Source: an uncultured Schlesneria sp. (GTDB lineage Bacteria > Planctomycetota > Planctomycetia > Planctomycetales > Planctomycetaceae). From it: DNA of 37,596 bases. Positions 1 to 37,596 of the stretch are shown one piece after another. The notes beneath the pieces were generated by a model. That model worked only from the letters and a program-made list of their open reading frames with translations, was not told the origin of the DNA and searched no databases. The translations under genes and the position numbers were made by a program. The stretch lies in contig CAIVEI010000179.1 in assembly GCA_903904835.1 (NCBI GenBank), positions 1 to 37,596 on the forward strand, read 5' to 3'. Within the stretch, counting starts at the first letter, position 1; every line of letters starts with the position of its first letter.

Positions 1-1
1 C

Positions 2-100
2 GGCCGCAAACACGACGGCGAACCGGGTTGGCAAACGATCTGGCGCGGATTCAAAAAACTACAACTTATCATTCAAGGAATGGAACTCGCCAGAACATGA
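2..100 (+). CDS. C-terminal end of a probable IS4-type transposase (partial, cut by window edge)
   Basis: Reading from base 2 gives 32 codons and a TGA at 98-100. The peptide begins GRKHDGEPGWQTIWRGF and ends GMELART. The pattern G-R-K-x-D-G-x-P-G-W-x-T-x-W-x-G followed by a short amphipathic helix matches, from memory, the C-terminus of IS4-family transposases common in Planctomycetes. The catalytic DDE residues would lie upstream of the window, so intactness cannot be judged. The repeat-rich DNA that follows fits a mobile-element neighbourhood. Alternative: the tail of an unrelated protein. Confidence 0.5.
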   Translation, partial: GRKHDGEPGWQTIWRGFKKLQLIIQGMELART

Positions 101-127
101 TCGACCCAAAACGAGGGTAAAGACAAG

Positions 128-176
128 GCTTCAGCCCGTGCGACACAATATCTTGTGCGGGCTAAAGCCCACACTA
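128..176. repeat. Dispersed palindromic repeat (GGGCTAAAGCCC family)
   Basis: The arms GCTTCAGCCCGTGCGA and TGTGCGGGCTAAAGCC are near-complementary and form a hairpin. A second member of the family, with GTGTGGGCTTCAACCC and GGGCTGAAGCCCATGC, lies at 6601-6659. It has no coding potential and sits directly after the transposase tail. Confidence 0.55.
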
Positions 177-194
177 CAAAAACTGACAGCCTTT

Positions 195-327
195 CCGCGT
201 GATGAGCATTGTTCAAGAACCAAGCGAATACGAATCAGCATGTTTTCAAATCAGGAATTCAGACGGAATTTCTGTCCCGATGCGTGGGCAACATTTGAAT
301 CGTTTCCGACGAATGCTCATCACGCGG
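195..327. repeat. 16-bp perfect inverted repeats flanking about 100 bp
   Basis: CCGCGTGATGAGCATT at 195-210 is the exact reverse complement of 312-327. The enclosed 101 bp has no convincing gene. It could be a small non-autonomous element or a long cruciform. No flanking target duplication was evident. Confidence 0.5.
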
Positions 328-450
328 AGCGATGATGGCTACTTTGGAAGAAATCTACGGGCTTACTCGCTTTTGTATTCTTTGCGTCCTTGCACCTTCG
401 CGTGGAATTCTTGATTGCACCCTAAAGATCAAAAATGCGCAACTTCAAAT

Positions 451-512
451 CGCGCAAGCGAGGGATCTTGTCTTCTACTCATTGAAGATCCCTCGCTTGC
501 GCGTCGGGCTAA
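451..512. repeat. Paired inverted copies of the dispersed GATCCCTCGCTTGCGCG repeat
   Basis: The left arm at 451-469 (CGCGCAAGCGAGGGATCTT) and the right arm at 485-503 are perfect reverse complements with a 15-base loop. The right copy continues into TCGGGCTAAC. The same unit recurs at 6232-6259, 6345-6417, 9375-9402 and 30722-30890. Confidence 0.85.
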
Positions 513-520
513 CGGACTCC

Positions 521-945
521 AGTGTTGCCTAGTCATAGTTGCCCAAACTTTTCAGAGTTGCCCATCTATGGCTCCTGATGCATTGCCAGAGTTCCCCATC
601 CAAGGTTCCCCAAGCTTTGCCAATGTTGCCTAATCATGGTTGCCGATGCTTTTCCAATGTTGACCAGCCATAGTTGCCCAGACTTTCCCATGTTCTGATT
701 GTCGAAAAACACCGGCAATCGCCATATTTGCCTAAACGTTTCCAGAGTTGCCCATCTATGGCCCCCGATGCGTTTCCAGAGTTCCCCATCCATGGTTCCC
801 CAAGCTTTGCCAATGTCGCCTAATCATGGTTGCCTATGCTTTTCCAATGTTGACCAGCCATAGTTGCCCAAACTTTCCCATGTCCTGATTGTCGAAAAAC
901 ACCGGCAATCGCCATAGTTGCCCAAAAAATCCTATCGTTGCCCAA
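521..945. repeat. Nested tandem repeat: 34-bp units inside a 190-bp higher-order unit
   Basis: Four 34-bp subunits start at 554, 588, 622 and 656, followed by a 54-bp segment starting at 690. The whole 190-bp block repeats with subunits at 744, 778, 812 and 846 and the 54-bp segment at 880. A partial unit precedes it (521-553) and fragments follow to about 945. Each subunit carries GTTGCC-like cores (for example AATGTTGCCTAATCATGG). There is no convincing open frame, so this is non-coding satellite-like DNA. Confidence 0.85.
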
Positions 946-1125
946 GGAGTTTTTGAAAAAAACACTCCGTTCAGGTGCGACCTGTCATGTTGAAAGCTAT
1001 TCTGCCTGCCACAATTGAGTAATCACAATCGATTCACTCCTTTGGCCGACACAGTTTGCCTGATACGCAACTCTCGCAGCATGGCCTTGAAGTCAAAAAA
1101 TTGTTTATTCATATCGGGGTTTCGA

Positions 1126-3657
1126 ATGAAGATTTCAGGACGTCATTTCGCCGCAATTTTTACCGTACTGACCGGTGTTACACTCGGAGCCGCACTGGCT
1201 CAGCAGACGTCAGACACAAAAAAGCCGGCAGCTCCCCCTGCCGGTTCACCAGCCGCCACCACGTCGATCGATGGTAAGCAACTTCCCGCTCCTGATCCGA
1301 AATTCGGCGGTGTGATCAACAACGGCGCTCTGCAGTCCAAGCCCTGGTGGGCGCCGCGTATCGTGCCACCAGAAGGCGCGCCCAACGTGCTACTGATCAT
1401 CACGGATGATTCCGGGTTCGGTGTGCCGAGCACATTCGGCGGTGTCATCCCGACACCCACGATGGATCGGGTCGCGAAAAGTGGCCTGCGTTACAATAAC
1501 ATCCACTCCACGGCGCTCTGTTCGCCGACTCGCGCGGCCCTCATTACCGGACGGAACCATCATTCGGTGGGCTACGGTGTGATCGCTGAGCAGGCCACCG
1601 GCTTTCCCGGTTACAACAGCATTATTCCAGAAAACAAGGCGACCATCGGACGCATCCTCAAGGATAATGGCTATGCAACCGCATGGTTCGGCAAGAATCA
1701 CAACACGCCCGCGTTTGCGGCCAGTCAGGTCGGCCCGTTTGACAAATGGCCGAACGGTATGGGTTTCGAATATTTCTACGGCTTTAATGGCGGCGACGCG
1801 AACCAGTGGCAGCCGAATCTGTTCCGCAATACGACCCAGATTTATCCCTTCCAGGGGAAGCCGGAATGGAACCTGATCACCGGCATGGCTGACGACGCGA
1901 TTGATTATCTTCACCGAATCAATCAGACGATGCCCGGTAAACCGTTCTTCGTGAAATACGCACCTGGAGCGACTCACGCTCCACATCACCCGACGAAGGA
2001 ATGGGTCAAAAAGATTGCTGACATGCATCTGTTTGACGACGGCTATGAAAAGCTGCGCGAGCGGATCTTTGAGAACCAGAAGAAGCTCGGCGTCATCCCG
2101 GCAGACACGAAGCTGGAGCCCTGGCCCAAGGAAGTTTTGAAGCCATGGGACCAACTCTCACCGGAAGAGAAGAAGCTGTTCATCCGGCAGGTGGAAGTTT
2201 TTGCCGCCTACGAGGCTTATACCGACTTTGAGATCGGGCGAGTCATCCAGTCGATTGAGGACATGGGCAAGCTCGACAATACGCTGATCATTTACATCAA
2301 CGGCGACAACGGCACGAGTGCCGAAGGTGGTCCGCTGGGAACGCCGAACGAAGTCGCGTTCTTTAACGGCATCAACATGATCCCGGCGGCGATGCAGTTG
2401 AAATGGTATGACGTCTGGGGGACCGAGCAGACCTATAACCACATGTCCGCAGGCTGGTCCTGGGCCTTCGACACCCCCTTCACCTGGTTCAAGCAGAACG
2501 CATCCAAGCTTGGTGGTATCCGTCAGTGCATGGCGGTCTCCTGGCCGAACCGCATCAAGGATGCCGGTGGCCTGCGTGAACAGTTCATGCACGTGATCGA
2601 CGTGGTCCCCACCATCCTTGAATCATCCAACATCCCGGCACCGACGACGGTGGACGGTATCCCGCAAGCCCCGATCGAAGGGACCAGTTTCGCCTATACC
2701 TTTGACGCAAAAAATGCCAAGGCGCCGACTCAGCACAAGACCCAATATTTTGAGATGATGGGTCAGTATGCCCTTTACCATGAAGGCTGGTTGCTCAGTA
2801 CGAAAGTGAACCGCGCACCGTGGGAGGCGTTCGGCCCGGCGAACCCTGAACCGCTCAACAATCAGGTGCTCGAGCTTTACGACCTGAGCAAGGACTTCAG
2901 CCAGTCGCAGAACATCGCCGACAAATTTCCCGACAAGGTCAAAGCCTTGAAAGAGCTTTTCATACAGGAGGCCCGCAAATATCAGGTCTTTCCGATGGAC
3001 GCTTCGGTCGCTGCACGCGTGATTGCCCCGCGTCCGAACATCACCGCAGGACGTACGGAATTCGTCTACACCCATCCGATGGTTGGCCTGCCGCAGGGGG
3101 ATTCGCCGCTGCTTCTCAACGCATCTTACACCATCACGGCAGACATCACGGTTCCTGAAGGGGGTGCGGAAGGGATGATCCTCACATCAGGTGGGCGTTT
3201 CGCCGGCTACGGTTTCTATCTGCTCAAAGGGAAGCCGGTATTCCTGTGGAACATGATCGACCTGGAACGGATCAAGTGGGAAGGCCCCGATGTGCTCGCA
3301 CCGGGAAGACACACCGTCGAGTTCGACTTCAAGTATGAAGGGCTGGGTGTTGGCACGCTGCTGTTCAATAACATGAGCGGCCTTGCCCGACCCGGCACCG
3401 GAGTCCTGAAGGTTGACGGCAAGGAAGTCATGTCGAAGAAGATGGAAAAAACACTGCCGATGACCCTGCAATGGGACGAGAGCTTTGACATCGGCTCCGA
3501 CACACTGACGGGGGTGAACGACGCGGACTATCGTCCACCGTTCGCTCTGACCGCCAAGCTGAACAAGCTGACTCTCAAGGTCGACCGCCCACAATTATCC
3601 CCCGAGGACATCAAGACGCTTGAAGCGGCCGAGCGGGAACATAAGGCGAGCCAGTGA
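1126..3657 (+). CDS. Secreted type I sulfatase (arylsulfatase family), 843 aa
   Basis: Probably hydrolyses sulfate esters in the periplasm or outside the cell. The ATG at 1126 is chosen because a clear signal peptide follows at once (MKISGRHFAAIFTVLTG, cleavage near ALAQQ). The frame stays open upstream to a TTG at 1015 and another ATG at 1081, but those add an unlikely leader. Family marks: metal-binding D94-D95 in LIITDDSGFG; the formylglycine signature C132-S-P-T-R followed by AALITGRNHH; GDNG with D394-N395; and a His-rich GATHAPHHPT segment. The region after about residue 620 looks like an extra beta-rich C-terminal domain, and the protein is longer than a typical 450-600 aa sulfatase. 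By eye it is more G+C-rich than its neighbours, and it lies alone between repeats and a convergent gene, so horizontal acquisition is possible. The substrate cannot be told from sequence. No maturase (FGE/anSME) gene lies nearby. Confidence 0.92.
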   Translation: MKISGRHFAAIFTVLTGVTLGAALAQQTSDTKKPAAPPAGSPAATTSIDGKQLPAPDPKFGGVINNGALQSKPWWAPRIVPPEGAPNVLLIITDDSGFGVPSTFGGVIPTPTMDRVAKSGLRYNNIHSTALCSPTRAALITGRNHHSVGYGVIAEQATGFPGYNSIIPENKATIGRILKDNGYATAWFGKNHNTPAFAASQVGPFDKWPNGMGFEYFYGFNGGDANQWQPNLFRNTTQIYPFQGKPEWNLITGMADDAIDYLHRINQTMPGKPFFVKYAPGATHAPHHPTKEWVKKIADMHLFDDGYEKLRERIFENQKKLGVIPADTKLEPWPKEVLKPWDQLSPEEKKLFIRQVEVFAAYEAYTDFEIGRVIQSIEDMGKLDNTLIIYINGDNGTSAEGGPLGTPNEVAFFNGINMIPAAMQLKWYDVWGTEQTYNHMSAGWSWAFDTPFTWFKQNASKLGGIRQCMAVSWPNRIKDAGGLREQFMHVIDVVPTILESSNIPAPTTVDGIPQAPIEGTSFAYTFDAKNAKAPTQHKTQYFEMMGQYALYHEGWLLSTKVNRAPWEAFGPANPEPLNNQVLELYDLSKDFSQSQNIADKFPDKVKALKELFIQEARKYQVFPMDASVAARVIAPRPNITAGRTEFVYTHPMVGLPQGDSPLLLNASYTITADITVPEGGAEGMILTSGGRFAGYGFYLLKGKPVFLWNMIDLERIKWEGPDVLAPGRHTVEFDFKYEGLGVGTLLFNNMSGLARPGTGVLKVDGKEVMSKKMEKTLPMTLQWDESFDIGSDTLTGVNDADYRPPFALTAKLNKLTLKVDRPQLSPEDIKTLEAAEREHKASQ

Positions 3658-3700
3658 TCGTCGACCGGGATTGGGGAATGAGCCGACATCATGGAGTTGT

Positions 3701-3740
3701 CTCGCCGGGAACGGACGCCGTTCCCGGTGAGACCGTTTTT
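3701..3740 (+). terminator. Intrinsic terminator of the sulfatase gene
   Basis: CTCGCCGGGAACGG (3701-3714) pairs with CCGTTCCCGGTGAG (3718-3731) across a 3-base loop, with one G-T pair. The T-run ACCGTTTTT follows. It lies 43 bases after the stop codon. The reverse strand has no T-run, so it serves the plus-strand gene. Confidence 0.85.
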
Positions 3741-3749
3741 GAAGAACGA

Positions 3750-5141
3750 CTAGAACATGGCGGACGTTTCCCGGACCTGAGCGAGATTCTGATCCACGAG
3801 TAATGCTCCGTCGCGGAAAACCCATTGCAATTGGTCGAGGCGAGGATCGCTGTCGGGGACTGTGATCAGGAATTTTGTTTGAGCGTTTTCCTCATAGACG
3901 AGTTTCAGCCGGCCCGACTTGGACTTCTTGCCGCTGTCTGTAATGGGCTGCTTGAAGACGTCTCGTTCCTGATTGTCCACCGTTACTGACGAGCACTTGA
4001 AGGCGAACCGCTGAGTGTCTCGATTCAGTTTCTGGAGTAATCCTCCGCCCGAGCCAAACGAGATATTGTCGGCTGACCATTTCGCGTTTTCCATCGCGCT
4101 CAAAATCAGGTCGAGCATCTTGAAGTCGATGCCGTCACCCTGGATGACTCGAACCTTTGGATGCAGGACTTGATAGCCTTTGGTATTTGTGGTGAACCCA
4201 AACTTCTCGCCCAGAATATTCAGGACTTTTACGACCACCTCAGGGGGATCACCAGAATCCGGGCGAACGACCAGTGTGCCATCGCGGGCCAGGACTTCCT
4301 CCTTGAGGACTCCGCCCCAGATGTTTCGACAGCAATTGAAAATATCAAAGCTGTCACTGACCGTGGCGACGAGGCCCGTGGGATATTGAGTCAGCATATT
4401 CCGGCAGGCATCCACTTCGTGGTCCTTGCCCCATGAGGTGATCGTGCTGTGTTCGGCAGCGGGAATCGAAAAGCCCGCACAGGGATCGTGGTAGAACTCA
4501 CTGAGTAGCACTAATCCGGCGACGTTGTCCGTCCCCTTGAAGTTGACAAGGTGGGCGGCACCTCCGACGGCGGCTTGTTCCGGGCAGGTGACACCTCGAA
4601 AGCCAAAGTCATGCAGTTTGAAGTCGATCAATTCGGGATCGCCGGTCTTTGCCAGGTATTTCAGAATGACATTTTTCATCGCTCGACTTTGCGTGGCGAC
4701 GGTCGATGGATACCAGACCTGGACGAGCAACGTTTCCAGGTAATTGGTCAGCCAGAAGACATTGGGGTCCGTATTTTCCACGGTCATCAAGACGTTTGAT
4801 TCGCCGACAACCAGCCCTTCGGGAGCAGCCTTGATTTCGATCGGAAGCCGCCCGCCGTGCTGGTGGAGGATGTACTCCCAGCCAGATCGGTTAAAGACCT
4901 GTCCACCGAAATGGGCATTGAACAGCTTTTCCGCCTTGTCGATTTTTTCCTGGGTCACGACGGGACCGACCAGATACTGTTTAAGCCAGTATTGCAGGCC
5001 AAAGAACGTCGTATGAGGATGAACGGACCCGGAACGGGATTCGAAGTACGAATAGACCTGAGTTGTTTTTGGTGGATATTGTTTGTAGTGGCTGACCTTG
5101 TAGCTGTCGGTCAACCAGCAGATGTTGTTGATCCAGTCCAT
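3750..5141 (-). CDS. nadV: Nicotinamide phosphoribosyltransferase (NAMPT/NadV type), 463 aa
   Basis: Joins nicotinamide and PRPP to give nicotinamide mononucleotide, the salvage entry to NAD. The whole length resembles animal and bacterial NAMPT: DSYKVSHYKQYPP near the start; R182 in GFRGVTCPEQA; NFKGTDNVAG with D205, the position tied to nicotinamide rather than nicotinate preference; PAAEHSTITSWGKDHE with H231, equivalent to the phosphorylated active-site His; VSDSFDIFN; RPDSGDP; VIQGDGID; and FGSGGGLLQKLNRDT. The frame is open for 50 more codons upstream. The ATG at 5141 is chosen because family similarity starts there, the length fits (about 460-490 aa), and an AAAAGG lies 9-14 bases upstream. 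It stands alone: no adenylyltransferase, NUDIX or PRPP synthase gene is adjacent. It converges on the sulfatase gene. Confidence 0.95.
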   Translation of the reverse strand: MDWINNICWLTDSYKVSHYKQYPPKTTQVYSYFESRSGSVHPHTTFFGLQYWLKQYLVGPVVTQEKIDKAEKLFNAHFGGQVFNRSGWEYILHQHGGRLPIEIKAAPEGLVVGESNVLMTVENTDPNVFWLTNYLETLLVQVWYPSTVATQSRAMKNVILKYLAKTGDPELIDFKLHDFGFRGVTCPEQAAVGGAAHLVNFKGTDNVAGLVLLSEFYHDPCAGFSIPAAEHSTITSWGKDHEVDACRNMLTQYPTGLVATVSDSFDIFNCCRNIWGGVLKEEVLARDGTLVVRPDSGDPPEVVVKVLNILGEKFGFTTNTKGYQVLHPKVRVIQGDGIDFKMLDLILSAMENAKWSADNISFGSGGGLLQKLNRDTQRFAFKCSSVTVDNQERDVFKQPITDSGKKSKSGRLKLVYEENAQTKFLITVPDSDPRLDQLQWVFRDGALLVDQNLAQVRETSAMF

Positions 5142-5312
5142 TTCGTCGGCCTTTTCATGGTTGTTGAGATTGAAACACCCTTCGAATCGGGATGGTATTG
5201 TCAATCTGATCAACAAGACTGACGCCAACCTATCGGGAATCGAATCACAGCACAAATGACGGCAACACGCTGGCGTCATGCGGAGATGCAACCATTAATT
5301 CTATTTCGCCAC

Positions 5313-5440
5313 TTTGGTGGGACTTTTTGGTGGGACTCGAAGACTAAACCGCACCCTACGGAAGATGATTGATCGTGTTTTGTTCTGTTTCAATGGTCAT
5401 CGAAGTTACATAACTTCAGTGGTCATCGAAGTTGCCTAAC
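5313..5440. repeat. Short direct repeats in the 5142-5729 gene-free stretch
   Basis: TTTGGTGGGACT occurs at 5313-5324 and 5327-5338. GGTCATCGAAGTT-C-TAAC occurs at 5395-5414 and 5421-5440 (26-bp period, two differences). Further GGGACT motifs follow at 5461-5495. I see no gene in 5142-5729. The divergent promoters for the NAMPT and zinc-ribbon genes must lie here, but none is clear. Confidence 0.6.
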
Positions 5441-5729
5441 GAAAATTTTCGATTGGAAGAATGGGACTTATGCGACGTATGGGACTAATAGGACTTAATG
5501 AGACGTGGATACATTCCGTTTTCTGAAGAGTTGTTCGGGCCGCGCGTTGTGATGCCTGACGCGGGAACGATGAAATGGTGAGTTGGCAGTCGAGACGCAG
5601 GCCGCAAAAAACAAATAATCTTCGGAACCATGATTGCGAATATTGACGTCATGGCGATATTTTCGCCTGCCATCTGAAAGCAAGAAACCCTGTTCTTTTC
5701 ACTGACCTCTTTCGAGGGAGATCGTGACG

Positions 5730-6161
5730 ATGACCTGTGAGCGATGTGGTGCGGAAGCTCCAACGAGACGCGTTAACTTCTACAGAAACATTGGGCTTCT
5801 CGTCTTTCGATTGACGGAAGCGACGGAGGGCAAGCTTTGTAAACCTTGCATTCATCAGGTGTTCTGGAAATACCTGCTGATCAATTTAACACTGGGCTGG
5901 TGGGGTGCCATTTCGATTATCCTGACGCCGCTGATTATTCTGAGCAACACCGTTCAGTACCTGTTTTGCCTGGGAATGCCGACGGCGTCACAACATGCCG
6001 TCGCCGGGGAATCACCTGGAACGGCGCTGGAAGCAACCAGCCACGATGCTGCTCGGTCAACTTCTCACACGTCAGGTGAAATCATCGAATGTCCGTTCTG
6101 CCGCACTCGAGTCAGCGTCTCTGAACGCGGGACCTGTCCGTCATGCCAGGCGTCTTTGTAG
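5730..6161 (+). CDS. Small membrane protein with two zinc-binding CxxC pairs, 143 aa
   Basis: Function unknown. An N-terminal MTCERCGAEAP module with a later CKPC pair (about residue 38) could form one zinc ribbon. A hydrophobic stretch around residues 48-80 (LLINLTLGWWGAISIILTPL) gives one or two membrane segments. The C-terminus IECPFCRTRVSVSERGTCPSC is a classic zinc ribbon. The frame opens with a GTG at 5724, but GAGGGAG at 5714-5720 is spaced properly (9 bases) only for the ATG at 5730, so that start is chosen. Proteins with zinc ribbons around a TM hairpin are common in Planctomycetes and usually unannotated. There is no operon partner: the next gene is over 600 bases away across repeats. 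Confidence 0.75.
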   Translation: MTCERCGAEAPTRRVNFYRNIGLLVFRLTEATEGKLCKPCIHQVFWKYLLINLTLGWWGAISIILTPLIILSNTVQYLFCLGMPTASQHAVAGESPGTALEATSHDAARSTSHTSGEIIECPFCRTRVSVSERGTCPSCQASL

Positions 6162-6231
6162 GTCGTACCGGCAGTGATGCATGCACCAGGATTGGCAAAC
6201 GCGATGTCACCGAGCGGACTGATAACAAAAT

Positions 6232-6417
6232 AAGACCCCGTTTGCGCGTCGGGCTAGCCAGGACCATTCATGCTTACCATCACATCGACACAAGATATTT
6301 GCCAACAACGAGTTAACCCATTAACAACCAGAACACCGTGTCACGTTAGCCCGACGCGCAAGCGAGGAATCTTTGTTGAGTTTAAGACAAGATCCCTCGC
6401 TTGCGCGTCGGGCCAAA
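6232..6417. repeat. Three copies of the dispersed GATCCCTCGCTTGCGCG repeat
   Basis: A degenerate copy lies at 6232-6259 (CGTTTGCGCGTCGGGCTAG). A head-to-head pair lies at 6345-6373 and 6389-6417 and can fold into a long hairpin. The gene-free stretch 6162-6784 also holds the repeat at 6601-6659. No other feature was seen. Confidence 0.8.
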
Positions 6418-6600
6418 GAATAAACTGGACCAACGAATAATCCGGGCCGTTCGTGTCAGGAAAAGAGGTAAATCGAGGACGTGCGGCATAGAAACCGGCA
6501 GAAACTGCCGATGTTCGTAATTTGCCTTCACGATGTCGGTTGCGGTGTTCCGATGCATCCAAGAGACGGGGAAATTCGGTGCTGGCGATCTGTTTTTATC

Positions 6601-6659
6601 GTGTGGGCTTCAACCCGGATATGATTTTTGGGCTGCACGGGCTGAAGCCCATGCTACGG
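6601..6659. repeat. Dispersed palindromic repeat (GGGCTGAAGCCC family)
   Basis: GTGTGGGCTTCAACCC at the left end and GGGCTGAAGCCCATGC at the right end form imperfect inverted arms. The family is shared with 128-176. It lies 125 bases upstream of the secreted protein gene at 6785. Confidence 0.55.
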
Positions 6660-6784
6660 ATTTTTGCCGGTTTTTCTGTTGCCACTTGACCGTCGAATAG
6701 AATGAAACAGGCGAGCGGCGATTTCCGGGCCGGTATGGTCGACCCGGCAGAATGCACTCAGTACTCACATCAAAGGTTAATACC

Positions 6785-7192
6785 ATGATCCGCCAACGAC
6801 TTCTTGCTGTGGCATTCTATTTGACAATTTTCAGTGGTCTCGTTTCGAATGAATACGTGGGGGCGGGTGATTACGTCTGGGCTCGAAGTGGTTGGGGTAA
6901 TGGTAATTGGGGTCGAAACTACGGCGGCATGTCCAACGGCTATGGCGGGTATTATGTCCCTCGAAATTCGTATGGGAATAATTACGAAGCTCGTGCACCG
7001 TTCAAGAACCCCAATGGGTATATCGTCCCGGCACAATCAGGTGGATACACTGTCACGCAACCGGCCTATGTGCCCGTCGTTCCCGTTCAACCAACTGTCG
7101 TGCTGCAATCAACCGTAGTGCCTCAAGCCTCGAACATACCGACGACGATTCGGGTGCCTTCAACAACGTCGGCACCCGCTCCGGTAAAGTGA
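6785..7192 (+). CDS. Secreted Gly/Asn/Tyr-rich protein, then Val/Pro-rich tail, 135 aa
   Basis: Not a recognised family. The ATG at 6785 is chosen because it begins a signal peptide (MIRQRLLAVAFYLTIFSGLV). The 11 codons before it, from 6752, are not leader-like. The mature part has a GWGNGNWGRNYGG-type low-complexity segment (about residues 35-70), then a Val/Pro/Thr-rich tail ending TSAPAPVK. There are no catalytic motifs or cysteines of note. It is probably an exported structural or surface protein. No strong Shine-Dalgarno was seen. A 101-bp repeat element begins 11 bases after the stop. Confidence 0.65.
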   Translation: MIRQRLLAVAFYLTIFSGLVSNEYVGAGDYVWARSGWGNGNWGRNYGGMSNGYGGYYVPRNSYGNNYEARAPFKNPNGYIVPAQSGGYTVTQPAYVPVVPVQPTVVLQSTVVPQASNIPTTIRVPSTTSAPAPVK

Positions 7193-7203
7193 GGCGGCGC
7201 CAA

Positions 7204-7304
7204 GGGTGCCACGGTTTTACCGTCTTCGGTAAGGCCGTGCCCTTCGGAGACTTTATTGACCATGAAGACACGGCCTTGTCGAAGACTCCAAAACCTTGGC
7301 ACCC
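7204..7304 (+). repeat. 101-bp MITE-like element with 15-bp terminal inverted repeats
   Basis: The left end GGGTGCCACGGTTTT (7204-7218) and right end AAAACCTTGGCACCC (7290-7304) are inverted repeats with one mismatch. The interior matches the copy at 20666-20766 closely, including CCGTCTTCGGTAAGGCCGTG and ACACGGCCTTGTCGAAGACT. No open frame. It could be a non-autonomous transposable element or a structured 3' element. Confidence 0.8.
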
Positions 7305-7393
7305 CGTTTCGAACACTCTTCCGCTTACAAGGCTTAACACTATTTCCTACGCCTGCTTGGCCATTGCATCAGTTCAACCACGCCCTCTTAATT

Positions 7394-7543
7394 AACGCGC
7401 AAACGATGATCCTGTTCTGAACCCGTCGTCCGACGCTTACAATCCGGCGGTGCCGTCTGGCTCTCCCCATCAACGCGCAAACGATGAACCTATTCTAAAC
7501 CCGTCTCTCGACGCGCATCAACCGGCTGTGCCGGACGGACGGT
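7394..7543. repeat. Two tandem copies of a ~78-bp unit
   Basis: AACGCGCAAACGATGA begins at 7394 and again at 7472 (78-bp offset). Both copies continue with CCT-TTCT-AACCCGTC and a degenerate CCGGC-GTGCCG segment. The second copy runs into the 3' end of the minus-strand gene at 7543. The rest of 7305-7542 holds nothing I can identify. Confidence 0.65.
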
Positions 7544-9363
7544 CAGCTTTTGCCGAAATCCAGACCCTTGTCTTCAGGGGGTGCGCCGACCAGCTTGAAG
7601 TTCATTTGCGAATCGCCTGTGAACTTGGCTGTTCCTGCGAGTGCACCACCCTCCTTACGTTCGAGGATCAGGACGGGCCCGTCGACTGAGTAATTGCCCC
7701 TCAGTTCCTCACTCTTGTGGTTCGGGGCAGAAAACTTCCAGACGAACGTCCCATCGTCTGTCAGAACCAGTCGGAATTTGGAACCGTCTTCTCGCGAAGC
7801 ACTCCACTCGCCTGGTAGCAGTTCTTTGTCGACGGGTTCCGGTGCAGGAGATTGATTCTCGGCGACCTGGGGTGAGTCAACAGGATCACGAGGATATGCA
7901 ATCGAACCACCAGGAATCGGATTTGATGTTCCGTCGTAGACTCGTTTTGGCTCGGCAAAGGGATTTGACTTCGCGACTTGTGGTGCTTGAGATGACTTGG
8001 GAGGACCCTGAACCATCGTGAGTAGTTCACTGGCCAGTCGATCTTCTGGCATCAGTCTGGTGACCTGGCGCAGCTCTTCGATCGCAACCTCTTTCCGGCT
8101 GCTGATCATGCTGTGATACGCCAGCAAGAAGTGGGCATCAGCGGCCCTGGGATGTTCCCGGGTATAGTCTTCAAGCCGCCGAAGCTGTTCAGAATAAACG
8201 AATGGGTCGGGATAGAGGCTACTCATGGTCGTATAGTCCCAACCAGGTCCGACGGCGAGAACAGAATGTGCGACGGCGGCTGACTGTCGATAGTCATGTA
8301 AGGCAAACAGAACCAGCGAGCGAAACTCGTGCATCACGGCATCCGTTGATGATCGCCTGATCGCTGAATCGACGTGTGACAGTGCGACCTGGTAATCCCC
8401 TCGTTTGAAGGCTTCGCGTGCCGCGTCAAACGCTGGATTATCCAGGATGGGGGGGGATTCTGGCGGAGGCAAACCGGGCAATGATCCAGATGGAGTACCA
8501 GGTGGTGCCTGAACCATGACTGGAATCGGCCTTGAGTAATCGTAGACAACTGTGGGATAGATCGTTGGCGTGTAATAAGGGTTAACGTAAACGTAATACC
8601 CCGACGAATACACGGTGGTCCCCAAACCCCAGCCGCCGTATCCCCATCCGAGCGGACGCCCCCAATAACCATACGGACCATAGGGTCCGTAGTAGGCTGG
8701 ATAGCCCCAACCTGTGCCAATCCCAACACCCCAACCGGAACCGGCAAAACCAAAAGTCACACCAGGCCCAAACCCCCAGCCCCAACCCCACGCGTGACCA
8801 CCCCAGGGACCGTGATACCACGGATGATAGTAATAGCTGGGTCGATACCCGGCGTAGGCCAGATGGACCGGGTGATTACCCATATAGGCTTGATGGTAAC
8901 CATTCCAATGTGCGCCTGGCGAATGCATCATTTCGGCATGGTATGCACCAGGACCGCCATGAACTGGACCACCGACGTGATTTGCACCGACGGGATTGCC
9001 GTGCATCGGCTGATTCCCGTGGATTCCGACGTTTCCGTGAGGGACGTTAGCCGCTCCTCCCGGATGCGGAGCGGCGGCAGCGCCAGAATGTGGTGCACCG
9101 GCAGCCCCACCAGGATGCGGTGCACCGGCTGTGCCGGAACCACCGGGATTTGAATGTTGAACCGCACCACCACCAGCGGGTGCCGGTGGAGCGCTTCGTC
9201 CAGCCGCGCCAGCTCCAGCAGGGGCACCGCCGCGAAAGCCACCAGCAGCGGGAGCACTGCCACCGCCACGTCCACCGCCACCTCGTGCCCAGACAGGCCC
9301 GAGGCTAAAGCAGACCAGACAAACGACGGCAATTCGACCGATTTGAACACGATTAAACATCAT
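7543..9363 (-). CDS. Secreted Gly/Ala/His-rich protein with TPR-like region, 606 aa
   Basis: Function unknown. The start MMFNRVQIGRIAVVCLVCFS at 9363 (or the adjacent ATG at 9360) opens a signal peptide. GGAG precedes it by 3 or 6 bases. The open frame extends 50 codons further to 9513, but that part runs through a dispersed repeat (peptide LARRASEGS) and is rejected as coding. Mature order: Gly/Ala/His-rich disordered region (about 27-170); very aromatic Gly/Trp/Tyr segment (about 175-270) with GWGWGFGPG and similar runs; TPR-like helical region (about 300-450, FKRGDYQVALSHVDSAI and ADAHFLLAYHSM); and a C-terminal beta-rich domain beginning LLPGEWSASREDGSKF that resembles lipocalin-like domains. 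It lies 52 bases downstream of the SnoaL-like gene on the same strand, so probably one transcript. Likely a cell-surface or periplasmic protein. Confidence 0.8.
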   Translation of the reverse strand: MMFNRVQIGRIAVVCLVCFSLGPVWARGGGGRGGGSAPAAGGFRGGAPAGAGAAGRSAPPAPAGGGAVQHSNPGGSGTAGAPHPGGAAGAPHSGAAAAPHPGGAANVPHGNVGIHGNQPMHGNPVGANHVGGPVHGGPGAYHAEMMHSPGAHWNGYHQAYMGNHPVHLAYAGYRPSYYYHPWYHGPWGGHAWGWGWGFGPGVTFGFAGSGWGVGIGTGWGYPAYYGPYGPYGYWGRPLGWGYGGWGLGTTVYSSGYYVYVNPYYTPTIYPTVVYDYSRPIPVMVQAPPGTPSGSLPGLPPPESPPILDNPAFDAAREAFKRGDYQVALSHVDSAIRRSSTDAVMHEFRSLVLFALHDYRQSAAVAHSVLAVGPGWDYTTMSSLYPDPFVYSEQLRRLEDYTREHPRAADAHFLLAYHSMISSRKEVAIEELRQVTRLMPEDRLASELLTMVQGPPKSSQAPQVAKSNPFAEPKRVYDGTSNPIPGGSIAYPRDPVDSPQVAENQSPAPEPVDKELLPGEWSASREDGSKFRLVLTDDGTFVWKFSAPNHKSEELRGNYSVDGPVLILERKEGGALAGTAKFTGDSQMNFKLVGAPPEDKGLDFGKS

Positions 9364-9374
9364 CGGCTCCGGAT

Positions 9375-9402
9375 AAGATCCCTCGCTTGCGCGTCGGGCT
9401 AA
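9375..9402. repeat. Single copy of the dispersed GATCCCTCGCTTGCGCG repeat
   Basis: AAGATCCCTCGCTTGCGCG followed by TCGGGCTAA lies in the 52-base gap between two minus-strand genes. It separates a likely co-transcribed pair and begins 12 bases upstream of the downstream start codon. Confidence 0.85.
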
Positions 9403-9415
9403 TTTTGAAATGATG

Positions 9416-10462
9416 TCAGTTTTTCCGTAGTTGATTCTGGGCGGCGCTGTCGAGCGTGCGAGGCGGCTTACGAACAATCGTGAGCTTTTCCGCATCGGGA
9501 ATCCGTTCGCCACTGACGAAGCGATCGGTTGTTTCCGACGTCATCCGGAATTTATCGACCTGCGTGTAAACGTTTGTCGTCGATGCGACATGCCCGTCGG
9601 ACGTGACGCCTGAGGTTCGCAGGACCCAAGTCTCGCCGTCGCGATTGAAGTAACCCTCAGAGAATCCGCCAGCCGAATCAAACACCCAGATTTTGAGACG
9701 CTGGGTAATCGGGTCGTAGCCAATCCGTTGAGTTCCCGAAAGCGGCTTTGCCCCAGCGACTTCGACCGTGAAATCACGCAGCAGATAGTTGCTGCTTTCA
9801 TCCCAACGGCAGGAAAAGTGAACGTGTGAATTTCGGCCTTCGCCAATCCATTCACCAACCAGCCATTCGAGTTGGCTGACCTGAGCGTGATGCGACGAGG
9901 CCTCGGTACCCGCATCGGATTCGTGCAGACTGGCGACCATCCAGACGTCACCTTCACGAGCACAAACCATTCGGCATTGACCTGGGATTTCGGTGGCCGC
10001 TTCAGACGCCCGGAAGCGTGTCGTACAATCTGCTGTAATCAGGTTTCTGGCAATCGAGCGAGTCGAGACGATCTCGATCTCCATCATTGATCCGGGAGTA
10101 TCCCGAAAGAAGGCCGCGAACTCGTCAGCGATTGCCTTGCGACCATGAAACACGGCACCATGAGCATCGATATATTCACCGTCGGGTGTGAAGATGGCAG
10201 CGAATGCTTTTGCATCGCTTCTCTTGTGAGCAGCAAGCAGGGCGTCTGCGGCATGCCTGATCACCGCTTCTTGCGGCGAAAGTTTTGCAGCCGTCGAGCG
10301 ATGGGTTTCTGCTGCCGCTTCACTTCTGGGTCGAGACTGCGGTGCCTTCTGAAAGGGGGGTTCCACCAGGCCGTTGCTTGAAAACTTCGGCTGATCATTC
10401 GCGGTCACGATGCAGATCGTTCCGACCACCAAAGCAAATGCAGCGACAATCCAATGTCTCAT
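9416..10462 (-). CDS. Secreted SnoaL-like (DUF4440/SgcJ type) plus DUF1579-like protein, 348 aa
   Basis: Exact role unknown. The ATG at 10462 follows an excellent Shine-Dalgarno (AAGGAGGAGAG) and begins a signal peptide (MRHWIVAAFALVVGTICIV). The frame continues 11 codons upstream, without support. Residues about 65-180 (ADALLAAHKRSDAKAFAAIF, DGEYIDAHGAVFHGRKAI) match the NTF2/SnoaL fold of the SgcJ/EcaC group. Residues about 195-335 (LEWLVGEWIGEG, GTQRIGYDPITQRLKIWVFD) resemble DUF1579-type beta-barrel domains. This two-domain secreted architecture recurs in Planctomycetes; the ligand is unknown. It sits upstream of the TPR/Gly-rich gene in the same direction. SnoaL-fold proteins include enzymes and non-enzymatic binders, so no reaction is assigned. 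Confidence 0.82.
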   Translation of the reverse strand: MRHWIVAAFALVVGTICIVTANDQPKFSSNGLVEPPFQKAPQSRPRSEAAAETHRSTAAKLSPQEAVIRHAADALLAAHKRSDAKAFAAIFTPDGEYIDAHGAVFHGRKAIADEFAAFFRDTPGSMMEIEIVSTRSIARNLITADCTTRFRASEAATEIPGQCRMVCAREGDVWMVASLHESDAGTEASSHHAQVSQLEWLVGEWIGEGRNSHVHFSCRWDESSNYLLRDFTVEVAGAKPLSGTQRIGYDPITQRLKIWVFDSAGGFSEGYFNRDGETWVLRTSGVTSDGHVASTTNVYTQVDKFRMTSETTDRFVSGERIPDAEKLTIVRKPPRTLDSAAQNQLRKN

Positions 10463-10594
10463 GCCACTCTCCTCCTTGAAGCGCAGACCATCCAAGTCAG
10501 GTGTGAATCCCGACCGAAGCTCGCCGAAGTCTAAACAGTCTTAAAAAATTCGGGAATACCCATCTCCTTGCATTGGCTAAAGATTGACCACTAA

Positions 10595-10630
10595 AGGAAC
10601 GAGGTGGCAAAAACTTGCCACCTCGTTCCT
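10595..10630 (-). terminator. Perfect 16-bp hairpin after ettA, probable terminator
   Basis: AGGAACGAGGTGGCAA (10595-10610) pairs perfectly with TTGCCACCTCGTTCCT (10615-10630) across a 4-base loop. It begins 40 bases past the ettA stop on the minus strand. The following T-run is short (TTTAG), so termination may be partial or the hairpin may stabilise the 3' end. Confidence 0.6.
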
Positions 10631-10669
10631 CAAATTCAGATTGCAACGGGAACTGATCCCGATTCGCGA

Positions 10670-12343
10670 TTACTTGATGAGCTTACGGTATTTGATCCGA
10701 TGCGGCTGGTCTGCATCAGCACCAAGACGCTGCTTCTTGATGCTTTCGTAGCTTTCGAAGTTTCCTTCGTGGAAGTAGACCTGACTATCCCCTTCAAAGG
10801 CGAGAATGTGCGTCGCCACACGGTCGAGGAACCAACGATCGTGGCTGATGACCACAGCACAACCACTGAAGCTGGCGATCCCGTCTTCCAACGTACGCAG
10901 CGTTTCAATATCCAGGTCGTTTGTCGGTTCGTCCAGTAGCAGTAGGTTGCCCCCCACCGTGACGGTCTTAGCCAGAAGCAGTCGGTTTCGCTCCCCACCG
11001 GAGAGGAACTTGACCTGCTTTTGCTGGTCTGGTCCTTTGAAGTTGAACTTCCCGCAATAGGCACGGGTATTGATTCGGACGCTGCCGTAATTCAGAAAGT
11101 CGGCACCGCCCGAAATGTTGTCGTAGACGGTCTTTTCACCATCCAGAGTTGTCCGGTTTTGTTCGGCGTAGGCGATCTTGACTGTCTTGCCGATCGTGAT
11201 TTTCCCGGAATCTGGCGCTTCCTGGCCGACGATCAACTTAAACAGGGTCGTTTTACCTGCCCCGTTCGGACCGATGATGCCAACGATACCAGCCGGAGGA
11301 AGCGAAAACGACAGGTCGTTGATCAACAGCCGATCACCAAAACTCTTCGAGACCTTATCGAAGACGACGACTTGTTCGCCCAGTCGCGGACCTGGTGGAA
11401 TGCGAAGCTCAATGCTCTCGTCGCGGGATTCCTGTTCTTCGGCCAGAAGTTTTTCATAGGCCTCCAGACGAGCTTTGCTCTTCGCCTGACGCGCTTTCGG
11501 CGACATGCGGACCCATTCCAGCTCGCGTTGCAATGTCTTGTCGCGTGCCGAAGCGGCCTTTTCTTCCTTACGCAGACGTTCGGTTTTCTGTTCCAGCCAG
11601 GTCGTATAGTTGCCGTGCCAGGGAATGCCTCGTCCCTGATCCAGTTCCAGAATCCACTCGCAGCTTTTATCCAGGAAATACCGATCGTGGGTAACCGCGA
11701 CGACGGTTCCCTTATAGTCGTGAAGGTGACGTTCGAGCCAGGCCACGGATTCGGCATCCAAATGGTTCGTTGGTTCGTCCAACAGCAGCATGTCCGGGTG
11801 TTGAAGCAATGCCTTGCAGAGTGCGACGCGGCGTTTTTCACCACCGGACAGAGGCCCGATTTTGGAGTCGAACGGGGGGAGTTGCATCGCATCGGCAGCG
11901 ATTTCCAGTTCGCGGTCAAGTTCCCACAGGTTCTGGGCGTCGATTTGTTCCTGGACCTTCCCCTGCTCTTCGATCAGTTTATCCATCGCCTCAGGGGTCA
12001 TTTCTTCGCCAAACATGGCGTTGATTTCGTCATAACGGGCCAGCAACCCCCGCTTGACTTTGACGGCGTCATTCAGTTCGTCCATGACGGTATGCTCGGG
12101 ATCGAGCACGGGTTCTTGCGGAACGTAGATACAATCAAAGCCTGGGGTCAGCTTGGCCGTCCCCATAAAGTCCTTGTCCTGACCCGCCATGATCCGCAGC
12201 AAGGTTGATTTTCCGGCACCGTTCGGGCCGAGAACTCCAATCTTCGCACCGGGATAGAACGACAGATAAATGCCCTTCAGCACTTCGTTCTTACCATGAA
12301 ACTTACGGAGATCCTCCATCGTGAAGATGTATTGTTCGCCCAT
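10670..12343 (-). CDS. ettA: Energy-dependent translational throttle protein EttA (ABC-F), 557 aa
   Basis: Cytoplasmic ABC-F ATPase that binds the ribosomal E site and gates entry into elongation according to energy state. It has two ABC cassettes without membrane segments: Walker A GPNGAGKS (39-46) and GPNGAGKT (358-365); signatures LSGGE (165-169 and 447-451); Walker B with DEPTNHLD (E190) and DEPTNDLD (E472). The ABC-F linker is residues about 245-320 ([20 protein letters not shown]). The arm region in the first cassette, about residues 85-140, is of EttA size. Its length is essentially that of E. coli EttA (555 aa) and the N-terminal motif [13 protein letters not shown] fits. It is transcribed alone, divergently from the DUF1501 gene. 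Nothing is unusual in its motifs. Confidence 0.96.
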
Positions 12344-12646
12344 GGACTTCGCTTGCTCCTGTCTCTTTTCGTTCTCGCGGCGTCGGTTTAGACTTCAAAA
12401 CGCCGATTTTGCTGAAACTCGCTCTAGAACACGTATTCTACGGATGCCCGGTCAAAACTGAAGGACAGCGTACGATTATTCGCATCTTTTGATCGGTCCC
12501 GCGATTTTCCGAATGCTGAACATCGCATAACAATTCACGAAACCAGCACTTTACAGGTACCTTCGTCGCCGTCTGTCGCATAGAATTAAGTTGTGCCGGA
12601 CAGACGATTGAAATGAATACCGGTGTGAAAAACGACCGAGGTCACG
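12344..12646. other. Divergent intergenic region, ettA / DUF1501 gene
   Basis: 303 bases with no gene or dispersed repeat. It must contain promoters for both divergent genes. I cannot point to convincing -35/-10 boxes. The DUF1501 start at 12647 is preceded by CGAGGTCACG, a modest Shine-Dalgarno. Confidence 0.5.
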
Positions 12647-14101
12647 ATGAACATCGAACAATTTATCCGACAGCCAGCGACTCGACGCGAGTTTCTTTCA
12701 CGTTCAGGGACAGGTTTAGGTTCGCTTGGGTTGGCAAGCCTGTTGGCAACAGATGCTCGTGGCGAAGCGGTCGCACCTGCGGCGATGAGCGGCGGATTGT
12801 CCCCGATGATGTCAAAACCGGCTCAGTATCCGGCGAAGGCCAAACAGGTCATTCACATTTTCCTGAACGGCGGCCCCTCTCATGTTGACACTTTCGACCC
12901 GAAGCCGTCTTTAACAAAGTATGCCGGTCAGGTACTTCCGACACCTAATTTGCCGACTGAACGAAAAACCGGTGCGGCGATGGCTTCGCCGTTTCAATTC
13001 TCGAAATATGGTCAATCGGGCATCGAAGTCAGCGAATTGTTTCAACATACCGCTCAGCATATCGACGATATTTGTGTCATCCGATCGATGCATGCTGAAG
13101 TTCCCAACCACGAACCGTCACTCATGCTGATGAATTGCGGGGATGGCCGACTGCCACGACCCAGTTTTGGTTCGTGGGTCACATACGGTTTGGGAACCGA
13201 AAATCAAAACCTGCCGGGATTTATCGCTATGTGCCCGAACGGGCTACCGATTACGGGTGCCCAGAACTGGCGATCATCGTTTTTGCCCGGTGTCTATCAG
13301 GGTACGTATATCGATACCCGGCATCGCAACATTGAAAAGTTGATTGAGAATATCCGGAATGACCAGATTGGCCGAGGCGAACAACGACGGCAACTCGATC
13401 TGCTTCAGGAGCTGAATCGTAAGCACGCCGATCAACGGGCGAATGAGGCTCCGCTTGAATCCCGAATCCATTCGTTTGAATTGGCATACCGGATGCAAAT
13501 GGAAGCGACCGATGCGTTCGATATTTCGCAGGAGTCAAAGCATGTTCAGGATGCGTACGGGAATAGCGTCCAGGCTCGGCAGCTTCTGATTGCCCGCCGA
13601 CTGATTGAACGAGGTGTCCGGTTCGTGCAACTCTGGCATGGCGAAGGGCAACCGTGGGACAACCATGACGACCTTGAAGTCAATCATCGAAGACTGGCTG
13701 GCGAATGCGACAAAGCGATCGGGGCACTCCTGAATGATTTGAAAGAGCGAGGCTTACTCGACGAAACGCTGGTCCTGTGGGGCGGCGAGTTTGGGCGAAC
13801 GCCAACAGTGGAATTGCCGACTCCTGGTTCCAACGCAGGAAAGATCAACGGTCGAGACCACAATCATCACGGTTTCTCGGTCTGGATGGCGGGAGGTGGA
13901 GTCAAAGGTGGCTATGTCCACGGCGCAACGGATGAATTTGGATTCCGAGCCGTCGAGAAGAAAGTTTCTGTCCACGACCTGCATGCGACGATGCTGCATC
14001 TGCTTGGCTTTGACCACACGCAACTGACGTATCGATACGCCGCGCGCGATTTTCGTCTGACAGACCTTTATGGTGAAGTCGTTCGAGATCTGATTGCATG
14101 A
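12647..14101 (+). CDS. DUF1501 family protein with Tat-type leader, 484 aa
   Basis: DUF1501 proteins belong to the alkaline-phosphatase/sulfatase-like superfamily and are abundant in Planctomycetes; their reaction is not firmly established. The N-terminus TRREFLSRSGTGLGSLGLAS has the twin-arginine arrangement, so export through Tat is likely. Family marks: HIFLNGGPSHVDTFDPKP (about 66-83), GSWVTYGLGTENQNLPGF, WHGEGQPWDNHDD (about 332), LWGGEFGRTP (about 378) and GRDHNHHGFSVWMAGGG (about 402). The start is fixed by the leader and CGAGG. DUF1501 genes usually follow a DUF1549/DUF1553 cytochrome-type gene; here none is present and the upstream neighbour is ettA on the other strand. The stop overlaps the next gene's start (ATGA), implying translational coupling. 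Confidence 0.92.
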   Translation: MNIEQFIRQPATRREFLSRSGTGLGSLGLASLLATDARGEAVAPAAMSGGLSPMMSKPAQYPAKAKQVIHIFLNGGPSHVDTFDPKPSLTKYAGQVLPTPNLPTERKTGAAMASPFQFSKYGQSGIEVSELFQHTAQHIDDICVIRSMHAEVPNHEPSLMLMNCGDGRLPRPSFGSWVTYGLGTENQNLPGFIAMCPNGLPITGAQNWRSSFLPGVYQGTYIDTRHRNIEKLIENIRNDQIGRGEQRRQLDLLQELNRKHADQRANEAPLESRIHSFELAYRMQMEATDAFDISQESKHVQDAYGNSVQARQLLIARRLIERGVRFVQLWHGEGQPWDNHDDLEVNHRRLAGECDKAIGALLNDLKERGLLDETLVLWGGEFGRTPTVELPTPGSNAGKINGRDHNHHGFSVWMAGGGVKGGYVHGATDEFGFRAVEKKVSVHDLHATMLHLLGFDHTQLTYRYAARDFRLTDLYGEVVRDLIA

Positions 14102-15135
14102 TTGATTCAACATCTGAGCCGAAAGAGTCGTCGATTATCGGCCCATCCAACGAGAACTGGCTTCGTCGTCTGTGGCGTTTCGTTCGACGATCGAACTCGC
14201 TATTGATTTGGAGCCTTGTGGCGATAGGACTGGTCCTTCGTTTCACAATTCGAGACCAGTTTCATCCCTGGGCTATTGTCTATTACCTCACGCCGGTCGC
14301 AAGTTTGCCGATCTGGTTAGTCTTGGCGAAACTGTTGTGGGGACGAATCGGCGACGCGAAAGGTTCGCGATCAAGTAAGTTGCTCAATGGCCTGAATCTG
14401 ATCGCCATGCTGGGATGCGCCGTTTGGGCGTTCTGCTCAGAGAATATTGAGAAAGCCAAGACTCCGAGTTCAACGGACATCCCAATCGTTTATTGGAACA
14501 CAGCAAACGCCACATGGGGAGTCGACCGCCTCGCCGCTCAAATTATAAAATGGGATGCACCAGTCGTCGGCTTGATTGAAGCCAATTCGTATTACCCATC
14601 GACGCTTAAAGAGTGGCAGAGCCAATTACCTGAATACAAAGTTGTTCATGCACACTTTGGAGGGTTAATTGCCGTCAAAGGAACTGTCAAAAAGCAAATC
14701 AGCCACCGCCTGGCCCCTTCGTCGTGGTGCGAGCAATTTGATCTGGTCGTGGGTGACGACGAATTGACATTGTTGCTGGTGGACATTTCGGCTCAATTGA
14801 GCCTTTCGCGGAAACAGCCGCTTCAAGACTTGGCCGCATTGGCTGAAAGACTGAACGATCGCCCATTGGTCATCATAGGCGATTTCAACACCCCGGATGA
14901 CTCAGTCCATTTGCGTCCGTTAAATGATCAGTGCCGAAATATCTTTCGTGAAAACGGGACGGGATACGCAGCGACATGGCCCATGCCGCTGCCTGTATTG
15001 GCGCTCGATCAAGTCTGGGTTAACGAACACGTGATCGCTTCAAAGTGTGAGCACCTCTGGTCAATCTTCAGTGACCATCGCCCCGTGATCAGCAGCGTTA
15101 CTTTCCAAAAACCATTCGAACAAGTCATTCAGTGA
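14098..15135 (+). CDS. Membrane-anchored endonuclease/exonuclease/phosphatase family protein, 345 aa
   Basis: Belongs to the metal-dependent EEP phosphohydrolase fold (DNase I/exonuclease III/sphingomyelinase-like). The actual substrate is unknown. The N-terminus has three likely membrane helices (about 35-50, 60-80, 97-113), followed by the catalytic domain from about residue 128: N134 in VYWNTAN, metal-ligand E161 in GLIEAN, catalytic GDFNTP (D262, N264), D304 in LDQVW, and SDHRPV (D326, H327). All main EEP motifs are present, so it is probably active. This N-terminal TM trio plus EEP resembles proteins whose catalytic domain faces the periplasm. It overlaps the DUF1501 gene by 4 bases (ATGA) and overlaps the convergent DUF1080 gene by 11 bases at the 3' ends. 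Confidence 0.88.
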   Translation: MIDSTSEPKESSIIGPSNENWLRRLWRFVRRSNSLLIWSLVAIGLVLRFTIRDQFHPWAIVYYLTPVASLPIWLVLAKLLWGRIGDAKGSRSSKLLNGLNLIAMLGCAVWAFCSENIEKAKTPSSTDIPIVYWNTANATWGVDRLAAQIIKWDAPVVGLIEANSYYPSTLKEWQSQLPEYKVVHAHFGGLIAVKGTVKKQISHRLAPSSWCEQFDLVVGDDELTLLLVDISAQLSLSRKQPLQDLAALAERLNDRPLVIIGDFNTPDDSVHLRPLNDQCRNIFRENGTGYAATWPMPLPVLALDQVWVNEHVIASKCEHLWSIFSDHRPVISSVTFQKPFEQVIQ

Positions 15136-15754
15136 GCGACTTGAGGCGGATATTACGGAACTCCACTTTGAGCGGTCCGCCGCTATGGACTTGAAGGGCG
15201 AGAATCCCCTTTCGAGCAATCTCGGCATCGGGTTCTTTGTAGTCAACCGTCGTGACTCCGTTGACCTTCAGCACAATATGGTCCCCTTTGGCACGAATCG
15301 TATACTCGTTCCAATCACCTTTTTTCAGCGATTTTTCAAAGTTGTCAGGGGCCTTTACCAGGATCTTATTTCGACGGGATTCGTCATAGAGACATCCCCA
15401 ATAGTTCTCACCGATATCGGCCTGATAGCCGGAAACCTCGGTGCTGTTCGGAATTCGCTTCGTCCGAAACTGCACGCCTGAGTTCCCCACGCCGTCCTTA
15501 AGCCGAAATTCCAGCTTCAATTCAAAGTCGCCGAACTCTTCCTTCGAAACAAGAAACTGATTGTGCTGGATTCCCACCGAATCTCCGACGATGGTGTTAT
15601 CTGCGACCTTCCAGAGTTTGAGATCTCCATCCCAGCCAGTCAGGTCTTTGCCGTTGAACAACGGCCGAAACCCGGGTTCATCTGACCAAGCGTTTGGGCT
15701 GGAGATAAACATCAAGAGAATCAACACGATCAACCGATAAATTCGATTCAACAT
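15125..15754 (-). CDS. Secreted DUF1080 (3-keto-disaccharide hydrolase-like) protein, 209 aa
   Basis: DUF1080 is a concanavalin-like jelly-roll domain; some members act on 3-keto-glycosides. The ATG at 15754 starts a signal peptide (MLNRIYRLIVLILLMFISS, cleavage near AWSDEP). The 16 codons before it, back to 15802, are not supported. Family marks: FRPLFNGKDLTGWDGD near the mature start, FGDFELKLEFRLKDGVGNSG, GVQFRTKR, SGYQADIGENYWGCLYDESR (about 110-135), GDWNEYTIRAKGDHI, and GILALQVHSGGPLKVEFRNI at the end. It is divergent from the Gfo/Idh/MocA gene, 239 bases apart. A pathway where an oxidoreductase makes a 3-keto sugar and this protein cleaves the linkage is plausible but inferred. Confidence 0.9.
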   Translation of the reverse strand: MLNRIYRLIVLILLMFISSPNAWSDEPGFRPLFNGKDLTGWDGDLKLWKVADNTIVGDSVGIQHNQFLVSKEEFGDFELKLEFRLKDGVGNSGVQFRTKRIPNSTEVSGYQADIGENYWGCLYDESRRNKILVKAPDNFEKSLKKGDWNEYTIRAKGDHIVLKVNGVTTVDYKEPDAEIARKGILALQVHSGGPLKVEFRNIRLKSLTE

Positions 15755-15993
15755 GACAGGCGTTCTTTCGCTGATTTGTATTCGGATTAAAGTCAATGAC
15801 AAGGATTTTGTCAGTTAAAACAACTTGCTCCGCTGAAATCAATAGCCGTAAACCTTAATCGTACCGAGAAATTTCGAATGAACCGGCACATCCACCCCGC
15901 CGGTTTGCAAACAGAACTCGTGTCTGAAACAATCCCCTCCCACAACGGTCGAGGGTTCACCGCAATCGCTTATCGAAATTTGGAAAGATCGCA

Positions 15994-17097
15994 ATGGCCA
16001 ACGAAAAAGTTCGCATCGCAATTATCGGTGCCGGTCTGGTATCTGACTTTCACCACGTGCCCGGAATTCGCGTTGATTCCCGTTGCGAACTGGCCGCCGT
16101 TTGTGATCCTAACGAACAATTGCTTAACCAGCGCAAGAATGAATGGGGACCGGCAAAGTACACAACCGACTTCCACGCCATTGCGAATGACAAGGATATC
16201 GACGCGGTCATCATCGCCACTCCGAATTTCACGCATAAGGAAATTGCTCTGGCGTGTATCGCGGGCGGCAAACATGTGATGTGCGAAAAGCCACTCGGCG
16301 TCAGTTTTGCTGAGGCGAACGAGATGTACCTGGCGGCCAAAGCGAAGGGGGTTCGGCATATGACCGCATTCACCTATCGTTTTGCTCCCTCAATGCGATA
16401 CCTCGCGCATCTCGTGAAGAGTGGTGCGCTCGGCGAGCCGCGACATTTTCGTAGCCAGCGATTCCTCGATCTTCCCGAAACCAGTTGGGGCTGGCGTCAG
16501 TATAAGAAGCTGGCTGGCGCGGGGGATCTCTATGACATGACGATCCACCGCATCGATTTCGCTCAGGATTTGATGGGACCAATTCAAAGCGTTTGCGGTT
16601 CGGTCAAAACGTTTGTTCCTCGCGACAAAACCGTCGACGGTCAACCCTGTGCACCGTCAGAAGTTGATGACTGGTCGGCGTTAATCGGCACGTTCAAGTC
16701 GGGTGCTGTCGGTGTGTGGGAAGGTAGCACGTTGATGAAAGGGCACCATAACAGCGGGGTCGGTTTTGAGTGGGCTGAAGTGAACGGCAGTGAAGGCTCG
16801 GCCGTATACCAGTTAGTCGACCCGAATTACATCCTGGTCGGCAAGCATGGCGGAACAATGGAAAAGTCGCTGGTTCCTGAACAGTTTATGAAACCAGCCA
16901 AAAGCCCTCGCAATCCTGCCGAAGGGAAACCGAGCACGGTATTCCGCTATGACCTGGTCTTCGAACTGGTGGACGCCATCGTCGAAGGTCGTGACGCTGT
17001 TCCCGGCTTCGACGATGGGGCGAGCGCTCAAGCCGTTGCCGACGCCGTTTTGCAGTCTTACGCCGAACGATGCTGGATCGACATCCCTTCCGTGTAA
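15994..17097 (+). CDS. Gfo/Idh/MocA family NAD(P)-dependent oxidoreductase, 367 aa
   Basis: A sugar or cyclitol dehydrogenase-type enzyme, cytoplasmic as read (no signal peptide or Tat leader). The Rossmann motif is at the start (VRIAIIGAGLVSD, residues 6-18), ATPNFTH at 76-82, the family signature CEKP (E98-K99-P100), and the active-site region GDLYDMTIHRID with D181 and H185. The C-terminal GFO/IDH/MocA alpha/beta domain extends to the end. The start ATG is supported by GGAAAG nearby. The substrate is unknown. The divergent DUF1080 neighbour suggests 3-keto-glycoside handling, in which this enzyme could oxidise at C3 or reduce the product. Confidence 0.92.
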   Translation: MANEKVRIAIIGAGLVSDFHHVPGIRVDSRCELAAVCDPNEQLLNQRKNEWGPAKYTTDFHAIANDKDIDAVIIATPNFTHKEIALACIAGGKHVMCEKPLGVSFAEANEMYLAAKAKGVRHMTAFTYRFAPSMRYLAHLVKSGALGEPRHFRSQRFLDLPETSWGWRQYKKLAGAGDLYDMTIHRIDFAQDLMGPIQSVCGSVKTFVPRDKTVDGQPCAPSEVDDWSALIGTFKSGAVGVWEGSTLMKGHHNSGVGFEWAEVNGSEGSAVYQLVDPNYILVGKHGGTMEKSLVPEQFMKPAKSPRNPAEGKPSTVFRYDLVFELVDAIVEGRDAVPGFDDGASAQAVADAVLQSYAERCWIDIPSV

Positions 17098-17101
17098 TGC
17101 T

Positions 17102-19186
17102 TCACCACCAGAGATATCTCTGGATAAATTCGACAACGTCTCCGAATAGGACGTCGCCCAGATTCGACTTACCACACCCGATGCGAGCTCGGACATCCGC
17201 TCCGATCGCTCGCGACGGGAGTTTTTCCGTATCGAGGGTCGCACGGGCCTCGAGCACACTTCCGTCTTCTTCGGCAGTGACCGTACGGGTTGCCAGCGTT
17301 TTCAGCGTTGCCTCATAACTCGACTCCGGACTTGTCAGCAATCGGTATTCAATCGGAAGGTGCTCACCAAGTTCTTTCTGAGCTTTCAAAACACGACCGA
17401 CGCGGTGTTCGGCGATTTCCAATTCAAGCTGCCAATCTCCCTTGTCGTCCATGACTTGCAGTAACAGATCGCCCCGTTTGACCGGGCGATTTTCTAACAA
17501 CTGCTGAACTTGAAAAGTGGTCACGATCCCGGGTATCGGCGCCCGGACGATCAACCGTTCTCGTCGGTCGCGCAAGATCCCTTGTTGCAGCAGGCCTCCG
17601 TCGATTTCGACCTGGGTCTCCATCGCCTTACCTTTGGCTTTCAGCTTGTCGTCAGTCTTGCCAAGCCTTTCAGCCTCATCAGCCTGGGCTTTGAGAGAAT
17701 GCAACAGTTTTTGTTTCTCTTGGAGTTCAGTTTCGACTTTGACAAGCTCGGCATTCAATTCGTCGTTGCGAAGCTTGATCAGCGGTTGGTCCTTCTCGAC
17801 GTAATCGCCACCTTCGACTAACAGTTCCAGGACCTGTCCATCCCAGGGCGCGAAGACTTCCCGCTGGATAACTGGCATTAATCGACCCGTACTGTCAACT
17901 CGATAATCCCACGGCACGAGTACGAGTGCTGCACCAGCAGAGACGAGCGCCGCCGCAACCGCAGCCGCGATGGCAAATCGACGCCCACGAAGCCATTCGA
18001 AAAAACGTCCCATCGAACGCCAGACGGGAAGCAGGAAAATTGTGCTGTGCGAATGAGAATTGTAGGCCGCCGCGGCGATGTGATCAGCGACGGAATCAAG
18101 TGTCCCCTTCAGTTGTGTTGAAGGTTCGCTGCTCGACATCTGTTCGACAATCAACGCGCCAATGGGCTGACGATCAATTCGTTCTGGCCTTCCGCCTCCC
18201 ATCGGTTCTTCCGGCTTAACGAGCCGCTCGGGTTCCAGTAGAGGAACGATCATCAGGAATCGAGTCCCCGCCTCCTGGATAAACTCGGCCAGCGGTTCCT
18301 CAAGCTCTTTTGGAACATTTGCAATCGAGCCGTCGTATCGGAACGGCTCTCCCGCAGCGATGACTTTCTGAGTCAATCGTCGCATGGCGCGGATCAAATT
18401 ACCGCGTGGGTGAACGGATTCCTGGCCGCTGACGGCGGTGATGACTGCTTTGCTTCCACGGCGCATGGCCAGACTCACACGATCGACTCCGAAAAGAATG
18501 CGACCGTCGTTGACCACCACGTTGGCCACTTCATTCAGGTCAAGACTGCGCTGAAGCGACAACAAATAGTCAAACACTGCTTGCGGATCAACCTGTTGGC
18601 GACTTGCCGCGGGGGATTGGGCAGAAGCCAGTTGAGGACTGGAAATCTGAGGGGTTGTCGCGTTCCTGATCGATCCCAATGTTGGAGCCAAACTTGGCCC
18701 GGCGGGGGGAGGCACTACGGCTTCAGGAGAGGGTGCGCGGTTCGGCACAACCGTCTTCGCAATCTGATTCGTGAGGTCGCGGCAACGTAATTCGACATGT
18801 CGCATCATGCCGATTCGCTGTTGCTGAGGGAGATTCGGCCGTTCTGCCACCAGAATGACACCCGGCTGAGTGCTCGAAATCAACATCGGAACAACGAATA
18901 ACGTTGCGTGCCCGAAACTGGTTGGCTCGATCAATCCTTCGGTGTCAAACGTCTGCGCTCGACCTTGATTGATCGCATCGCTCAAAATCTGCTGCAGAAA
19001 CTGTTTACCGCTGGCTCCGCTAAACAGACCAGTTTCTTCCAGACCAACGGCAACAACCGGTATCAATTGACCGGAATCGCCGATCCACATGGCTCCGACT
19101 TTTGAACCAAGTTCCCCTAGAACTTGACGCAAGAACTCGCCCGCGTTTAAAGGAGGGTTGCCAGATCCAGGCTCGTCATTCGACAT
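17102..19186 (-). CDS. GAF-domain/HlyD-type membrane fusion protein, single TM, 694 aa
   Basis: An unusual fusion. The N-terminal ~390 residues look cytoplasmic: a GAF-like region about 15-135 (EFLRQVLGELGSKVGAMWIG), a Pro-rich linker about 150-195, and a second GAF-like domain about 200-370 (LLSQRSLDLNEVANVVVND is close to its start, with GVDRVSLAMRRG after it). One TM helix lies near 398-420 (FAIAAAVAAALVSAGAALVL). Then comes a HlyD/biotinyl-lipoyl adaptor: FAPWDGQVLELLVEGGDYVE, a coiled coil about 485-540, and RLIVRAPIPGIVTTFQVQQ. This implies an intracellular sensory part joined to a periplasmic adaptor. The start at 19186 is chosen for AAGG about 9 bases upstream; an ATG at 19216 is possible. 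No transporter, peptidase or outer-membrane partner lies in the window. It ends 4 bases from the convergent oxidoreductase gene. Confidence 0.78.
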   Translation of the reverse strand: MSNDEPGSGNPPLNAGEFLRQVLGELGSKVGAMWIGDSGQLIPVVAVGLEETGLFSGASGKQFLQQILSDAINQGRAQTFDTEGLIEPTSFGHATLFVVPMLISSTQPGVILVAERPNLPQQQRIGMMRHVELRCRDLTNQIAKTVVPNRAPSPEAVVPPPAGPSLAPTLGSIRNATTPQISSPQLASAQSPAASRQQVDPQAVFDYLLSLQRSLDLNEVANVVVNDGRILFGVDRVSLAMRRGSKAVITAVSGQESVHPRGNLIRAMRRLTQKVIAAGEPFRYDGSIANVPKELEEPLAEFIQEAGTRFLMIVPLLEPERLVKPEEPMGGGRPERIDRQPIGALIVEQMSSSEPSTQLKGTLDSVADHIAAAAYNSHSHSTIFLLPVWRSMGRFFEWLRGRRFAIAAAVAAALVSAGAALVLVPWDYRVDSTGRLMPVIQREVFAPWDGQVLELLVEGGDYVEKDQPLIKLRNDELNAELVKVETELQEKQKLLHSLKAQADEAERLGKTDDKLKAKGKAMETQVEIDGGLLQQGILRDRRERLIVRAPIPGIVTTFQVQQLLENRPVKRGDLLLQVMDDKGDWQLELEIAEHRVGRVLKAQKELGEHLPIEYRLLTSPESSYEATLKTLATRTVTAEEDGSVLEARATLDTEKLPSRAIGADVRARIGCGKSNLGDVLFGDVVEFIQRYLWW

Positions 19187-19417
19187 CAGTGGGGACCTTG
19201 GTGGAAACAGCATCAAATGGAAATAGTGAACGGGCAGAGTATCGTTTCAAACCCCTGATTTCGACAAGGCCAAGCATGAAACCTGCCAAAATCAATTCCG
19301 GCGTGTCGGACGCAACACCATGAAAGCGGGTTCGACGACCAAAACCTGACTACTGACACTCTGACTATTTGAATTTTCTGAAATCCGTCGTCGGCAAAAG
19401 TACACGCTTTTTTTCTC

Positions 19418-19450
19418 ACAATCGGTTTGGTATGACTTTAGACCGATTGT
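19418..19450. promoter_or_regulatory. Inverted repeat upstream of the moxR operon (possible operator)
   Basis: ACAATCGGT (19418-19426) and ACCGATTGT (19442-19450) are perfect 9-bp inverted arms with a 15-base spacer, 88 bases before the moxR start. It lies in the 351-base divergent gap 19187-19537, which holds no gene. It could bind a dimeric regulator or form a weak hairpin; untested. Confidence 0.35.
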
Positions 19451-19537
19451 CTCAGTTAAGTGCAGAAGCGTCATCTCATTTCGTCTTGTCGCCACGGCGA
19501 CGATCCGCTTTATCAGTTTGACCAGGGGAATTGATAC

Positions 19538-20566
19538 ATGGCAAATCCTTCAGGCGCAGCGACGATTAACCTGAGCGACAACGATGTCGGGGCTATTGAT
19601 CGGCTGCGGGAGCTCTACGGTCGACTGAAAAAAGAACTCGGACGGGTCATCATTGGTCAGAATGATGTCATCGAACGACTGGCGATCTGCATGTTCGCTC
19701 GCGGGCACGGGCTTTTGATGGGAGTTCCCGGCCTCGCCAAGACCTTGCTGGTCAGCAAACTCGCTGAAACCATGTCGCTGAACTTCAGCCGCATCCAATT
19801 CACTCCCGATTTGATGCCGATGGACATCACCGGTACAGATATCCTTCAAGACGGAGCTGATGGCCGACGGGAATTTCAATTCATCCGCGGCCCGGTCTTT
19901 GCGAACATTGTGCTGGCGGACGAAATCAACCGCGCCCCTCCAAAAACTCAAGCCGCAATGCTCGAGGCAATGCAGGAACAGAAGGTGACCGTCGTTGGAA
20001 AAACTTTCCGGCTTGACTCACCATTTTTCGTGCTTGCCACACAGAATCCCGTTGAACAGGAAGGAACATATCCCCTTCCTGAAGCCCAACTCGATCGGTT
20101 CATGTTTCTGATCGAACTGGACTATCCGTCGGAAGAGGAAGAAATTCTGATTGCCCGGACGACAACGGGAGATGCTCTTCCGGAACTGGATCATCTGATG
20201 ACGGCAACTGAAATTATCGATCATCAGCATCTGGTCCGTCGAGTTCCCGTGCCAGACCACATTTACCGTTACGCAGCCAAGCTTGTTCGAAAGACGCGGC
20301 CGAAAGGGACATCGGCACCCGCGTGGCTGAAGCCGCTGGTGGCGTGGGGTGCGGGTCCACGAGCCGTCCAGTTCTTGATCCTCGGTGCGAAAGCCCGGGC
20401 TGCCCTGCATGGAAGTTACATGGTACGACTGGAAGACATCCACGAAGTCGCGGTCCCCGTTTTGACGCACCGCGTCATTACAACCTTCGCTGCACAAGCA
20501 GAAGGATTAGACGCAAAGCAGATCGTGAAACGGCTGATTAGTGAAACGATCGAGGAACAGTCGTAG
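19538..20566 (+). CDS. MoxR-family AAA+ ATPase, 342 aa
   Basis: A cytoplasmic AAA+ chaperone-type ATPase that typically works with VWA-domain partners, as encoded downstream. Motifs: Walker A GVPGLAKT (62-69), Walker B IVLADE (124-129) followed by INRAPPKTQAAMLEAMQE, sensor 1 ATQNP (167-171), and arginine-finger region EAQLDRF (182-188), with the C-terminal lid domain after about 240. All key residues are present. The ATG at 19538 is preceded by CCAGGGGAATTGATAC, giving a usable AGGGG. It begins the Bat-like operon. A 101-bp repeat element lies between it and the DUF58 gene, so the 330-base gap may carry a second promoter or an attenuating structure. Confidence 0.95.
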   Translation: MANPSGAATINLSDNDVGAIDRLRELYGRLKKELGRVIIGQNDVIERLAICMFARGHGLLMGVPGLAKTLLVSKLAETMSLNFSRIQFTPDLMPMDITGTDILQDGADGRREFQFIRGPVFANIVLADEINRAPPKTQAAMLEAMQEQKVTVVGKTFRLDSPFFVLATQNPVEQEGTYPLPEAQLDRFMFLIELDYPSEEEEILIARTTTGDALPELDHLMTATEIIDHQHLVRRVPVPDHIYRYAAKLVRKTRPKGTSAPAWLKPLVAWGAGPRAVQFLILGAKARAALHGSYMVRLEDIHEVAVPVLTHRVITTFAAQAEGLDAKQIVKRLISETIEEQS

Positions 20567-20665
20567 GTGATAACATAAGCAAGCCGCTTGGTGCCTGGTC
20601 TGATGAAAGGACCCGAAGATGGAATGTGTGCGTTGTTGGAGACATATGCTTTTGTAACAGAAAAT

Positions 20666-20766
20666 GGGTGCCACGGTTTTACCGTCTTCGGTAAGGCCGT
20701 GCTCTTCGGACCGTTATCGAACCATGAAGACACGGCCTTGTCGAAGACTCCAAAACCGTGGCACCC
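20666..20766 (+). repeat. 101-bp MITE-like element, second full copy
   Basis: GGGTGCCACGGTTTT (20666-20680) and AAAACCGTGGCACCC (20752-20766) are perfect 15-bp terminal inverted repeats. It has the same length and a nearly identical interior to 7204-7304. It sits between moxR and the DUF58 gene. The rest of the gap 20567-20896 shows nothing else. Confidence 0.85.
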
Positions 20767-20896
20767 CGAGTTTCGATCGCAGTTCCGTCGATAAGCCGCA
20801 ATATTTTACCCGACCACTGTTTCGCCATTGCTTCAGCGCAGGTATCGCCTGCTTTGAATTTGATTCACGGACGTGCATCCGCACCAGGGAGCAGGC

Positions 20897-21808
20897 ATGC
20901 TTACTGATCGCCAGCCTCGAAGCTTTCTCGACGCGCAAGTCTTGTCGCGGCTGGCGGGTATCCCGCTGTTTGCGCGGCGGCCGATGCAAGGGAATGTCTC
21001 GGGACGGCATGCCAGTCCGCACCGGGGATCAAGTGTTGAGTTCGCCGAATACCGCAAATATGTGCCAGGCGATGACCTTCGGCGACTCGACTGGCGAGCC
21101 TACGGACGGTCTGATCGGTTCTACGTCAAAGAATTCGAAGCTGACACGAACTTGCGCTGCTGCTTTGTGCTCGATACCAGCGGGTCCATGAATTTTGGTT
21201 CGACCGGCATCACGAAGATCGAATACGCACGACGAATCGCGGGAACGCTGGGGTATCTCGCCAGCCAGCAAGGTGATGCAGTCGGCCTTGCGTGCGTGGC
21301 GAATGGGATAGTGCAGAACCTTCCCCCGAAAAGAAATGCAGCCCATTTAAGGCTTGTCCTTGACCTGCTTGAAAATGCAAAGCCGAAAGGAGAAACGCAA
21401 CTCGCCACCGTCTTGCATGAACTGGCGGAAACGATTCGTCAGCGAGCATTGATCGTCATTATTTCAGATCTGTTCATTGAACCAGAACTGTTACGTGGCT
21501 GTTTCCAGCATTTGCGGTTTCGCCATCATGACGCCGCCGTATTTCATCTGCTCGATCCGCTCGAATTGAATTTTCAGTTTCGTCGACCAATGCGGTTCCT
21601 TGATATGGAAGGTGGTCCCGCCATATTTGCAGAGCCCAATGATATCGCCGATCGATACGACAAGGCCTTGCAACAATATCTGGGGCAATTGAGACAGGTT
21701 GTGCTTGAGTCGGCAATCGATTACCAGCGAATCAGCATTGACGAAAACTACGAACAGGCATTAGTCCGGTTTCTCATCGGACGAGCTCAAGCAAAGGGGA
21801 TGCGATGA
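20897..21808 (+). CDS. DUF58 domain protein with VWA-like fold, 303 aa
   Basis: A cytoplasmic protein of the MoxR-associated DUF58 family. Characteristic block at residues 51-86 (EYRKYVPGDDLRRLDW, then RFYVKEFEADTNL), followed by a VWA MIDAS sequence DTSGS (93-97). The remainder forms the Rossmann-like VWA fold (ALIVIISDLF near residue 190). The start at 20897 is chosen over the in-frame GTG at 20873 because AGGGAG lies just upstream at proper spacing. The stop overlaps the start of the next gene (ATGA). It probably couples MoxR ATPase activity to the downstream membrane VWA proteins; this is known for the family in general and not shown here. Confidence 0.93.
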   Translation: MLTDRQPRSFLDAQVLSRLAGIPLFARRPMQGNVSGRHASPHRGSSVEFAEYRKYVPGDDLRRLDWRAYGRSDRFYVKEFEADTNLRCCFVLDTSGSMNFGSTGITKIEYARRIAGTLGYLASQQGDAVGLACVANGIVQNLPPKRNAAHLRLVLDLLENAKPKGETQLATVLHELAETIRQRALIVIISDLFIEPELLRGCFQHLRFRHHDAAVFHLLDPLELNFQFRRPMRFLDMEGGPAIFAEPNDIADRYDKALQQYLGQLRQVVLESAIDYQRISIDENYEQALVRFLIGRAQAKGMR

Positions 21809-23805
21809 GCTTTTTGCAACCCTGGCTGCTGTGGGGCCTGCCACTGATCGCCTTGCCGATCATCATTCACCTGATCAATCAGCGGCGGTTTCAGACGATT
21901 CAATGGGCGGCCATGATGTTCTTGCTGGCCGCACACCGCATGGCACGTGGCTATTCCAGACTGCGTCAATGGCTGATCATGTTATTCCGGATGCTGGCGA
22001 TCGCCGGCCTGCTGTTCGCTGTCGCTCGACCACTTGCCAGCGGATGGCTGGGGCTTGCGGCGGGAGGCCAGGCAGACACGACGATCGTACTGCTGGACCG
22101 TTCGCCGAGTATGCAGCAGCGAGGCTCGGGGACCGGTGAATCCAAGTTGGAAACGGGCAAGAAGCAACTGTTACAAACGCTGCAGACGCTTGGTTCGGCT
22201 CGCTGGGTCGTGATTGACAGCGTTTCCAATGCACCGCACCAGATTGATTCCCCTGCCGCGATCATGAATCTCCCAAACGCAGGACCCGCCAGTTCTCCGG
22301 CCGATCTGCCTATCATGCTTCAAGCAGCCCATGATTATATCCGAGATAACAAGTCGGGACGAACTGAGATCTGGGTCTGTTCCGACCTGCGCGAAAACGA
22401 CTGGACGGCGGAAAGCAATCGCTGGTCAACGCTGCGCGACGCCTTTCTGGAATTCCCTCAGGGAGTGCGGTTTCATCTGCTCGCCTATTCGCAACTCCCT
22501 TCAACGAATACTTCCATCCGAGTGACTGACGTTAAGCGACAAGCGACAAGTGACGGTGCCGAACTGCTCGTCTCGCTCAAGATTTCCCGCGAAGGGACTG
22601 ACTCGCAGAAAATCAGCATTCCGGTCGAGTTTGACATTGAAGGGGCACGCTCGGTGTTGACTGTCGAACTCGACGGATTGACGACCGAACTGAAGGATCA
22701 CCGCATCCCCCTGGAGCGGGCACGAGAGCGAGGCTGGGGTCGAGTTTCGATCCCTGCCGATGCCAACCCGGCGGACAATGACTTCTATTTCGTCTTCGAC
22801 GTTCCACCACACCGAAAGACAATCGTCGTTGCGGAAGAGCCGCAAGTGGAAAAACCGCTTCAACTTGCTGCTGCAATTCCACCGGAGCCTTCGTTTGTCT
22901 GTACGGCAGACGTGATTGGGCTTGAGCAATTGCCCACGGTCGAATGGGACCAGGTCTCTTTGGTCCTGTGGCAGGGACCGCTTCCGTCGGGAACAGAGGT
23001 GGAACTGCTACAATCGTTTGTCGAACGAGGTGGTCAGGTTGTCTTTCTTCCACCTCGAAACCCGACAAGTGACGAATTTTTGGGAATTCGATGGAATGAA
23101 TGGGTCAGCTCAAACGACAATATTCCACTCGAAACATGGCGGAGCGACGGAGACTTGCTGAGCCGAACACTAAACGGCACAGCGCTCCCAGTCGGGCAAC
23201 TCGAAATTCATCAATATTGCGGACTGAATGGTGACCACACACCACTGGCGATACTCAAAGGGGGTGCGACTTTGTTAGCACGAGTCCCGACCAAACGAGG
23301 GGGTGTCTATCTCTGGGCGACGACCCCGGCACCGCGTGACTCTTCGCTGGCGACAGGCGGCGTCGTTTTGTACGCATTCGTTCAACGAGCGATTTCAGCC
23401 GGAGCCGTGGCGCTGGGTAAATCTCGGCAGCTTGACGCCGGTGATGCTCAAGGGGAAATCTCGTCAACCTGGAATCCTGTTGTTGAAGGGGACCAGGGAT
23501 TATCCACCGAGGCGCTGTATCACCGGGGAGTTTACAGCGCAAACGACCGCCTGCTGGCTGTCAACCGACCTGCCAACGAGGACGACGCCCGTGTTTTGAA
23601 TGAGTCTCGACTGGCCGAATTGTTTCGTGGTTTAAACTTCGTCCGCGTTGACGATCAGGCCGGAAGCGTCAGTTCGTTGATCCAGGAAATCTGGCGAGTG
23701 TTTTTGATTACGATGTTGATTTCGTTGATTCTCGAAGCCGTCCTTTGTCTCCCAAAAGTTGCGAGAACGACTGAAACGACACGAATTGCGGGAGCCGCGG
23801 CATGA
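21805..23805 (+). CDS. BatA-like N-terminal domain plus VWA membrane protein, 666 aa
   Basis: The N-terminus matches the aerotolerance BatA-type leader domain: TM1 about 6-24 (LLWGLPLIALPIIIHLI), then NQRRFQTIQWAAMMFL, then TM2 about 56-77. A VWA-type domain follows with MIDAS DRSPS (98-102). The middle (about 230-500) is beta-rich with a CARDB/Ig-like character and a GATase-like fold region (VSLVLWQGPLPSGTEVELL). A C-terminal TM is near 633-651 (FLITMLISLILEAVLCL). The topology places the large domain in the periplasm. It starts by a 4-base overlap with the DUF58 gene and ends by a 4-base overlap with the next, so coupled translation is likely. Bat proteins were named for aerotolerance in Bacteroides; that role is not established in Planctomycetes. 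Confidence 0.9.
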   Translation: MSFLQPWLLWGLPLIALPIIIHLINQRRFQTIQWAAMMFLLAAHRMARGYSRLRQWLIMLFRMLAIAGLLFAVARPLASGWLGLAAGGQADTTIVLLDRSPSMQQRGSGTGESKLETGKKQLLQTLQTLGSARWVVIDSVSNAPHQIDSPAAIMNLPNAGPASSPADLPIMLQAAHDYIRDNKSGRTEIWVCSDLRENDWTAESNRWSTLRDAFLEFPQGVRFHLLAYSQLPSTNTSIRVTDVKRQATSDGAELLVSLKISREGTDSQKISIPVEFDIEGARSVLTVELDGLTTELKDHRIPLERARERGWGRVSIPADANPADNDFYFVFDVPPHRKTIVVAEEPQVEKPLQLAAAIPPEPSFVCTADVIGLEQLPTVEWDQVSLVLWQGPLPSGTEVELLQSFVERGGQVVFLPPRNPTSDEFLGIRWNEWVSSNDNIPLETWRSDGDLLSRTLNGTALPVGQLEIHQYCGLNGDHTPLAILKGGATLLARVPTKRGGVYLWATTPAPRDSSLATGGVVLYAFVQRAISAGAVALGKSRQLDAGDAQGEISSTWNPVVEGDQGLSTEALYHRGVYSANDRLLAVNRPANEDDARVLNESRLAELFRGLNFVRVDDQAGSVSSLIQEIWRVFLITMLISLILEAVLCLPKVARTTETTRIAGAAA

Positions 23806-26012
23806 ACACCGTCCGCTCACTAACTTTTGTCTGGGCACCCTGGTCGATCGTGCTCTCGTTGCTCGTGATCGCCGTCACAGCAGGGCTTTGCTACGTCGCC
23901 TGGCAGCGTTCCGGCTATCGTCGATCAATCGGTTTACTGGAATTATTGCGACTGGCACTCGTCTCGCTAGGAGTTTTACTCTTCAACCAGCCGGAATGGG
24001 TTGAAGAGTATCGGCCGGACGACAAGCCGACCGTCGCCGTCTTATGGGATAATTCCGCGAGTATGGAAACGCGGGACGTCACTAATCACGAAACGGCGTC
24101 GACAACCGTTAAAACACGTCGAGAAGCCATCGCGCAACTGACCGATACACCTTTCTGGTCATCGCTGCAGGAACGGTTAACGATCATCGTTCAGCCGTTT
24201 GGAACGGCTGGCGCGACGACAACGACGGGCCGAGGCACGAACTTATATGAGCCGCTCGCAAGCGCACCCCAGCGATTCAAAAATCTGCACGCAGTTGTCC
24301 TGGCATCCGACGGAGACTGGAACGAAGGGCCGCCACCCGTTGAAGCCGCATCTGCACTAAGGCTTAAAGGGGTGCCGGTATTTACTGTTCCGGTCGGAAG
24401 TTCTTCGAGATTGCCCGACGTCGAATTATTAAGCCTCGACTCGCCGACGTTCGGCATCACAGGAAAATCAGTACGGATTCCATTTACGGTCGACAGTACG
24501 CTTCCACGCGAACATCTGACGACGATTAAACTGAAGGTCTCTGACGGTGAAGAGATCACGAAGGAAATTCGGATCGCTCCGATGGGTCGCACCAGCGACT
24601 TCCTGATCTGGAAACCCAAAACAACAGGTGACTATACACTTTCACTCGACGTTCCCAAGCACGCCGATGAACTGGTCGCCGATAACAACAAGCTGTCAGC
24701 CCCCATCGCCATCCGGGAGGAAAAGCTACGGGTTCTCGTGATCGAGTCGGTTCCTCGCTGGGAATATCGTTACCTGAGAAATGCCCTTTCTCGTGATCCC
24801 GGCGTCGAAGTTTCCTGCCTCTTATTTCATCCTGGACTGAATAAAGCGGGTGGCGGCAACAAGGATTACATCAAACAGTTCCCGAAAGGTCTGGACGAGT
24901 TATCGAAATATGATGTTGTCTTCCTGGGTGATGTTGGACTTGAGGACGGACAACTGACAGTCGAAGACTGCCGGTTACTCAAGGGGCTTGTCGAACATCA
25001 GGCCAGTGGACTGGTCTTCATGCCTGGCTTGCTGGGACGGCAGATGTCGCTTTCGGATACTGAACTCGGGAAACTTTGCCCCGTGATTCTCGACCCGGCT
25101 CAACCAGGGGGTTGGGGTTCACGCACACCAAGCCATTTTGAATTGACCGAGCTTGGCCGCCGCAGCCTGCTCACAAAGCTGGCGGATACACAAGATGACA
25201 ACATTGAGGTCTGGGAAGGACTTCCGGGCTTTCAATGGTATGCGCCAGCACTCAAGGTGAAAGCGGGTTGTGAAGTACTTGCAGTTCACAAGGATGTTGC
25301 CAACGAATATGGGCGACTGCCGCTGCTGGCCACCGGAACATATGGCGCGGGTAAGGTTCTGTTCATGGGGACCGACGGTGCCTGGCGATGGCGAAAAGGG
25401 GTCGAAGATAAATACCACTATCGTTTTTGGGGCCAGGTGGTACGCTGGATGGCGTATCAGCGTAACATGGCCAAGGGCGAATCGATGCGGATGTACTATT
25501 CCCCCGAACAACCTCAAGTGCGTCAGACAATTGCCTTAAGTGCCAACGTCATGGAAAAGAGTGGCGAGCCGTTACCGAAGGGGGATGTCACGGCTCGGAT
25601 TGTTGCTCCTTCGGGAAAAGCCGAAACGATCCGGTTTCAGTCGTCTGGCGATGAATGGGGCGCGTTCGCTTCCCGTTTCACCCCGGAAGAACCAGGTAAA
25701 CACGAAGTCTTCCTGAACTGCAAGCAGACTGGTGCAATTTTGGAGGCGTCATTTTTCGTTCAGGGATTGGCCGTCGAACGAATCGGTCGGGCGGCTCGGC
25801 CTGAAGTCATGGAAGAGATTTCACGAGTTTCCAAAGGACAAGTGATCGGACTCGATCGATTAGAGCAAGTGCTGAAATCGCTGGCCGCGTTGCCGGAACC
25901 TTTACCTTCCGTCAGGCGAGTTCAGTTGTGGTGTCATCCGATCGTGGCATCATTATTGGTTGCGATGTTAGGAGCGTTCTGGGTGGGACGTAAAGTTGTT
26001 GGTTTGATTTAA
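23802..26012 (+). CDS. Membrane VWA / glutamine-amidotransferase-like protein, 736 aa
   Basis: Two N-terminal TM helices (about 14-34 and 45-62), a VWA-like domain with DNSAS (83-87) at its start, then an Ig-like segment (about 215-300). From about 309 there is a class I glutamine-amidotransferase-like (ThuA/GATase1) fold: LRVLVIESVPRWEYRYLRNA and later YDVVFLGDVGLEDGQLT. No clear catalytic Cys-His-Glu triad is visible, so it is probably structural. A further Ig-like domain spans about 580-660. The C-terminal helix (IVASLLVAMLGAFWVGRKVV) is a final TM. This architecture recurs after MoxR/DUF58 in Planctomycetes. It overlaps the preceding gene by ATGA. Confidence 0.87.
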   Translation: MNTVRSLTFVWAPWSIVLSLLVIAVTAGLCYVAWQRSGYRRSIGLLELLRLALVSLGVLLFNQPEWVEEYRPDDKPTVAVLWDNSASMETRDVTNHETASTTVKTRREAIAQLTDTPFWSSLQERLTIIVQPFGTAGATTTTGRGTNLYEPLASAPQRFKNLHAVVLASDGDWNEGPPPVEAASALRLKGVPVFTVPVGSSSRLPDVELLSLDSPTFGITGKSVRIPFTVDSTLPREHLTTIKLKVSDGEEITKEIRIAPMGRTSDFLIWKPKTTGDYTLSLDVPKHADELVADNNKLSAPIAIREEKLRVLVIESVPRWEYRYLRNALSRDPGVEVSCLLFHPGLNKAGGGNKDYIKQFPKGLDELSKYDVVFLGDVGLEDGQLTVEDCRLLKGLVEHQASGLVFMPGLLGRQMSLSDTELGKLCPVILDPAQPGGWGSRTPSHFELTELGRRSLLTKLADTQDDNIEVWEGLPGFQWYAPALKVKAGCEVLAVHKDVANEYGRLPLLATGTYGAGKVLFMGTDGAWRWRKGVEDKYHYRFWGQVVRWMAYQRNMAKGESMRMYYSPEQPQVRQTIALSANVMEKSGEPLPKGDVTARIVAPSGKAETIRFQSSGDEWGAFASRFTPEEPGKHEVFLNCKQTGAILEASFFVQGLAVERIGRAARPEVMEEISRVSKGQVIGLDRLEQVLKSLAALPEPLPSVRRVQLWCHPIVASLLVAMLGAFWVGRKVVGLI

Positions 26013-26164
26013 ACGGAATTGAAAGCTGCCGAACAAGAAAAATCCGGGTCGCTTTGGCGACCGGTTTCCTTGGTTCATGATTGATACGATTCGAAATAAC
26101 ATCCGGGTCATGATTTTGCCCGGCACGCATTGAGAGTTTGTTTGTGTTCCAGGAGAAAGCCGAA

Positions 26165-29100
26165 ATGAGCGTTTCACAGCCGAATGCCGGACTGAAGTTG
26201 CCTTCATCGCTAAAAACGCAACTGGATGAATTCCGCCGTCGTGTCTGGACCATCAAGTCCATCGAAGCGGTCTGTGGTGCTCTATTTGGAATTTTTGTTT
26301 CCTATCTGGTCGTCTTCGGACTGGACCGGGTCATGGACACTCCCGCCTGGGCTCGTACTGCGATCTTCTTGATCGCGGTCGCAGCATGTGCCTACGTGCC
26401 GGTCTACCTGCATCGCTGGATCTGGTGCAATCGCCATCTGGAACAACTCGCTCGATTGCTCAGCCGTCGTTATCCAAGCATCGGCGATCAGATGCTCGGG
26501 GTGATTGAACTGGTCCGTAACGATCTGGAGCAGCAACGATCACGAGCGTTGTGTGAAGCGGCCATCAACCAGGTCGCTGATGTCGCAAGCAAGCGAGACT
26601 TCACCGACGCCGTCCCCAACCCACGTCATCGGATGTGGGCCTGGATGGCTGCCGTTCCCGCCGCCGCCGCATTGCTGGTACTCGCCATTTTCCCATCGGC
26701 GGCTTCAAACGCCTGGGCAAGATTTGCCGCTCCATGGCAGCCCACACCTCGCTATACCTTTACGGAAATCGAACGTCTGGCCGACCGGGTTATTGTCCCA
26801 CACGGTGAAGCGGTGACTGTTCCTGTGCAACTTCTGGAAACTTCCAGTTGGCATCCTGCACAAGGGACTGCACAGCTTGGCAGCCAACTTCCGCTGAAAG
26901 CCGAACTGAAAGAGGGTCGTTACGAATTCGAACTACCACCGCAAATCGACGCGGGACGTTTTGATTTACAAATCGGTGACGCACGACAAAGAACTCGCGT
27001 CGAACCAAAACTGCGTCCGGAACTCACGCACGTTGTGGCGGATATCCAATTACCTGAGTACCTCAACCGAACCCAGCCATTGCACAAGGATATTCGTGGT
27101 GGAACCGTCACCGTTGTGAATGGCAGTTCAGCAACGTTCAGCGTCACCGCAAATCGCCCCTTAGTCTCGGGGGAATGGAGAACAGCCGACCGCCCCGAGG
27201 AATCGCTCGCCATCGCCCCAAGCCCCAACTCTTCCAGCGAAACGATGTCGAGTCCTGTCATCCCGATCGACGCCTCGAAAAAACTCCAGTTTCAATGGAA
27301 AGACGAATATGGGTTGATGGGAAAAGAGCCGTTAACAATCACGATCAACTCTCGAGAAGACGAAGCGCCATCACTGGCGTGTGAGGATCTTCCGCGCCAG
27401 AGGGTTGTGATCGATTCGGAAACCTTAACGTTCAAAGTCCGTGCTCAAGACGATTTCGGGATCAAGGTTGTGGGTATCGAATGGAAAGGGGCCGACAAGT
27501 CCGCAGTCTCAAAGCCGGCACATGGCGAAAGAGTCTTAGCCGCTGGTGCCAGTGAAAAAGAACTGCTGGAACTGACAGGAACGTTCTGTGCCAAAACTCT
27601 CGACATCGAACCGCAACCTCTTCACGTTCGGTTGTTTGTTGAGGATTATTTTCCTGGCAGATCTCGGACGTATTCGACTCCTTTCGTCCTCTACGTGTTG
27701 AGTGCCGAACAGCATTCTATCTGGCTGACGGAACAATTGAGCAAATGGCACCGACAGTCGCTGGAAGTTCGTGACCGCGAAATGCAACTCCATCACACGA
27801 ACCAGGAACTTCGCATGCTCTCATCCGAAGAACTTGATCAACCTGAAAATCGGCGAAGAATTGAAACTCAGTCGACCGCCGAACGAGCCAATGGTCGACG
27901 ACTGACGGGCCTTGTGAATGGTGGCGAAGACCTGATTCGCCAGGCGATGCGTAATCCAGAATTTGGCGTCGGGCACCTCGAAAAGTGGGCCGAGATGCTG
28001 CAGATCTTGAAGGACATTTCGGGAAATCGGATGCCCAACGTGGCGGACCTGTTGAAGCAGTCATCACAGGCGCCTGGCATGCTGGCCAGCCAGTCACCCA
28101 AACCAAACGGGCCAACAGCGGGACAGAATCGAGCCAGCGGATCGGGTGCACCGCAAAAACCAGGTGAAAGCAAGCCGAAACCTGCCGTTCCAACTGTTGC
28201 TGATGGCGAATCTTCGCAAAACCCTGCCAAGAAGCAGGAAGGTGAACCTGAAGAACCGAGCAATTCCAGTCCTCGACTCGGATTGCCGATGACGACAATT
28301 ATTGCCGCCGGAAACAACAAACCCAAGCCGCCAGCTCCTGCAGCAAAGAAGCTGGACGAAGCGGTCAAAGCACAGCAGGATCTGTTGGCTGAATTCGACA
28401 AGATCGCCGACGAACTGAATAAGGTTCTGGCGAACCTGGAAGGAAGCACGCTGGTCAAACGATTGAAAGCCGCTTCGCGAAAGCAATACATGGTCGCTGG
28501 TAAAATCGGTGACCAGGTGAGTGGCGCGTTTGGCTTGAAGAACAAGACCGCTGGCCCATTGAAACAGGCGATGGAAGACTTGTCGAAACAAGAAGCGGCC
28601 AGCAGCCAGGACGTTTCAATGATCATGGACGACATGCAATCGTATTTTGAACGCCGACGCTTTCAGCGATTCAAAACAGTTCTCGACGAAATGCGCACGC
28701 AAGACGCCATCGGCAGCTTGCGTCAATTGGGAGATGACCTGAAAGTCGAAACCGGGATGTCGATTGCCCAGTGTGAATTCTGGTCGGATACGCTTGATCG
28801 ATGGGCCGACGATCTGGTCGACCCCGCCTGCTGCGGCAAGTGTCCTGGTTGCAAATCTAAAGCCAGCCTTCCTCCGTCCGTTGTGCTGGAAGCGATGCAG
28901 ATCCTGGAAGCCGAAGTCAATTTGCGGGAAGAAACCCGAGTCGCGGAACAAGCCCGCCCGGCGATCTCACCTGCGGAGTACGGTGATCGAGCAAATCAAC
29001 TGTCGAAGACTCAGGACGAACTTTCTGATCGAGTTGCCAAACTGACCATGCGCATTCGAGAACTACCTGATGGCGAAGAGGAATTCGCCAAAGAAATCGG

Positions 29101-29455
29101 TCTCCTGAATCGAGTCGAACTGGTGATGGATGAGGCGACAGGTCTGCTGAAGAGTCCCGATACCGGTGCGCGAGCCGTCGGGGCCGAAACGGAAGCAATT
29201 GAACTGCTGCTTCAATCGAAAAAGATCAATCCCAAGAGTGGAGGTGGAGGGGGATCGAGTCCTGGCGGAGGTGGTGAAGGGACAACGAACGATTCGGCCC
29301 TGGCTTTGGTCGGATCGGGAGTCAATGACAAGGAAGTACGCGAAGACCGAGGAATCTCTCAAGCGACAGGTGAATCGGGTGCATCATTGCCTGAAGAGTT
29401 TCGAGCGGGACTGGATGAATACTTCAATCGCCTCGAACGAGATTCCAGCAAATAG
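26165..29455 (+). CDS. DUF4175-like multi-TM coiled-coil membrane protein, 1096 aa
   Basis: The ATG at 26165 follows CCAGGAGAAAGCC, a good Shine-Dalgarno; nine earlier in-frame codons are rejected. Likely TM segments: about 33-53, 63-83 and 159-177, in the arrangement seen in DUF4175-like proteins. A beta-rich extracytoplasmic part follows (about 210-500), then long helical/coiled-coil stretches (about 530-640 and 740-1000) separated by a Pro/Ser/Lys-rich linker (about 640-720). A compact Cys cluster, C889-C890-x2-C893-x2-C896 (PACCGKCPGCKSK), may bind metal. A Gly-rich stretch (SGGGGGSSPGGGGEG) precedes the C-terminus. It closes the Bat-like operon, 152 bases after the previous gene. Probably a scaffold; no enzymatic motif found. 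Confidence 0.85.
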   Translation: MSVSQPNAGLKLPSSLKTQLDEFRRRVWTIKSIEAVCGALFGIFVSYLVVFGLDRVMDTPAWARTAIFLIAVAACAYVPVYLHRWIWCNRHLEQLARLLSRRYPSIGDQMLGVIELVRNDLEQQRSRALCEAAINQVADVASKRDFTDAVPNPRHRMWAWMAAVPAAAALLVLAIFPSAASNAWARFAAPWQPTPRYTFTEIERLADRVIVPHGEAVTVPVQLLETSSWHPAQGTAQLGSQLPLKAELKEGRYEFELPPQIDAGRFDLQIGDARQRTRVEPKLRPELTHVVADIQLPEYLNRTQPLHKDIRGGTVTVVNGSSATFSVTANRPLVSGEWRTADRPEESLAIAPSPNSSSETMSSPVIPIDASKKLQFQWKDEYGLMGKEPLTITINSREDEAPSLACEDLPRQRVVIDSETLTFKVRAQDDFGIKVVGIEWKGADKSAVSKPAHGERVLAAGASEKELLELTGTFCAKTLDIEPQPLHVRLFVEDYFPGRSRTYSTPFVLYVLSAEQHSIWLTEQLSKWHRQSLEVRDREMQLHHTNQELRMLSSEELDQPENRRRIETQSTAERANGRRLTGLVNGGEDLIRQAMRNPEFGVGHLEKWAEMLQILKDISGNRMPNVADLLKQSSQAPGMLASQSPKPNGPTAGQNRASGSGAPQKPGESKPKPAVPTVADGESSQNPAKKQEGEPEEPSNSSPRLGLPMTTIIAAGNNKPKPPAPAAKKLDEAVKAQQDLLAEFDKIADELNKVLANLEGSTLVKRLKAASRKQYMVAGKIGDQVSGAFGLKNKTAGPLKQAMEDLSKQEAASSQDVSMIMDDMQSYFERRRFQRFKTVLDEMRTQDAIGSLRQLGDDLKVETGMSIAQCEFWSDTLDRWADDLVDPACCGKCPGCKSKASLPPSVVLEAMQILEAEVNLREETRVAEQARPAISPAEYGDRANQLSKTQDELSDRVAKLTMRIRELPDGEEEFAKEIGLLNRVELVMDEATGLLKSPDTGARAVGAETEAIELLLQSKKINPKSGGGGGSSPGGGGEGTTNDSALALVGSGVNDKEVREDRGISQATGESGASLPEEFRAGLDEYFNRLERDSSK

Positions 29456-29640
29456 AGGTGATTTGTCATGTGGTCATAACATGGCCATTGCCCGCACACC
29501 AATGGGAGGGCGAGACTGGTTTGATGAAACGTTCGTAATACAGAAAATGACTTGCGGCGAAAGCCTTGAAATTAACGACGGAAAATGTCGCTGAAATGTC
29601 GCTGATTAGTTACTTCGTTTTGAAATTGCGTTGAGTATCC

Positions 29641-30615
29641 ATGAGAAATCTCGTGCAGAACAAGATTGCCAAAGCTTTGCTGTTCGTCATCGCGTCGGCG
29701 TGTTCCGCGAGCGCAGATGATGAGCCGTCCAAGGAGACAGTCAAAGTCGTCGGCACCGTCATCGAGGTCAAGCAGGAAAAACCGAAGAAGGAGCCGGAAC
29801 GGAACGAACCTGCCGATCGTCTGAATCTTGATGTTTTGATCGCCCCGCTTCAGCTTTTGTTTGGCGGCGGGGGTGGCGGTGGTGCGATGCAAGCGCCAGT
29901 GGCATTTAACGTCAACCTGGTCGACGCTCAAAATGACGCTCTGATGCAGCAGTTTCTCGTACAGTATCGACCGTTTCTGACAGAGGAACTGGGATTCGTT
30001 CGTCTGGTTTGCAGCGACCTTTCGAAAGAGCAGCGTCCAAAAATCAAAGCGGCAGGCGAAGCCAGTTTGAAACAAGCGGCAAAGGAAATGGCCCAATTTC
30101 AAAATCGCCAAAACCAGGGGATCGCGATTCAACCGCGAACGCAACCTAAACCGCGAAAAATGGTCCGTGAGGCAGTCTCGAAAGCGCTTCGGGAAACGTT
30201 AACGGTCGAGCAGATGCAACGGTACTCACTCGAAGCAAACGCACGAAAGCAGCAGCGAAAACGAGCCGCGATACTATGTGTCGTCTCGAGACTGGATGGA
30301 TGCCTGAGCCTGAGTACCGATCAACGCGAGAAAATCATTGACTCAATCTCGTCTCATTGGGAAGACAAATGGGAACAGTGGTTGATCATTAATGTGTATG
30401 GAGATCAATACTTCCCTGAAATGCCGGAACAATACGTCGCACCGATTTTAAATCCAGATCAGAAGTCCATCTGGAATGGGCTGCAGAAAATCAATTTGGG
30501 TGTGTGGTGGGGAAACAATGGACAACCCCCCCCGAGCGATGGTTGGTGGGGTGACGAACCTGATGCGGTAGATCAGGCAAATGGGCAACCGGCTTTCATT
30601 TTCCGGGGCGATTGA
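29641..30615 (+). CDS. Secreted LTxxQ-like family protein, first and most divergent paralogue, 324 aa
   Basis: Unknown function. Signal peptide MRNLVQNKIAKALLFVIASA, cleavage near ASADD. It has a Gly run at about 75-81. Features shared with the five following genes: LSKEQRPKIKAAGEASLKQ (about 127-145), RETLTVEQMQRYSLEAN (about 184-200), LSLSTDQREKIIDSISSHWE (about 222-241) and PILNPDQKSIWNGLQ (about 268-282). Each motif is L-[ST]-x-x-Q, the pattern of Spy/CpxP-type periplasmic chaperones, but overall similarity to those is not claimed. The C-terminus is Trp-rich (GVWWGNNGQPPPSDGWWGDE). It starts 185 bases after the DUF4175-like gene and ends 48 bases before the next paralogue. No clear Shine-Dalgarno. 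Confidence 0.75.
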   Translation: MRNLVQNKIAKALLFVIASACSASADDEPSKETVKVVGTVIEVKQEKPKKEPERNEPADRLNLDVLIAPLQLLFGGGGGGGAMQAPVAFNVNLVDAQNDALMQQFLVQYRPFLTEELGFVRLVCSDLSKEQRPKIKAAGEASLKQAAKEMAQFQNRQNQGIAIQPRTQPKPRKMVREAVSKALRETLTVEQMQRYSLEANARKQQRKRAAILCVVSRLDGCLSLSTDQREKIIDSISSHWEDKWEQWLIINVYGDQYFPEMPEQYVAPILNPDQKSIWNGLQKINLGVWWGNNGQPPPSDGWWGDEPDAVDQANGQPAFIFRGD

Positions 30616-30663
30616 CATCATCCAAACGGAAGAGGCTGTTGGGACCCTCGTGGAGTAACATGG

Positions 30664-31836
30664 ATGAGACCAAGTTGGTATCGAGAGAATGATCACGGCC
30701 AGGAACTGAGCGTTCCTACGCTAGCCCGACGCGCAAGCGAGGGATCTTGTATGCAATTTGAGGGGTCGTATCGTCAACAGAACGAGGATCCCTCACCTGC
30801 GCGTTTTAGTCTCCCCACATCAGCCCGATGCGCGAGCGAGGGATCTTCTCTTCAATTCGATAAAGATCCCTCGCTTGCGCGTCGGGCTAGCGTTTGGAGC
30901 CTGTTCTCGAAAAATTGTTTAATCGCCATTGTGTTCTTGATCGTTGGGTCGTCATTCGCATGTGCCGCTCCTGATGACGTCGAAGCGGTCAAACAAGACG
31001 AACAGCAGGTCAACGTCCAGTTGTTTCAGATGGACGAAAACAACTTTGATGCAAACGTCTTTCAACCGAGCGGCAACGCCAAGACCGCTCGAACCCAAAT
31101 CGAAACCAAACTGAAGTTGCAACTGGACGAACTCCAACGCGTTTGCGGGATCACCGAAGCTCAAAAGCTGAAGCTGACGCTGGCGGCCAGTTCCGATATC
31201 AAGCGATTCTTCGACGAGGTTGACAAGGTCCGTAAAAAGATCAAAGGGGGGAAGCTCGACCAGAATGAATGGAACAACATCTGGCAAGAGATCCAACCGC
31301 TGCGTATCAAGCAATCAACGGGCCTTTTCGGGGACGCGTCATTCTTCGCTAAAACCGTTCGTAAGACGCTGAGCGAAGAACAAATCCAGAAGTATGAACT
31401 CGTCGTGAATGAACGACGTAAGTTCCGCTATCGTGCGAGTCTTGAAGTGGTCGTGACAAACCTCGAAAGCACAGTACCTTTACGGCATACGCAGCACGAA
31501 GCCATCGTCAAGTTGCTGTTAGACGAAACTCAGCCGCCGCCGACGTTTGGCCAGTACGACCAGTATTTAGTCATGCATCAACTAGGAAAACTCGCCGAAC
31601 CCAAATTAAAACCATTGCTTGATGAGCATCAATGGAAGCTGATGGAAGGGCAGATTCAACAATTCAAGGGGATGGAGCAATTCCTGATTCAGAACGGACT
31701 CATTCCCAAAGAGGATGAAGAACTGAAAGCACGAGTCACTGTCAAGAAACGAATCCCTGCTGCACACCAGCAAGCGGACGCAGAAGAACCAGAAAATCAG
31801 ACCCGAGAAAAACCCGTTCCCTGCCCTGATCCCTGA
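30664..31836 (+). CDS. Secreted LTxxQ-like paralogue 2, repeat-derived N-terminal extension, 390 aa
   Basis: The signal peptide (KNCLIAIVFLIVGSSFACAA) begins only at about residue 83. The preceding 80 residues are translated from the dispersed repeat (LARRASEGS at about 20-28, DPSLARRAS at about 68-76). GGAG at 30652-30655 sits 8 bases before the ATG at 30664, and the repeat itself provides GAGGGA 6 bases before an ATG at 30751. No ATG, GTG or TTG lies between 30751 and the signal-peptide core, so either an N-extended precursor is made or the native start was lost. Core blocks: GNAKTARTQIETK (137-149), ITEAQKLKLTLAAS (163-176), FGDASFFAKTVRKTLSEEQ (222-240), LRHTQHEAIVKLLLDE (273-288) and LKPLLDEHQW (315-324). 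Function unknown; part of the six-gene array. Confidence 0.75.
   Translation: MRPSWYRENDHGQELSVPTLARRASEGSCMQFEGSYRQQNEDPSPARFSLPTSARCASEGSSLQFDKDPSLARRASVWSLFSKNCLIAIVFLIVGSSFACAAPDDVEAVKQDEQQVNVQLFQMDENNFDANVFQPSGNAKTARTQIETKLKLQLDELQRVCGITEAQKLKLTLAASSDIKRFFDEVDKVRKKIKGGKLDQNEWNNIWQEIQPLRIKQSTGLFGDASFFAKTVRKTLSEEQIQKYELVVNERRKFRYRASLEVVVTNLESTVPLRHTQHEAIVKLLLDETQPPPTFGQYDQYLVMHQLGKLAEPKLKPLLDEHQWKLMEGQIQQFKGMEQFLIQNGLIPKEDEELKARVTVKKRIPAAHQQADAEEPENQTREKPVPCPDP
30722..30890. repeat. Cluster of four repeat copies inside the start of paralogue 2
   Basis: Copies lie at 30722-30748 (minus orientation), 30787-30803 (plus, degenerate), 30821-30847 (minus, two changes) and 30863-30890 (plus). 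They form two successive hairpins. The stretch stays in frame with the downstream gene through all four copies. Confidence 0.85.
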
Positions 31837-31848
31837 GTTGAGGCTGTC

Positions 31849-32859
31849 ATGGACATGCCACGTTTTCACTTTTCGAAACTTCTGATCGTCGTCACGATTC
31901 TTGTATCGTGCGGCGTGAGCGTCCGGTCTGAGGATCTTGGTCGCCAGGAAGAGATCATCCGCTTAAAACAGGCCCAGAACGAGAGATTAGAGGATGCCAG
32001 GTTAATCGCCGAAAAAGCTCAGCGAGATGCAAAGTTTGTTTTCCAGAATGTCCACGCCGGCAACGATGTCATCCTCCCTCAAGTCCATCATATCGACCTT
32101 CTGGTTTATCGAACGACTGTGTTTTATGGCCAACAGCAAATCGAAAATCAACTTGCAGATAAGGTTCAGCAGTTAAGTTCCGAGTATGACCTTTCGGAAG
32201 CTCAGCAAGCCAAACTGTTGCTCGCGGCACAGTGTGAAGCAAAACTGTTTTCGAACGCGGTTGATGAGTTGCGTCAGAAATATAACTCTTTGGGGTCCGA
32301 CCGTATCGGACAGCTTGAGCTCCTGAAGCAAGCTCAGACTTTGCAACATAAGCGTCAGACATTATTCGGCCCCGACTCCTTTTCCTCGAAAGTGATGGCC
32401 AGGACGGTGACTGGCGAGCAATTGTCAAAGCACCGGGCAGCACTGGACGACCGCCTGAGACTTCGACATCGCTCAAACATTGAAGGCGCGATCCGGGATA
32501 TTGAACGTCATGTCGTGATCAAGATCCCACAACAAGAGGCGCTCGTCGAATTGCTGATTTCGGAAATTCCACCTCCGAAATCGAGTCACGATTACGATGA
32601 GACCCTCGTCAAATATCAGCTTTCCCGAATCCCCGAACAGAAGTTGCGACCCATTTTTGATGAAGATCAATGGCCGCAAGTTCGCCAGGCGCTCGACGGC
32701 TTTCACGAGTTGGAAGCAGCGCTGGCGCAACAGGGCCTGATTGGGGAAGAAGGTGTAGAAGCCTCGAATCCAGCGACGATTCCTGATCAAACAAAGATAC
32801 CGACCGACGCAGCTCCAATTAAGCGAGACCGAGCGCAGCAAGAGGGGGGAAAACCATGA
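31849..32859 (+). CDS. Secreted LTxxQ-like paralogue 3, 336 aa
   Basis: Signal peptide MDMPRFHFSKLLIVVTILVS, cleavage near VRSED; an ATG two codons on is equally possible. A Glu/Arg/Gln-rich helix (about 30-65) follows, then the shared blocks: LSEAQQAKLLLAAQ (115-128), LFGPDSFSSKVMARTVTGEQ (172-191), IERHVVIKIPQQEALVELLI (218-237) and RPIFDEDQWPQVRQ (267-280). Spacing between blocks is like that of paralogue 2. The tail is Pro/Ala/Lys-rich. It follows paralogue 2 by 12 bases and its stop overlaps the next start (ATGA), so it is co-translated with paralogue 4. No known family is assigned. Confidence 0.8.
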   Translation: MDMPRFHFSKLLIVVTILVSCGVSVRSEDLGRQEEIIRLKQAQNERLEDARLIAEKAQRDAKFVFQNVHAGNDVILPQVHHIDLLVYRTTVFYGQQQIENQLADKVQQLSSEYDLSEAQQAKLLLAAQCEAKLFSNAVDELRQKYNSLGSDRIGQLELLKQAQTLQHKRQTLFGPDSFSSKVMARTVTGEQLSKHRAALDDRLRLRHRSNIEGAIRDIERHVVIKIPQQEALVELLISEIPPPKSSHDYDETLVKYQLSRIPEQKLRPIFDEDQWPQVRQALDGFHELEAALAQQGLIGEEGVEASNPATIPDQTKIPTDAAPIKRDRAQQEGGKP

Positions 32860-33692
32860 ATATCGGATTCATTAATCCCCGTACTATTTTGCCATTCGTT
32901 ATTGTAATTTCAGCGATAACGCAACGCACGTCAGTAGGCGCTGAAGATGATTTCGTGAAACCAGAACTTGTTGCGGCAATACCGGCTAATAAAGCAGTTC
33001 CTGTTAATAAGATCGTCCATCTCCCAGATTTAGCGTTAGTTGATCATTTCTTTGGAGGCAATCCGGATACTTTTCAGCAACGGGTTGAGACTGAAATAGA
33101 TCAGAAAGTAAATAAAATCTGCCTGAAATTCGATCTCAACGAATCGCAGCGAACAAAACTGTTTCTCGCTGCATGTCATGAAAAGAAAGAATATTTTCGC
33201 CAGATGGATTGGTTGCGACAGAAGTGGGAAGCACCCCAGAAAGATCACATGGAATTGGTTAAGATACGAGATCGGGTGGACACCCTTCGATACCAATCGT
33301 TGGGCCCCAGTACCTTTTTTGGCAAAGTGTTGACAAGGGTACTTGACGAAGAAGCATCGACGATTGATCAGCCCAACCTCAATGATCGGAACTTTGTGCT
33401 ACATTGCTCAAACATCAATGGTGCGGTTCGACTTATCGAGCGACACGTCGTTTTATCGGCTCCTCAGCGTGAAGCACTCATTGAGCTAATCCTGAAAGAG
33501 ACTCGTGTTCCCAAATTCCTTGGCGATTACGACGATCTGGTCGTGCAATATCGATTGTCGCGTTTACCAGATGAGAAATGGCAGCCGTTGTTCAGCAAAG
33601 ACCAATGGCCGGGAGTACGTTTAGCCTTCGAGGCCCTACGGCAGTGCGAACCTGTTCTCAAACGACACGGACTAATCAATGAAGAACCTTGA
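32856..33692 (+). CDS. Secreted LTxxQ-like paralogue 4, 278 aa
   Basis: The shortest member. A probable signal peptide (about 8-29, ILPFVIVISAITQRTSVGAE) and the shared blocks FFGGNPDTFQQRVETEID (65-82), LNESQRTKLFLAAC (94-107), LGPSTFFGKVLTRVLDEE (149-166), IERHVVLSAPQREALIELIL (194-213) and QPLFSKDQWPGVR (243-255). It ends right after block D plus a short helix (VLKRHGLINEEP), lacking the Pro/Lys-rich tail of paralogues 2 and 3. It overlaps paralogue 3 by 4 bases, with GGGGGGAAAACC as Shine-Dalgarno. By eye, its DNA is more A+T-rich than paralogue 3. A hairpin and a repeat cluster follow it. Confidence 0.8.
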   Translation: MNIGFINPRTILPFVIVISAITQRTSVGAEDDFVKPELVAAIPANKAVPVNKIVHLPDLALVDHFFGGNPDTFQQRVETEIDQKVNKICLKFDLNESQRTKLFLAACHEKKEYFRQMDWLRQKWEAPQKDHMELVKIRDRVDTLRYQSLGPSTFFGKVLTRVLDEEASTIDQPNLNDRNFVLHCSNINGAVRLIERHVVLSAPQREALIELILKETRVPKFLGDYDDLVVQYRLSRLPDEKWQPLFSKDQWPGVRLAFEALRQCEPVLKRHGLINEEP

Positions 33693-33715
33693 GAAGCTTT
33701 GCCTCAGACCAAAGC

Positions 33716-33740
33716 AGCCCTCTCGCTCCGCGAGAGGGCT
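33716..33740. terminator. 11-bp stem hairpin after paralogue 4
   Basis: AGCCCTCTCGC (33716-33726) and GCGAGAGGGCT (33730-33740) form a perfect stem with a 3-base loop, 24 bases after the stop codon. No T-run follows (ACGTTTG), so it may be a dispersed palindrome and not a true intrinsic terminator. Confidence 0.45.
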
Positions 33741-33891
33741 ACGTTTGAAGAAAACCCGATGCACCTAACAACAGATGAATCGTGAGATTCACCTGGACAA
33801 TAAAAATCGCCCTGATGATGAAACGCCGTACATGATTTTTCGCGAGAAAATTGGAATGAATTTGAAAAGCGTGTGGCAGGGACATTCACGT

Positions 33892-34102
33892 TTTCTGCTC
33901 TCCACTGACCTCGCGTCAGTGGAAGCAACGACTGGACAGCTACCGAACCAATCAATCGGCTTGCTCCCGAAAAGACATAGCTTAAAAATCGCTGCTTCCA
34001 CCGATGCAAGATCGGTGGAGAGCTATCCGTTATATTTGGGTTCGCCCGGTGTAGCCGTCCAGTCGCTGCTTCCACCGACGCAAGGTCGGTGGAGAGCATT
34101 TT
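33892..34102. repeat. Three copies of a TCCACCGAC hairpin repeat in the 33693-34203 gap
   Basis: Copies lie at about 33892-33943 (minus), 33991-34028 (plus) and 34049-34102 (plus). Each has an internal hairpin such as CCACCGACGCAAGGTCGGTGG. The first and third are inverted relative to each other and share the flank CGACTGGAC-GCTAC. The 511-base gap contains no convincing gene; it splits the six-paralogue array into a 4-gene and a 2-gene block. Confidence 0.8.
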
Positions 34103-34203
34103 CCAATCATCACTTCTGCGGTTGCCTTGTTCTCTTGTTGCGGAAATATCCTTCAGTGAGTTGCCTGATAATGCCAAGTCAATTGATTTGAAACCTCACA
34201 TTC

Positions 34204-35118
34204 ATGACCAGGCAACGTTATCATCGAACCAGACTGATGGCACTTTTGGCCATCCAGTTCGCATGCGCATCGATCGTCATCGCCGATGACGACCTGAAAG
34301 AAGTTGCGCCGAAGAAGGCTGGCAATTTCATTCGGCTCGCCAAAGACGAGCCATTTGATAGCTGGATGTTTCGCGGAAATCCTGAGTTTTTTCGAAAACA
34401 ACTCGAAGCCAAAATCGGCCCTGCGATCAACGACCTTTGCAACAAATACAACCTGGCAAACGCACATCGTCCAAAACTGGCACTCGCAGCTCGCGTTGAT
34501 CTCCATCGGTGCGACGTCCGAATTGAAGAACTCCGTCGACGGTTTGAAGCGACGATGAAAGATAACAACGCTTTGGGACAGCATGATTCAAAAAGCGATT
34601 GGGTCGTTGTGCGAAGCGAAATACAAGAATTCCGTGATCACGAGGTACAAAATCTGTTCGGCCCCAATTCTTTCGTGGCCAAGTCGGCAATCAAGATCGC
34701 TGCCGACTTACAACGTCGTTCAAGCATTGATCGAGTGATCAAGGAAATCGAAAACTACATTGACCTGGAGAGTGCTCAGAAAGAATCGCTGATCGAACTG
34801 CTCTCGACGGAACCTCGTTCAACGAGGATCAACCCGGAAATCGACTTTGTCGACGTCAAGAATCAGTTCTCTCAATTGCCCGATTCGACCTTAAAGCCGA
34901 TGTTTAACAATGATCAATGGCCCCTCGTACGTCATCTTCTCGAAGAGATTGAAGCGAATCGAGAGTTGAATAATAAACAACGACTGATCGCAAAGAACTC
35001 AGAAGACGACATCAAGCGCCCGTTCGTCAGCCGATACAAGCAAAGAAGTCGTCCCGCCGATGCCACCACCCCCGAAAACATTCCCGATCCGATTGCTTTG
35101 AAGAAGGATGGTGAATGA
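34204..35118 (+). CDS. Secreted LTxxQ-like paralogue 5, 304 aa
   Basis: Probable signal peptide RLMALLAIQFACASIVIADD (10-29); an ATG at 34237 would start it more tightly, but neither start has a strong Shine-Dalgarno. Shared blocks: MFRGNPEFFRKQLEAKIG (55-72), LANAHRPKLALAAR (84-97; the Q of LTxxQ is replaced by H here), LFGPNSFVAKSAIKIAADLQ (151-170), IENYIDLESAQKESLIELLS (182-201) and KPMFNNDQWPLVRHLLEE (231-248). Compared with its paralogues it lacks about 15 residues between LQ (170) and the next block. It ends 1 base before the chosen start of paralogue 6. It is preceded by the repeat-filled gap and may have its own promoter. Confidence 0.78.
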   Translation: MTRQRYHRTRLMALLAIQFACASIVIADDDLKEVAPKKAGNFIRLAKDEPFDSWMFRGNPEFFRKQLEAKIGPAINDLCNKYNLANAHRPKLALAARVDLHRCDVRIEELRRRFEATMKDNNALGQHDSKSDWVVVRSEIQEFRDHEVQNLFGPNSFVAKSAIKIAADLQRRSSIDRVIKEIENYIDLESAQKESLIELLSTEPRSTRINPEIDFVDVKNQFSQLPDSTLKPMFNNDQWPLVRHLLEEIEANRELNNKQRLIAKNSEDDIKRPFVSRYKQRSRPADATTPENIPDPIALKKDGE

Positions 35119-35119
35119 C

Positions 35120-36055
35120 ATGAACGGCTTTGTGCGATCATTCCCATGCGGGCCTTTTCTGCTTCTTTCCAGTATTGCTTGCTTCTCTGTTTTCGCTTCC
35201 GATGATGACTTTGTTGTTGATCGCTTGGATGAAAATGCGACGGGCAACGAAATTCCTGGAGCACAAATCCAACGGCTGGCTGTCATCAGGGACCTGGCGA
35301 TCGACCCGATAGATGACGAGGTTGTCGTCCAATTCGAAAAATTCATTTTCCATCAGGACGGCAACGCCAAGCTTGGCGAACTCAGGATGAATGCCGAAAG
35401 AGAACAGGCCATCAACGCTCTCGACCGCGTTGTTCGATTGACCAATACTCAAAAGCGAAAACTCGACCTGGCTGGTCAAATCGATTGTCGGCGGTTTCTC
35501 AATCGAGTTAAGGCCGCAAGTCAAAACTTTCGTAACCCGGTGCATAGGACGAACGAGTCTCAAAAAGAAATGATGCGGTTGCGGGCGAAAACGGACTCTG
35601 GAGTCCTCAGCTCCGACTCCTTCTTTATAAAGTCGATCTCTGTCATTCTGGACAGCAGCCAAATGGTGTTACTCAACGAACGTAAGCGCTCCATACACCA
35701 CGGCTTAATTAAGAAGTCATTGCGCGATTTTGAAGCGAGGTTGACGCTGAGCGAACGACAGCGAGAGTCCCTCACTCAGATCATGCTGGATGAGATCCCC
35801 TACGACCCGACAAGCGAGAATGGTGAATTACTCGTCTCGAGGTCAGAACAAATGATGATGATGTACCGACTCTCGTGTATTGCCGACGAGAAGATCGAGT
35901 CTCTATTTGCCCCAGCTCAATGGCACAAGGTACAGCCGCTGATCAAGGAATGTTACCATTACAAAGAATACCTCGTTGATCGAGGCTTACTCGATCCCGA
36001 AGCTGATGTTGTACACGCTGACGATCCTGCGATTCGAATCAAGGAACCGAAATGA
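35120..36055 (+). CDS. Secreted LTxxQ-like paralogue 6, 311 aa
   Basis: The ATG at 35120 is chosen over 35108 because AAGGATGGTG then falls at Shine-Dalgarno distance and the signal peptide (MNGFVRSFPCGPFLLLSSIA, cleavage near VFASDD) is compact. Shared blocks: FHQDGNAKLGELRM (77-90), LTNTQKRKLDLAGQ (107-120), SSDSFFIKSISVILDSSQ (164-181; the FGP lead is lost), LTLSERQRESLTQIMLDE (208-225) and, near the end, ESLFAPAQWHKVQPLI. The GNAK block is closest to paralogue 2, suggesting nearer kinship. It overlaps the toroid gene by 4 bases (ATGA), which ties this family physically to that protein. Confidence 0.8.
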   Translation: MNGFVRSFPCGPFLLLSSIACFSVFASDDDFVVDRLDENATGNEIPGAQIQRLAVIRDLAIDPIDDEVVVQFEKFIFHQDGNAKLGELRMNAEREQAINALDRVVRLTNTQKRKLDLAGQIDCRRFLNRVKAASQNFRNPVHRTNESQKEMMRLRAKTDSGVLSSDSFFIKSISVILDSSQMVLLNERKRSIHHGLIKKSLRDFEARLTLSERQRESLTQIMLDEIPYDPTSENGELLVSRSEQMMMMYRLSCIADEKIESLFAPAQWHKVQPLIKECYHYKEYLVDRGLLDPEADVVHADDPAIRIKEPK

Positions 36056-37134
36056 ATAAGAGATCCCACTTTTCGAGTCACATTTTTCGTACGCTGTTGT
36101 TTTCACTTTTGGCGTTCGGGATAACGGGTTCGCACACGTTCGCTCAGGCCCCGTCTGTCCGCTTCGGCGAAGTTGTCCCTCGTGATGTTCGCGAAATCTA
36201 CGAACGTGGCCTGCAATATCTCGTCACGACACAAAACGAAGCGGGCGACTGGAAAGGGGGCGGCGAACAGGGACCGGGGGTTACTGGCTTGTGCCTGATG
36301 GTTCTTTTGGCCAGCGGTGAAGATCCGAACTTCGGTCTCTATAGCAATAACGTCCGCCGCGCGCTCCGTAATATCATCTCTGGACAGGATGCTGGCACCG
36401 GCTTTTACGGTGGGCATTTGGGACATAGCAGTATGTACAACCACGGATTCGCCATGCTCGGACTGGCCGAAGCTTATGGAGCGGTCGATGACCGGAACTT
36501 ATGGACGGGAAACGAACCGAACCGCCGGTCGATCGGCCAGTCATTAGAGTTGGCTGTCCGTGCGGCCATCACATCGCAAAAGAAGAACTCGTTCGGTGGC
36601 TGGCGATATTCTCCCGATGGAAACGACGCCGACACCTCCGTCAGTGGTGCTGTCCTGGTTGGTCTTCTCGCCGCGAGAAACGCCGGGATCGAAGTCCCAG
36701 ATGAGGTGATCGACAAGTCGATCAACTACTTCACCAAGATGACATCTCCCTCCGGCCAGGTCGGCTATTCAGGAGGGATCGGGGGATTTGACGAGTCATT
36801 CGCACGGATATCAATCGCCACCCTGGTCTATTCGGTCTCACGACGAAAAGATCTGTCACAGTACAAGGCAACGCTGGGCTATCTGACTCAACGACTTGAA
36901 AACGTCTCGCAACAAAGCTGGCCAGAATACACGCGATATTATCAGGCCCAGGCATTGTTCCAGGGTGATGTCGATGCCTGGGAAAAATGGAACAAATTAC
37001 TCGTAAGGCATCTCAAGCAGATCCAACTGGCTGACGGAAGCATTCCCGGCCAGACGGGTGTGACACTGGGGACTTCAATGTCGTGCCTGGCCCTGGCTTT
37101 GAATTACCGATTTTTGCCGATTTACGAAAGATAA
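36052..37134 (+). CDS. Secreted prenyltransferase/squalene-oxidase-repeat (alpha/alpha-toroid) protein, 360 aa
   Basis: Signal peptide about 1-31 (RTLLFSLLAFGITGSHTFAQ). The mature chain has repeats of the alpha6/alpha6-toroid type: LQYLVTTQNEAGDWKGGGEQ (about 55-74), GFYGGHLGHSSMYNHGFAML (about 121-140), FGGWRYSPDGNDADTSVSGA (about 180-199) and SGQVGYSGGIGGFDESFARI (about 231-250). At the position of the class II cyclase acid motif (DxDD) it reads DADTS, so cyclase activity is unlikely. Secretion also argues against a role in hopanoid synthesis; it is more probably a binding or scaffold protein. It closes the paralogue array by a 4-base overlap. Family members with this layout are common in Planctomycetes with no known role. 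Confidence 0.87.
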   Translation: MNKRSHFSSHIFRTLLFSLLAFGITGSHTFAQAPSVRFGEVVPRDVREIYERGLQYLVTTQNEAGDWKGGGEQGPGVTGLCLMVLLASGEDPNFGLYSNNVRRALRNIISGQDAGTGFYGGHLGHSSMYNHGFAMLGLAEAYGAVDDRNLWTGNEPNRRSIGQSLELAVRAAITSQKKNSFGGWRYSPDGNDADTSVSGAVLVGLLAARNAGIEVPDEVIDKSINYFTKMTSPSGQVGYSGGIGGFDESFARISIATLVYSVSRRKDLSQYKATLGYLTQRLENVSQQSWPEYTRYYQAQALFQGDVDAWEKWNKLLVRHLKQIQLADGSIPGQTGVTLGTSMSCLALALNYRFLPIYER

Positions 37135-37186
37135 ATTCGTCGATGGGATGACTCTTAAATGACTTTGGACCAGAAGTCCGCGAAAA

Positions 37187-37227
37187 GGGTGCCACGGTTT
37201 TACCGTCTTCGGTTAAGCCGTGGCAAA
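37187..37227 (+). repeat. Shortened relative of the 101-bp MITE-like element
   Basis: It begins with GGGTGCCACGGTTTT and the interior CCGTCTTCGGT identical to the full copies, then closes early with TAAGCCGTGGCA, forming a hairpin on its own. It is 53 bases after the toroid gene stop. Confidence 0.75.
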
Positions 37228-37426
37228 GTACAAAACGAGAGACCGGCAGCGAAGATTGGACGAGAAGCACCATAAAGGAAACGGCGCGGGGTTCGCCCGC
37301 AACCCAATTTTGGAGGGCGAGGTTGGTTTGATGAACTGATCGAAATTCAGGAGAGATCGAGGAGACTTGAGGTTTCCAGTCTGTTGCAATGAAGTGATGA
37401 GGTTCGACTCAGGCTTGAAAGATCTT

Positions 37427-37527
37427 TTGCCCTGTTAAGGGCAAGACAAATCAGCCCAGGGCAAGCTCGTAATCGAGCGCCGCCCTGGGAGGACCAGTTA
37501 GCTGAATGAGAGAGCCCTGAAGGGGCG
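37427..37527. repeat. Palindromic repeats at the end of the window
   Basis: TTGCCCT/AGGGCAA hairpin at 37427-37444; CCCAGGGC (37455-37462) with GCCCTGGG (37482-37489) and an inner GCTCG/CGAGC stem; then AGCCCTGAAGGGGCG at 37513-37527. The rest of 37135-37596 shows no gene. Confidence 0.7.
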
Positions 37528-37596
37528 CGAGAATCTGTTTTTCCGAAATATGCATTCGTTTTCGATCAAATGAGGAGGGTTGTTGGGCCCCTTCAG

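Follow-up and report, generated by a model that had tools for sequence, protein, structure and literature searches.

The window, that is, the whole 37,596-nucleotide stretch of DNA analysed here (contig CAIVEI010000179.1 of an uncultured Schlesneria sp.), carries a row of genes in which MoxR, DUF58 and BatA-type genes are adjacent, the arrangement of a Bat-like MoxR/vWA operon. We refer to the subfamily of the gene at 29641 as gA and to the family of the gene at 30664 as FAM. The row comprises:

19538..20566, plus strand: AAA+ ATPase that we take to be MoxR-type; its orthologues head the operon in relatives, and it has below-cut-off NCBIfam matches to chelatase-type AAA ATPases.
20873..21808, plus strand: DUF58 protein with VWA_2 (Pfam E 4.9e-44 for DUF58 and 3.9e-10 for VWA_2).
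21805..23805, plus strand: BatA-type protein with an N-terminal double transmembrane domain (PF07584, 75.6 bits; TIGR02226, 77.6 bits).
23802..26012, plus strand: GATase1-like membrane protein, presumably of vWA type (PF07090 at E 1.8e-5, below its cut-off; syntenic orthologues).
26138..29455, plus strand: membrane-anchored protein of 1105 aa with hydrophobic stretches.
28841..28843, plus strand: Cys902 codon (TGT) of the 1105 aa gene; TGA, predicted to encode selenocysteine (Sec), stands at the equivalent site in 22 of 56 other loci.
29641..30615, plus strand: gA, probably exported, sister subfamily of FAM.
30664..31836, plus strand: FAM core copy, by tree the orthologue of the FAM gene that occurs once per operon elsewhere.
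31849..32859, plus strand: FAM extra copy 1 (alignment, tree, leave-one-out profile).
32856..33692, plus strand: FAM extra copy 2 (tree, leave-one-out profile).
34204..35118, plus strand: FAM extra copy 3 (alignment, tree, leave-one-out profile).
35120..36055, plus strand: FAM extra copy 4 (alignment, tree, leave-one-out profile); an alternative ORF start lies at 35108.
36052..37134, plus strand: alpha/alpha toroid protein, probably exported (AlphaFold2 model, Foldseek).

The six tandem ORFs and the toroid ORF lie where the original prediction had placed them, and the two ATGA overlaps (32856-32859 and 36052-36055) are real. The true start of the FAM core copy is probably near 30901, since the ORF at 30664 opens with repeat copies and the hydrophobic export signal starts near 30901. 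The contig stops before a thioredoxin gene that is seen in relatives.

In leave-one-out profile searches run among 2000 shuffled decoys, none of which appeared among the matches listed, the five later proteins gave E values of 8.3e-54, 7.8e-60, 3.1e-56, 5.2e-37 and 4e-34 and 29641 gave 2e-8. By these profiles the five are homologous and 29641 is a distant homologue, as the one-family claim had it, and a profile of the five, searched against the genome in six frames (E <= 0.1), matched at these six places only. The description of 29641 as a looser version was right as to kinship, but 29641 is not a loose copy: it represents a subfamily apart, which has orthologues of its own, and comparison of the gA and FAM profiles (hhalign) gave 99.2%. 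The claim that one conserved block ends in LTxEQ in most members was too strong, a strict L[ST]xxQ motif being aligned at that position in 29641 and 30664 only. Strict L[ST]xxQ motifs number 3 in 29641, 1 each in 30664, 31849 and 32856, none in 34204 and 2 in 35120, compared to means of 0.09-0.34 in shuffled sequences. Judged by eye from hydrophobic N-termini, all six proteins are probably exported, as predicted, and so is the toroid protein. An internal duplication of FAM was rejected, as hhalign of its first against its second half aligned only a 30-residue stretch common by construction.

The gene order MoxR-DUF58-BatA-GATase/vWA-1105 aa protein-gA-FAM-toroid-thioredoxin is conserved. Because the FAM and gA profiles of an earlier count (FAM 70/71, gA 61/61) had been built partly from the counted loci, we recounted with older profiles drawn from other loci and, once 9 loci sharing a member with a profile had been set aside, found FAM upstream of the toroid gene in 64/64 loci with room and gA in 57/58. 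Over all loci the same profiles retrieved FAM in 72/72 and gA in 63/64, the sole gA miss being a locus (L103) where one 730 aa ORF stands. The first order count had left L090 unscored and missed the FAM of L091 through an overlap filter. The 1105 aa gene precedes the toroid gene in 55/57 loci, and the thioredoxin gene follows the toroid gene in 73/74 (exception, L118). As the 80 loci are the best 80 of 398 toroid relatives, these counts lean to close toroid orthologues. A sample of the phylum covered at most 8 scored candidates per genome. The link was kept in more distant genomes (L157, L158, L160, L161, L162, L163 and L165), and neither FAM nor gA turned up at the remote locus L167 or at the short loci L164 and L166. 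Linked genes have sometimes been moved or joined as one longer gene in distant genomes, and in one of them (G018) the toroid/1105 aa part (L159) lies far from the MoxR/FAM part (L160). FAM genes also occur outside the operon (L057, L061); another genome (G022) has 14 further FAM-like places, 12 of which were retrieved, and of the 11 BatA matches in the Schlesneria genome itself a single one is accompanied by FAM.

The nine-gene set was found in records of Planctomycetaceae, Pirellulales, Rhodopirellula and Isosphaeraceae, among others. The proposed link of the family with the toroid gene and with the MoxR/vWA operon extends far beyond this genome, and the order is common to many planctomycetes. 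The label "lineage-specific" fits the four extra FAM copies and does not fit gA or 30664, which are found in many planctomycetes. As judged from profiles and gene order, gA and FAM are related subfamilies fixed in the nine-gene row.

We then compared gA and FAM with known families and folds. Pfam and NCBIfam assigned none of the six proteins to a family, the LTXXQ family (PF07813; Spy and CpxP) included. Matches to DUF1350 in 7/68 FAM members (best E 0.001), to Stf0 sulphotransferase in a single FAM member (E 0.00059) and to SpoIIIAH in a single gA member (E 0.0033) were taken as chance. PDB profile searches with gA and FAM gave no match. Structure prediction of single proteins confirmed the toroid fold (see below) and yielded a confident AlphaFold2 model of 30664 (pLDDT 91.0), with which Foldseek found nothing in the PDB at E <= 0.001 (best 0.57) and no Spy or CpxP among the best 50 of 107 matches, a search that small helical folds can escape. 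Given neither known fold nor known family, no function can be transferred to gA or FAM. The suggestion that they act as Spy/CpxP-like periplasmic holdase chaperones, catching unfolded envelope proteins under stress, draws on features that they share with that family, as helical, probably exported proteins with L[ST]xxQ motifs that exceed the shuffled mean in five of six cases. However, PF07813 matches only 2/68 FAM members (best E 0.1) and 1/52 gA members (E 0.094), so the proposed kinship was not supported and membership was rejected; with no PDB match by profile either, we consider the holdase reading unlikely.

As to the extra copies, a tree indicates that the four are FAM duplicates common to Schlesneria and its near kin. 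Among 57 loci with at least 4 kb upstream, 38 carry a single FAM copy. Ratios of dN/dS were 0.03-0.06 across BatA, the 1105 aa protein (0.03-0.05) and the toroid (0.05), 0.08-0.12 for 30664, 0.18-0.23 for gA and 0.19-0.33 for the four extra copies, on which purifying selection is weaker than on 30664. These ratios, the frequency of single-copy loci and the fate of 32856, whose counterpart is only 191 aa in one relative (G001) and was not seen in the array of another (G002), are what one would expect if the extra copies were near-neutral birth-and-death duplicates devoid of new function, with only gA and 30664 of importance. On the other hand, their dN/dS is well below 1, G000, G001, G002 and G005 retain three of the four, and the tree likewise places extra FAM copies in other clades, which makes near-neutrality improbable, to about the same degree as the holdase reading.

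FAM's first module also exists in a free-standing form that is joined to LRR or WD40 repeats in relatives. A Pfam scan of six free-module proteins, picked by eye from 14 of which four others looked repeat-free, revealed LRRs in L143, L147, L148 and L150 and WD40 repeats in L153 and L154; the FAM module is internal in the proteins of L147 and L153. These combinations suggest protein partners for gA and FAM and point to a docking role. They speak against the alternative that gA and FAM are periplasmic binders of a metal or small ligand that pass a signal on to the membrane complex, an idea consistent with probably exported, helical proteins encoded beside membrane-protein genes and with the conserved polar columns of FAM (Lys, Gln and Asp). 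The invariant or nearly invariant FAM columns include no His or Cys, although gA has one near-invariant Cys, and we rate ligand or metal binding somewhat below the two preceding alternatives.

Could the row be a MoxR-vWA-type biological-conflict (immunity) system? Ternary systems of this kind are reported in planctomycetes, among others, one class with beta-propellers (PMC7159879). Yet the text of that paper contains none of the words 'squalene', 'BatA' and 'thioredoxin', and the near-constant presence and order of the genes in the examined loci and the very low dN/dS of the core genes give the operon a housekeeping look, and a conflict role appears very improbable.

The 1105 aa protein has no Pfam or NCBIfam family, and the name D4175 found no support in either. 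Its hydrophobic stretches begin near residues 36-44, 71-75 and 169-173. The site equivalent to Cys902 was readable in 56 of the 80 loci (24 gave none): 22 have an in-frame TGA, 31 an aligned Cys, as in the window, and three (L089, L099, L116) a Cys one codon later, which is outside the Cys counts. The codon is TGA in 22/22 and never TAA or TAG, and its flanks are conserved in frame. In 21 loci where the gene is split, the two parts are 24 nt apart in one frame, so a frameshift or gene fission was dismissed. One locus (L092) has an ORF broken at another place as well. Bacterial SECIS elements are hairpins 3' of the TGA whose small apical loop, 16-37 nt from it, contains a G. The 1105 aa genes with TGA have such a hairpin, CGGCA-GUU-UGCCG, whose first loop base is the 23rd after the TGA, and its core is present in 22/22 TGA loci versus 1/31 Cys loci. 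Five hairpin pairs are kept in 22/22, where L073 shows a pair changed on both sides and L095 a G-U, and a sixth fails in 7 TGA loci.

SelB and tRNA-Sec searches covered 50 of the 56 readable loci (L071, L072, L089, L099, L116 and L141, all lacking TGA, were left out). SelB was found in 20/22 TGA versus 6/28 Cys genomes, in counts that ignore kinship, and the two TGA genomes without SelB have a strong tRNA-Sec match. tRNA-Sec scored at least 63 bits, a line set after a gap in the scores had been seen (63.3 versus 55), in 18/22 TGA genomes; SelB and/or tRNA-Sec at this line was found in 22/22 TGA versus 6/28 Cys genomes, while Rfam's own 47 bits gave tRNA-Sec in 19/22 versus 13/28. Mapped onto the toroid tree, TGA requires six changes, three of them forced by well-supported branches. 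A second Cys at +3 occurs in 13/31 Cys loci, and the TGA loci have no second Cys over the 18 residues compared; accordingly, a CxxC/UxxC redox pair was dropped and the site is read as a lone Cys.

Like predicted bacterial selenoprotein families with Cys/Sec pairs, the 1105 aa family combines TGA/Cys alternation, a downstream hairpin, SelB and tRNA-Sec, and from these sequence signatures it looks like an unlisted selenoprotein family, with predicted Sec members in many other planctomycetes; in the consulted part of PMC13188914, the selenoprotein-family table (119 by its count) has no entry recognisable as this protein. That the TGA is an ordinary stop or assembly error, with the gene split in two, is hardly credible given the invariance of the codon, its in-frame flanks and 24-nt gap, the hairpin and the SelB or tRNA-Sec record, even though most TGA loci come from metagenome assemblies, an Rfam search of the TGA stretch of L081 gave no match and minimum-energy folding selects the hairpin in only part of the TGA loci, often preferring other structures.

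The toroid label proved right by predicted fold: the AlphaFold2 model of the 36052 product (pLDDT 88.2, pTM 0.89) matched 84 PDB chains at E <= 0.001 in Foldseek, with probability 1.00 in the 50 matches listed, and squalene-hopene cyclase (8paj_B) at E 2.5e-6. It thus resembles alpha/alpha toroids such as squalene-hopene cyclase, GH76 and C3 in predicted fold and differs from them in being probably exported and in identities of 10-18% among the matches listed. The thioredoxin-gene product of relatives has a Redoxin/AhpC-TSA domain, with below-cut-off ResA, TlpA and DsbE matches within residues 792-918. Both this gene and the Cys/Sec site lay beyond the view of the original prediction.

We propose that the MoxR and vWA proteins would remodel a membrane complex with the 1105 aa protein as its base, and that gA and FAM would be periplasmic adaptors docking clients, the toroid protein first, onto this complex. 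The single invariant Cys of the 1105 aa protein (predicted Sec in many species) may be redox-reactive and be serviced by the ResA/TlpA-like domain of the downstream gene product, and extra FAM copies might widen the client range. We put it forward tentatively, at somewhat less than an even chance, that all six tandem proteins are alpha-helical and probably exported, that they belong as subunits to a single envelope system conserved in planctomycetes, and that they work by this adaptor mechanism. Slightly better, and close to even, we judge the prospects of a new envelope machine comprising a MoxR/vWA motor, a new selenoprotein family, a secreted toroid, a thioredoxin and new-fold gA/FAM adaptors, whose first module would be a mobile docking domain expanded in Schlesneria for several clients. 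Counting against the proposed mechanism, Leptospira biflexa with all bat genes deleted had no oxidative-stress phenotype, according to the consulted part of PMC3557215.

A nine-gene set, several members of which lack a family name, travels together across planctomycetes, and the nine genes are therefore likely important to these cells, which have unusual envelopes and offer few handles on envelope maintenance. In the 1105 aa protein, otherwise opaque, the Cys/Sec position points to a single catalytic or ligand residue, and a single-residue change could test a redox role. As automatic gene calling would tend to cut TGA-bearing 1105 aa genes in two, the family may go unnoticed in many genomes. 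A literature search over titles and abstract beginnings, a scope that does not extend to the planctomycete selenoprotein list in S9 Table of PMC4807772, returned no description of the operon or family. Compared to known systems, the MoxR-vWA ternary conflict systems share the MoxR-type ATPase, a vWA partner and occurrence in planctomycetes but, in the consulted part of PMC7159879, have other third partners, whereas the order here is near-constant. Bat/MoxR-vWA operons of the Bacteroides aerotolerance type likewise line up genes for a MoxR-type ATPase, a DUF58 protein, a BatA-type double-anchor protein and one more membrane protein; the planctomycete operon adds to these the genes for the 1105 aa Cys/Sec protein, gA, FAM, the toroid and a thioredoxin-domain protein.

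Leave-one-out profile searches, in which each of six paralogues (genes named by their start coordinates) was matched by a profile lacking it, gave E-values of 8.3e-54 (30664), 7.8e-60 (31849), 3.1e-56 (32856), 5.2e-37 (34204), 4e-34 (35120) and 2e-8 (29641), so that the six form a real homologous set, as held by the original prediction, whose ORF positions match those in the window. A five-row profile search of the window's own genome (8.18 Mb, in which the window is one entire contig of 37,596 bases) matched these six places and none elsewhere at E <= 0.1. Neither Pfam nor NCBIfam gives a name to any of the six. The proposed likeness to Spy/CpxP chaperones is unsupported. Alignments of relatives (26 and 18 at first, then 68 for FAM and 52 for gA) revealed two related subfamilies, FAM (30664 type) and gA (29641 type), that match each other in profile-profile comparison (98.3%, E 2.1e-14; deeper sets 99.2%, E 6.1e-20). 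The relevant features of the window are:

26138..29455, forward strand: gene of a membrane-anchored 1105 aa protein
28841-28843: TGT codon, Cys902 of this protein
29641: gA gene
30664: FAM gene
30700-30900 and 7543-9513: short repeat reading LARRASEG in one frame, in the N-terminal portions of two ORFs, 30664 and one other
31849, 32856, 34204 and 35120: extra copies
33901-34093: palindromic intergenic repeat TCCACCGAYGCAAGRTCGGTGGA
35108-35120: two candidate starts of gene 35120, one giving an 11 nt overlap with the upstream gene
36052: gene of the toroid protein

The LARRASEG repeat may displace the true start of 30664. The palindromic repeat occurs at 19 places in the same genome at up to 3 mismatches (reversed control, 0).

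The MoxR/toroid neighbourhood already noticed around the paralogues holds, in a setting wider and more interesting than could be seen from the window. FAM profile matches were found in 25 of 59 relatives, the window's genome included, and the full row of MoxR, DUF58, BatA, GATase/vWA, 1105 aa protein, gA, FAM and toroid genes is present in 10 of 20 fetched stretches (L044, L046-L052, L055 and L059), with three (L043, L045 and L053) carrying it from DUF58 onward. Contig ends interrupt the row in the remainder, apart from L056, where the operon genes are in pieces, and L057 and L061, where FAM lies away from the operon. At L046 the gene 3' of the toroid gene encodes a ~940 aa protein whose C-terminal domain is of Redoxin/AhpC-TSA type, matching ResA, TlpA and DsbE models below cut-off; the window's contig stops before reaching it.

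A toroid-based scan of genome contigs returned 398 relatives. Around the best 80 of these, profiles built from other loci detected FAM upstream of the toroid gene in all 64 loci that have 1.5 kb of room, and gA in 57 of the 58 that have 2.5 kb; the 1105 aa gene lies upstream in 55/57 (4 kb), and the thioredoxin-domain gene downstream in 73/74 (1.5 kb). Among the carriers with species names are Singulisphaera acidiphila, Rhodopirellula rubra, Roseiconus nitratireducens, Aquisphaera insulae and Bythopirellula polymerisocia. More distant genomes retain the association in altered form: at L157 and L158 a single longer FAM-like gene adjoins MoxR and is transcribed divergently from the 1105 aa and toroid genes, or a single longer, weakly matching gene sits between them (L162, E 3e-5; L163, E 6e-8), while L161 has gA without FAM and L165 has both; neither was found at remote locus L167 or at L164 and L166, both short. 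In a phylum-wide sample, FAM matched 12/294 genomes (up to 8 candidates scored per genome), which means that only a minor share of the phylum has a recognisable member of the family. The window's genome has eleven BatA-type matches, only one of which FAM genes adjoin.

Most loci have one FAM copy (38 of 57 among the best 80 of 398), others two (9), three (4), four (2) or five (3), and L091 has none, an artefact. In a midpoint-rooted tree of 67 rows, 30664 groups with the lone FAM copies of other operons, and the four extra window copies cluster on long branches (98/95) with same-genus copies and one same-family genome. A second group of extra copies (12 rows, 100/100) joins the first at weak support (67/90), so the two may have arisen together or independently. 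Selection, expressed as Nei-Gojobori dN/dS against up to three close species, ranges from 0.03-0.05 for the 1105 aa protein, 0.05 for the toroid and 0.05-0.06 for BatA, through 0.08-0.12 for 30664, to 0.18-0.23 for gA and 0.19-0.33 for the extra copies; the 32856 counterpart is short in one relative (G001) and none was seen in another (G002). Two proteins were modelled with AlphaFold2. The mature part of 30664 is predicted to form eleven helices (pLDDT 91.0, pTM 0.79). Its best Foldseek match among PDB chains had E 0.57, none reaching the 0.001 line, and searching PDB sequences by profile gave no match. The toroid model (pLDDT 88.2, pTM 0.89) resembles alpha/alpha toroids including squalene-hopene cyclases, GH76 and C3 (best E 2.5e-6).

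The 1105 aa gene is split in 21 loci into a long part and ~195 codons in the same frame, always 24 nt apart, and the stop is TGA in all 21. With L092, 22 of 56 readable loci (best 80 of 398) carry this TGA (L073, L078, L081, L084, L092, L095-L098, L100, L102, L104, L105, L109, L111-L114, L121, L124, L133 and L135); 31 have Cys at the equivalent site (20 TGC, 11 TGT), as does the window, and three have it one codon later. Pro-Gly follows this residue in 52/53 loci. A CxxC pair was ruled out, the Cys or Sec being alone.

All 22 TGA loci share the same codons at +7 to +9 (GGC AGT TTG), which form a hairpin, CGGCA-GUU-UGCCG, at the place, just 3' of TGA, that the available text of PMC9312934 gives for bacterial SECIS elements. 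Its core is present in 22/22 TGA versus 1/31 Cys loci (Fisher 5e-14); one locus (L073) shows a change on both sides of the stem and another (L095) a G-U. Sequence constraint, not folding energy, is what supports it, because minimum-energy folding (45 nt) often chose otherwise (mean z -1.18 in TGA loci versus -0.44 in 34 others). SelB scored above cut-off in 20/22 TGA versus 6/28 Cys genomes (Fisher 7.7e-7) and not in the window's genome; tRNA-Sec reached at least 63 bits in 18/22, including both without SelB, and in the same 6/28, so that 22/22 TGA genomes have one or both. Rfam's own 47-bit line (19/22 TGA, 13/28 Cys, 5/14 control genomes) lets through weaker matches too, which may be to ordinary tRNAs. 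The sole Cys locus with the hairpin core, L138, lies in a genome with SelB and a strong tRNA-Sec match, the state expected if Sec had recently given way to Cys. At two remote loci, L161 and L165, there are likewise TGA, SelB in the genome and, by eye, a similar hairpin. We predict, from sequence, a selenocysteine in the 1105 aa protein of many planctomycetes, apparently an unlisted selenoprotein family; the accessible part of the inventory in PMC13188914 contains no family recognisable as this one.

The first half of FAM is also present outside the operon, as many paralogues in one genome (G022) and once each in G007 and G001. Across 14 such stretches (L143-L156) it is mostly N-terminal (internal in L147 and L153). 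Six, picked for their repetitive look, were scanned with Pfam, which placed leucine-rich repeats beside it in L143, L147, L148 and L150 and WD40 repeats in L153 and L154; by eye, leucine-rich repeats are also in L144, L149, L151 and L152 and not in L145, L146, L155 and L156. This mobility and combination with LRR/WD40 is the main ground for suggesting that the first FAM module may be a mobile docking domain. The operon is probably co-transcribed and gA and FAM exported. These two could dock the toroid and other clients, the thioredoxin domain could service the Cys/Sec of the 1105 aa protein, and the MoxR and vWA proteins would act on the latter. MoxR with vWA co-chaperones is described, in the available text of PMC7159879, as forming ATP-driven remodelling systems.
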